From Brachypodium distachyon (Eukaryota > Streptophyta > Magnoliopsida > Poales > Poaceae): a DNA stretch of 64,000 nt. Of this stretch, positions 1-64,000 are shown piece by piece (the first letter of the stretch is position 1; the number at the start of each line of letters is the position of its first letter). The stretch covers positions 9,716,624 through 9,780,623 of the forward strand of contig NC_016134.3 in assembly GCF_000005505.3 (NCBI RefSeq), written 5' to 3'. The position numbers and the translations under genes are program-made. Under the pieces are notes generated by a model. It had not been told where the DNA came from and made no database searches. It was given only the letters and a program-made list of their open reading frames with translations.

Positions 1-1426
1 TATTCCTAAAAGTATTTTTCGTGTCAAACATTCCTAGCAAATGTACAACTGTTGCTGTTCACACTTATCCTCTGAAGTGGTCGACAATTTCCAGATAAAC
101 TGCCAACAATGCTGCAAAAATGAAAAAGGTAATTCAGGTGAGATGACCTGAAAACTCTGATACAATCGATGTTAACTTCAAGGTGAAGCAGAAAGAAAAA
201 TATATTTTATGGATAGGATGATTTTCAAAAAATGAATGTCTTTTTCGCCGAGAAAACGCAAAAAGCTTTGCGACTCAATTCATTCACACACATACTCCAG
301 TTTGAAGTGAAGGCAAAAAAAGATGGCTATATGTGATGGTTAGTGTCAACGATTTATGAGTGCCAATTATACTAGGTGTTGTTGCCGGAATGATGCTGAG
401 GCTAGCTTGTGGAAGAAGTTAACGAGCTGCCCATTGGCAATGATGTAAGTTAGCAGGAGCGTTCATCCACAAGCTAGACAGTTGAATTAAATCTTGGCTG
501 TCGAATGTATGTCACCAAGATTAATTACTCCTAACCTTGTTGTCGAATTGAATCTGAATTAGATCGAGCCTGCTTGAAGCTTAAAAATATAAACCAGCGA
601 CGATTTGTCCGAGCTGTCAAGGAGCCTGCTTAAACCCGATCTGAGCAAGCGGCAAGGCTGCTTATTGGCACAAAAGGTCAACTGTCTAGGAGTATTCATC
701 AGGACCTGCAAACTGGTCTAATATATTGCTTAGATCAATTAGTTGGCGGTGTGATCTGTTTGCCTCCTCAAGATTCCATGAGCACATGCTGGTGCATGTT
801 CTCGAGTTTAGTCTTCGCCGATAATCTATAAAAGTCACGCAATTGCATTGGCAGTCTGTAGATTTGGCAGGTGGGAACAGTTTCGTCCTAAAACTTGCAA
901 ATCGCCTTCCTCCCACTTTCATCACTTGTCCTAAGCACAGTTGTGGGGCTTAAGTATTAGTGCTTACCTCGAGATTCCACAAGATGGTGCATGGAATAGT
1001 ACTAATTAATCAAGCCCTACCCGTGGTACAGATCAAGCAAGAAGGAGTGCCAAGTCTTACCAGGGAGAGATGGCCGATCCCCAACCCTGAACTGGATCTT
1101 CTTCTATTTTGCCCCTCTTGTCCATCTCTCAGAGACGGACGGAAGGGTTTGGAGGGTGGATGACTAAGAACCGCCGGAAGATGAGGAATTTTTTGGCTCC
1201 GCTGATGCGGCGCCGGCCAGGGCAGCGCCGCCCGTCGGCGGAGAGAGCCTTTGGCGGAGGAGGAGAAGCCCGGAGGCCGGAGGGGAAGGAAGCTTGTTGG
1301 GCTTTGTATTAGGCGCATGGGCTGGGCCTGGGCCCTGATGGCCAATCTGGCTGAAAGAATCTGATAGGAGGAAAGTATACAGGTCCGTATGGGTTTTTCG
1401 GACAGTAGCGAAAGATTACAAACAAG
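1..1426. other. Intergenic, no gene seen
   Basis: I see no coding sequence with a recognisable family here. Short open frames exist on both strands, but they lack known motifs and consistent splice signals. A GC-rich patch near 1190-1320 may be a 5' untranslated or transposon fragment. The region ends at the left target repeat of a truncated LINE. Confidence 0.5.
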
Positions 1427-1441
1427 AAACATTTCGCTCCT

Positions 1442-1714
1442 CTACAGATTGTCTTGGGGTTGTAAAGGAGATGAACGAGAGAACTTTAAAGGACCCTTTG
1501 GTGTGGTGTTGCGAGATATTGATTTGAAAAGGAACCTGGTGCAGGAGGCCATCTTCGGCCATGAACGTCGGGAAGCTAAGGGAGGCTGATATGCTAGCTA
1601 AAGCAGCTACCTATCTAGACATTGGGAGGAATACTTGGTTGTCTGATCCTCCGGATCATATTTGTATTCCTCATTCTATGATTCAATAAATTTTCCCCCC
1701 TTCCTTTCAAAAAA
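1442..1714 (+). mobile_element. 5'-truncated LINE, RNase H tail only
   Basis: Only the last part of a non-LTR retrotransposon remains. A frame from about 1561 to 1689 encodes the end of an RNase H-like region (READMLAKAATYLDIGRN, stop TAA at 1687-1689), followed by a short 3' tail and an A-run at about 1709-1717. The piece is flanked by a 15-bp direct repeat with one mismatch (AAACATTTCGCTCCT at 1427-1441, AAACATTTCACTCCT at 1715-1729), as expected of target-primed insertion. It is dead on arrival. The family assignment rests on the RNase H tail plus A-run plus duplication. Confidence 0.75.
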
Positions 1715-1729
1715 AAACATTTCACTCCT

Positions 1730-2890
1730 TTATTTTAGCTTTCCATTTATTTTTGTTTTTTTCTGACTTCTCAACAACCCCGCGCGCGCACACACACTCC
1801 TAATATTTTTGTAGTAGTGTACATTCAGTGACCCAATGAGAATTCAACAGGCGCTTCAAATTAAACAACCTACACAAGGAATAAGCATGATCACATAGAT
1901 AAATAAATTAATGTTGTGGAAGAACCATGTAAGACTTAAGTCGAGAATCCATGCTGGAGAAATGTAGAAAGGTCACAAGGACCTAATGCTTTTGATGTGG
2001 GGCAACAATTTCGGAGTCGAAAAAGATAGCGTGGACAGAGGGTCAACAGGCCATTTGGTGTCTCTCCATCATTGCAGCGCATTCGTCCCGCTTGGTGGTT
2101 CTTCTTGTTGTGGTCTCATGGCTCTAGGAAAGGGTCACTAGCTTTGGCTCCCACTCGGCCCTGATGGGATGAGTGGTGCAGCATGTGTCATTACTAGTAC
2201 CGACGTGGCGGTGGTCAGGGAAGGAACCACTCGTAGGGCAACTAGGGCTGTAGCCCTAGGTGTGGTAGCTAATACATGTACAAATCATTAGTGATTTGGA
2301 AAAAAAAAATTAGCTGACAAAGGATTAGCCCTAGGTTTCTATGCTTGATCTAGTTTAGCCCCACGCTTTGGGCAATCCTGGCGTTGCTAGCCATGTTGGC
2401 AAGATTGGTGGATGCCGGGATAGCATGTAAGTTTGGCTTCGATAGCAAAGCCCCTCATTTTTGTGGAGAAAAATGTTCAGCCGCCTCGAAAATCAACATG
2501 AGGGGGGGCCAGAGTCGAAGGGGCGTTTGTCTTTGGTGCCTAGACGACAAGGCCATCGACTCGACCGGCGTGACTATCTAAGTCGGTTGGGCATGTACCT
2601 CCAGCAGCAGCCCCAAACCTCGTCATCAATGATCAAGAAGGGTGGGCGACCGTTCGACTTGGCATGGGCTCAAATCAATTGATTCTCGCGGCGTTTAGGT
2701 CAACTATAGACAATGGATGACCGAATGACAACCAAAGCGACGAAAGAGAGCCACCCAGGGTGTAATGGCCAGGTGAATGCTGTGGCTGCTTCAAAAGGTT
2801 ATGCAATTTTTTTTGAGTTCCTCAGATTTTCTGATTGTTTATTTTTATACTTCTTTAATAATTGAAAACAAAAGTGGAATTTATGTTTGT
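1730..2890. other. Intergenic, no gene seen
   Basis: No supported gene. A CG/CA-rich microsatellite lies near 1780-1797 (cgcgcgcgcacacacac). Short frames around 2384-2682 show no family motif. Confidence 0.5.
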
Positions 2891-2894
2891 GCTT

Positions 2895-3384
2895 CTTTCT
2901 AGGAAGGGAAAATTGGTCACGACACACCGTTTTTTTTTACCTTTGCCGAAACACACTCCTGGATTGTGTCTTTGCTCAATACTTTTGTGGCCATTTGTCA
3001 CAATACACCACCTAGCCCAAAACGGAGATTTTGACCTTTTTTTCCTCCGGATGACGCTTTTTGCTTGGGGGATGACCGATTTGAACGGTTTTTTTTTCTA
3101 ATTGAAATTTTGGCCCCAAAAGACAGTAAGTAAGTGTCAACTTTGGACATTATTTGATTTCAAAATTGTTCAGCATTTAGCCTAAAGTTGAACCATAGGC
3201 CACAAAATCGTAGGTTTAAAATTCAGGTCTGAGGGTGTTGTGAAAAAAGTGAAACTTTCGTTTTAGACTAATCGGTGTGTTGTGACAAATGATCATGAAA
3301 TTATAATGATACTTAGCAAAGGCACAAGTGTGTTTGGGCAAATTTCGGAGAATAATGGTCCGGCCAATTTTCCCTTCTAGAAAG
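2895..3384. mobile_element. MITE-like element with inverted ends
   Basis: The two ends are inverted copies: the left begins CTTTCTAGGAAGGGAAAATT and the reverse complement of the right begins CTTTCTAGAAGGGAAAATTG. Further inside, both arms carry related text (ACACACCG and CCAAACACAC/GAAACACAC motifs). No coding capacity is visible, and a target duplication is not clear, so the superfamily is left open. It ends about 175 bp before the ATG of the TMEM205-like exon and therefore supplies or interrupts that gene's promoter. Confidence 0.6.
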
Positions 3385-3560
3385 TTCGTGGACGGCACCG
3401 ACTCGCCTCAACTGTCTGCTCTGCTTCTTTCTGTTCCTACTGGCTACTGCAAACAGTTCTCTGCTTCCTCCTCTCCTCCCACCGGCGGCGCCCCAAACCC
3501 TAGCCCTCGCCGTAGCCACCGCCCAAGCCGGGGTCTGAGGGGGTACAGACTCGGGAAACG

Positions 3561-3769
3561 ATGGGGTGGGCGGCGCGGTTCCTGACGGCGGCCTCCTTCC
3601 TCGCCGCGGGCGTCCTCTTCGCCCCGGACAACCCGCTACTCGGCTCCGGCTCCGGCCGCCCCAACGCAGGCGTCGTCACGGCGGCGAGGCTGGCCCACCT
3701 CCTCTGCTTCGCCACCGCCTGGGGCGCCGGGCTCTGGGTCAACTTCGTCGGCGGCATCGTCATGTTCAA
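3561..3769 (+). pseudogene. TMEM205-like (DUF4149) gene, exon 1 only
   Basis: The exon starts at ATG 3561 and encodes about 70 residues, beginning MGWAARFLTAASFLAAGVLF and ending with LWVNFVGGIVMFK before a good GTAAGC donor at 3770. The hydrophobic segments and the RLAHLLCFATAWGAGLWV stretch match the first exon of plant TMEM205-like membrane proteins. I looked on the + strand downstream for the expected following exons (the loop and remaining membrane spans) and found none before the F-box relics begin. So this is either a single-exon fragment moved by duplication or a gene cut by rearrangement. Its immediate promoter is a MITE-like element. The family call is from recalled motif similarity; the truncation is what the sequence shows. 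Confidence 0.65.
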
Positions 3770-4023
3770 GTAAGCGAAACCCGCTCGAGCCCTCTCCGCC
3801 AAGCTTCTTACATACGTTTGCGTGTGGAATTAATTAGGGTCTCGGAACGTCCATTGTTATCTCGCTCAGTCGCGGTAAAATCTGCAGTACCTTGTGAAGT
3901 CGTTATAGTAGCTTCTGCTGGTGTTCCCCGTTTGCAAGTAGTTTCAGATTTTGGTCAGCACTGGTGGCTTCTCCTTGGATTTGCTTGGGCTCCGCTATGC
4001 TCAAAATTTCAACCGATCCGGAT

Positions 4024-4383
4024 CTAGAATCCCATACATGGCTCCTTCAATTCATCTCGCCTTCTACATTTTCTATGTTTTTTATGACTGTAACAGATAT
4101 GGATGCTTGATACCACAAAAACATGCCTTGTTGGGAAGAGAACAAAACACTCGTTGAATCGGGAGGCAACGGCGTGCCGGATCTTGTCCATCGCCTCACC
4201 GTTATAGCCGGACCGAAAGAAGGCGAGCGTGACCCTCATCGCCCGCTTCTTCGCCTCGCTCGATCTTGCTGGCCGCCGGCTTCTTTGGGGCCTTCTCTTC
4301 TTTTCCTTTCCTGGTTGTAGGGGGCGCCATGGGGAGCGTGGACGTCTGGCAAGGGGTAAATCCTTACATGCACTTAATTCCAA
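4024..4383 (-). other. Unrecognised lysine/arginine-rich ORF
   Basis: A 119-codon frame on the minus strand has a basic stretch (GKEKKRRPQRSRRPARSSEA) followed by RVTLAFFRSGYNGEAMDKIR. I do not recognise the family. The basic, low-complexity start followed by a short ordered stretch is common in transposon-derived fragments. It lies in what would be the first intron of the TMEM205-like gene, on the opposite strand. It may be chance. Confidence 0.2.
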
Positions 4384-4691
4384 CGTGTTGTTGCTGATCT
4401 TATTTAGTGATTTGCCTGGACCAGCTTAATTTGACCGAAAAAGAAACATATCTATTTCGTTTTATCTTACCGACTTCCATATTGCTGATAAATGAAATCC
4501 TTATGCTATACTATTGCTCACGATTCATTGTCTCTTGTCAGGCAGAATCACCTTCACCTTCTCGGCTTAGTCAACCAACTGCAGGTAAACTAGGACAGCG
4601 AGTCGGTTTGGATCAACCGACTCGGAGCAGAGGCAGATGGCCTTGGAAATACAAGCAAAGGAGAGTTGTCGGATCTTTGGAGCCCTACTAG

Positions 4692-5469
4692 GACAATGAA
4701 ACCGATGTGTTCCTCCTGACAATGGTTCTCCATTCTTCATTTTTCTTCCGGGATAGCAGTGCAGATCCTTGTGTCGTGTGCCTCACTGGCTCACTCGGCT
4801 CATCGCAAAGCCTTCTGTCTTTTCCTGTGTAAAGTTAGTCTTATGACCGTGATAGCATCCGGTGATTTATGAATGAATCACCGTGACCAAGCAATAGAGC
4901 CTTGTGAACCACCCGATCGTTTGCCTTAATTCAAGGTTGTACTAGCTGACCGACTAAGTTTGTTAGCGATGTTTGTGTCAGTTCATGCTGGTATGTAGCA
5001 ATCGCCGTGCAGTCAGCGCCGTGCAGTCTGCTCAGATAAAAATATGTAGGAATATGTATATCGCATGCAACAAAATCTTACAACATCTGACAAATGTCCA
5101 ATTTCCACCTGCATGATATCTGTACAGCAAATACTCTGGTGCAAAATAATATTGCATGACACTCTGGTGCAAATTAGGTTGCCAGAAGCCCCAACATAAT
5201 TTTTTTACGTCTCATGCAACAAAAACTACACGGTTGCAGACGTTGGTTGCAAATTATGCTGCAGGCTCCCCCCAACTTAATTTTCTTAGGTTGCATGCAG
5301 AGAAAAAGCGCTCTGTGCCAATTTTAACGTCTGATGCCCCAAACGTAACTTTGTTACGTCGCATGCAGACTGGGAGGAAGCACGCTCGGCTGGGTCAGGC
5401 ACGGGGTGCAGAATAATATATATATAATATGTAGTCATCATTACCCCATATCTTTATAGGTCCTTTATC
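4692..5469. other. Intergenic with short degenerate repeats
   Basis: No gene. Between about 5150 and 5390 a loose motif recurs three times (tacgtc/tgcatgca with a nearby gtgca or ttgcaaatta), suggesting an old tandem or MITE relic. Confidence 0.35.
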
Positions 5470-5479
5470 TTAGCATGAT

Positions 5480-6110
5480 CTCTGTGAAAGGAACATGTTG
5501 AGGTAGGTCGAATCGCTCGTTATAGCCGCCAAAGACATGATATTTCCCTTCTCGCCAGATCCCAATTCATGAAGGGAGGCGAATGCATGTCTGAAGTTAA
5601 TGTCAATGCATACCACGACCAGTTTAAATGAGGTAAGCACCGTGGAGGCGTGGACATGGCCAACATCATTTAGTATCATCCTCGTTGCCTCGTCCATCGG
5701 AAGAGAAAAAGGAACCTGCTGGCATTCGTGGCCGGTGAGGCACTTGTGTTGACCAGTCGAGGAGCAAGGCAAGCCCGTGACACCAGCCGAAAATATCAGC
5801 TATTCATGTCGAGGTTTTTTGGGCCAAGGTAGTGCCCTGTGGGGATGCACTCGAGCGCATCCAGTGCTATAGCGGTAGAAATGGATAGTATGTAGTACCC
5901 AGCTTGGTTCAGAAGCCGCCGAGCAGGGGTTTTCGAAGATGGATTCGGAATTGGCAAAGACAACTGGGAGGGACGACGACTGCAGTTGCAGGCTGAGGAG
6001 GATCTCCATTAGAAGGTCCACAACATCCAGCGGGAGCACCGCCGCCTCCGACAGAACCAGCAAGGCGGGCCAGCAGCAGATCATCAGAACTACGATTTGA
6101 TATAAGTGAA
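5480..6110 (-). pseudogene. F-box pseudogene, copy 1
   Basis: Reading the minus strand from about 6110 down, one finds a weakened F-box (LLMEILLSLQLQSSSLP), then DIFGWCHGLALLLDWSTQ, then DVGHVHASTVLTSFKLVVV and the FASLHELGSGEKGNIMS block. These match, in order, the parts of the F-box copies at 21000-22108, 39434-42340 and 47451-49122. Several frame changes and stops separate the blocks and the C-terminal third is missing, so it cannot make a full protein. F-box proteins of this type select targets for SCF ubiquitin ligases, but nothing here suggests function. This is the most decayed of the five copies. Confidence 0.75.
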
Positions 6111-6139
6111 CCCCACCCCTGCTTCGAGTCACTCTCCAA

Positions 6140-8112
6140 TAGTCACTTGGAACCTTAATTTGAGGGTATTACGGTCTTTCACCACACAAAACAACTCACG
6201 AAACACCTGTCGCCTCACTAACATGTCACCCACACACAACCCTGGCCAGAGCTAGCAATTTTGTGGCTAGGGACGAATCAAGGAGAAAGGAACGGGAATT
6301 AGGGAGGCGAGTATAGAACAACAATTGGGAACAGACCTTCTTTTTGTTTTGAGAATAAGATATGGATATATCATTGAATAAGCAACCGGGCCAAGTACTT
6401 ACCCCTCCTGAGGCAATTTGTCAAATTGATGTTTCATCATAGAACCGACGAGGAAGAAGACCAACAATATGTAAGTACTAGCTGTGAGAACCACATGTTG
6501 CATGGAGTAGGATACGACAGCCACACCAGGAGAGGGATGGAGCTCATAACCCTTATTACATACGCCGGCAAAAGAAGGTCTTAAAACTCAAGAGCCAGCT
6601 GTTGATTCGTGTTTCTTCCCGTCTTCCGATGCCAAATTGGCTGCAAGAGATCGATGAGATGAATCGGAAAACTCCTCTGTCGGTGCCTTAGGTTTGCTCT
6701 CCCCCATGTTTTTTTTAGAGAAGTTTTGGTCCACTATCGGATGTTGTTACATAGTAAAGTACACGTGTGTTGCAACAGAACAACAAAACTATATACATAG
6801 GCTGATCAAAGACTTCCAATTATGGCATGGGGAACGATGATATTTTCCTTTTGTTTTGTAATCACTAACAACAATCAACTCCGCCACATGTCTCTCTGTC
6901 ACCACCAACAACACAATCTATTGTCGTTGTACCAGACACATTCTCTTCTCTGTTCCACCTCAACTTGATCTCCTAGGCTCCAATCATTGCCTTGCCTTCT
7001 TCTCAAGAAATATACGTCGTTGTTTTCAACAATGTTGAATTAGACATCAACTCCTTAGCGAGGTCAGGTCGGCATCCACCTCAACGTCGAGACAGACACA
7101 TTCTCTTCTTTGTTCCAGCTCAACTCGCTCGACGACGCGGATGTCGTCGATGTCGCCGCGGCCGGTGAGCCGAGTCCTCGAAGGAGAGGTCAGGTCGGCA
7201 GCCTCCATCTTCTTAGTAAGCTTCGTGGCCTTCGCAGCGTCGTCTTCCGATGTAACTTAAACCAGAAACCGTTAGAATACCAAATATTGAAGCAGCTAGT
7301 CGCCACTCTTTCCTGGAGCAGCTGCCTCCTGCAGCAACTCCCAGCTTTCTCTCTCACACACACACGTTCAGTTGATATGGGAAAGAAGAAAGGTAGACAG
7401 AGATTTGGGGACGTATTGCCTCACGCAGCAACGTCCTTTTCTCTTTTCTATTCTATATTTCTGTTACTCAAAACAACCAAGATTACATGCCTTAAATAAC
7501 CATGCACACACTAGAAGGAAACTAACTAATTCTACAGGGTCTCATGCCCCTAATTAACCAAGCCCATGTCTCGTGTAATCTCTTCATGTCGGCAGACTTG
7601 GCCAACATAATGACCGGCCAGTAATTAAGTAAATAAACCTGCGTGCAGCCTGTTTGGTGATTGTTTCCAGCGGTCAGCACCCATGCATGGCATCTGTCCA
7701 CGATGCCGACTTGCCAGATCACCAGGCCAGACTAGATCAAGCCCTCGCGCTCCACCTCTTCACGTACTCGTCCACTTCACACGGCTATGCCGCTTCACAC
7801 AGCACCAGCATCACTCCTTACTTCTGCAATGCGCAGAGCTTGGCATCTCACCTCCCTGAGCACTCAACTGGCCTACATATCCTAGAACACCTAAACTACA
7901 TGCAGGATGAGTAAACAACGATGCAGATAGTGCATATGAGAAGCAAGATTAAGTCTAGCACTACAGTGGAAATAGCACAATAGGTAAACAAAATTGAGAC
8001 GAAGCTAAATATAGTACTACATATATACATAGACATAAAAAAGAGAAGTGGGATGCACAATGTCATAAACTGAACCAACAGCAACTGAATTTACAAACGC
8101 AATAAGCTAGCA
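6140..8112. other. Intergenic, no gene seen
   Basis: No gene with a family signature. A GC-rich patch at 7110-7260 has a frame (FQLNSLDDADVVDVAAAGEP) that I do not recognise. Open frames around 7650-7910 show no motif. Confidence 0.4.
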
Positions 8113-8715
8113 CATGTTTCTAACCTTATTTCTCAACTGAGTTACCTTCTTCGTTGCCCCGTCCGTGTACCCCCAGCGGAAGAGGAAAAGGAAACTGCCT
8201 CTGGTGGCCCTTGAGGGATCCCAGACGACCACTTGCACACACCGGCGATCGAGTCGAAGAAGAGGTCGAGGCTGTGATGGCAGCCGAAGGAATGATAGCT
8301 AAACCTGTAGAGGTTCTTCGGCCCGGAGAAGAGAATAATAGCTGTGAAAGCATAAGCAACAAATATTTCTCAATAAGTTACGATCTTCGTTCCCCGGTTG
8401 GTGCACCCCAGCGGAAGAGGAAAAAAGGAACCTGGCGCTGGTGGCCAGTCGAGGAAGAGACCGTGATGGCAGCCGAAGAAATCCTATACCCGTCGAGGTT
8501 CTTCAGCCCGGAGAAACACGCGGTGTGTCCGTCCAAGAAGAAGCAGAGGGGCGGGGGCTTTGGATGGTGCGCGCGCACGGAATCGGCGGATGAAGCCAGC
8601 GTCGAGGACCACGCGGCGCCAGCGCTTGCGGGCGGGGGCGCGCCAGAGGAAGAGGATCCAGGAGGAGGTTTCCGCCACGGTGAGGCTGGGGGAAAGGGCG
8701 GCGGCGGCGGCGGAT
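8113..8715 (-). pseudogene. F-box pseudogene, copy 2, internally duplicated
   Basis: The minus strand encodes the second half of an F-box motif (RKRWRRVVLDAGFIRRFRAR, about 8550-8630) with the usual following segments, but frames change repeatedly. The middle of the gene is present twice in tandem: 8366-8525 and 8127-8338 both carry the block running from the GAAGAACCTC motif through GGCTGCCATCAC to CTCTTCCGCTGGGG. The second copy holds about 40 bp that the first lacks. The C-terminal half is absent. This cannot encode a working protein. Confidence 0.75.
8127..8525 (-). repeat. Two-copy tandem duplication inside F-box copy 2
   Basis: The distal unit (8127-8338) and the proximal unit (8366-8525) match across nearly their whole length, including the short tail reading atttctcaa near the junction. 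The length difference is one indel of about 40 bp near 8205-8245. Confidence 0.75.
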
Positions 8716-8907
8716 CCTAGGAGCTAGGGTAGGGTTTGAATCGAGGGTGTCTATTTCTTTTTCTTATATACTCGAGGTATACCTTAATTCGAGGGTAGTA
8801 TGGTTTTTTCCTCTCACTGATATGTCATCCACATAACCCAACGCCAGGTATTTTGCACAATGATAATCAACAGGGAAATGGAGAGGAGAAATCCGAACGA
8901 ACTCCTC

Positions 8908-9797
8908 AGAGCAAGTCCAGCAGAGCCTCCAAACAGGACCCTATGCTGATTTGGGGACTTGAAGCCAAAAATCTTAGTCCCGCAGGAGTTCTAAACAGAC
9001 CCCAAAATTTTGGGAGGCCCCCAAATTAGCCCCGAGCCCTCGTCACCACGCACCAAATAGGGGCTCCCTACCTCCGAGATTCCTTTCTTCTTCCCCCGCG
9101 CGGCTGCTTCCTCTGTGTCTTGGTTCGTCGGCTGCCTGGATCCACCTCATCTTTCTCCGTGCACATCGCCGGCCACCAGGGACCCGCCTCCTCCTTCTCC
9201 AGCGTCGGGCCGCCAAGGATCCACCTCCTCCTCGCCGGGCCTCCCCCGCGGCGGGCCGCCTCCCGCACCTCAGCCGCCGGCCTCCTCCTTCGTGTTGGGC
9301 AGCCTTCGGCATCGCACCCGCATCAGGCCGCCTCCCGCATCACGGCCGCCGGTCTCCTTCTTCTCCACCGACGGTCGCTACCGTCTCCTCCCCCGCGCGA
9401 GGAAGTGCGCCGGCGGTCGGCTTCCTCCTGGAGCTCGCCTCCTCCCGTGGCACGAGGACAGCGGTCGGCCTCCTCCGTCGCCTCCACCCATCGGCCTCCG
9501 CCCCGCCATGGCCGCCGGCACAGCAGCCTCCCCCTCTCCTATTTCTTCTTCTTTTTTGGTCAAATTAGATATGGAAGTGGTGAATTTTGATTGTGTGTGA
9601 TGAAATTGAATGAAAATATGTGAAATTTGATGCTGGTTTGTGAGTTTGGATGAAGAAATTTGAAAAAAGATGAATTAGGGGCTGAAAATTAGGGGCCATT
9701 GCTGGAGATTGGAGCAATTTTTGGGTCCCTACTTGTTGGGGCTGGCCCCTAAATGTATTTAAGGGCCCTGTTTAGGTGCTACCGCTGGACATGCTCT
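8908..9797. mobile_element. Non-autonomous DNA element, GC-rich interior
   Basis: The ends are imperfect inverted repeats of about 30 bp: AGAGCAAGTCCAGCAGAGCC on the left, and AGAGCATGTCCAGCGGTAGC as the reverse complement of the right, both continuing to a shared AAACAGG. The 'gagca(t)ctccagc' style of terminus is common among grass DNA transposons. I could not fix a target duplication, so the superfamily is open. The interior (about 9060-9530) is very GC-rich with long frames on both strands, like a captured promoter or first-exon fragment, but no family motif is visible. Confidence 0.65.
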
Positions 9798-9961
9798 TGG
9801 TCCTGTTTGTACTAGAGTTTTTAGTATGTTTTCTACGATATTATCCATTCCAAATTGAAATACACTACAAATCCCAAATGGTTGTTTGGTAGGAAAAATT
9901 TGGAGGGGATTATCCCTAATTTCCCTAACAAAACACTTCGTTTTTATACCAAATTAAAACA

Positions 9962-9970
9962 CTTATCAAA
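9962..9970. repeat. 9-bp target duplication, left
   Basis: CTTATCAAA directly precedes the left inverted repeat and is repeated exactly at 19013-19021. Nine bases is the signature length for Mutator-like elements. Confidence 0.93.
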
Positions 9971-10168
9971 GGCGTCGTATCGTGTGAATCCACACAGGCT
10001 GGTGTATCCCTGCATCGAACGCGTTCCAGCCGTTCGATCTACATCCAATGCGTCCAATCTAAAGGATGGAAAATTTGCAAAAACCTGCCCGCAGCCTCAA
10101 TTAATCAGGTCTCTATTTTTGCCAGAAACCCCCCAGGCAACACATGCTTCTCTCCCACAGTCCCTCAA
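9971..10168 (+). repeat. MULE left terminal inverted repeat
   Basis: It pairs with 18815-19012 in inverted orientation over about 198 bp. Agreement is nearly complete except for a short block near 10070-10080 and scattered single changes. Confidence 0.92.
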
Positions 10169-10389
10169 CATCCGTTTAGTGCTGGCCGTCGTGCACTTAG
10201 ATCGATCAGCATGACGATCAACACGATTGCCGGTGGCAAACTTGCTTGTATAGCGGCCGAGGGAACCGGCTTGACCTCCTCCCCTCCGAGATCACGATGC
10301 AGCAATGTTGAGACTCATGGTCTTTTCCCTGATCTGTTTCTCCATAGCTCTGTTGCCCCTGGTCCGTTTCTCCAAAGCCGTCCTAGTGC

Positions 10390-10404
10390 AGAACATGGCT
10401 TCAC
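10390..10404. repeat. LINE target duplication, left
   Basis: AGAACATGGCTTCAC lies immediately before the LINE and recurs at 16047-16061 after its A-run. It falls inside exon 1 of the MULE transposase. Confidence 0.93.
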
Positions 10405-10590
10405 AGATCCACCTCTCTAATTTTACCGGCCCCTAAAATTAGGGTTTCCTATCCTCTCTGGCGACTCGCCGGGAGTTCCCGATCTACACCCATACACATC
10501 GGAATCCTTGTCCGATCTTGACTCAAATCTCTCGTTCTACGAGATATACCTGATCTCTGGGTCCTGGGCGTTCCTCTGTGCGCTCATCGG

Positions 10591-11862
10591 AATGAGGATG
10601 TCGACGGAGAACTCATCCTCGTCTCAGGCGAAAGGAAAGGTAGCAGCGAGCCTGGGATCGGCTCAAAAAGAGGCGGCGGGGATTAGTCAGGCGTCCGGAA
10701 GTCAGGATCCGGGGGAAAAAAGAAGGTTCCACTTGAGGAACTTCTCACGAGCCATAATTTGCTTGCGGATGAGGAAGAAGATATAGTTCTAGAGGAAGAT
10801 CCGGTGGAGTTGGCAGCGAACACAAGGTGGATGGCTCTGGTGACTGTTTTCACATCTAAGACGTTCTCTCATGGAGCACTTTTCGGCGACATGCGATCTG
10901 CATGGAATCTGGCGAAGGATGTGGAGTTTCGCCCCATTAATGACAACTTGTTTTCGGCACAATTCTTTTGCCTGGCTGATTGGGAGCGGGTGATGACAGG
11001 GGGTCCGTGGATTTTTCAGAACTGCCCAGTGCTGATGGCGGAGTACGATGGCTGGGCGGACGTGGATGACGTGGAACTTTTTTGGTTTCCAGCCTGGGTC
11101 CATGTCCTTGATCTGAAGGAAAAGATGCGTACTGGGAATATTGCAAAACAACTCTCCAAGAGGGCAGGCGAGTTTGTGGCACTGGATGAACAATCTGTGA
11201 AGGGTGCAGGAGGAGGTGTGCGGGTGCGTGTTTTGATTGACGTCCGTAAGCCGCTCTCGCGTGCGGCGACAATCACATTGGAGAGGAAGAAGCGCTATTT
11301 TTGCTTTCAATATGAGAAGATGCCACATTATTGTGGCATTTGCGGGCATGTGGGACATGTCTCGAAGGAGTGTGGTGATGGTGTGTGGCCGGAGGAAGCG
11401 ATTATCTATCGGCCGGATCTCATTGTTCCAGCCTTCCGATGGGACCTGCCATATTTCTCGGCTGGCCGGGGTAGAGGCGGAGGAAGGGGACGAGGGCACA
11501 AAAGAGGTGTTTGGGAGGATGTGTGGAGGGAGCCAACTTGGTCAGGTGGCGACCAAGATAATGATGATGATGTGAAGAGTACCGTGTCGGGCCCGGCAAA
11601 GAAGACTAATCCGAAGGGACAAGGAGTAAACCTTTCGTCTAAAAGAAGATTGCCAGTTGACGGGCTCCAGGGGAACAAGACCCTTCTGATCATGGATGGG
11701 AGTGTGGTCCCGGTGGAAGATCCAGAGTTGGGCGATGAGAAAAAGGAAGATGCAGGTGCTAGCTCTTCGCAGGATTCAAAGAGAAGGAGAGGTGCAAATT
11801 TAGAAGTGATGGACCATGACTTGGCAAAATCGGCGGGCTCTGAGGAGCGCCGCCGGGCCTAA
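10591..11862 (+). pseudogene. LINE ORF1, gag-like with DUF4283 and zinc knuckle
   Basis: The frame starting at ATG 10591 (MRMSTENSSSSQAKGKV) shifts by one base near 10715-10725, in an A-rich run. It then continues as PLEELLTSHNLLADEEEDIV into a long open frame to TAA 11860-11862. The body has the DUF4283 pattern of plant LINE gag proteins (TRWMALVTVFTSKTFSHGAL, FSAQFFCLADWERVMTGGPW) and one CCHC knuckle, CGICGHVGHVSKEC. The C-terminus is basic and low complexity. Such proteins bind the LINE RNA. The single frameshift near the N-terminus is the only clear lesion. Confidence 0.85.
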
Positions 11863-14800
11863 TGTATTGCTTGAGCTGGAACTGCCGGGGTTTGGGCCAA
11901 TCCCGGACAATTCGTGAGTTGGTCTGCCTTGTGCAGACCCATAAGCCCAGGCTTTTGTTCCTGTCAGAAACTAGACAGGAATGCGAGTACGTCCGTAAAT
12001 TGAAGTGGCGTTTTGGTATGAAGAATTGTTTTACGGTGAAGGGGGAAGGAAAGGGCGGTGGTCTTGTGCTCTTTTGGGAAGAAGGCATGAAGGTGGAGCT
12101 CTTGTCCTTTGGGAAGCATCATATTGATGTCCATATTTGGGATGTGAGGATGGGGGTTTGGTGGCGTGGAACCTTTGTTTATGGCGAGCCGAAGACGAAA
12201 GACAGGCACCTCATGTGGACCTTAATCGATAGAATTAAAGGGAACTCGGGAGCCCCATGGTTAATGATCGGTGATTTTAATGAAGCTATGTGGCAGGGGG
12301 AGCACTTCTCCCGGTCTCGTCGATGCGAAAGGCAAATGATGGATTTTCGTGAAGTTCTCTCTCACTGTGATCTTCATGATATTGGTTTTGTAGGACTCCC
12401 GTGGACATACGACAATAAACAGTCAGGCGCTAGTAATGTTAAAGTGAGGCTGGATCGCGCGGTGGCCTCCCCTTCTTGGTCGGATGCGTTCCCTGATGCG
12501 AGACTTCGGCACCTCGTGTCCTCGCGCTCGGATCATAGTCCGATTCTTCTCCAACTCCACTTGGAGAAATCACGACGCCCGGAAAAGAAAATTAAGCGCT
12601 ATGAAGTCATGTGGGAAAGGGAGGAAGGTTTTGATGAAGAAATAAAGAATTCTTGGGCAGCATACAGCTCCTGTCCGTAACCTTGGTGATGTTGGTGGAA
12701 AATTGGGCACTATGCTGACGTCTCTGCATGCTTGGGGACAAGCTCACGTGGGCAACATCACGTCTGAACTTGCTGTTAGACGTGCCCGCTTGGAATCGAT
12801 TAAGGGTGATAATTCTCCCACTGCTCGTGCGGAAGAAAGGTGTTTAAGCAGGGAGATGGATGAGCTTTCATATAAAGAATAATTGATGTGGCTTCAAAGA
12901 TCTCGCATTGCATGGCTGCGAGAGGGCGATAGAAATACGCGCTTCTTCCACCAGCGTGCGGCTTGGCGCTCAAAGAAGAACAGAATTTCCTGCCTCAAAG
13001 AGGGTGACCGCTGGCTCGAGGAGCCTGAGGAGTTGAGCTCGCATACACAGGAATATTTTAGTGGGCTCTTCCGGAAGGACCCTACCGTTGATCTGGCCCC
13101 TCTCTTACCTCTGGTGGGACATGTGATTACAGAGGAGATGAATAGAGGCCTTTGCACAGATTTTTCTGACAAAGAAATTAGTGATGCTCTTTTCCAAATC
13201 GGTCCCCTTAAAGCACCCGGCCAGGATGGTTTTCCGGCAAAGATTTTTTCAGAGAAATTGGGAGGTCCTTCGGGATGATATAATAAAAGCGGTGAAGCAA
13301 TTCTTTATTGATGGAGTTATGGCTGAAGGAGTTAATGATACAGTTATTGTTCTCATCCCAAAGAAAAATGATCCAGAAACGATAAAAGACTTTAGGCCAA
13401 TCAGTCTTTGCAATGTGATCTACAAAATAGTATCTAAATGTCTTGTTAATAGACTCAGGCCGCTCCTGGATGGTATCATTTGCTCCACTCAAAGTGCATT
13501 CATACCCGGCAGATTAATCACTGATAATGCTTTGATTGCCTTTGAGTGTGTGCAAGCTCTGCAGAAGAACGACAATGGTAATGTTGATTTTTGTGCTTAT
13601 AAATTGGACCTGGCGAAGGCATATGACCGGGTTGACTGGAGTACTTTGGAAGAAACTATGATCCGGCTGGGCTTCAATCTTCGGTGGGTGCGGTGGATCA
13701 TGACTTGTGTGTCCACTGTACGCTACTCTATCCGATTTAATGGAGAGCTCCTCCCGTCTTTCTCTCCTTCGCGAGGTCTTCGACAAGGTGACCCATTGTC
13801 GCCATATCTATTTCTTTTTATATCTGATGGGCTATCTCTTTTGTTGAAGAATGAAATTGCAGCGGGCAACCTTGATGAGTTGGTCATCTGTCGCCAGGCG
13901 CCTGGAGTGTCTCGTCTCCTTTTTGCCGATGACAGTTTACTCTTTTTTTGTGCTAATGCCAATCAAGCGACGGTGATTAAAGATGTGCCTGGCAAATTTG
14001 AGGGTGGCACGGGGCAGCTGCTAAGCCGCGGGAAGTGCTCCATCATGTTTGGCAAAACTGTCCAGGCGGCTGATCAGGAGGCAGTCTCTACGCTGCTGGA
14101 GGTGGACCGGATAGCCTTTGAGGAACGCTACCTTGGTCTGCCGGTCCCGGAAGGCCGGATGAAGGATGATCGCTTCCAGAACATCAAGGATAAATGCGCT
14201 AAACGTCTCTCGGACTGGTCAGAAAAATATCTCTCTGCCGGTGGGAAGGAAGTGCTTATAAAATCAGTCATGCAAGCACTGCCTACGTATGCAATGGGAA
14301 TTTCAAATTTTCGGCTGGCCTTTGCAAGGATCTTATGCAAATGATTCGGAATTTTTGGTGGGGAGATGAAGAAAATGTACGGAAAGTTCATTGGATCTCT
14401 TGGGACAAATTGATGCTGCCCAAGAATCATGGAGGGATGGGTTTCCGTGATCTTAGAGCCTTTAACCAGGCCCTGTTGGCAAGACAAGCCTGGCGTTTAA
14501 TTCAGTTTCCGGAGACACTTTGTGCCAGGCTTTTGAAGGCGAGGTACTTCCCCCAAGGCTCCCTGCATGATACCGTTTTCTCAGCTGGGGGTTCGCCGGC
14601 CTGGCGGGGCGTGGTTCATGGCCTTGATTTGTTGAAGAAGGAGCTCATCTGGCGCGTTTGTTCGGGTCGGAACATTCGCATTTGGCGTGATAACTGGATC
14701 CCACGGGATGGCGCTCTTAAAATTTCTGGCGCCCGTGTGTTTTCCAGGGAACGTCGTGTGAGTGACCTTATGATTCCTGGTGAGAAGGCTTGGGATGAGG

Positions 14801-16016
14801 ATACTATTAACCGGATCTTATGGCTCATGATGCGACTGAAATCCTGAATATAAAGATCCCTGTCAACGAGGAGGAGGATTTTCTTGTTTGGCACTTTGAC
14901 AAGTTTGGCTTGTTTACTGTGAAAAGTGCCTATGCTTTAGCTGTTTGTGACAGCGTCTCGCCGGCCCAGGCTGCTTCTGGCAGCTCTGCTCCTGCGGTTG
15001 GATCAAAAATCTGGGAGTTTATTTGGAAAGCAAAGGTGCCGGAGAAAATTAAGATTTTTGGTTGGCGTTTGGCGCGGGAGGCGCTGGGTACCGAGCGCAA
15101 CCGTTGGCGCAGAACCCTGGCCGCTCTTCCTACATGCCCGATCTGTGGTATGGGTGAGGAGACGGGGTTCCATGCTGTTGTTCAGTGCACAAAGGCACGA
15201 GCTCTTCGGGACGCGGTGAGACAGGTCTGGGATCTTCCGCCGGACGCAGATCTCAGGTATACTGGTCCACAATGGCTTCAAATTTTGTTCAGCTCTGTTG
15301 ATGATTCCACTCGGACGCGGCTGCTGTTGCTATTCTGGCGGTGTTGGCACTTGCGGAACGATATTATACATGCCAAGGGCGATGCCTCAATTTCCCAGTC
15401 TGCGAGTTTCATCGTTGCTTATGCTGAATCACTGTTCATCATCCGACAAGACGAAAAAGGAAAAGCACACGCTCTGGCTGGTCTTTCTTCTCCCCGGCCT
15501 GTTGTGCAAAGACCCGCCTGGGCCCCTCCTCCTGTAGGTTGGGCAAAGCTGAATACTGCTGTTAGTTTTGATCCTCAAACAGGGAATTCCTTCGTTGGCT
15601 GCATCGCCCGTAACTGTAACGGAGAGGTTCTCCTGTCTGCCTGGGATCGCTTGGCCAGATACTCAAGTGCAACCGAAGCTGAAGCTGAAGCTTTCCTGTT
15701 TTCTTGCACTCTCTGCCAAGATCGTTGTGGCATGCCAACGATTGTAGAAGCTAATCTACTATGCATCTTTCAAGGGCTGGACAGTGATCGCTGGGACAAG
15801 GCAAGGCATGGGCATCTTCTCCCCTCGACCCGTGGCGTTTTGCGTCGGATGATTGATTTTCGTCTTTGTTTCGTGAATAAGGGGTGTAATAGAGTAGCTC
15901 TTTCTCTAGCTTCTTTAGCTTCAAGAGGTGTAAACGCTGTGACTTTGCAGCTGGAGTCGCCTCCGTCTATAGCCGAGCTTCTCGCTCTAGATTGTAAGAA
16001 CATTATTCCAATCTAA
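11862..16016 (+). pseudogene. LINE ORF2: endonuclease, RT, zf-RVT, RNase H
   Basis: The first frame (11862-12680) is an APE-type endonuclease with WNCRGLG, SETR, GDFNE and SRSDHSP motifs, all present. After a frameshift near 12660 and a TAA at about 12882, text continues to WLREGDRNTRFFHQRA. A further shift near 13250 leads into the reverse transcriptase (YKLDLAKAYDRVDW, GLRQGDPLSPYLF, catalytic LLFADDSLLFF). Shifts near 14320 and 14825 lead to the zf-RVT (CPICGMGEETGFHAVVQC) and a degenerate RNase H domain. The RNase H lacks the first catalytic Asp (KLNTAVSFD where KLNVDG is usual). Stop TAA is at 16014-16016. At least five lesions prevent full-length translation. Confidence 0.9.
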
Positions 16017-16046
16017 TAAAACACCCCTATTCTCCGGGAAAAAAAA

Positions 16047-16061
16047 AGAACATGGCTTCAC
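16047..16061. repeat. LINE target duplication, right
   Basis: This is the second copy of AGAACATGGCTTCAC, directly after the A-run. Confidence 0.93.
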
Positions 16062-17640
16062 TTGCACACATGCAAATTCAGGTAACAAATAACAGAAACG
16101 GATTCAATCTTAGTATATGTCGTACATATATGTGTGCTTCTTGTATAACTTATTTTAATCAGGGAACTGCATGTGCATATGCTGTACATACCTGCATGCT
16201 TCTCTTCTAATTGTCGTAATCATGTGTTGGATGTGCAGCAAGGAAATCAGTCCATAGTTTGCAATCTCAGATGACCGAGGGAGGATTTTGTACACCCATA
16301 AAGAAAGCAAGCATTCCACAGTTTGTAAGTTTGATAAGAATAAGATTTTAATGGCCATGTTGCTATTCAGTTTTATGAGTTATGCATAATATATAGGACG
16401 CCAATATATAGTGCTTACTGTGATTAATTCTTTATGTTTCAGTGTTCATCATTTACACCAAAATGTGATGAGAAATTGAAACCAAAAGTTGGGATGGAAT
16501 CCAAAGGACTCGAGGCCGTGGAGGAGTTCTATAAGTCATATGCACATCATGTGGGTTTTGGAGTTCGAATCGGACAACAAAAGAAGTTGAAGAATGAGGT
16601 CGTTCGAACTAAGCACTTCATGTGCAATAGGGAAGGATACCAATCTGAGAAGGCTTCATGTGCAAGAGGAGTTGATTGCAGACAACTCGAGCATCCATAG
16701 GACCCCGAAATTATTGACACCATGGACAATGGAGAAGCAAGGTAGAGAAGCTTTCACATATGAGGTGTTTGAGAAATTCCAAGAACAGGTTGTTGCTGCT
16801 AGAGACCACTGTTGCGTCCAAGACATTGCAAAAGATGAAGCGATAAAAATTGTTACCGTGAGAGGTGGATCCCGTAAAATTAGAGAGGTTTGTATTGACA
16901 CGAGAACCATGGCAGCAAACTGTTCGTGTAAGTTATTTGAGTCACATGGAATTCCATGCCGCCATATTATCCAGGTGATGAGGGTTGAAAATCAAAATGT
17001 ATTTCCAGCCCAATACCTTATGAAAAGATGGGAGAAAAGGTGCAAAAGGTGTTAAAGAATTTATGCCAAAATCAATGTTTTTGTTTTCTTCTAAATCATT
17101 TGGTTAACATCAGTTTTGTTTATTTCTAGGGAGAGTGTTTATGATGAAAAAGGAAATTTATTAGAAGAGATAGCTATCGACTCTTTGGATGCGACTATGA
17201 GGAAGAAGATTTCGATTATACGCAACAAGCTCGAAGAACTACTTCAAAAAGCCAAACACTCGGATGGAAGTATGGATTTTTTGACAACAAGCATATTGAA
17301 CATTGAGGAGCCTTTGGATCAAATGGTTCCTGGTGAAGCCGTAAAGCGCACTAGGCGAGAGGAATATGAGGCTTTTATTGGTTGCAACATTCCTACTGAA
17401 GTTGACATACACCCACCAACGGACGTTCGTACAGTGGGCAGATGCAAAAGAATAAAGAGGGCAAAGGAAATGCAGGCAGAGGATCAGAAAAAGAAGAACA
17501 ACGAAGCGAAAACAAGGGTGGAACGCATGTGCAAGACGTGCAACCAAATAGGGTTTCATGATAGTCGCAATTGTCCAAGCAAGAAAGGTCAACAAAAAGG
17601 CAGCCCAATTGTGCAAGACAAGCAACAGAATGGCGAATGA

Positions 17641-18814
17641 TATACACCTTATGGCAGCTCATTGAGGAATTTAATTTTAGCTTCTAGTTGCTAGTACAAT
17701 GTATCAGGTGCATAGGAGTAGAATATCAAATTTATAACTGGACAGATTTTCATTTATTTAACTATTTGTAATGGATCAGAACTTATATTTTTATCACATT
17801 TGTTTCAGTTTATTTTTTCTGATACTCAATGTGCTTACAATTGGCACTTGGGATAAATTTTGTACACCAAGGAGCAACATCTATAAACTGGCTAAAATGT
17901 ATCAACTAGAAACTATTGTCAGTCTGTGAGCTTTTCATTGACTGAAATGCAGCAGCAAGTTCTACTTTCTTACTCTCTGAAAGAGATTCTAGGATGGAGT
18001 GTATTTTGCTGCAAGAGCACCTTGTTGTACTAAGATTACTGTGACTTCATTTTGATATAAAGTACAATGTAAATTTACATCACATCACAAGCTGCAGCTG
18101 AAGCTAGCACCTGGGAGAAATGTAGGTGTTATCAACTCTATCAACAGTAAGTTCATTCATCAGTCCTTTACCGCTGAGTTTCTAAAACAAAATTCTTTAG
18201 CACTGATTAGCATGTATGAGGTGCAAAAATTACAAGCACTGACTAGCATGTATCATAGGAGCACATCAATTTGAAACTGTAGTCTGCAACAAGCTGAAAC
18301 TAACACAGAAGAAGAACAAGGCTGAAACAAAATTCCCATTCACCAACTGCTTGCAATTTCCATTCATCGATGAAATGTTATTTACAAGGGAAACTACATC
18401 TGGGTACTCACACAGAAGAAGAAGAATTGAAATCAACAAGACTATCCTATAAGACCTAGCTGTGTTAAACAAGAACAGAAAAAAAACAGGGATTGGGTTG
18501 TCGTCGCCGCCATAGCATGGGTGAGAGAGATCGCCGGCGTCGTCGGGGGACTCCACCTCCAGGATGTGGTCACCACTTTGCGTCGACTATGCGTCACGGT
18601 GATTGCTGTCGTAGGGCTTGGGATTTGGTCGCCACCAGCGCGAATCCTATGGCGAGCCGGCGGCATCTGTTGTCGTTTGGATGGGGTCTTCCGCCTCGGC
18701 ATCCCCAGATCAATGCCTCAGGCGCACTGATTATCTCCGGTGATGGCCGCCGGCATGGGAATCGTCGGAGCTGTAGCAATCGTGGATGGAGGGATTGGGG
18801 GAGAATTGGAATCG
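17641..18814. other. MULE 3' interior and subterminal region
   Basis: No gene. A motif resembling gcactgattagcatgtat recurs near 18200-18255. The stretch 18490-18814 is GC-rich and leads into the right inverted repeat. Confidence 0.5.
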
Positions 18815-19012
18815 TGGAGGGACTGAGGGAGAGAAGCACGTGTTGCCTGGGGGGTTTCTGGCAAAAATAAAGACCTGATTAATTGAGGCTGCGGGCAGGT
18901 TTTTGAAAAAAAATCATCCTTTAGATTGGACGCATTGGATGTAGATCGAACGGCTGGAACACGTTGGATGCAGGGATACACCGGCCTGTGTGGATTCACA
19001 CGATACGACGCC
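18815..19012 (-). repeat. MULE right terminal inverted repeat
   Basis: This is the inverted partner of 9971-10168. Confidence 0.92.
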
Positions 19013-19021
19013 CTTATCAAA
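19013..19021. repeat. 9-bp target duplication, right
   Basis: CTTATCAAA, identical to 9962-9970. Confidence 0.93.
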
Positions 19022-19466
19022 CTAGTGTTTTTTAGAAAAATATTTTTGGGTTTTGAGTGTTTTGGGTGAACACCCAAAATCCTCAAATATCAAAACATTA
19101 GTGACTAAAAAATACACTAACACCAAACAAGGCTTTAGTGGCTACGATTAGCTCTTCTCATTGCTCTTTCAACATATGTTTTGTTCCGCTGTCGAAAGTT
19201 CCGTTAATTTTGCAAGCCAATTAACTAGTTGGACCCTGAAGCATGCCATTTTATAATAAAAGTTACTGAACGTTGGCATTTGCATAAATAGCAAATGAAG
19301 CTAATGGAATTGTTTTAAATATCCCATGGAAGTATCGTACTAGGAATTCAAACTGCAGGCTCATAGAATCCAAAGACATAGCCATTATTAGTACAATCCG
19401 CCGGCCATAAGCAACACGAAATTACATCTCATTTTCCCTTCCCTCACTACTGAGAGCAAGCTAGCA

Positions 19467-19769
19467 ATGTTTCAGTTCTTGGCAGGATCACTCCGAACTG
19501 TAGAATCACCAACCACAAAATGGAGAGGCTGCGAAGACTGCCTTGTTGTTGACGCAAATGCCACAAGCTCTAGTTACATTACAGAAAAACAGCTACAGGT
19601 ACCTGCCAACGAAATGAACTTGACAATCAAAACCAATTTGCACTGCCCAAGCTGCAAAAGATCACAAGTTATAGATTCTGAGCTAAGTTCAGACAGCAAC
19701 ACACCGGTTCTACAGTGGAACTATTTGCTAACATGCGATTGCCATTTCCAGGAAAAAATAACAATTTAG
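19467..19769 (+). other. Unrecognised small ORF with CxxC motif
   Basis: A 100-codon frame starts MFQFLAGSLRTVESPTTKWR and contains LHCPSCKRSQ and a later CDCHFQEK, i.e. two cysteine pairs that could form a small zinc site. I do not recognise the family. No splice partner is evident. It may be a gene fragment or chance. Confidence 0.25.
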
Positions 19770-19805
19770 GAGAGCTAAATGATATGTGTGTTATATAACA
19801 TGTAT

Positions 19806-19862
19806 GGAGCTACTACAACAGCTTCACCAATGAAATAGGCAACGTTTTTGCCTCTTCGAAAA
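19806..19862 (+). mobile_element. Tiny LINE-like 3' tail (about 57 bp)
   Basis: A 57-bp piece with a small hairpin (ggcaac/gtttttgcc) and an A-run lies between two copies of AACATGTAT (19797-19805 and 19863-19871). This is the form of an extremely 5'-truncated retrotransposition event. The hairpin next to the A-run resembles L1-type 3' ends. Confidence 0.5.
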
Positions 19863-19871
19863 AACATGTAT

Positions 19872-20990
19872 CAAATTAGTTTTTACTTTCAAATCAAACA
19901 AAGGAGTAGCTATAGCAAACTGAAAGAAATCTCATCTTATACTGCAATAGTTGCACTGGATGACTGGTTCCAAGGCTGCAGATACAATCACCCTGTTCAC
20001 TTAATAATTTATACAATGCAGAAATAAAATTTACATTTCCGTACTCTGATTTTTTGTTCCCCAAGACAAATCCCATGCTTCATTTGTGTGATGGATTCTC
20101 TCCTCTCCATGTTGCAAAAGGAAAAAATGATATGCGGAACATATACATAGGGGAAATGCGTGTGACCCATTTAGCATGAGTTGTTCAATTTGCAAGGAAG
20201 TTGAGTTACAAGATCATGCTTTTTAATGGTGGTTTATGAACAGATTGTAAGAATCAGAATCAGTAACTATATGGCTCTTTTATTTGTTATCTGTATTTCA
20301 CTTCATGGATGATGGCACCACAAGAAATGAGGAGGATAATAGAAGAATTTAAAATAAATGACATGAACAAGCTAAGATAAATTGTGGAGTCTATCAACAA
20401 ACGTAAAGAACAATTTAAAAATTATTGGTTGGGCGAACAATGGATCATGTACAATAAGAGATCCTAGTGGACTTAATATCTTTATTTGATTCCGTTAATA
20501 TCTTTAATTCTATAAAGAAAATTAGCTGCCCCTTCTCCTACCGCCAAAGAAAATATTCTTGCAAATTACTAAATAACCGACATAACCAAACTAAAATAAT
20601 TGTAGCATAAACAATAAACAGCAAAAAAGATGAATTTACATCACCTGTCAAGCCAACATAGCATACTGGCAGACCTAGCAGGACACTCATCTCATATATC
20701 ATTAATCATACCAGCTCCACCATCTGCACCACCAATTCCCCTGCCTACAAGCAAAATAAGTCCAATATACCAATAAAATTTCTAAGGACGAATGAGCGGG
20801 CATAACATTTTTTAGCAGAAGAAACAAACTAGACAATCAATACCTGGCAAACCATTAAGCTCATGAACAAAATTTACAAAAACAATAAGGAAAATTAACT
20901 GGATATAGTCTAAAGAAAGAAGTAAATTTGAGTTCTGTTACTCCCGCAATGTAGACATCAAGTATTACCTGCAATAAAAAAAATTGTGTA
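19872..20990. other. AT-rich intergenic, no gene seen
   Basis: AT-rich, with no family signature on either strand. Confidence 0.5.
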
Positions 20991-20994
20991 GGGC

Positions 20995-22108
20995 TAGTAG
21001 ACAAAGCTTTCATGCCTCTTGTGATCTATTTTAGAAATGTTTTTAAACTCTATCGAATCAAGTTGAATCATTAAATGACCGGATCCCGTAGATAGAAGAA
21101 TCACATTATTGTTCTCATCATAACTCAGTATTTGTGCATGTATTTCCCCCACGCACTATCTCGAAGATTGGAGCTCACCCAGTTTAATGGTTTTCAAAGC
21201 GTCCATGTTACAACGGCTTAATGGTTAGGCTTTCTTTCCCATAGCTGGATGTTTTGTTCTGAAGCAATAGCGAGACCAATATGACCGCCCTCTGTCCGAA
21301 GGATTTGGAATTCAGAGGGTAAGCTGTGACAGTAGGTAAAATAGGCATTGGCAGGCTTGTCGATCACGACAAGACTCTGCATTTCTAAATCAAACTTCAG
21401 AATTCCTCCTTCACAAAGCAACTAGAAAAACGCATAGCCAACAACTATGCTTGGCCTGTTTAAATTGATCCGGAAGCCTCCACGGAGATAACATTGACCC
21501 ACTCGCTGGATTCCGAGTTATAGATACAAGCAAAATGCAAGTCTGGAGGCATTGCCCACCACGGCTAGTTTGAACGGGCTATGGAGGCACGCACCGTGCA
21601 CGTGGCCAACTTCATCGTCGGCGCACACGACCGTGGTGGCTTTTCGAACGACGTAGTCTGTGTACCCAAGCGGAAGAGGAAAAGAAACCCGACGCTCATG
21701 GCTGGTGACGGGGTCCCACAGGAGGACCACTTGTCGCGACCAGTCGAGGAAGAGGGAGAGGCCATGGCGGCATCCAAGCAACTTCGAGCCATCGTCGAAA
21801 CCCCACGGCCCGAATAAGCGGGCGCCGTGAATGCGATTGGGCGGGTCCATCACGGGCACGAACGAGAGTGGGTAATTCCAGACACCTCGGAGGAAGAAAC
21901 CGAGCAGCGGGGGTTTCCGATGGCAGGCACGGAAGCGGCGGAGGAAGGGGGCGTCGAGGACGACGCGGCGCCAGCGCTTGGAGACGGCGACGGCTCGCAG
22001 AATTGACGACGGCTGCGGGGGCAGGCAGAGGAGGATCTCCTGCAGCAAGTCCTCGTCGTTCAGCGGGGTTTGCACCTCCGGGGAGGAGGGGCGGCGGCGA
22101 CGGACCAT
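20995..22108 (-). pseudogene. F-box pseudogene, copy 3
   Basis: The frame from ATG 22108 (MVRRRRPSSPEVQTPLNDED) has a good F-box (DLLQEILLCLPPQPSSILRA, then KRWRRVVLDAPFLRRFR) and an F-box-associated region (LGCRHGLSLFLDWSRQ, LLWDPVTSHERRVSFPLPLG, EVGHVHGACLHSPFKLAVV). Near 21540 the frame shifts; the true continuation reads HFACIYNSESSEWVNVISVE. Stops at about 21477 and 21419 break it again before LLCEGGILKFDLEMQSLVVI and IQLWERKPNH. Weak homology continues to about 21000 (NVILLSTGSGHLMIQLDSIE). It is therefore nearly full length but has three or more lesions. It forms the outer end of the left arm of the inverted duplication. Confidence 0.82.
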
Positions 22109-23121
22109 TTGGAGCTAGGGTTTGGTCTTGCTGGACTAGAGCTGAGCGCAAGTGGAAGGAAACACGCATTTGCAGAGCGCGGCTTGTAAAGGGGGCTTTG
22201 TCGAATTCGAGTCAAATTCAATGACAAAGATGTTTAGAACAGCATTGTAAAAGGAAATTAAAGAAAAGACATGGAAAAATCTAGATTTTTTTACGCATCC
22301 ATAGGAGAGGCGTGAAGAGAGGATAGGAAAAGGAAATGATGAAGAAAATGGAAAGAGGAACGCTGACCTCTTTTGGCGAACGACAACCAACAATGGCAAG
22401 GTCAGTTAAATTTTTTTGGATGTTTCTGAATTTGAGTCAAATTTAAAGAAAAATAATTCAGTGCCAAAGATGTTTACACGTTGAATATGCAGTGACAAAG
22501 ATGTTTAGAACAGCGTTGTCGGCACTTTGAAAATTCTCATGTCACACAAATGTGAGCAATTGTGAAGACTGAAGAGCTCGGGTTAGGACTGCTGGAGCAC
22601 AGAACTTGATGGATTTCAGTTCTCGCGAGTGCTGTTGTCCCTGCTCTTTGTAGCTCTAAATCTCAAAATGGCAGACCACATCAGCTTGACAGAGAAGCCC
22701 AGAAGATAAGAGGTCATGATTGTGCCTAGCAGACGAACACATGACCTCAATCCGACAACATTCTCAGTCCACAAAGTTGAACAGAAATTACTGCCACCTG
22801 GAGCTGTCCATGGTAGAAACGTTTTCTTATGAAACAGAACCATCGAAACATTCTCTATAGAAAACAGCATATGCATCGGGAACCGAAGTCGCAAACTGGT
22901 GTCGAGCGTCAAGTGAGGCTGCTTGATAATTTCTTACATACGATCCGGCTAATGATTATCAGAAAAAGGACATCTAGCAATTAACCTAATTTACTCATCT
23001 CATTCCAATCCTCCAGTTACTCCTGAGGGAACAAGCAAAACAGGGCACTTCAGTTTCTTCAGTGAGCAGTGCAAATCAAGTCTAACAAGCTTCTCATGTC
23101 TACTTGCTGATGCTGATCCAG
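22109..23121. other. Intergenic with a partial direct repeat
   Basis: No gene. The text ttgagtcaaatt...gacaaagatgtttagaacagc(a/g)ttgt occurs at about 22205-22246 and again, split, at about 22432-22520. The 3' untranslated region of the ankyrin-TPR gene should lie in the part next to 23122. Confidence 0.4.
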
Positions 23122-26100
23122 CTAATCTTGTGCGGGGCTACAGCGAGATATCTTCAAGGATTCCATGGCCTTCCTGCACAATTTAATTACAACAGTAAGT
23201 ACGATGTCTATAGACAAAGACAAGGATTTTGAGAAAGATCATGAAGTGGTTATTGCTGTCCACTATACCGTAACCCATCTTCCATCTCGACATTCCTTGG
23301 CTCCAATTTAAGGCCGTCAAGAAATGCACAAGATGCCTTTTCATAGTCCTGAAGACAAAAGGTTAGCGCATGCTACATCAAAAATGATTCCAACAGAAAA
23401 ATGCAGAACTTGTACGTCGAAAAGGTTTTCCCACTGAAAATGCAGAACTGATCTAAGCATCTTTCTTGCACCTTAAGTAACATTAGCGCAGTTCCTTCAC
23501 GATAGCAGGCCTTTGGCCAGCCAGGTCGGAGCATCCTGCAAACCTTGGCATCCTTCAAGGCCTTCTCCCCATTACCAAAGCGAAGCCAGCATAGGCTGCT
23601 ATTTGAGAGCAACGTTGCATTACTAGGGCCAAGGGGATTAAGTGCCATTGCCTACAACAAACAAACAAACAAACAGAAGAAGCATTACAACAATTCTGCA
23701 CATTGTGCTTAGATCACTGAAATTTACTCCCTTCGATCCATAATAAGTGAATCTATTACTAACACTTATTATGGATCGGAGGGAGTAATAAAACGTATGC
23801 AGTAAACACAAATCATCGATGACCAGATTAACTTGCATAAGCATGCCAAAGGATAACTGCTCGGCAAAGACATAACCTGCTCCTGGGTATACAAAATCTG
23901 AATCCACTGACAAATATGGCTCAAACAAAAATAAAACCCAACCGATACAGAGGTACAAAAATGACATGAGTGGTCCTATTAGCATGTTCGATACAACCAT
24001 GACATGAGATATTAATTGACATGCCATTGCATGCTGTGAGAAAGTTAGTTTTATTAACAGGATCCACCTTTGGACATTACAAGTTTGTCTAGTACGCACA
24101 TATCGACTGACATAAGTTGTTCATGGACTTTTGTACAATACAACAAAGTAGAAGAAAAACAGATTTCAAGGTAGTTCCGCAAATGATGTGAACCTAAGTT
24201 ACCCACATCAGGGTAACTAACTACAGAAGATGGCCAGGCATGGCTTGAAAGAATTAGGGTTTGGGGGATTGAGGGCTAGACATAGACTGGGTGAAGAGAA
24301 CCTTAACAATTTTTAGACTAGTTTACCCCTTCCTTCTTTGAAACCTCTTACTTAGACTAATCCTGATTTGAATATAACTTCTAGATTGACACGACTCGCC
24401 TAAAAGGAAACAATCTGGACAAAGATGCCTAGTAGGCTACTTATGCATGTGGAATCTACTAGCTAATACAATGGATCCTATCTCTAAACCAATTACGAAG
24501 GCCTTCTTCTATTATCCTTCCTGGACTTCAGCTTGGTCTCAACTTCCTGGATGCTTTGCAGATCGGCCGCAAGTATCTACTAGCCAATTCCATGGACCTT
24601 ATCTTTAAACCAATTATGAAACCATTCGTCTATATCCTTCCTGGACTTCAGCTTGGTGTCAACTTCCTGGATGCCTTGCAGTCTGGCCACCAGTATTAGT
24701 CTCACACTGCCTCCAGACGTATGCGACATTGCTACTGTGTGGCCTATGTCCAGAACAATGAATTGGGTGAAATGGATGCAACAGTATGAATCATTCTGGC
24801 ACTGATCCAACTGCATCATCATTTAAAGCATGAACTACGAGAGAGCATAATTTACATAGCACATGCCATTCCATGAAGGAAACAGACAAACAAGAGTAAA
24901 ATGCATTATAGGTCCTTGGACCTGTTCTGAGCGGTCAATTATTCTATAAACTTTAACAAGCAAGATGCAATCATATACCTCTTCGTAAATTCTTGCTGCA
25001 ACAAGATAATTCCCATCCTTGAATGCCTCATTTGCTTTTGATTTGGCACTAGCAAGCATAGCTTTCTGAAACGTCGAGAGCAATCAAATCAAATGAAATA
25101 GAAGTAGCACATGTATCCCTTTCCCACATGCTCAATAGAAACGATTAGAACTCATTATTTCTCCCTGAATCAACTCAATAGTTCTACCATTCACTAAGTG
25201 GCCATCAATATTTAATTAATATTAGACCACCTGTTTCCCCATATAATTATAACTAATTCTCCCTGAATAAACTCAATAGTTTTAGTACTCACTACAACAA
25301 CAATAAGAACTCTTGAACTTTAACTCTTTGGGACGAATCAATAATCACTCTTGAACGCCTCATGTGCTCTAAATTTGCACTAGAAAGCATCGGTTTACCA
25401 AACATTGAGAACAATAAATGATATAAAGATTCAGTACCACGCTTAATCCCTTCTGCACATGCTCAGTAGAAGCGATTATAAGTTCATAACTAGTTACTCC
25501 ATAAATCAAGGAAATATGTCAACTCAATAGTTACTTACACCACTTATGAAGTGGTTATGTTACCTGAATTTCTGAATGATTTTTTCTATCCAAATTGGTT
25601 AAAAATCAACATGACTAGTTTAGCACTTACAGTTGTCAAAAGAGTTCACGACACATAATTATCATCTTGTCAATACACAGGGATAACAATAACTACTACT
25701 GATGTTGCAGACTTGCATGCCACAAACTTAGCATGCAATGTGCCGTAAAAAAATCACATCAAAATGAATACGGAATTATAATAGAATAGATAAAGGTAAA
25801 TATTTAAATTGCTTTCAACCAAATCTTATTGCCCCAAATGACTTATCCTGTTCTGTTTGTATTTTTCTCCACTACCCCCCTTTTTTCCCTGTATAGTGGC
25901 GACTCTTCTAATAAATTATACTGTCAGAGCCTCACCTACAGTTTCCGGTCAACAAAAAATGACTTGGCGTGGAACACATGTGACATATTTTCGTTTCACC
26001 GGCCCAAAGCTAAAAAAGAGTGCAGCAGTACAATTGGCATACAACATTCACAATCAATCTAGTCCTTAGACAGCAATTGTAGTTCAATACAGTAAAAAGG

Positions 26101-29100
26101 GAGAGTGAAGTGTATGGTTTTAAGCACTTTTCTCAATTTACAATAATGAATTTCAAAAACATCAAATTACGGAAGTCTCCATCACAAAGCTAACACCAAA
26201 CATGCACACTCAAACTGTTTATATAAATGTAATAATGGTGTTCTAAATTATACCTTCTCTGGGCGCACTGATTTTACATGACTAATAATTCCATCAACAC
26301 TCCACTCACGTACACCAGGAATAAGAGAAGTGACTGGAAATAGGATCTCCACATCTTCACGCCTACCAGAACGTGCAGCAATTTCTATAGGAGCACGTCC
26401 CAACTGCCAAGATAACAAGCAGGATTAACTTCACTTAGTATTTGACAACACAAAATGACAAAGCTGGAGCATGCAAGCTATTACAAGCGTCGAGCATATG
26501 GTATAAAATGAAATATATGCTAAAGATTAGCATACCATTAACATTATCTGTTAAAGAACCAAGTAGTGATCTTATATTGTAACAATGAGCACATATAGCA
26601 TGTGATCTGTTGCTCCGGAGAGCAACCGCACTCCGCACGCAACACAAGAACGAATTGTTACTTTAGGCGATCATTAGGTGATAATACAATCCCAAGAACT
26701 TCCAAGATGAATCACATAAGCAATAACTCCCATATCTGCATTTTCTGCTTCATTTTTTCCTCCAAACTGTCAACACATTTGCATCCAACAATCCAATGAA
26801 TTCTTGGTAAGTTTACTTGTTTGTTCAAAGGAAACTCTAAGGTAAGTTCTTCCTATCTGCTAGATAGCCCATAGCCATCACATGCTTCTCCAGATAATCA
26901 AATAGAAATCACACTGAATTTCAAATGTAGCTACGTTGTTTCATGTAAGAAACAGCATTTTTTTTTTGTACTCTACTCTATACAGGATAAATCTAAGAAG
27001 ACTACCAAAACAGACCTGCAAAATAGAAAATCCATCAAAATAGTTGTCTTACAGTTTACAATTGAAGATGGAAAACCAATAATGTTGAACTGATTAATTA
27101 CTAAGATATGTCCTGTCCTGTTAGGAACGAAAGCATTCGTGTAGCAGCAAGGTACAACAGCTTACACTGTCAGGAACATTTGCATCTGCACCAGCCAGAA
27201 CTAAGCACTTCAGGATGTCAGTTGCGCCAGCAGTGGCAGCGATCATTAAGGGTGTCTCTTTACCAACACCATCCACATCAGCACCGGCCTAACAGTAAAA
27301 AGCTTACGTTATATGCTTCATCTGAACACACATACATTGCAATTCTTGATTGTTATGATCACATTAGGAAAAATTAAATAAGACAGTACAATAACTCCTT
27401 TCTACATTACAAGCTAAGTGCATGTGTGTTGCTACAGATTTTACAAAATTTTGTTTAAATGCTTGTGCCCTCATATTTCCCAATTTTGTGCTACTGTTAC
27501 AAAATGTAGATCAATCCAATCAACTGCTAACCAGAAGAATGTGACATGCAAACCTACCACATAAATGGATGGCAATTGCAGTGATTTCGTGGCAATCTAA
27601 GTAGTCTTGGTGGAGTGAATAGACAGCCACCAACTTAAACTTTTATAAGAGTGGAGAAGTACAGTAGCCTGTAAATTGATGTCTGAAGATGACATACCTC
27701 AAGCAGGAGTTGCACACATTTCAGTGAGTGTGCAATAGTAGCAAGAACAAGAGCTGTATAACCAGTACCACTCAAAGCTTTCTTATGCTGTCAAGAAATT
27801 AAGAAATAAAAATCCCATATAACTACAGTGAGCATAAACTTAAAGAAGGTTCCATATAACTACAGTGAGCATAAAACTTAAAGGGAGGCGTGAAGAACTA
27901 TAAGATAGATAGTGGATATAACCATGTCATTATGAGCAAAAGAACTTCTATAAAAACAATGACGACAAAATTAACAAAGACAAGTAACAATAGTAAATGA
28001 ATTACTCTCTCATGCTATACATGAAAAGTTAATGAATCCTCCTCAATCGTCTAGGATGTCCCCGGCCACCCCCAAAATGCATATGAAAGAAAGGCAGATC
28101 AAAATAATGAGTTTCCAGCCCAACAAAGTTAATGGCCATACAAGAGCAAAACTCAATCTTAACAGTCTTGTGCATTAAAGGTCAGGCACTAAAAAAGATA
28201 TAATAACACTGCAAAGCAAGATTTTACATGAACAAGCTAGAGTGGTACTGCATCGAATCATTGCCCAAGCCAGTTAAGTTTTCAACTTATCAGACTGTCA
28301 TGCAAGGACACTAGGAACTAAAAGTGCTGTGTACGAGTCGGATTATACATACGCTAGAAAACAGAAACATGTGTACACCTAGGTCTCTGGACTCCACCTG
28401 GTTGCTGGTGAACATGTGTGGTGAAACAGGAAAATTTCACATGGAAAAGTAGACTACAGGATGATCTGCAGATCAGAGAAAGTGGGATTTATTTGAAAAA
28501 GAGCACCAGTGTTGCTCATAATACCGAGGCACAATATTGACGACTGACGAGACTATGCTTAAGAACTGGAGCAGGTGAAGAGTCGGACTCCACTAGATTA
28601 AGGTTTAAACGTTAGAAGGAACAAAAAACACAAGTATAACACACAAAGTTCACATAAAAAAACAAATAGGATAAAGATGCTGGACAGGAAAAAAGTCAAA
28701 TAACAAACTGTTATTGCAGATTTTACCATTCTAAATAGCAAGAAAGTTCATAAAAAAAGGACAATATGGGGCTGGTGCTTACATCTGCATGGTGGTCCAA
28801 CAAAACCTTAAGAATATCATCCCGCCCATGAGTAGCAGCATAATGCAGTACAGTCCCACCATGATTTAGTGTATCAGGGTGAGCTCCTTTGGAGAGTAAG
28901 AGCTCAACCATTCCAACATCTCCTGGATACAAAATACAAGATATATCATGAGTCAACCATAGATACTTTGTTGTAAATTAGAAGACATACAGCAAGCCAC
29001 GAGATACAGAGTTAATGATCAAGGCTTGGGAATTGATGGAGCAGGCCGAATTTGGACACGAGAGCATGTTTAAACTTTTGGAACCTTGACAAACTAAATT

Positions 29101-30054
29101 GACAATGGCATGGAAAAAAGAAAAGGCCTGCTAGTTGAAGAACTTTCTACAAAACAGCATGCCACTATAAAGAATATCCAATCAGTACTGCTTTACTCCA
29201 TCCCACTGATATATGGGCCCCCACACGTCACACATGAATAAGAAACACTTAAAAAAGATGAGCATGCGTAGTGGACAGATGGATGCTACCTTGCGAGGCG
29301 GCGAAATGGAGCGGGGTATACCCATCGGCGTCGAGCATCTCTGTATCAGCACCTTGCTCAAGGAAGTAACGCGCCAACTCCATATTCTGACGGGCAAGGG
29401 CGGCATCCAGAGGCGTTGTGCCTGTCAGGGAGGGGACACCATGGTTAACAATCAGAAAAGCTTTAAATTCAGCACACAAACACAAAAACAGCCTATGAAA
29501 CTCCACGCCAGTGTCTAATCAACGAGGACCGAGGATGATTGTGCAGCATGCGCGCGAACGAGAGAGCTGAGGAAAACATTTGGGGAAAAAAGAGGAGGGC
29601 TTTGCATTGCAGTTGCAGAAGCAGGCAGTACGGCATACCGTGGGGGCCGAGGACATCGATGTCCATCCGGACGTGCTCGACGAGGTAGCGGCAGACGGGG
29701 AGGCTCCCGCCGAGCGCGGCGCGGTGGAGGAGGCCCATGCCGAAGCCGTCCCGGACGGCCTCCAGCTTCTCCGCCAGGCGGCGGCCCTCCGCGCCCCTCC
29801 CCAGCACCCTCACCGCCTCTGAAACCAATCCGCACCAAAAATTCTTCAGCGACCCAAGGGAAGGAAGGGAGAAAGAATCGCGGGTTAGGCGAGGGCGTAG
29901 TACTCTTGACGGTGCGGAGGTCGCCTTCGAAGGCGGCCTGGAGGAAGCCGAGGTCGAAGTCGGGGTTGGCGATGAGGCTCGGGTCCCAGTCTGGGAGGGC
30001 GGCGCCGGCGCCGCCGGGGTGGTGGTGGAGAGGCGGATGCGGTAGGGTCGCCAT
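23122..30054 (-). CDS. Ankyrin repeat-TPR protein, left copy
   Basis: Eleven exons on the minus strand: 30054-29904, 29818-29639, 29421-29290, 28922-28783, 27787-27698, 27288-27166, 26403-26254, 25065-24979, 23651-23472, 23348-23269 and 23173-23122. All junctions are GT-AG and in phase, giving 454 residues with no lesion. Start MATLPHPPLHHHPGGAG is preferred over an in-frame upstream ATG at 30171 because the paralog's homology begins here. Residues ~75-300 form about six ankyrin repeats (for example GYTPLHFAASQG, GGTVLHYAATHGRDD, KETPLMIAATAGATD). Residues ~323-440 form a TPR region (KANEAFKDGNYLVAARIYEE, NATLLSNSSLCWLRFG, KACYREGTALMLL). Ankyrin-TPR proteins are protein-protein adaptors; the exact partner is unknown. 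The gene is divergently paired with the intact paralog at 31028-37749. Confidence 0.9.
23727..23785. mobile_element. Short Stowaway MITE in intron 8
   Basis: A 59-bp near-perfect hairpin, CTCCCTTCGATCCATAATAA against its inverted partner, is flanked by TA on both sides. It lies in intron 8 of the left ankyrin-TPR gene and has no counterpart in the right copy. Confidence 0.85.
24455..24694. repeat. Tandem duplication, 120-bp unit, two copies
   Basis: 24455-24574 and 24575-24694 match closely (tctactagc(t/c)aat, ccttcctggacttcagcttg, aacttcctggatgc(t/c)ttgca). It lies in intron 8 of the left ankyrin-TPR gene. A related single copy occurs inverted near 36480-36550 in intron 8 of the right gene. 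Confidence 0.85.
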
Positions 30055-31027
30055 GGCCGCGGCGCGAGGGGAGGGGAGGTAGGGTTTTGGGGGACGAGGG
30101 CGGGAAGGCAGCGAGCGAGAAAAAGAAGACAAAGGAATGGGAATGGAAGCCGAGTTTGTTGCTGGTCTCACTTTACTTTTTTTTTTTTGACTCCTGTTCT
30201 CCGAGGAACAGATCCCGAGGCTCCGATAAATATCTATCGGACACGAATATATTCATGTTCAATATATTTAAAAAGGAAATCATATTGGAGGTGCATGAGA
30301 ACTTTGACGCATATAAATTTGAGAACGTTGCATCGTTATCACCAAACTTGTCTTGCGGAATCATTTCGGGTCCAGCATAATTTCAATGAGGTGGCGTTCG
30401 GAATCTTTCCGCGATCCATTTTTTTTAAATCCATCGCACAGTCTACTCTCTCTCCCGCGTAATCAAGTTCATTTTTTCTAATTAAAAAAGCTCGCAAAGG
30501 TCGTTCTTTCATTCATCAGCTCTTGACTCCTCATCTCCCATGCGACAACCTTGAGGCGAACCGTGCGGAGATTATCATCGGCGGAAAACGGATCGTCGAC
30601 GGCCGCGAGCATAGCAATTTTTTTGAACGAAAACCATTCTTTTAACTAGAGTTTATTAAATCCAAGACACTTATTACGAATCGGATGAAATAAAGCACAG
30701 TAATATAAAATTACATCACTGATTTCTTAAATACGGAGTATGAGGAAAAAATGTGTTGCGGATTACTTGTTATTGATGCAAACTACATCTCGAAATGCTT
30801 ACCACCCTGTGAAAAATAAAAAAAACAATGCGTGCACGGTCCAAAAGAAAAAAACGAAACACGTGGTTGATGATAATCCCAAGAGAATAAAAAAATGCAA
30901 AAGCTACACGAACTTCGGCTTCCATTCGCATTCCTTTGTCTTCTTCTTCCTCCTCCTCCGCTCCCTCCCTCTTCCCGCCCTCTTCCTCCAAACCCCAGCC
31001 CAAAACCCTACCTCCCTCCGGCGGGCC
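30055..31027. promoter_or_regulatory. Bidirectional promoter region of the ankyrin-TPR pair
   Basis: The start codons of the two paralogs face away from each other across 973 bp. The segment near 30170-30185 has a T-run, and a part around 30660-30735 looks like a Stowaway remnant (cttattacgaatcgg ... tacggagta). CT-rich leader sequence at 30925-31020 precedes the right gene. This is the centre of the inverted duplication. Shared control is inferred from position only. Confidence 0.5.
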
Positions 31028-34000
31028 ATGGCGCCGCAGCCGCCGCTCCAACCACCGGCCGCCTTCGACGACTACGGCCTCCCTCCCTGTGACCCCACCC
31101 TCACCTCCTACTTCGACCAGGGCTTCCTCAAGGCCGCCTACGACGGCGACCTCAGCGACGTCAGGAGTACGCCGCAATCGCCATCCCCCCCTACACTCTT
31201 CTGCTGCCGTTGTTAACTCATCGGCGATTTCTTTCTTTTCCAGAGGGGGCGAAGGTGGTGGGGCGGGGCTTGGAAGGCCGCCGCCTCGCCGAGAGGCTGG
31301 GCGCCGTCAGGGACGGGATCGGCATGGGCCTGCTCCACTCCGCCGCGCTCGGCGGCAGCCTCCCGGTCTGCCGCTTCCTCGTCGAGGACCTCCGCCTCGA
31401 CATCGACGCCGCCGGCCCGCACGGTGCGTGCGTGCGTCGTCCGTACACCTGCCAAAACCAAAACCTTCTCCTTTTTCTGCTCTCTCACTCACGCGCACGA
31501 TCGATAACCCTGGTTGTAACTGCAGTGGGTAGCTATGTTTGTTTCCTTCCTCCGATGCGGCTGGATTAATTTGTGCGTGTGCGCTCAGTGAGCAGCTCTG
31601 CTTATCAGTGCTTAATTTGGTGTGCCCCCTGACAGGCGAAACACCTCTGACCTTTGCGATGGGCATTCAGAACGTGGCTATGGTGCGTTACATTCTTGAG
31701 CAAGGTGCTGATCCAGAGAAGGCCAACGCCAAAGGGAGTACTCCTCTCCATTTCGCCACTGGAATAGGTATGTCACGATCTCTACTCTACGCATAACTGT
31801 CTTTCCAAGGTGTTCTTTTTGTTCGCGTGTACTGCCGCGTGAGGAGGAGTGATGACCCCATATATCAGTGAGACGGCAAGCAACAATTTTTTGACTGGAT
31901 ATGCCCTATATAGTGCCAAATTTCTGAAGAAAGGGAGTAAGGTGTTGGCTGTATGGGAAAGTTCTTCCTTTCACCCCCATAGGCATCATATCATGGAGGA
32001 AAAGAACTAGCAAGCCTTTTATTTTTCTACGACACTGTTAATTTAATATAACCATGTCCAGAAAGTTTAAAAAATGCTCTTTTCTCCAAATTCGGTGTAC
32101 TCGATCAATTAACATGCCACACAACTATTGGCTTCTATTTTGGTATGTCTTCTAATTATTTAGACGTTATTTCTCTAATATCATATTAGCATATGTTACA
32201 TAGGCTGACACTTAACAAAAATCGCTGTGGAGACAAGGAGCTACAACAAATAATCTATAGCCAACTCGTGATATATCCTGTATATTTTATCCAGGAAACC
32301 TTGAAATCGTAGAGCTCTTACTTTCCAATGGAGCTTGTGTCAATGGATTAAGTCTTGGTGGGACAGCATTACATGCTGCTGTCCATGATGGGCGGGATGA
32401 TATTGTGAAGGTTTTGCTGGACAACCATGCAGATGTAAGTGATTCCCATCTTTTCTTTTTTCTGAAACTTGTTTGTGATTCACCCTATTAAGAAATTTTA
32501 TCATATTTCAGTTTTTTCATCTGGTTGGTTTTGTCACATTGCACTTCTGCTTTTATTCCTTCTAGCTGTAAGCTGTAATCATGTACCACCTGCTTCAGTT
32601 TTCAAACCCTAGTGTAGTCATCAATATTTTGCCTTGGTAACATGAGCAATGTTGTTGATCTTTTCTCCAAACCAATCCCATTTTCTCTAATCTACAGATC
32701 AACTTGTAGTGTCCTTTTGAGAGCTGAATTTTCCTGTTTCACTGCACATGTTCCGTGGAGTCGTGAGACCTGACTGTATACATGCTTTGTTTTCTAGCAC
32801 ATGCATAAACTGACCGTATAAACTTTACACGATGCTTCTAGTTTCTTCCATCCTTGCATGATGTAATCTGACAAGTGGAACTGGACGTGCTTGTAGCAAT
32901 GTTATAATGTATTGCTATAATGCGTTCATGTGTAAGGTCTTGCCTGTGCAGCGTTCCTATATTTTTATTAGTGGTTGACCGTTAGTGCACAACGGATGTT
33001 GAGGTCTAGCTCTATCTCTTGTATGGCCATGGAGTTCCTGGGCTGGAAACTCATTGTTATCCTTTTTTATCTGTCTTCCTTTCCTACGCATTTTTAGCAG
33101 TGGTCATGGACTTCCCAGACATATCATGAGGATTACATCAACTTATGTAGATATTATGATAAGCTAATTCATTACTTTTGCCATGTTTGTGTATGCTAAT
33201 TTTGTTATTTCAGCTTTTTGACAAAGCTTTTACTCATGTTGTCATGGTTATATCTAATATATATTCTGTTTATACTTTAGTAATATGGGATTACTAATTT
33301 CTTAATTTCTCAACAGCATAAGATAACTTTGAGTGGTACTGGTTATACAGCTCTTGTTATTGCTACTATGGTGGGCTCACTGAAATGTGTGAAGCTCCTG
33401 CTTGAGGTATGTCATCCTCATACATCGACTTACAGGTTACTGTAAACATGTACAAAGAGGACTTACTGAAACTTCACTGAATTTTTGTAATTCTCCTAAA
33501 AATGATTATCACAATCACAAATTGCAACTTATATGTGTTCATATGAAAACATATAACCCAGGTTTTGTAATCTTAGGCCGGTGCTGATGTGGATGGCAAA
33601 TCTAATGAGACGCCCTTAATGTTTGCTGCCAGTACTGGTGGCTTAACTGACATCCTGAAGTGCTTAGTCCTGGCTGGTGCAGATGCTAATGTTACTGACA
33701 GTGTAAGCTGTTGTGCCTTGCTGCTACATGCATGCTTTCGTCCCTAACAGGAGATATCTCGGCACTCCATAGTCAAATTGTAAACTGGAAGACAACTATT
33801 CTGATGGATTCGCTATTTAGTAGTCTGTTTTTTGTAGTTTTGTTAGATTTACCATGGTAGAGTACAATGAAATAAATGTTGTTTGTCACATGAAAAAACA
33901 AAGCTACATTTGAAATTCAGTATGTGGTTCTATTTGATTATTTGGAGAAACATGTGATGGCTATAGGCTGTCTACTAGACAGGAAGAACTTACTTTCGAG

Positions 34001-37000
34001 TTTCACTTCGATATTTTTTTTTACAATTAAGCTTATCAAGGGCTTCTTTGGATGGTTGGATGCAAATTTGTTGACAGTTTGGAGGAAAAAATGAAGTAGA
34101 AATTGCAAATAGGAAGAATTTACCTTAGAGTTTCACTTCGAACAAATTTTTGTACAATTAACTTAACAAGAACTTCTCTGGATTGTTAATGCAAATTTGT
34201 TGACCGTTTGGAGGAAAAATGAATCAGAAATTGCAAATATGAGACTTATTGCTATTTGCTTATATGATTCATCCTGGAAGTTCTTAGGATAGCATTATCA
34301 ATACCACCTAATGATCTCCTAAAGTAACAATTTGTTCTTGTATTGTGGTTGCTGTCCTGGACAACAAATCAAATGATTTATGTGCTCATCACTTGCAGGA
34401 TAAGAGACACTACTTGGTTCTTTAACAAATACTCCCTCCGTCCTGTATTAAATGTCGCAACTTTGTCTAGATACGCATGTATCTAGACATGTTTTAGTGT
34501 GTGGGCACATGTAGACAAAGTTGTGACAGTTAATATGGTACGGAGGGAGTATTTAATTTCGTACCATATCTATGTGCTCAACGCTTGTCTAGATAGGTTG
34601 CATGCTCCAGCTTTGTCATTTTCTGTTGTCAAATACTAAGTAAAGTTAATTCTGCTTGTTATCTTGGCAGTTAGGACGTGCTCCTATAGAAATTGCTGCA
34701 CGTTCTGGTAGGCGTAAAGATGTGGAGATCCTATTTCCGGTCACTTCACGTATTCCTAGTATATGTGACTGGAGTGTTGATGGAATTATTAGTCATGTAA
34801 AATCAGTGTGCCCTCAGAAGGTATAATTAGAACACCATTATTACATTTATATAAATGTTTTGAGTGTGCATGTTTGCTGCTAGCCTGGTGATGGAGATTT
34901 CCCTAATATGATGTTTCTGAAATTCATTGTTGTAAGTTGTAACTTGAGAAAAGTGCTTAAACCCATGCACTTCATTGTGCCTTTTCCCTCTATTGAATTA
35001 CAATTGCTGGCCGGGGACTATATTGCTCGTGAATGTTGTATGCCAATTGTACTGCTTCACTTTTTTTTTAGCTTTGAGCCGTTGAAATCAAAATATGTCA
35101 CAAGTGTTCCGCTCTAAGTGATTTGGGAGCAAGAAGATTTTGTTGAAAGCATTTTGATTTCTTACCTTTATCTGCTCTGTTAAGTTTGTTAACTCCATCT
35201 TCATTTTGACGTGACTTTTTGATGGCACATTGGACATTGCATGCAACGTGGGTAGTAGTTTTGTTGTTACCCCCTGTGTATCAGCAAGACGATGATCATG
35301 TGCTATGAACTCCTCTGATAATTATAACCGTTTCATAAATGGTATAAAGGAACCATTGTGTTGGCATATTCCGTTGATTGAGGGAGAAACTAGTTATAAA
35401 CTATAATCCTTCCTACTGAGCATGTGCATAAGGGATTTAATGTGTGCTGATCTTCTTCTTATTTGATTGTTCTCAATGTTTCAGAAAGCAATGCTTGCTA
35501 CTGCAAAATTTAAAGCACATGAGGCGTTCAAGAATGGGAACTATCTTGTTGCAGCAGGAATTTACAAAGAGGTATACTAAACTTGTATCAAAGTTCATAT
35601 TACAACCCCTAACTCCACTTTGGTTCATGGTACCCACCTAAACTATGAAAACCGTTCGGAATACCCCCCCCCCCTCCCCCCACGACCAGTTAGATTGACC
35701 GGTTTTAACACTGGTTTTCACTGATTTGTTGTCATGTCACCTAGTCCACACCATATGACCTCTTCCTCTCTAGCTCATTTCCTGGAGTCAATGGGGGTGG
35801 GGGTTGCAATGTGGCGGCGCAGAGAGCAGCAGAGCAGAGTATGGAGAAGCAGACAGTGGCGAGCGGCAGCTGACGGAGAGGCAGTGGCTGTGGCTCCTTA
35901 CAGCACGGCGCACGGGGCTGTTTGTGAGACACATAGATGCAGAGAGACACGGGAGAGAAGGGGGAAGCGGGTAGGATATTTGGGTTGGGCTCACATGCAA
36001 AGAAATATATGTCGTGGATTAGGTAACGTGGCACCACATCAGTGAAAACCGGAGTCAAAACCGATCAATCTGATTGAGGGGGGCATTCCAGACGGTTTTC
36101 ACAGTTTAAGGGGCTATTTTGAACCAAAGTGAAGTTGAGGGTTGTAACATGAACTTTGGTACAACTTTAAGGTGGTAATGTGGACTTATCTCTTTTCTGT
36201 TTCATTCGTGGAATGTCGTTTGCTTTGGCAAATATGCTTTCTGCGCACTTCGTAGATATGCTAATGTTGCAGAGCAGATAGAGATTGCATATATGTGATG
36301 TCTCTGACACCTTCCTGTTACTGTATTATTTCTGTAATCTCTTGTAGTGCATGCTTTGTTCGATGGTGCAGTTGGATCGGTGGCAGAACAATTCGTGCCA
36401 CACAACTCATTGTTATGGACGATAGACCACACAACAGCACATTTGTCTAGTGCAGGATGGGACCAATACTAGTGACCAGGTTGCTAGGCATCTAGGAAGA
36501 AGTTGACACCATCATGAACAGTAGAAGAATGGTTTCATAATCGGTTTAGAGATATAGTCTGCGGAATTACGAAGTATAGGTATTAGATTCCTTATGTGTT
36601 AGTACTCTATTAGGCCTCCTTGTCCTGGTTGATTCCCTTTTTTAGGCGAGTCCTGTCAATCAGAAGTCAGGTTCGAGTCAGAAGTAATCTAGGTAGTCCT
36701 TATAAATGGATGATCGTGTGTGTCGTTTGAAAGATGGAAGGCGATAAATTAGTCTATTTCGCATTTAAAATTCTCTCGTTCCTGTCTATGTCTATGTATA
36801 GCATCCTTATAAATGGATGATCTTCTGTGTTTAGTTACCCTGATGCACACTTATTTTCACATCATTTGTTTTGCTACCTTGAAATGAGTCTTTCTTGTAC
36901 CTTGTTATGTTATGAAAAAGTTTGTAAACAGCTTAGCTTTAGTCGGTACCTGTGTTCTCAGCAATCTTGTAATGTCCAAGGGTGGATCCAATTAATAAGA

Positions 37001-37749
37001 TTATGACTTGGCTAAGCACTTTTCTTTTTACATGCTTACGCAAGTTAATATTGTCATTGATGACTTGTGTTTACTGCTTACATTTGATTGAATTTCAATT
37101 AGTTCTAGTGGTCCCTGATTGCAACAAATTCTTGTTGGCAACTCTAAGAACGATGTGCAGAATTGTGATAATGATTCTTCTGCATGTTGCTTGTAGGCAG
37201 TGGAACTTGACCCTCACAATGCAACTTTGCTTGCGAATAGTAGCCTATGCTTTCTTCGCTTCGGTGATGGGGTACAGGCCTTGAAGGATGCTCAAGCTTG
37301 CAGGATGATGCGACCTGGGTGGTCAAAGGCCTGCTATCGTGAAGGAACTGCCCTAATGTTACTGAAGGTGCGGTGGTGCGGTTAAGATATCTAGATCACT
37401 CCTGCATTTTCTGTAGGAAAACAGTTTCAATGTGCAAGTTCTGCATGTAGAGGCAAATCGTTTCTTGATGTACACGTAACAATTTTTTGTCTTCAGGAGT
37501 ATGGAAAGGCATCTGGTGCATTTCTTGATGGTCTTAAATTGGAGCCAGGGAATGTCGAGATCGAAGATGGATTACGGTATCCTCCATCATCCCTTTTGGC
37601 TAAATTCAAGTCTAGTGTACAGTGATAACCTCAATCTCAATTATCTATTTATCTTCCACAATTCCTTGTCGCAATGATAGCCTTCATAATTTACCATCCG
37701 AATTGAAATGCGCAGGGAGGCCATGAAAGCCTTGAAGATGTCCTCGTAG
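31028..37749 (+). CDS. Ankyrin repeat-TPR protein, right copy
   Basis: Eleven exons: 31028-31166, 31244-31423, 31636-31767, 32295-32434, 33317-33406, 33577-33702, 34671-34820, 35485-35571, 37197-37367, 37497-37576 and 37716-37749 (stop TAG). All are GT-AG and in phase, encoding 442 residues. Exons 2, 3, 4, 5, 7, 8 and 10 have exactly the same length as in the left copy. Ankyrin repeats cover residues ~70-295 (GMGLLHSAALGGSLPVCRFL, GGTALHAAVHDGRDD, NETPLMFAASTGGLTD). The TPR part covers ~320-435 (KAHEAFKNGNYLVAAGIYKE, VELDPHNATLLANSSLCFLR, ACYREGTALMLL). In exon 5, 23 of 30 residues match the left copy; in exon 7, 42 of 50. A MITE-like element begins just after the exon 8 donor. It is likely a cytosolic adaptor; substrates are unknown. 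Confidence 0.9.
34432..34549. mobile_element. Stowaway MITE in intron 6
   Basis: CTCCCTCCGTCCTGTATTAA pairs with its inverted partner at 34530-34549, with TA on each side. It sits in intron 6 of the right ankyrin-TPR gene and is absent from the left one. Confidence 0.85.
35577..36165. mobile_element. DNA element with ~95-bp inverted ends in intron 8
   Basis: The left arm (from about 35577: aaacttgtatcaaagttcat) and right arm (reverse complement from about 36165: aaagttgtaccaaagttcat) match over about 95 bp, including ACTTTGGTTCA and ACTGTGAAAACCGT-like blocks. The interior has a C-run (35661-35681) and a purine-rich stretch without a clear gene. The target duplication is not resolved. It starts only a few bases past the exon 8 donor of the right ankyrin-TPR gene. 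Confidence 0.7.
36330..36560 (+). other. Conserved intron 8 segment, shared by both paralogs
   Basis: This stretch matches, inverted, 24590-24820 in intron 8 of the left gene (gatg(g/a)tgcagttggatc, gacaccat/gacaccaa, gaatggtttcataat). On the left it stays open as a frame ending TKLKSRKDIDEWFHNWFKDK. It predates the duplication and may be an old exon or gene fragment; the right copy has lost the frame. Confidence 0.5.
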
Positions 37750-38635
37750 TATGCCTGAGTGAGATTAGCTGGATCGGCACCAGCAAGTAGATCGATGTGA
37801 GGAACTTGTATGTACTTTCCTGATGTGCACTGCTCACCGAAGAAACAGAGATGCCCTGTTTTTCTGTTCCGCTTAGGGCGTAACTGAAGGCTTTTGAATG
37901 AGACAAGTTTGTTAGGTTAACTGTCGAATGCCCTTTTTCTTATCATCATTCGCTGGATCATGAGAAATTTTGAAGTCCCTCGCCTCACCAGTTGCTCGAG
38001 ACCTTATTGCGACCGCAATTTCCAGCGCAAAAGCTCTTATGTATAGAGGAGAATTTTATGTTCCGTTGGTATGGAAAATGTTTCTACCGTAGACAGCTCC
38101 TCCAGGCGGGTGTAATGTCTTTACAACCTCCGAACTGAGAATATTGTACATCTGCTAGGTGTGGATGGAGTGAATGCCTCTGGTTGATGAGTTTTTTTTT
38201 TGTTTGAAATGTTTGGTTCATGAATTTTGGATGCAAGAGAAGCTGCCCATTCTCTTCCATTTCTTTTTATTTCATCGAACGAAAAATAACCTCAATGATC
38301 TTCCCAATTCCTTGTCGTGATGGTCTTTCACTTAGAGCAGCCATTAGCCATCACATTTACTGTTGGATCTCGAAGCTGCACAGGACACGCTTAGCTGGAT
38401 CACCATCAGCAAGTAGATATGAGAAACAGAGGTGCCCTGTTTTGCACTTCTCACTGAAGATTTTGTAAGTATACTTGATTTGCACTTCTCACTGAAGAAA
38501 CGGAGGTGCGCTGTTTTGCTGTCCTGTAGGCGTACCTGAAGACTTTTAACGAGATGGGTGGGTTATGTTAATCGGTAGAAGCCCTTTTTCTAATCATCAT
38601 CGGTCGGTCCGTGAAAAACTTTGGACAAGGCAGAG
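37650..38635 (+). repeat. Degenerate duplication of the ankyrin-TPR 3' end
   Basis: 37650-37980 (last exon and 3' region) is echoed at about 38290-38635. Shared strings include caattccttgtcg, ttagctggatc, caccagcaagtagat/catcagcaagtagat, gaagaaac(a/g)gag(a/g)tg and ccctttttct(t/a)atcatcat. The second copy has lost the coding exon. Confidence 0.65.
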
Positions 38636-38689
38636 GTTGGTTTCAGACCAAAAGTAGGTGGTGCTTTCAATCAAAGCTTAGTTCCAATA

Positions 38690-39260
38690 GAGAAAAAAAG
38701 AAAAGAAAGAAGCTAGAGGTCGGAATTGACTCGGAAAAAAAAGGAAAGAAAGAAGCTTGGTCCCAAATGACTAGAATTAACTCAGAAAAAGGAAAGGGGA
38801 TACTTGCCAACTAGATGTGTGCATCACCGAGTTCAGCTCAATTTTGACTCGAAAACAAAGGAAAGAAAGAAGATTTGTCTGAATCAACTACACAATCATC
38901 CTCAGGAAAGAAAGAACTTGGTCGGAATAAACCACATGGTCATCTGCCAACTAGTTGTCTCCAGTGTTGAATTTATCTCAAAATCGACTCGAAAAAAGGA
39001 AAGAAAGAAGTTTGGTCGGAATCGACCTTAGGGTCCAACTAGATGTGTGCATCACCTAGTTGTCCCACCGTTAAATTCATCCCAAAATCGTCTCCAAAAA
39101 AGGAAAGAAAGAATTTGGTCGGAATCAACCACATGGTCATCTGCCAACTAGTTGTGTCCACTGTTGAATTTATCTCAAAATCGACTCGGAAAAAGGAAGA
39201 AAGAAGTTTGGTCGGAATCGACCTCAGGGTCATCGACCAACTAGCTATGCCCATCACCAA
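38690..39260 (+). repeat. Purine-rich minisatellite upstream of F-box copy 4
   Basis: A core of GACTCGAAAAAAGGAAAGAA followed by AGTTTGGTCGGAATCGACC recurs about six times (near 38727, 38848, 38902, 38987, 39090 and 39183). Two longer units of about 200 bp, starting near 38905 and 39108, share the phrase CACATGGTCATCTGCCAACT. It ends some 180 bp before the F-box start codon. Confidence 0.8.
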
Positions 39261-40399
39261 ATTGAGTTCAAAGTCGACTCATATCCATCACCACTGACAG
39301 GAGAAAAAGACCAGAATACCCTCCAACTAAATCTCCAAGACACACACTCTTTGCCCTGCACAGTCTAGTCGAGCCAGCTGAGATTTCCCCTCTTTTCACT
39401 CCACTCAACCCATAAGGCCAACCCTAGCTCCGATGACCCACCATCGACGCCCCTTCCCCCCAGCGGCAGCAACGCAACACCCGCTAGACGACGAGGACCT
39501 CCTGATGGAGATCCTCCTCCGCCTCCCACCGCAACCGTCCTCCCTCCTGCGCGCGTTGGTGCCACACTGTCCGTGATGCTCGCTTCGTCCGCCTCTTCCG
39601 CGACCATCATCGAAAAATGCCGCTCCTCGGCGTCTTCATGAAGCAACCAGGTGCGCCTTGCGTCTTCTCTTCCACACTGGATCCACCCAACCGCATCCCT
39701 GCCACACGCTTCTGCCCGCCGAAGAACCTCGCCAGCCCGGGCTGGGCGTTCCGAGGCTGCCGCAATGGGCTTGCGATCTTCCTCAACTGGGTGCAACGAG
39801 AGGTCTACTTGTGGGACCCCATCTCTAACCAGCAGCGTCGCATTTCTTTCCCATTTCCACTCAGGTTCACTGATGGTGCACCAAAGATCGTGCTAAATGC
39901 TGGGATGGTGTGCGCCGACAACCACGCTGACCATTTACATGGTGCCTGCTTGCTGAGCCCGTTCAAATTTGTTGTGGTGTGCAACAACATGAATCAAGAC
40001 CATATATATGCCTGCCTCTTTGAATCGGGATCTGGCATGTGGGGAGATATCATAACTGTGGAGGCTACAATGGCCGATCCGACGATCGATCCAACCAGCC
40101 CTAGCATCTTCGTTGGGAACAAACTTTGTTGGTTGCTTTGTGAAGGTGATATCCTTCAATTTGATTTGGAAAGTCAGAGTCTTTCTGTGATCAGGAAGCC
40201 GTTTGAAGCCTGTTTTATGGATCCTTTATCCCCACATTGCTTCCAAATCATGCGGACACGGGATAATGGAATTGGTCTGGTAATTCTTTTAGGACCGAAT
40301 ATTCAAATATGGGAGTGGAAGCCAGAATATGAAACGTCATGGGTGATGCGAAAAACCATCCAACTGGGTGACCTACTTACGCCAAGATTGTTCATAGAG

Positions 40400-40404
40400 A
40401 ATGG
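40400..40404. repeat. 5-bp target duplication of solo LTR, left
   Basis: AATGG immediately before TGTTGG, repeated at 41765-41769. Confidence 0.9.
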
Positions 40405-41764
40405 TGTTGGAGATATGCCCTAGAGGCAATCATGTGATGATGTTATTTCCTATGTATTCATGAGTTATTGTTATTGTCCTTGAACATCATCATTGATATG
40501 TATCAATAAATACGTGATTTGTTTATGAGACTATGTATTCTATGATGTTGTTCTAATGGTCCTTGGTCATTGAGGTTATGCGGACACATAACCTAGACTA
40601 GCAATGTGAATCAGTATGATGACTATGTTTCACAAGTCATAGGGCGTGTTGCCGATTGATAGCATGGACTTGACAATGAGATTGTTGAGTCGGACAGACC
40701 CGCACTGAGACACAACGAGATGATTGTCATTTGTTAGTCTCAAGTACGATGTATATGCCAGTCCTAGACCTGAGGTCATCGCATGAGCTTGGGATGTGAA
40801 TCGGCCTACTTAGGGGTTGCCAAATGCTACTCCGTAACTGGGTGGTTATAAAGGTAGTTTTCGGGTTTGCTGAGAAGCATGCTGCGAGTCATGGTTGATC
40901 AAGATTGGATTTGCCCCTCCTGTTCGAAGAGATATCTCTGGGCCCTCTCGAGTGATCAGATTCAGAAAGCATGGCCATGCAACTTGGGTTAAGTGCTAAC
41001 CCGTTCGGGAATCTGTATCACAGGAACGAGAGAGACTCGAGCTATCCACAAGGATGACAAGCACTCGTCTTGAGCTCGACACACATATCGTGAGGCAAAA
41101 GGAATGTTGCATATGACACATTGTATGGTTCGTCAACATACCTTGTGGTTACTCGGGAGTTGGCACGTGCTGCTAGGCGCCGCTACCAACTATCGACTCT
41201 AGTCGGTGCCAGTGGACGAGTAAGGTGTTACTCGGACCCGCAGTTCGAGCTCGTAGTCGTGTCCGTCTGACCGTGAACCTATAGGGTCGCACTATTAAGG
41301 GGATGGGACCGAATTGGATCGGATCCAACTCGTATCGGGCTTAGACTCCTAACGGGCCTCAAGTGTTGAAGCCCACCAGGGAGGTCTACATAAGTGGAGG
41401 AGGCGTACCCGGTTAGGGTTACACCATTACACCAGTCCAGACGCGAGTTAGACTCGGCCGTCACACCTCCACGCCCAAAGCCTTGCGATCAGATCTAGTA
41501 GTCCGCCGCACGGAGTTCCTCCCTGTACGTGTGGATACCTCGGAGGCGCTGCACCTGCGGCGCTTGGACGAACTGTTCGTGGGATCGGAGAGGAGGAGCA
41601 GGCTGTTCAACTACTCGGCATCGACGCGCTACATCGACTCTACTTCCGCTACGGGTCTGCGCGTCTAGTGGTAATCTCGTGATCCATTATCTACAGCATT
41701 GATCCGGACGGAAGCGGTAGAAATTTTTATTTTGTGCTAGCGTAGCATACCGCGTTCCCCAACA
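40405..41764 (+). mobile_element. Copia-type solo LTR
   Basis: The 1,360-bp unit begins TGTTGGAGATATGCCCTAGA and ends GCGTTCCCCAACA, so it has a 6-bp TGTTGG/CCAACA inverted terminus. It is flanked by the perfect 5-bp duplication AATGG. There is no internal gag/pol and no second LTR nearby, so recombination between two LTRs has removed the rest. The start resembles BARE/WIS/Angela LTRs of the Triticeae. Small frames inside have no coding meaning. Confidence 0.9.
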
Positions 41765-41769
41765 AATGG
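41765..41769. repeat. 5-bp target duplication of solo LTR, right
   Basis: AATGG, identical to 40400-40404. Confidence 0.9.
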
Positions 41770-42340
41770 AAATGTGTGGAGACGTGGGTACAATGAGGAA
41801 ACAAATTTTATCTTCCTGGCTACGGACATGGGCGATTTCATGGTCCAATTGAATACAATGCAGCTTAGAAGTATTGCTACAATAGATCAAAAGAAGAGTT
41901 GGACCTGTTATACGTACGGAAATTTCTATACAACAGGTATTCTCATCTCTACAATGTAGAAGTAAGAATATCAAATTATTTTGTGTGTGTTTGCTGATTT
42001 TTTTTTTCACGAGGCTAATAGTTGGCAAGATATTGAGAATAAATTGAGCAGTTTGTTTGTTTGCCGGGTTGGTTATATTTTACGTATTATTTTTGTAACT
42101 GTGTTAAAGGTAGAACAAAAAATAATTTTAGCAAGTACTGCCTAGTCAATGCAATGTACATAAAACATGTTATACCTGCTCATTTGTCATTTCATTGGAA
42201 ATGGTATTAGTATATTAAACTTTTTTTGGCTTGTAGGCAGGGGGGTTGGTGGTGGAAATGGTGAAGATGATATGTCTAATGATACATTAGATGACTTTCT
42301 CAAAAGATTTCCTAATGTGCTAAGGTCGTTGAACAGGTGA

Positions 42341-44191
42341 TAAATTGATCTTTTGCTTTGTTTACCTTGTTTTGCTTGTTGCATCTTATCTGTAAATATG
42401 TGCTAAAATGTTTTCGCAAGTTCATGTCCTTTATTTAGTAATTTGGATCAGTATTTTTTTTATTGGTTGGCCAAGATGCCCAGAATTTTTGTCACGTGTT
42501 AGAAAATTTTGATGGACTCAACAATAGAACGCATATTGTCTGTTGATGTACTCCCTTCTCGATTGGAACTCCAAAAACATCACTAAAGACCAAATTTTAA
42601 ATCCAAAGGACAATGCCAAATCCAATATATAGCTAAACATCAAATTTGAAATCATCCAATGTCTTGCTCAAGCAATTGATTTGAAATTGGTCTATACTTG
42701 AACAGTTCGTTGTACTAGGTTGCATTTCATTTCTGCATTGCTGTTGTTTCTGTTGCTTACCATGGTCATTTTGGGGCTCAATGTTCCATGTACAGAACTA
42801 CAGATTAGTGTCTTTTTTGCCTACATTAGTAGTACATGAATGATTCTACTTTTGCATTTGAACAAAACTTTCACTGTTTTCTGCCTCATTTCTATTTAGA
42901 GAATCTGGCACCAATTTAGCTGTGGAAGATACAATTTTAGGTTCTTTGTTTTTCTGTTGGCAGGTACCCTTCTGAGGGAAATTATTAACACATATAAGAT
43001 TATTGTTACACAGTTTATTCGATTAGATTTTTTTCTGTATTTCTGTCAGCAATTTTAAAGTAAAGCACAGTAGGTAATTGACCTGCTAGTTTGGTACTGA
43101 ATCTTTACAATCCATTCACAGGATCACCAGTAGAAAGCTAACTTTTATCACCCAAAATTCTTGCAAATTGCACAACTCATACTAAATGTGTATTCGCATT
43201 TTCCCTATGTATATGGTAGCAAACATACAAACACTTCACTCTAGTAGCTCTTATGTATTTTCCTTTATTTGATTAACATCCTATAATGGAACTGGATATA
43301 ATTTAGAATATCAACTAGTGTTATATCCACCCGGCTTTAAGTTTTAGGACTGTCGATGTATAACGTTGTTTTAGCGAATAGATCATGGTGAAGATCATGC
43401 TTTGGATGGTTCCAAATTCCATCTATTTATATCAACACAGCATGATGTTTATGGAACATATATGTGTGTATGTGAAATTTGACTTATAATTGAAGACAGA
43501 TTACATCTGCAGTCTGGTACAAGTAACCTAGTGCAATTATTGCATTACAGGCAACTATTTTTCTCAGTTTGCTACTCCCTCCGAGCAATAAAAAGTGTCG
43601 CCCACTTACTATAAAATTTGTACTAACTTAGTACAAAACGATAAATAGATGGAAAAAAGATCAGCTTTTCTGAAAAGCCATGTCAATGTCAAGAGAATGT
43701 GCTACCCAAGAGTAACACAGACACATCAGGGTCATTCCCCTCTACTATTTCTTGATCTTATAACCTCCTTAATTAATCAATGTACCTAGTAATAAAAATA
43801 CAACTTGTAGATAGAAATGGAGAGGGTAATTTTCTGTATATATACCCTTTATAGAACCTAAAGGACATTACAGAGTATGACACAACAAAAATATCAATAG
43901 GATAGTGTTTTATGTGGGATAACCAGATACGTAAGTTAAAATGAGCTATGATTTGTTTAGTGTGGAATAGACAAGAACAAGCACACACCAATTTAGCATA
44001 GAAGTACTTAACAAAGCATACTCTCAAATTTTACCATACATAACCAAATAAAATTATTTGCATAGTAAGCATACGCTCAAATTTTACCATACATAGCCAA
44101 ATAAAAAGAGAAATGTTTATCGTCCCTCTTTTCACCACACAAAACTATTCTCAATAAAATCATGAAAAATAATAGAACAGACTAGAGTTAC
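42341..44191. other. Non-coding; part duplicated at 49123-50560
   Basis: No gene. 42341-42960 is a diverged copy of the sequence after F-box copy 5 (shared ctgcaaatat/ctgtaaatat, gttcat..tttatttagtaa, ctca.atgttccatgtacag, gcatttgaac). A truncated Stowaway-like start (ctccctccgagcaataaaaa) is at about 43573. I found no kinase or other exon on the minus strand here. Confidence 0.5.
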
Positions 44192-46159
44192 CTTTTAAAT
44201 GTTTTTTATTATCTGTCGAGTTCTTTTTTACTCCTTGAAGTCTTGTTTGAACTGTTTCAGCTGTAGCTTCAAGCCTGAAAAATAACCCGATGTACCAAAT
44301 TGACAAGGCTTACTCCCTCCGTCCAACAAAGGATGTCTCAAGTTTGTCAAAATTTGGATGTATCTAGACATGACTTAGTGTATAGATGCATTCAAATTTA
44401 GTCAAAGTTGAGACATCCTTTGTTGGACGGAGGGAGTACATGATATTCTATGGCAAAAAGACCGGTCAAACTACTGACATATATAGTGACTTCCCCATAT
44501 AGAAGAAAGACTAGCTTACTGGTTAGGATCAGTTTTATCTGAATTTTCCGGTGCATTTGGTGTAGACCTATCCCCAGTCGAGTTAATAACTTTAAGGAGT
44601 GTTACATAGTTCAGTACAAACGCATGTGCAAATGATGAGGATTCCATGTCATAACATGGAAGTGATACCAGTTGATGTATAGTTGTATACTGTACCTAGG
44701 TGCACCCCCTGAATTGTCATTTTCTAGTATCTGTGCCTCTTCTGCTTCTGCATACCCCTAGGAGGAACACAAATAAACAAAAATAAGATCACACGAACCT
44801 TTAGATAGTGCATAATCAAGCATTAGAGTTGCATTTTAACCCTGTTAATAAAAATGATATAAACAACTAGAATGAACCATGCCTGAAACATGTGTAATGC
44901 TATCTTTGGTTATGCTTAGAGGATAGTACAGAACCTGTTACATGCTGCTACTAATATGTAGGACCACCAAAAGACCTTATGATCAGATCCCTTTTGTGAT
45001 TGCATATTCGTATTCATGGTAAAACTGCCAATTCTCAGATATCGGAATGTTGTGTACTAGCTAATAGTTTTTGTAAATTTGCAATCATCAGATCAGATGA
45101 GCATTATCAGTCTAGAACTAGCCCCACACCATGTTTACTTGGACCTATTGGTCCCAGTTGTTTCCCTAGATTCCTGGTAGATAAGATCACAAGTGATTGA
45201 TGGAATATGTACCGTGAATTGGAATATACTCCCTCCGTTCCTAAACGTAAGAAGTCATATCTTTGTCCTAAGTCAAACTTCTTAAACTTTGAGCAACTTT
45301 ATAGAAAAATCTATCAACATCTACGACTCTCAATTAGTTTTGCTATCATGATATATATTTTCATAGTATACTTTTTGATATCCTAGATGTTGATTCATTT
45401 TTCTGTAAACTTTGTCAGTGACAAAGCATGACTTCTGATGTACTCCCTCTGTTCCTAAATACTTGTCGTGGTTTTAGTGCAAATTGGCACTAAAACCACG
45501 ACAAGTATTTAGAAACAGAGGGAGTATTTAGGAACAGAGGTAGTATATTATATTTTACGAAGAAAGTATATTTCTAGAAATATAAAAATACACTGGGACA
45601 CTACCTGTTGTGCATCTATTCATATATTGTATCATGAATGAAATTTGTTTTCACAAATATGAAAGTTTCAATATATATGCTGAGACTGCCTGTACTGGTC
45701 TAGTTAATTTATTACCTCTGTATGTGAAGGTTGACCTCTGTTCAAATGCAGCAAGGTGCGGGAGGTGTCAACGTATCCCACGAGCGGAAAAAGCTGGAGG
45801 TAGAAGATGATATCATTCTCCACCTCACGTAACTGGCAAGCCTGATTACCTCCGGTGAAGCAGTGGTACATGAAGCTGCTGTCCTGACAGGTTGTGATGA
45901 GCATGAATGCTTGCCGGAGCGTTTCCTCCAGCTGCTCTACCGGGCTCCTCGTATCTCCGTGTTGCATCAGCTGTGCCTCATGAAGCTGCTGCAGCAGGTC
46001 ACCTATCATCTTGACACGCCGTGCGAGCTTCTGGCAGGTCTCCTTGTTCCTCCTAACGGTCTGCACCGCCTCCACAATCATCTTGATCAGCCCATATGCA
46101 TCCACCCCTGCTAGCTGCGCAACACTGGCCGCCTGACTCACACCATTCCATGTTGCCAT
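44192..46159 (-). CDS. MCAfunc/ARPK-domain protein, 5' part only
   Basis: Exon 1 (46159-45736, 141 codons plus one base) starts MATWNGVSQAASVAQLAGVD and matches the N-terminal MCAfunc/ARPK domain of MID1-complementing proteins and related grass kinases (LQQLHEAQ, ETLRQAFMLITTCQDSSFMY). Three further exons fit by splice sites and phase: 44747-44696 (EAEEAQILENDNSGGAPR), 44567-44520 (STPNAPENSDKTDPNQ) and 44274-44192 (LEATAETVQTRLQGVKKNST). The ARPK group usually continues into a protein kinase, but no kinase motif is visible down to 42341. So the 3' part is lost, unrecognisable, or the product is a short domain-only form. The exon 1 call is firm; the small exons are inference. Confidence 0.6.
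44313..44436. mobile_element. Stowaway MITE
   Basis: CTCCCTCCGTCCAACAAAGG pairs with its inverted copy over more than 25 bp and is flanked by TA. In the MCAfunc gene model it falls in intron 3. Confidence 0.88.
45229..45543. mobile_element. Stowaway MITE hosting a second Stowaway
   Basis: The left end CTCCCTCCGTTCCTAAACGT pairs with the right end, whose reverse complement reads CTACCTCTGTTCCTAAATA after removing the inner element. The outer unit is flanked by TA. It lies in intron 1 of the MCAfunc gene. Confidence 0.8.
45443..45524. mobile_element. Inner nested Stowaway hairpin
   Basis: An 82-bp almost perfect palindrome with arms meeting at gcaaattggc, flanked by TA, inserted in the right arm of the outer Stowaway. 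Confidence 0.88.
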
Positions 46160-47450
46160 ATCCTCTCAGAGAACTGAGCAAGGACACCTCTCTGAACAAA
46201 AACACTAGCAAGGACACATACTTGCTGAAAGACTGAGTTTGACAGTTAATTAACGAGTCCAATGATGTGACAGCCACGTAGAAGTGTTCTGGTTAAAGGC
46301 TTTCAGTAGAAAACAAGACGCGATCTAGAAATTTCCAGGAAGCTACCACTGACTTTCATCTGCATTGCACATATGGCATTGACTGGGATTATGCCTAAAA
46401 TTAAATGTTCCTGTGATGAGAATGGGGCCGGTGGCCACATTTTTACTTATGGCTCCAGCAAGTGGACCCCTCCTTTGAAAGTAGTAGTTGGACTACATGA
46501 AAATAGACCTTGTATCTTTGTAGTTTGTTAGACATGCATTGGCCACCTCCAAAACAAGTCCCCATCAGAAGGGCACATTTCCTCCTGCAAAATTCCGCCA
46601 AACACCTGTGCTGCAGAGAGCTCGCGGTTGCTTCGTCAGAATGGAACACATAGCTACAATAAAGCCCGTAGAATACTCGGCCTCTCAGCGTGTCCATTGC
46701 TGTTGTGGCTTCATGCTCACACCATAAAGAGAGCTCCGTGTGGGTCTATTTCTCAAGGTGATTGTGCCAGAGAAGAAGTCCAATATTTCGGTGGTGGCCG
46801 GAGTGCTTCTTTCAGACAGTGCTACGGTGCTACCAGCCTACCATGATATACATTCGAACTAAAATTGCCTCATTTTTACAAGGCCAAATCGCTAGTGTCA
46901 CCACCAGTTGGAACTAGGAAACCAAAATTCTGTGTGACTATACATTCCTTTGTTCATACTCAGCACTTGTCCATGTTCCAATCCAGAAGCAAAAACTGAG
47001 GGATTCGAAAGTTTCAGGAATCAGATAACCGCACCTGCTGCAGTGCTGCTGCGGTGGCATCCATGCCGGTCGGACGAGCGACGGCGTGCGCTGCCGGGAG
47101 GATACGATGGCACCAGCTCTCCTTTGGGCCGAGGGGAGACGGTGGACGCTGGCGTGGCGGCTCGCCGACGAAACCCCCTCGGCTGTTCAGGCCGCTACCG
47201 ACGAGGAGAGGGCCCGTCGCCGAGGACGGCCATCCATCCGGTCGAGGGTTTGGCCGGTACCGGAGCTTGCCGATGCCGCATACCCGCGCGCCGGGAGGGA
47301 CCATGGAGAGGCGGCGGCGGGGATCGGCCGCCGGTTTGGGGGATTTTGCAGGAAGCAGAGGGCGAGTATAATACGGAGGGGGATTTTAGTCTTAGCATAA
47401 CAGAGTTCGCTTCGCTCCAGTCAAGCCCTGGCTAGCTAGGTGCAAATCCA
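46160..47450. promoter_or_regulatory. Divergent promoter region, possible 5' exon
   Basis: This lies between the MCAfunc gene (-) and F-box copy 5 (+). A GC-rich minus-strand stretch at 47310-47040 ends at a clean donor (gcagcag|gtgcgg) and could be a 5' untranslated first exon of the MCAfunc gene. Its frames match no family I know. Confidence 0.35.
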
Positions 47451-49122
47451 ATGATCCGCCGCCGAAATCCCCTCTCCCTGCCCTCGCCGGCGGCGGCGCT
47501 GGACGACGAGGACCTCCTGCGGGAGATCCTCCTCCGCCTTCCCCCTTCGCCGTCGTCCCTCCCGCGCGCCGCCGCCGTCTGCAAGCGCTGGCGCAGCATC
47601 GTCCTCGACGACGACGAGACCGGCTTCTTCCCCCGCCGCTTCCGCGCCCACCACCACCGGAGACAAGAACCGCCGCCGCTCCTCGGCTTCTTCGTGAGGA
47701 AAGAAAACCGGCTCTCCTTCTTCCCCACGCTGGACCCGCCCGACCGCATCCCCGCCGCCGCCGCAGATCCCAGACCCGTGCAGGCTCATCGGCTTTCGCC
47801 ACGGGCTCGCCTTCTTCTTCAGCTGGTGGGCTCGCCAGGCCATCCTGTGGGACCCGCTCACGGGCCGCCTCCGCCGCGTCTCGTTCCCTTCTTCTCCGCT
47901 TGTGCACCAGGACGGCGCGTGGACACGACTCGTGAACGCCGCGGCGGTGTGCACCGCCGCCTCCGCCGGCAATGTCGGCCATGTGCACGGTGCTCGCCTG
48001 CTTAGCCCGTTCAAACTGGTCGTGGTTGGCCATGACAATGGTTTCGAGCGCGCGTTTGCTTGCGTCTACGAAACGGAGTCCGGTGCGTGGGGAGACGTTG
48101 CGTCGGTGCGGGCTCACGCTATGATTGATCCTTTCAAGAAGAGCGTCTTGGTTGGTAACAAGCTTTGCTGGTTGCTTTCCGGAGGTAATATGCTTGAGTT
48201 CGATCTAGAAAGTCAGGGTCTCGCGGTCATCGAGAAGCCAACCGGGGCTCGTTCTACCGACTTCTGTGAGCACTTCCAAGTCCTGCGGACAGAGGACAAC
48301 GGCATTGGTCTCGCCATTTGTTCGGAACTCAGCATCCAGATATGGGAGAGGAGATCTGACTCTGAAACTGTTGTAAGATGGGTGCTGCAGAAAGATGTTC
48401 AACTGGACAAGGTCCTTCCACCAAGACTGGACGCGTTGAATCGACCTGCTTGGGTACTGGGTTATGATGAAGGCACAAATGTGATTTTTCTGTCTATATG
48501 CAGAGGTGACTTCATGGTCCAACTTAATTCGATGAAGTTTACACATATTTCCAAAATATGTCACGGTGGGTCTGACACCTATTATCTCTACACAAATTTC
48601 TATACTACAGTTAATACCCCACCTCTACGTTGCATGAGTAGCATAGTCGAATTTACTTCTCTTCTTGAGATTAAATCCAATTAATTTTCGTGGCTTTTTT
48701 ACATTTATTTTTGTTCATGAGCTTAATAGTTGCATGGATATTGAAGAATAAATTGTGTTGTTTGTTTCTTTGTTCGACTAGTGATAATCTACTATTCCCT
48801 CCGATCCATATTAATTGTCTCAAATTTGTTCAAATATGGATGTATTTATGTCTAAAAAGTGTCTAGATACATGTAATATTTCGACAACTAATACGGATCG
48901 GAGGGATTAGTTATTGTTTTTCAAATTACTTTGAATTGTGTTAAAGCTATAAGAGAGGTAAAAATTTAGCTATTGTTGCCTGGTACCCCTATGTGCATAA
49001 AAAATGTCATGCCAGCTTATTTGACCTATCCTAATAACTTTTGTTGGTATAAACTTATTTTGCTTGTAGGCGGGGGAATTGGTGGTGGAGATGGTGGAAC
49101 TGATATGTCCAATGACACATGA
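47451..49122 (+). pseudogene. F-box gene, copy 5, frameshifted
   Basis: ATG 47451 (MIRRRNPLSLPSPAAALDDE) leads to a complete F-box (DLLREILLRLPPSPSSLPRA, VCKRWRSIVLDDD). Within a GCC repeat near 47755-47765 the frame slips by one base, and a few residues seen in relatives are missing. The correct frame then runs PCRLIGFRHGLAFFFSWWAR, NVGHVHGARLLSPFKLVVV, LCWLLSGGNMLEFDLESQGL, IQIWERRSDSE and FMVQLNSMKF to about 48609. A donor GTTAAT there and an acceptor before 49070 give a short exon 2 (GGGIGGGDGGTDMSNDT, stop TGA 49120-49122), shorter than in copy 4. This is the best preserved F-box copy. If the single frameshift were a sequencing error it could be functional, as an SCF substrate receptor. 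Confidence 0.75.
48795..48907. mobile_element. Stowaway MITE in F-box copy 5 intron
   Basis: TTCCCTCCGATCCATATTAA pairs with the inverted right end (ctaatacggatcggagggat); TA on each side. Confidence 0.82.
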
Positions 49123-49566
49123 GATCTCCTTATGTGATATGTTAGCTAGCCAGGTGGTGTAAATTTATCTCTGCTATGTGTATATTCTTTGCTTGTTGAA
49201 CTTAACTGCAAATATATATATGCTCCAAATGTTTTTGGAAGTTCATAATTTATTTAGTAACTTAGATCACTATTTTCTTCAGAAGCAGGCCAATATGGAT
49301 TGAAAATGGTGATCGACAAGACAACAAAACAACCTATGTGTCTATTTATGTATTCCCCTCTTCGGTAGGACTAATTAAAAACATCACTAAAGATATGTAT
49401 ATAGGTCTAAATTAGGGACAATACATAATATAATTATTATTTAACATTACAACCGGACCAAATATGTACATTGTATTCTATACTTGAACAGTTCATTTCT
49501 GGAGCTCAAATGTCCCATGTACAGTTGTACACATTAGTATTCCATTTGCCAATATGAGCTGTACAT
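49123..49566. other. Non-coding, duplicated from 42341 onward
   Basis: This diverged copy of 42341-42830 runs up to the hAT-like insertion. No gene. Confidence 0.55.
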
Positions 49567-50424
49567 CCGGATGGCACCCGACGGGTTCGGGTACGGGTAC
49601 AGCTCAACCATACCCGTACCCGACGACCCGACCCTCAACCGTTACCCGTACCCGTGGGCGGGTATGAAATTTTACCATACCCGCTACCCGTCACGGGTAC
49701 GGCTTAGCCGTGGGTATTTCTACCCGATCCGCTGAAATTAAATAGGACAAATACACAGTAAAAAACACCTGTGAGCAAAGTTGCACAAATACACAATTAC
49801 ACAGTACAAACACAAACAAGCTTTCATTCAAAGAAAAAATCAGAACAAAGTTCACATATTTCTCAGAAATTGAACAATGAACAATGAAGAAATTGTCGTG
49901 GCCGCTGTCAAACCCTTCCAAATCGATGTCCATCTCGCTTGGGCGTGGGCGCGTGGGCGTGGCCCGCCGCCGGCGGACAGGAGGAGGAGGAGGCCGAGGC
50001 GTGGGCCGACCTGGCCGGCCGCCAGCGGACGGGAGGAGGACAGAAGCAAGAGGCCAAGGGTGGACGTGGCTGCGTGGGTGTGGCACTGTGGCGGCAGACA
50101 GAGGAGGGAGATGGCCAGATGGGATTAGGGTTATGTCTTTTGGGGGCAAGTTATATATATGTGAGATGTTGGATTGGGCTTTTAGGCAAGATTTAATGGG
50201 CCTCTTGTACTGGCTGGGCCTCTTGTACAGGGCTGACTATTGTAGGTGCGGGTACACGGGTAGACGGGTACGGGTAGGCTAATATCATACCCGTACCCGT
50301 CATACCCGCCGGTATAGAATTTTACCATTTACATATCCGCGGGTATTTTTTCTTACCATGCCCGTATCTTAAACGGGTAAAAACCCGTCGGGTATGCGGG
50401 TATCGGGTACCCATTGCCATCCGG
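49567..50424. mobile_element. hAT-like non-autonomous element rich in CGGGTA
   Basis: The ends are inverted: CCGGATGGCA on the left and TGCCATCCGG on the right. Subterminal regions are dense in cgggtacgggta/tacccgtacccg in both orientations, typical of plant hAT-like elements. Flanks are AGCTGTACAT (49557-49566) and AGCCGTACAT (50425-50434), a duplication of 8-10 bp with one change. The minus-strand interior has a proline-rich frame ending EMDIDLEGFDSGHDNF, perhaps the start of a lost transposase gene. The matching paralog at about 42831-42840 is an empty site (agtagtacat). Confidence 0.8.
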
Positions 50425-50434
50425 AGCCGTACAT

Positions 50435-52015
50435 GACTGCTCATGCTTTGGCATTTGAACCGAACATTTTTTGTTTGCTGCCTCATGCCTATTTGTCTGT
50501 GGAAGAAACAGTTTTCAGGCATCATCTCATTTAGAGTGACCATTTCTTTATTTCATTTGGAGTGTCCATAACAATCTTCGTTTTCTTTCAAGTAGCAGCC
50601 AAGAGTATCAAAGTGGGCGGGCCTAGCTGAAATGTGGGATGTCTGAGGAGATGAGTTTAGACTTTAGAGCTTCGCTGGTGTTGGCATACTTGCCAATCTT
50701 TAGTATCGCCTGATTGGTCTTCGACTTGGCATGTTTATTCATATACAAATCCATGCCACTTATTTCTGGACGGATGGATTTTTTTTTTTATCTCATGGAC
50801 CTGCTGGTTGCTAGTATTATTTTATCATGTGTTGTAATGCACTTGCACTATCTGTATTCGACTATGGCAATGTTAGTCGACATCTATGCTGGTTCGCGGT
50901 GTGCTTTACTGCTTTTCTATCCTGGAAGAAGACTTACAATTGCCATTTGGAGCCTTGGAGGATCATATTATTATGAGCATGTTAATTAAGCCAACAGGCA
51001 ACAACCAATTTCTTTTCTCTGTTTCCTTGTATTATTCAAGCGTGTGATGATGTATTTTGCTGCTTGCTGTATGAGAAATTGAGTAATGAAGAAATAAGAA
51101 ACACCATTTGTTCTCATCATGTATGACATTGTTTACAGGTTGTTGTTTTTCTTGTAATATACATATCCTCGCTGTATCCCTGGTTTATTGTTTCTGGAAA
51201 ATTCCTGAAACCCCTGTCCCTATATCTGTATCCCCGTATTGGTGCTTCTTAGGCTGGAAATTACCGTTGAGGTGGTTTGTCGCCGTCTGTCTGAACTAGC
51301 TCAAAATAACATCTTATGATCCTCTGCATGATGAGCAGTGCAAAACTGAAAACTGGGTTTGACTGGAGAGTTAAATTTTGCTTCGCTTCAGGACTATACG
51401 GCTTAGTTTCTCCATTTATGTTTGTGATTCTGCGATTCCGAGTGTCTGAAGCTCCCTGGTCAATGCAATCAATTGTACTCGGCACTTTTCTGGATGCCAT
51501 GGATCTGTGGTTTGAATCCCCTAGCATGATGGTAGTTTCTTTGTTACGGCAGGTAGACACAGGTCAAGTTGCCGAATTCCAGTTTTCCTGAATTTCCTCC
51601 GGTGTCTGAGTTCACACTACTTGGCCTGAAATTGCAGTACTGGGAATGCGTTGCTTTAGCAAAAGATGGTATCGATTTTGTATCATATAATCCGTGTATT
51701 GTTATAACAGGGTTTTTGATTAAAGTTAAATCTAAAAAAGTGTACATAGCACTCCATAGTACGTTTGTTCAAATACATTTTTTTTCTTAGACTGTAACAG
51801 AACTGCAGTCTAAGAAAGAGTTATGTGATTATATTCAATGTCGAGCATCCAGGAACAAGTGCAACCTTACCACCTCTTTGTTACAGTCGCCGAGCCTGAA
51901 TATTAGATACAGAAAGCTTGTGTTGCTCATGTACGAATACATCTTCAAAGTAGTAACTCATCACGGGGTTAGGATCGATACTATGTCAGTGCACACTCTA
52001 GATTGTAGAACACAC
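50435..52015. other. Intergenic; first part duplicated, last part RecQ 3' UTR
   Basis: 50435-50520 continues the duplication with 42840-42960 (gcatttgaac, ctgcctcat, ctgtggaaga). From 50560 to 51800 I see no gene. The stretch next to 52015 should hold the helicase 3' untranslated region. Confidence 0.45.
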
Positions 52016-55515
<3,500 letters not shown>

Positions 55516-55763
55516 CTCCCCGTCGAGCAGAGCACGCCCGCGGACGCCTACGGCGCTGGCGCGGCGGCGAGTCGGAACCCTAGAAGAAGCTACCGCCGGT
55601 GGGTAGGAGGGGGAAACAAAACGCGGGAAACAGGTGCGGGATGCGCGGCATTTCCCTCTCGGCTCGTCTTATGTTTTTGTCGCAAAAGTTGGGCCGGAGT
55701 GGGCTGCTAGTTGGGCCGGAGTGCGCTGTTAGTTCTGCTGGGATGGGCCGTGATTCGGGGACA

Positions 55764-56208
55764 GTGCACGCTCGAGGCTCGGTTCGTTAACTTAAAAACC
55801 AAAAAGGAGTTTCTTTTCGGATTTAAGCTTAACGATCCTAACGAGCGAGCTCAGCGAGCCCTCGTTAAGCTCGTTAGTGCACTCGTTTTGTACATCACTT
55901 GTGAGTGACTACTGAAACTTATTTTGTTGTTGGAATTATGTTATTATTTTTCTTTTGTTATGTTATTTCTAATCTTTATAGCATTGTTTAACTTTTTATA
56001 TTTTATTTGCTGCCAAAATTTATCCCAAGCAAATCGGTAATGCTAAAAAATTTAGATCAACATGTCATCCATTATCTTAACAAATTTTTAACGAGCGTTC
56101 GTGAGCTCTTAACGAACCGAGCCGAACAATGATTTCAGATCGTTAACGATAACGATCTTAGCGATTCGAGTTCTTAACGAACCGAACGTGCTCGTCAGCC
56201 AGCCCTAA
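55764..56208. mobile_element. Probable hAT-like element with GAACGAGC motifs
   Basis: CTCGGTTCGTTAA near the left end (about 55778-55790) pairs with TTAACGAACCGA near the right end (about 56174-56185). Between them, acgagc/gctcgt and ttaacga motifs recur near both ends around an AT-rich core. No target duplication was fixed. Confidence 0.5.
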
Positions 56209-58378
56209 CTTGGGGTGATGGGGAAACGAAACGGCAGTACGCGGGCGGTCGACTGTTGTTGCCGCCCTGCGTATCACGGCCGTACGATCCGGATGCCCCA
56301 CGGATGGACGGCTGGCCGCGCACCGTCCCCACGCAGCCCACGGACTGCACGGAGCAAAATGTCACGGGCTGTGAATTCATGGATGCATTCGTACGTGCGT
56401 GCGTGCGTGCGTGCTGTATGTCACGTATGCTCTATTGCTCTAGCTGCACGGACGGGACGGGGGGCTCATAAATAAATAGACGACGGAACAGTACCAGCGC
56501 AACGATCTGCGTCGACGTGCCACGTCTCGCGTACCCTACGATTTCATTTTTCCTTTCTTTTTGTTAACACCAGCTGAAATGCCAGTGTATTGCAACGGAA
56601 CAATAAAATATATAAAATGATACATTTAAAAACATGCATCAAAATCTCTCTTTGCTCTTCTTTAGCTATCACCAAATATCCTTTTAAAAAAAGTTTCTTT
56701 CGAAGATTGTGTCTCTATACTCTAGTCTCTCAAAATAGAGTAATACACTTCCTTCTGAAAATTATATAACATCATCCGGTCAAAAAAGTTTTGAGACGAA
56801 ATCACTTAATGTTGTTTAGTTCTCTCCACTGTCTCACTTCACCCATGAAAACAAGGAATTAGAAGAGACAACAAATTTATGTTTTGGCAGCTGAATGTTC
56901 GTTTATGAGTATAGAAATCTGATTGTTTTGTTGAGTATGCCTATTCTGATTTTGCTGGATTTCTGAAGGAGCTTATCAATATTAGTAATTAATAAACTAA
57001 TAGTGCATGTGTAAAAAAAAATTCAATTATTTGCTCGAGTTGTTCTGCGGATCTGGCTTGTGGGCAGTTCAGACGACTTGACGTCGTTGCCTCTAGACTA
57101 TCTGTCTGCTCGTAGTCCTGTCTCTGCGTGGCGTCTGGAGTCCGTCTTATATGGCCAGCAAGTTTTAAATGTGGCAACTCGTCCGCGAATATCCGACCCA
57201 AATGGGTAGGATATGGGTCGACGTTTACGCCCATGGGTATATCCGAGGACTCGCCCGATTAGTTATGGGTAGAGTATGGGTACAGGTTTACCCATGGATA
57301 CACGATGGGTCGTCAAGATAATATTTAATTAAATAAATATTATTTTTATTATATAATATGTGGATTCTTTGAAAAAAAAATTAGCGAAATGTGGACACTT
57401 TGATGAAATAAAGATTAACGGATGAACCCTCGTGTAAAACAATAAATAAAGACCAAGTGTAGCCCATAACTCGATGACCCATCAACTCACTCACTCAGGC
57501 TCACAGAAGAAAGGCATTGAGGCGCCTTCTCCCATCTCCCATTCTACACTCGGGCATCATCTCTCGTTCTCTCTACTATGCCCTAGGCGCCGTCACCATT
57601 CTCTCTCTCTCAGTCTATCTCATCAGTTTCTTCAAACAATTCGCCATCTCCTCGTGTAATTTAGCCCTACGAGGAGACGGCCGTGGCTGGGAAACGGAAG
57701 AGGAGACCAGCCGTGGCTGCGCCTGGGAGTCATAGGGGACAGCCGTGGCTTCGATTCCTTGCCCGATGGCTGCCCGATCGGTTTTCATCTTCCGACTCCC
57801 GTAGTGTTTCGACGGAGCGATCTTTTTCTCGTCAGATTCGGAGTTGTTGCCCGATTCTCGTAATGATCCCGCTGGCGATGGATTTCCTCGCGGAGTTCCA
57901 GCCCAATTCGGTGCAGGTAACAGGCCAGCCGGCTTAGTAGGCCTAATATACATGCAATCGTGGGGGCCCACAAATTTTTTGGAAAGTTTGACAGACGACG
58001 GTGAAGTGAACGGTCCGTATTTTTTAGATAGGTATAGAAAACTAGTTACTCTACCATCTTTGGGAAATTCTTGGATTTTTCCAATGTTCTTTTTCTTCGC
58101 CATCTCTCTCTCTTTGTTTCTTCACGACAAAAAGAGTACACGGGAGTGTATATTTCTCAGTCACCTAAGAAATAGCTATTTCTCGACGGACTATGAAATA
58201 GTTATTTCTCAGTCGACAATCGTAACCATTCTATGAAGATTTTTTAATCCATCGGACCTACATTAATCTCACACGATTCACAATGGTTGAATCAAAAGGT
58301 TGTTATCATCGACTAAGAAATAGTTATTTCTCGGTCGCCTAAGAAATAGCAAAACCGAAAGTATATATAGACTTTTTC

Positions 58379-58719
58379 GTACTCCCGGGTGTAGGTACTC
58401 CCACGTACGTTTCACACAAATTTGGTAGAATATAGCGCAATCGAGAGAATGTAAAATGTAGTATATGGTAGTATGTAGCATGTAGAACAAAGAATATATT
58501 CTACTGTTTAGGTAGAATATGCAGTTTTTTAACATACTCTATTGTATATACAAATATGAAGACATTTGTAAAACATAGTAAAAACTACGTGCCAACTTTT
58601 AATTTTTCGCTCTGAAGTATCTTATAAATAGTATCTGAATTTATTAAAAACGATAAAGTAGAATATATTCTATCACATGGTAGAATATTCAACATGGGAG
58701 TACCTACATCCGGAAGTAC
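58379..58719. mobile_element. MITE with 25-bp inverted ends, AT-rich core
   Basis: 58379-58403 (GTACTCCCGGGTGTAGGTAC then TCCCA) pairs with 58695-58719 with two mismatches. The 290-bp interior is AT-rich and full of gtagtatgtag/gtagaatat-like repeats on both strands. No frame has coding signal. Confidence 0.7.
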
Positions 58720-59755
58720 TTTGTAATTTTCCATATATATGTGTGTGTGTGGGGAAGAACAATGCGGCTTGGCTTGCAAACATGAGACAGCTTAGCAACA
58801 TCGCTGACTCCATGTGTGCGTTTGGTTGATGACCAAACTCAAATCTACCGATATTTTAGTCGTGGCCAAATGTTGGGCTTTTGTTAAAGTTTGTGTAAGG
58901 TTATCGCAGTGACAAAAAATCTAATTCATTTCCGTTGCCAGCTTTGGTTAAAATATCGTCCCAACAAAACTATTACCAATATAATGGCTGGCAAAAAAAT
59001 TCGATGAGGCAAGGTTGGGCAATACCCCTACCTTGACTTGGGCTGAGCTCTACGAAGATATGATAAAGATTATTCAGTTTAAAGGATGTTGGAGTTGAGA
59101 TGAGCACAGTTTGTGCCCAACGAAGGTTTTCATCGGAGACGCTGACTTTTTAGAAATGTACAGTAGCATCTATATCCATGCGAAACAAATGATACACGTC
59201 TTTTTCTAAGATTTGAAATGCTATAAAATTCCTCTGGAAATCCGTAGTTTACCCTAGAGCCTACAGGAGGAGTAGCAGTACTGCTAGTTCTTTTTCGTTT
59301 TGCAAAGTCACTTTGGACCCATCAGCCAACGAGAGAGTTTCTCGTACTTTCTTTTTCCTGATCTGAGTAAACGAATTTCTCCTCGTCGACAACGAGAAGG
59401 CAAAAACAATAAACTAAAACCTCAAGGAGCAACCCGCAAACAATCACGCAGTCCAAGACAGAGCCCGCGGCGGCCAGATCCCACCCCACCGGCCGTCACC
59501 GGATATACCCCTCTCGGCCCTCGAACATCCGATGTATTGTGGACACATCCTCCGAACCCGCCCACCCGGCCTAAACATCGAACTTGAGAGCGATTCGACA
59601 CAAGTGCAAGGGCTGACCCACATAACTGCCCCCAGCAGTTAAAAACTCCCACCACCACCCCGACTCACTTCTTCTTCCCCCACTCCCTCACACGCACACA
59701 CACACACTCTCATCTCTCTCCTCCGCCAGCGCGCGCACCAACCACCTCCCCAGCA

Positions 59756-60814
59756 ATGGCCGCCGCAGATGCAGGAACCGCAGCAGCAGCCTCGACCGAC
59801 CGAGGCGGGGAAGAAGGAGATGGCGAGAGCGCCTGCTCCACGCCGTTCGTCAGCGCGCCGTCCAGCCCCACCACCCGCGACGCCCCCTCTTCTTCCGCCT
59901 CTTTCCCCTACCACGGCGCCGGTGGCTTCTTCAGCGCGCCCACCAGCCCCACCCGCGGCAAGGGCCTGGGCCTGGACTTCGACTTCGACTTCTCGTCCCG
60001 CTTCCCCTCGCCGTCCGCCGCCGCCATGTCCTCCGCCGACGAGCTCTTCCACAACGGCCAGATCCGCCCCGTCCCACGCCTCTCCGCCCTCCTCCTCCTC
60101 AACCCCGACCCTCTCCCGTCCATGGACAGCAGCTCCCTGGATTCCGCGGAAGCTTCTTCCGGCGGAGAGAGGGAGCGCGGGCGCGTGCGGGGCGGCGGCG
60201 GCGGCGGCGGCGGGCACCACCGCAAGTCCCGCTCGCTCTCGCCCTTCTCCCGCGCCGGCGCGCACTGGCGGTCCAGGTCGCCGGCGCCGGCGCCGGAGCC
60301 GGAGGAGGAGGCAGTCGAGACGACGTTGCCATTGGCGACTCCCGCGGCTTCCCGCTCCTCGTCTTCTTCCTCCACGGCATCCTCCGCGTCGTCGTCTTCG
60401 TCGGCCTCGTCCAGGGGCTCTTCTTCCCGGCGGTGGTGGAAAATCAAGGACCTGCTCCTGCACCGGAGCAAGTCCGACGGCGGCAAGCCCAACAACAGCA
60501 GCGTACCGCAACACCCGTCCCCATCCGCAGCAGCGCCCAAGAGGAGCCCGTCTCCGTCTCCTTCTCCGTCGCCGGCGGCGGCGGGTACGAGGGGGAGAGC
60601 GGCGGTTAATGGGAGGCGGAGGAGGACTGCGCACGAGCGGCTGTACGAGGCGAGGCGGGCGGAGGCGGAGGAGATGCGGCGCCGGACGTACCTGCCGTAC
60701 CGCCAGGGGGGGCTGCTCCTCTTCGGCTGCATCGGCCTCGGCGGCAGCCATCGCACCGGCGCCGCCGCTGTCCATGGCCTCGCCCGCGCCGCCGCCGTCT
60801 CCTCCAGGTCATGA
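59756..60814 (+). CDS. DUF1645 family protein
   Basis: An intronless 352-codon gene from ATG 59756 (context CAGCAATGGCC) to TGA 60812-60814. The family pattern is clear: ACSTPFVSAPSSP and FFSAPTSPTRG near the N-terminus, MSSADELFHNGQIRPVPRL at about residues 90-110, long serine runs, then SRRWWKIKDLLLHRSKSDGG in the second half. DUF1645 proteins are plant-specific, mostly disordered and nuclear or cytosolic; some rice members affect grain size and stress response. That role is known for the family and not shown here. GC content is very high, as in many intronless grass genes, which creates long shadow frames. The 5' leader is CT-rich. Confidence 0.88.
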   Translation: MAAADAGTAAAASTDRGGEEGDGESACSTPFVSAPSSPTTRDAPSSSASFPYHGAGGFFSAPTSPTRGKGLGLDFDFDFSSRFPSPSAAAMSSADELFHNGQIRPVPRLSALLLLNPDPLPSMDSSSLDSAEASSGGERERGRVRGGGGGGGGHHRKSRSLSPFSRAGAHWRSRSPAPAPEPEEEAVETTLPLATPAASRSSSSSSTASSASSSSSASSRGSSSRRWWKIKDLLLHRSKSDGGKPNNSSVPQHPSPSAAAPKRSPSPSPSPSPAAAGTRGRAAVNGRRRRTAHERLYEARRAEAEEMRRRTYLPYRQGGLLLFGCIGLGGSHRTGAAAVHGLARAAAVSSRS

Positions 60815-63800
60815 ATCAACGGCATCTCCATAGATCACTAAGATCTCAGCTGCAGCAGCTGCTGTTCTTGGAGCTATGGCAATGGCAATGCTGGGAGGAA
60901 CTGCAGAAATCTGCATAGAAAACCCATAGTATCAGTAGTAGTAGTAACCGATCTATAATAGTCTCTTTGTTGTATGGATGGATTTTGGATTTTGGATTTT
61001 GGCTTTTGGGATGGATGTAAAACGGGCTTGTTTTATCTAGTGATGATGATAGTTAGTACTGTAGAGAAAAATCAGTACTGTTATGTTTGAGCTGCCGAGA
61101 CTGAAGCAAAAATTTAATCAGCAACCAGCTGATCTTTTGCTACTCTGAATGTTGTTCTGATTGTTGTTAACCATGAAAATGCAACTTTTTTTATGCGTGT
61201 TGTGAGGGACCTTCAGTTTGTGACGAAGCAGTTCTTGTTTTGTTACCTTTGTTGTTTGGCAAGTGTTTTCCTGAGAAAGAACAAGTTTTTGGTTCTTCAG
61301 TGTGGTGGGCTCAGACGTGTGTAACTGGAAATGGTTTGTTGCAGGATCTGCAGCAAAATGGTGGCCAGAAAATGTTACTACTACTAGCACAGTAGCTTGC
61401 TTCCATTGCTCACAGCTCATAGCAAAGAGATCCACATTTCTTTCTTCTCCACTGCTTTCCCTAAAATGAAGTCAACTATAGTCAGCCCTTTCTGCAAGAG
61501 CCAAGAATGCAAGTGTTCCCTTCTAACAAGTCAGCCATTTCTGCAAGAACCAAGAATGCAAGTGAGGCAGATTTGTGTTCCTTGGACACCCAAAAATCAG
61601 AGATATAAATCAGAGTGTATTCCGAAAACCATCAACAACAAGAACTGCAGCAGGAGAATGACCAACGGCTGCAAAGCTCCATCATTCATCCAGATCGTTA
61701 AAACCTTTTCTCTGCTTGCTTCATCATGAGACAGTGAACCATCAATCTCTTTCTTTTCTTCCCCATCCTTCTCTTCCTGATTGAGATTTCTTGTCACGCA
61801 TTGCAGCTGAGAGGGGGCTGGCTGAGGCGACAGGAGCAAGTACGCCTCACGTGAGGCGGGGATGAGAGAGGACATGCTTTTCTTTAACCCTCTTGCTCCC
61901 TCGGGACCAGTAAAAAAAAACAATCAGGGCGGGGGACCTCTGGTTAATTATACTCCTGTGTAGTACTAGCACTGTTTGCTTAGGGTGGTAGTTTACTTTT
62001 ACTGGACCGAGGTAACCGAACAAACGGCATTTTCACCGTCCTGGCGCAAAACCGACGCCCACATAACACCACCCCAAGCGTTGATTATTAAAACGAGATT
62101 AGCAGGCTAATAACACCGGGAACAAGTTCCAAATCTATCGTGCTAGAGTCTAAGCTTTGCCACTTTATGTAGATAAAGTTGCTACCTTGCTGGAAGCTCG
62201 TGCAATGCGATTAACTTTTGAGGATTTGGATGCTTGTTCCTTGTCCCGTGTGTGTAAAGTTCTTCAAGCATGGATCCAGAGCATGCGTGTCATGAAAAAA
62301 AGTCAAACTCTATCCAAGTCTCCGTAAGTATAATGCTAAGATCAAGAAGTATTTCCTCCGTTACTCACTGACGTTATGTTATATGTATCTAGATGATTTT
62401 TAGATATAAATACATTCATATTTAGTCAAACTAGTAAAGAGTCGGCACGATGTTACGGAACAACAAAACGTAGAAACTACATTTGTGTTATGGTTCTAAA
62501 ACACATGTTAAACATCTGGTCTTACAGAGTAAATACTTGAATATGATTACAAACTATGATTCAAGAACATTAATCCCAAGTACTTGAAGCCACCCGCAAA
62601 AATCAAAATCACATATCTGATGGCCTATCAAACCCAATGGTAACATACTCTTAGTCTTTAAAGAACTAACATATTGCGAGACTACTGTATTTCAGTAGCA
62701 ATGTTCCACAAAATTCAGCTTTGCATAAGTATATATCAACTCCAAAAAGCATTTACATTCGGCTGACAGTCATATATCAAACCAGGGACCACGGTAGGTA
62801 ATTAACTGAACGAAAGAAATGACAAGCCACATCTGCTAATTAAAGACAGGTATGCCATATTAAAAAAAAACATGGCATGGAGAAGCATGATTTAGACAGG
62901 ACCTCTGTTACACAAGATCATTGGATTTTTATTGTTGCACAACTGGAAAAGAAGAAGAAGCCGATGAGACCTGGGCAGCTGGACCAGCACAGTGCAACAA
63001 AAATTGATTCATCTTCTTTCACGTGTCTGCTAGACCTGGACTCATGGAGACACCGCCGTTGTGTTCTCTCTCTTGCTCACAACCTTCTCCAAACCTGCAT
63101 CTCCAAGCCATTGCTCCGCATCTTCCAATTCATCCAAAACATGAAACCGGCATCTTCAAGCCATGCACTGCTTCCCCGAATGATTTCTTGGCGGTCAGCG
63201 AGGCAACGGGCTTTGATCCGTGAGTGCGGCCGGCGGCCGGCGACGCCACTGCCCCTCAGCCTCCCGAATCGACGTCCACTGACCCTTAGGTAGTCAGGTT
63301 CCACCATTTGCTTCCGTGGCGAACGATTCTGCGTCGCTGCGCTTCCGTCGTTGACCTCTTGCGACCCACCGCCCGGCCTGCGCCGCTGCCGCTTTCGCGT
63401 CGCGTGGATCGCGTTCGGCGAGGCATGGCGGTTCTGCGCTCTCGCATTTTCCCTTCCATTACCCCACGCCGCCGCTGCTCTGACAAGAACTGGGGGTCGG
63501 AACCGCTGGCTCGGTGCCCGCACGGGGAGAAGTGAATCGGGGGATTTTGGTTTCCCGTGGGCAGAAGAATCGGGAGATCGGGTTCAGGTGGCTTGGGACC
63601 GCGCGAGGAAGGGCTGGAATCTGAGACGTCGATAGTGTTTGATCGGACGGTTCACAGTGAGTGGACGGTGAACCATGATAAACTGTGTGTTTATAGTAGT
63701 AAAGATTTGAGTCATGTGATATTAAGTTTGCATTCCATTCTTTTGAAATTACTACGAAACATTAATACCCGCAGTTCCTTCGTTCTGTCCCGGATAAGGA

Positions 63801-63973
63801 GGAGTATGTTTATGTTGCAATATTCTTGTCCAGCAGTTTTAAAGAAAATGCATTCTGATGAGAAAAGGGGATAGGAACAGTGTGACTGTACATGTAGTAG
63901 TGCCACTTTAGTTGAGTTGACAACTTGGTAGAGTATCAGTAAAGCTCAACCCCCAGCCCAGCAAAGCAAAGCA
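60815..63973. other. Intergenic, no gene seen
   Basis: 60815-61100 is likely the 3' untranslated region of the DUF1645 gene. A direct repeat (tttctgcaagarccaagaatgcaagtg) occurs at 61490-61513 and 61540-61564. A GC-rich stretch at 63180-63640 has open frames on both strands without known motifs. Confidence 0.45.
62355..62461. mobile_element. Degenerate Stowaway-like element
   Basis: TTTCCTCCGTTACTCACTGA on the left, with interior tatctagatgatttttagatataaatacattcat, is a typical Stowaway body. The right end (gatgttacggaac) has lost its terminal GGAGGGAG. Confidence 0.5.
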
Positions 63974-64000
63974 ATGGCGGCGGCAGCAGCAGCTAGCAAA
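63974..64000 (+). CDS. Possible start of a gene cut by window end
   Basis: ATG at 63974 in good context (AAGCAATGGCGG) opens nine codons, MAAAAAASK, after a leader of AGCCCAGCAAAGCAAAGCA type. Alanine-rich starts like this are common for grass proteins. Nothing more can be said without downstream sequence. Confidence 0.35.

Follow-up and report, generated by a model that had tools for sequence, protein, structure and literature searches.

A mirror-ordered duplication of an ankyrin-TPR and F-box gene block in Brachypodium distachyon with a probable gene-conversion tract

Local duplications of gene blocks in grasses, tandem or inverted, are described in the portion of PMC3719486 used here as repeated copying on one chromosome, with degradation of some copies and fast turnover of F-box genes. 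Palindromes of sex chromosomes, in the sections of PMC3403216 and PMC7023750 used here, combine mirror-image arms with conversion between them. For TPR proteins, part of PMC2939883 gives the carboxylate-clamp consensus K-N-N-K-R (Lys, Asn, Asn, Lys, Arg) and describes AtTPR10, a protein of about 455 aa that combines ankyrin repeats with a TPR domain of three motifs. Each of these descriptions has its likeness at a locus of Brachypodium distachyon where an ankyrin-TPR gene and an F-box gene stand twice in mirror order. The locus is a local duplication of an ordinary kind. Both copies of one gene were retained, those of the other decayed, and sequence has apparently been exchanged between the retained copies. 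Literature searches gave no match for LOC100822981 or for the names Bradi4g10090/10100, and no title on this locus was among the matches listed for inverted ankyrin/F-box duplication or for conversion, inverted or tandem copies in Brachypodium.

Within the window, by which we mean the whole 64-kb stretch of DNA that was analysed, an ankyrin-TPR and F-box block is inverted-duplicated across about 19.9-43.6 kb; the contig is presumably chromosome 4. The layout is as follows.

19913..30207, minus strand: left block L, comprising in order an ankyrin-TPR gene, an F-box remnant and a 3' flank; mirror match to 30877-43574
30208..30876, no strand: central spacer of the mirror, in which no homology of one arm to the other was detected
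30877..43574, plus strand: right block R, comprising in order an ankyrin-TPR gene, an F-box remnant and a 3' flank; mirror match to L

Comparison of 19.8-30.25 kb with 30.85-43.7 kb gave 20 matches in mirror orientation (summed alignment length 7,693), none in the opposite orientation, and none in any of ten shufflings of the left arm, bearing out the gene order F-box(-), ankyrin-TPR(-), ankyrin-TPR(+), F-box(+) proposed by an earlier, sequence-only reading. The arms are collinear in mirror order and their homology goes past the coding sequence: 5'UTR, introns, 3'UTR, F-box and 3' flank all match, which is the reverse-diagonal signal beyond the ankyrin-TPR exons that this reading had set as its test. 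It had placed the duplication at 20,995-42,340; the duplication is there, but homology reaches somewhat further on both sides, with softer scoring putting the outer limit at 19,913/43,574 and the central limit at about 30,207/30,877. The start codons of the two ankyrin-TPR genes lie head to head, 973 bp apart, and the spacer finds only short matches elsewhere in the genome. Outside a tract of 1.6 kb and the coding exons the arms are about 60-76% alike, and misassembly is unlikely, at least a quarter of the sites differing over most of the length.

The retained genes and a nearby duplicated exon are listed below.

23122..30054, minus strand: ankyrin-TPR gene L (gene model), 11 exons, 454 aa, open, BRADI_4g10090v3; exons 1-6 at 30054-29904, 29818-29639, 29421-29290, 28922-28783, 27787-27698 and 27288-27166; exons 7-11 at 26403-26254, 25065-24979, 23651-23472, 23348-23269 and 23173-23122
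31028..37749, plus strand: ankyrin-TPR gene R (gene model), 11 exons, 442 aa, open, LOC100822981; exons 1-6 at 31028-31166, 31244-31423, 31636-31767, 32295-32434, 33317-33406 and 33577-33702; exons 7-11 at 34671-34820, 35485-35571, 37197-37367, 37497-37576 and 37716-37749
25346..25558, minus strand: duplicated exon 8 region in L (sequence match), apparently a dead copy

Both ankyrin-TPR copies are intact, with open reading frames, and exon lengths agree in 7 of the 11 exons between the gene models, as had been read from the letters. The R model is 100% identical to the annotated gene, and the sole difference of the L model from its annotation is 4 residues at one acceptor. Ank_2 scores of 235.3 (R) and 204 bits (L) exceed the cut-off of 27.3, and TPR_2 scores of 31.2 (R) and 29.5 bits (L) exceed that of 27. 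Aligned to Hop, L has all five clamp residues and R four of five, His replacing the first Asn; the 24 pooid relatives examined carry His or Gln at this position. Judged by these residues, the kept proteins are perhaps Hsp90/Hsp70 co-chaperones acting through the TPR domain.

The F-box genes fared differently, and mobile elements have entered both arms.

20819..22129, minus strand: F-box remnant FL, with gaps of 5 bp (relative to both FR and FT) and 13 bp (relative to FR) and, in the aligned reading frame, a TAG
39414..41977, plus strand: F-box remnant FR, carrying a 1,360-bp insertion as well as a 17-bp gap within its F-box region
47450..48796, plus strand: third F-box remnant FT, its frame shifted by an 11-bp gap, with no ankyrin-TPR partner
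40405..41764, no strand: insertion in FR, its ends TG...CA, with 5 bp (AATGG) duplicated at the target; the block copies R' and R'' described below lack it
34427..34554, no strand: Stowaway-like element within R intron 6; neither L nor the copy at 13.79 Mb has it
23724..23788, no strand: Stowaway-like element within L intron 8; neither R nor the block copy L' has it

Two broken, matching F-box copies had been reported, and both exist, with disrupting gaps that differ between FL and FR; FT, whose 3' flank (48904-49566) is also common to FR, had been overlooked. The F-box domain (PF00646/PF12937) scores above its 20.5-bit cut-off in FL (23.6 bits) and FT (31.7 bits), and in the piece of FR scanned the beta-propeller domain alone matched. 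The suggestion that F-box loss was a special outcome of this pair had to be given up, as not one of the 10 examined copies of this kind of F-box gene has a frame that is open throughout. More F-box matches lie at 9.929, 9.932 and 9.935 Mb, outside those 10 copies. The Stowaway-like elements are, as had been noted, not common to the arms, each being confined to one of them. The insertion in FR looks like a solo LTR, presumably of a Copia-type element.

At least three more block copies, partial or rearranged, lie on the same contig.

9.9212-9.9253 Mb, plus strand: L' block, homologous to the left-type block
9.9328-9.9405 Mb, plus strand: R'' block, homologous to the right-type block
13.781-13.797 Mb: R' block, homologous to the right-type block

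L' and R'' stand in direct order, about 160-200 kb from the window pair, and both are without their 5' parts. In R' the ankyrin-TPR body is inverted relative to its own 3'UTR and F-box, so inversions do happen in these blocks. The ankyrin-TPR remnant of R'' is at a distance of 0.343 from R and 0.331 from L, no nearer to the former. The L-R, R-R' and L-L' matches seemed to end at one point (about 19,913/43,575), which suggested that the block arose as a mobile element, a reading that was rejected: the ends of L were defined by homology with R, the L-L' homology extends about 775 bp beyond, to about 19,140, and the R'-R'' homology about 640 bp beyond. Among five aligned block ends only R stops at 43,574/43,575, at the start of a Stowaway-like end (judged by eye; no second arm reported). 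JC distances over the alignable parts were as follows.

Ankyrin-TPR 3' part: L-R 0.269, L-L' 0.112, R-R' 0.103
F-box: L-R 0.430, L-L' 0.187, R-R' 0.205
F-box 3' flank: L-R 0.335, L-L' 0.126, R-R' 0.109

These distances bear on whether the two genes were duplicated together. Their synonymous distances had been expected to be similar, and Ks between L and R is 0.95 (0.74-1.26) for the F-box against 0.28 for the ankyrin-TPR gene, or 0.34-0.37, with wide intervals, outside the tract. An F-box pair older than the ankyrin-TPR pair and merely adjoining it would account for this gap, as well as for the failure to find homology between the arms in the 0.6-1.3 kb separating the two genes and for FT lying roughly as far from FL and FR as FL lies from FR. 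We regard that explanation as improbable. In the younger pairs L-L' and R-R' divergence of the F-box likewise outpaces that of the ankyrin-TPR gene, by factors of 1.7 and 2.0, and the ratios of old to young distance are similar (2.4-2.6 for ankyrin-TPR, 2.1-2.3 for F-box), so the Ks gap is read as an effect of rate and the relative ages as similar; left-type and right-type F-box copies are sisters, with FT outside, in a tree of 13 proteins and 10 copies (96/92) and group likewise (100/95) in another tree of 60 of the 120 listed proteins with FL, FR and FT; and L' and R'' both keep the two genes in the same order. A greater age of the F-box pair, tested with the JC distances, is not needed, and raw Ks can mislead where adjoining genes evolve at unequal rates. 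Duplication of a two-gene block, with both ankyrin-TPR copies kept and both F-box copies lost, is retained from the sequence-only reading; its palindromic mechanism is not demonstrated, given the direct-order blocks. Because left and right types stand in direct order at 9.92-9.94 Mb, a later inversion accounts for the mirror as well as a palindromic duplication does. A direct tandem duplication followed by inversion of the left (or right) block has, in our estimate, close to an even chance: an MCAfunc gene fragment is oriented alike relative to the right-type block at both places, suggesting that L is the changed block, but no feature polarises the change, and R''-R exceeds L'-L in the 3' flank (0.184 vs 0.126), so that the second cluster need not stem from a single copying event. 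Somewhat below even chance we place a single palindromic duplication that produced the mirror directly, the direct order at 9.92-9.94 Mb being a later rearrangement. It would explain why the arms are collinear in mirror order across the whole block, and the missing 5' parts of L' and R'' would be the expected remainder of a deletion over the former mirror centre; yet the sister cluster holds direct order, R' demonstrates inversion in these blocks, and no breakpoint signature was seen at the mirror centre. Present-day mirror order is no proof of palindromic origin.

The age of the pair was approached through protein trees. The full-length tree took 47 of the 120 listed proteins, hand-picked, with R and L, isoforms and short and remote rows being excluded. 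Segment trees and AU tests took 29 proteins with R and L, rows less than 60% filled being dropped per segment (29-31 rows left), and a second set of segment trees added R' and, for exons 8-11, L'. In the tree of exons 1-6 with R', R and R' join clade A with support of 87/85 and L joins clade B with 74/57 (53/41 without R'), whereas on exon 7 by itself R and L both fall in clade A (95/83; just 50 columns). When exons 5-7 are omitted, or exons 1-4 are taken by themselves, R stands beside clade B or a part of it and outside A; the trees of exons 8-11 show neither an A+R nor a B+L grouping (p-AU against these 0.057-0.136). R, L and clade A as a single clade are rejected in three segments (p-AU 0.0095, 0.0065 and 0.025). 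Residues diagnostic for clade A or B, counted per exon in the 29 proteins with R and L, are no more than suggestive (20 columns), many clade-B states being the outgroup state.

The tract of raised similarity was delimited as follows.

33648..35247, plus strand: tract in R unusually like L (exon 6 to intron 7), probable gene-conversion tract
25700..27220, minus strand: its counterpart in L, ends approximate

The scan kept 3,497 of 3,748 sites after badly aligned ones were dropped and gave 0.074 L-specific differences per site inside the tract against 0.196 elsewhere (block-permutation p 0.0005); noncoding identity per 250-bp window is 75-97% in the tract and 49-76% in other alignable windows. 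With rate correction the contrast is weaker (Fisher p 0.012; 0.0036 before badly aligned sites were dropped). A segment at 35,021-35,202 from the first scan (p 0.001) was taken as an alignment artefact at the end of an R-R' block.

Since exons 1-6 place L and R in two different clades of wheat, oat and ryegrass, the pair probably predates the split of Brachypodium from these grasses, the other segments being less clear. A duplication confined to the Brachypodium lineage, with the split A/B affinities as noise, seems to us unlikely: R+L as a single clade is rejected for exons 1-6 (p-AU 0.022 without R', 0.036 with R') and gives p-AU 0.029 for exons 1-4, eight proteins of other genera rank above R as matches of L and eight above L as matches of R (among the matches listed), and clade-A and clade-B genes carry neighbouring locus tags in wheat and fescue. 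In its favour, the full-length tree unites R and L, weakly (71/67), and AU tests do not reject R+L without exons 5-7 (p-AU 0.088, and 0.119 with R') or in exons 8-11 (0.51 and 0.295); introns are alignable and Ks is modest, the value outside the tract being, we assume, low for a pair predating the Brachypodium-wheat split. Within a pair of this probable age, the stretch of about 1.6 kb from exon 6 to intron 7 fits gene conversion, a reading that is well supported, with right-type sequence apparently copied into the left: the raised similarity is bounded, includes introns and exceeds the level of the third copy. Selection on intron sequence could draw on the R-R' divergence, which also dips slightly in the tract (0.081 vs 0.124; scan z -2.76). 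It is nonetheless a very improbable cause of the likeness, as the L-specific drop is bigger (0.098 vs 0.201 per site), L is about equally near R' and R inside the tract, and exon 7 of L is of clade-A type.

Taken together, we consider it likely that the locus passed through an old local duplication, recopying, conversion of L and F-box decay, its ankyrin-TPR proteins perhaps being co-chaperones. An ancestral block, an 11-exon ankyrin-TPR gene followed by an F-box gene on the same strand, was duplicated locally, as homology and order show, with moderate support for a date earlier than the divergence of Brachypodium from wheat, oat and ryegrass. The descendants L and R, which stand head to head around the 670-bp spacer, would have come into this order by the duplication itself or a later inversion; blocks of both types were recopied to about 9.92-9.94 and 13.79 Mb and further rearranged. 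Conversion of about 1.6 kb of L to right-type would fall after the first duplication and before the split of R and R'. The ankyrin-TPR genes in the window stayed open and the examined F-box copies all decayed, for which fast birth-and-death turnover of the family may be responsible. A bolder version strikes us as improbable: a head-to-head pair tens of Myr old, kept across cool-season grasses with one short shared promoter and central-exon conversion, L being a mosaic with its outer parts from one clade, exon 7 from the other, and the only complete clamp among the pooid copies examined. The locus is a well-preserved case: with the younger copies on its contig acting as clocks, the ages of the neighbouring genes, conversion from one inverted copy to another, recurrent inversion and one-sided loss of genes can be distinguished.

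Compared with the sex-chromosome palindromes, as far as the consulted parts of those two accounts describe them, the window shares converting mirror arms, whereas its arms, at their low likeness outside the tract and exons, give no sign of whole-arm upkeep. Beside the clamp-bearing TPR proteins in the cited part of PMC2939883, L has the complete clamp and R the His variant, as aligned to Hop. The local block duplications of grasses, in what the used portion of PMC3719486 relates, are of the same kind, and here the F-box gene goes together with one particular ankyrin-TPR gene, every F-box copy examined being broken.

The left (minus-strand) and right (plus-strand) blocks, L and R, each consist of an ankyrin-TPR gene, an F-box remnant (FL and FR, respectively) and a 3' flank, and together they are a real, old (the age itself is judged likely), partly homogenised inverted pair. 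Self-comparison gave 20 arm-to-arm matches in mirror order (summed length 7,693), from 19,913/43,574 at the outward end to about 30,207/30,877 at the centre, against none between the arms in the opposite orientation and none in each of 10 shuffles. The reverse-diagonal signal extends beyond the ankyrin-TPR exons to the 5'UTR, introns, 3'UTR, F-box and 3' flank, bearing out the mirror arrangement proposed in the sequence-only reading. No homology was found between the arms from the ankyrin-TPR 3'UTR to the F-box start, or in the 670 bp separating them at the centre.

The ankyrin-TPR gene of R is identical to LOC100822981 of Brachypodium distachyon, and that of L matches BRADI_4g10090v3 of this species except for 4 residues; the contig is presumably its chromosome 4. 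As previously noted, both copies are intact and seven of their eleven exons agree in length; in the other four the lengths differ by multiples of three, and each gene has an open frame. Pfam detects ankyrin repeats and TPR in both proteins, which are predicted to carry a Hop-like TPR domain (the comparison with Hop was made with L). L has all the residues of K-N-N-K-R, the consensus of the clamp that takes up Hsp90/Hsp70 tails (PMC2939883), and in R the first Asn is replaced by His. This position is His in 20 of 24 pooid relatives and Gln in the other 4 (the TPR end is missing in 2 of the 24), and Arg in five outgroups. Overall Ka/Ks of the pair is ~0.65, and constraint is therefore mild. The exon 8 region of L is tandemly duplicated at 25346-25558, adjoining the working exon and apparently without a usable acceptor site.

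Both F-box copies are broken yet match within the mirror, again as first described. Alignment to other copies shows a 5-bp gap in FL, along with a TAG that falls in the aligned frame, and in FR a 17-bp gap plus a 1,360-bp insertion (TG...CA ends, duplicated target AATGG) that two related copies do not have. Short tandem repeats lie upstream of FR (38904-39280; spacing ~93 and 197 bp) and are partly common to the 13.79 Mb copy. The window holds one further copy, and searching the genome and reading two regions of the same contig, NC_016134.3, brought up others:

47,450-48,796, plus strand: FT, a third F-box remnant without ankyrin-TPR partner, overlooked earlier; 11-bp frameshifting gap; direct orientation with FR
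9.9212-9.9253 Mb, plus strand: L', left-type block; ankyrin-TPR 3' part, then F-box; ~82% like L in two long matches
9.9328-9.9405 Mb, plus strand: R'', ankyrin-TPR remnants, then right-type F-box; ~80-85% in the downstream half
13.781-13.797 Mb: R', right-type block; ankyrin-TPR body inverted relative to its own 3'UTR and F-box

The 3' flank of FT is common to FR and, over a shorter reach, to FL (F-box plus flank, 47450-49566), and a 228-aa database protein is 98% identical to the later part of FT. F-box trees make the FL and FR types sisters with FT outside (100/95; 96/92 in a second tree); the two alternative groupings have p-AU of 0.052 and 0.103, neither clearly rejected, and the FL-FR distance is not exceeded by distances to FT. 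Each of the 10 F-box copies examined, 3 in the window and 7 from other parts of the contig, is either interrupted or a fragment. At least 4 further right-type F-box fragments, ~77-80% like FR and in both orientations, surround L' (9.919-9.932 Mb).

Comparison of L, R, L' and R'' hence identifies ankyrin-TPR followed by F-box on one strand as the common feature. The relative orientation of the blocks varies, and so the mirror may have arisen in the duplication itself, as a palindrome, or afterwards by inversion. The two-block mirror claimed earlier stands; its palindromic mechanism does not follow, since inversion would explain the mirror equally well. A fragment of an MCAfunc gene, with an open frame for the domain, between R and FT (45,704-46,159, minus strand) has a 76% match at 9.9624 Mb, where its orientation relative to the right-type block is unchanged.

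Similar synonymous divergence had been expected for the two gene pairs. Ks is 0.28 for ankyrin-TPR (exons 1-4, 0.34; exons 5-8, 0.16; exons 9-11, 0.37) versus 0.95 for FL-FR, which by itself would count against a joint origin. Younger pairs serve as calibration: in alignable parts, the ankyrin-TPR 3' part gives distances of 0.269 (L-R), 0.112 (L-L') and 0.103 (R-R'), and the corresponding F-box values are 0.430, 0.187 and 0.205. In each of these pairs F-box divergence outpaces that of ankyrin-TPR by a factor of 1.6-2.0, and the two genes come out roughly alike in relative age.

Relatives in other grasses suggest that the block duplication quite probably predates the split between Brachypodium and core pooids. 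In a protein tree of 49 rows, core pooid relatives form clades A (97/97) and B (87/88), and members of both have adjoining locus tags in wheat (VPH35_072445, B; 072446, A) and fescue (011476, A; 011477, B), tags three apart in Lolium multiflorum, and runs in Puccinellia. Pairing of R with L in this tree is weak (71/67), and proteins of other genera outrank the neighbour as match 8 times for R and 8 for L. In exons 1-6, R and R' group with clade A, L groups with clade B, and R+L is rejected (p-AU 0.022, or 0.036 once R' is included). Exons 1-4 also reject it (p-AU 0.029), yet put R beside part of B; with exons 8-11 added, L falls within B and R beside B, and R+L is not rejected (p-AU 0.088; 0.119 with R'). 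Segment trees of exons 8-11 gave no decision on the placement of R and L.

When exon 7 is analysed by itself (50 columns), both copies fall in A, and the clade-A character of L there suggests that L was the recipient in a probable gene conversion. Noncoding identity of the arms per 250-bp window is 75-97% at 33.6-35.6 kb versus 49-76% in other alignable windows. With R' as third copy, L-only differences per site amount to 0.201 at 30.85-33.45 kb, drop to 0.098 at 33.45-35.1 kb and climb back to 0.179 beyond, while R-R' stays steady (0.088, 0.076, 0.090). The segment with the fewest of them is 33,648-35,247 (block-permutation p 0.0005); correcting for rate weakens the contrast (Fisher p 0.012 in one scan, 0.0036 in another). 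Within the tract L is about equally far from R (0.145) and R' (0.139), so the exchange preceded the R/R' split. Neither L nor R' has the Stowaway-like element that sits in the tract of R (34,427-34,554); it arrived after the exchange, in keeping with the earlier view that unshared Stowaway elements postdate the duplication.

The rest of the window holds other features:

10759-16016: LINE-like element (DUF4283 plus zinc knuckle, endonuclease, reverse transcriptase)
16594-17055: SWIM zinc-finger open frame, then another open frame reaching 17640; together probably a Mutator-like or FAR1-type remnant
52404-54623, minus strand: DEAD/helicase-C gene pieces, presumably RecQ-like

The family carrying these blocks keeps duplicating and keeps losing its F-box member; an inverted block pair is already known in kind.
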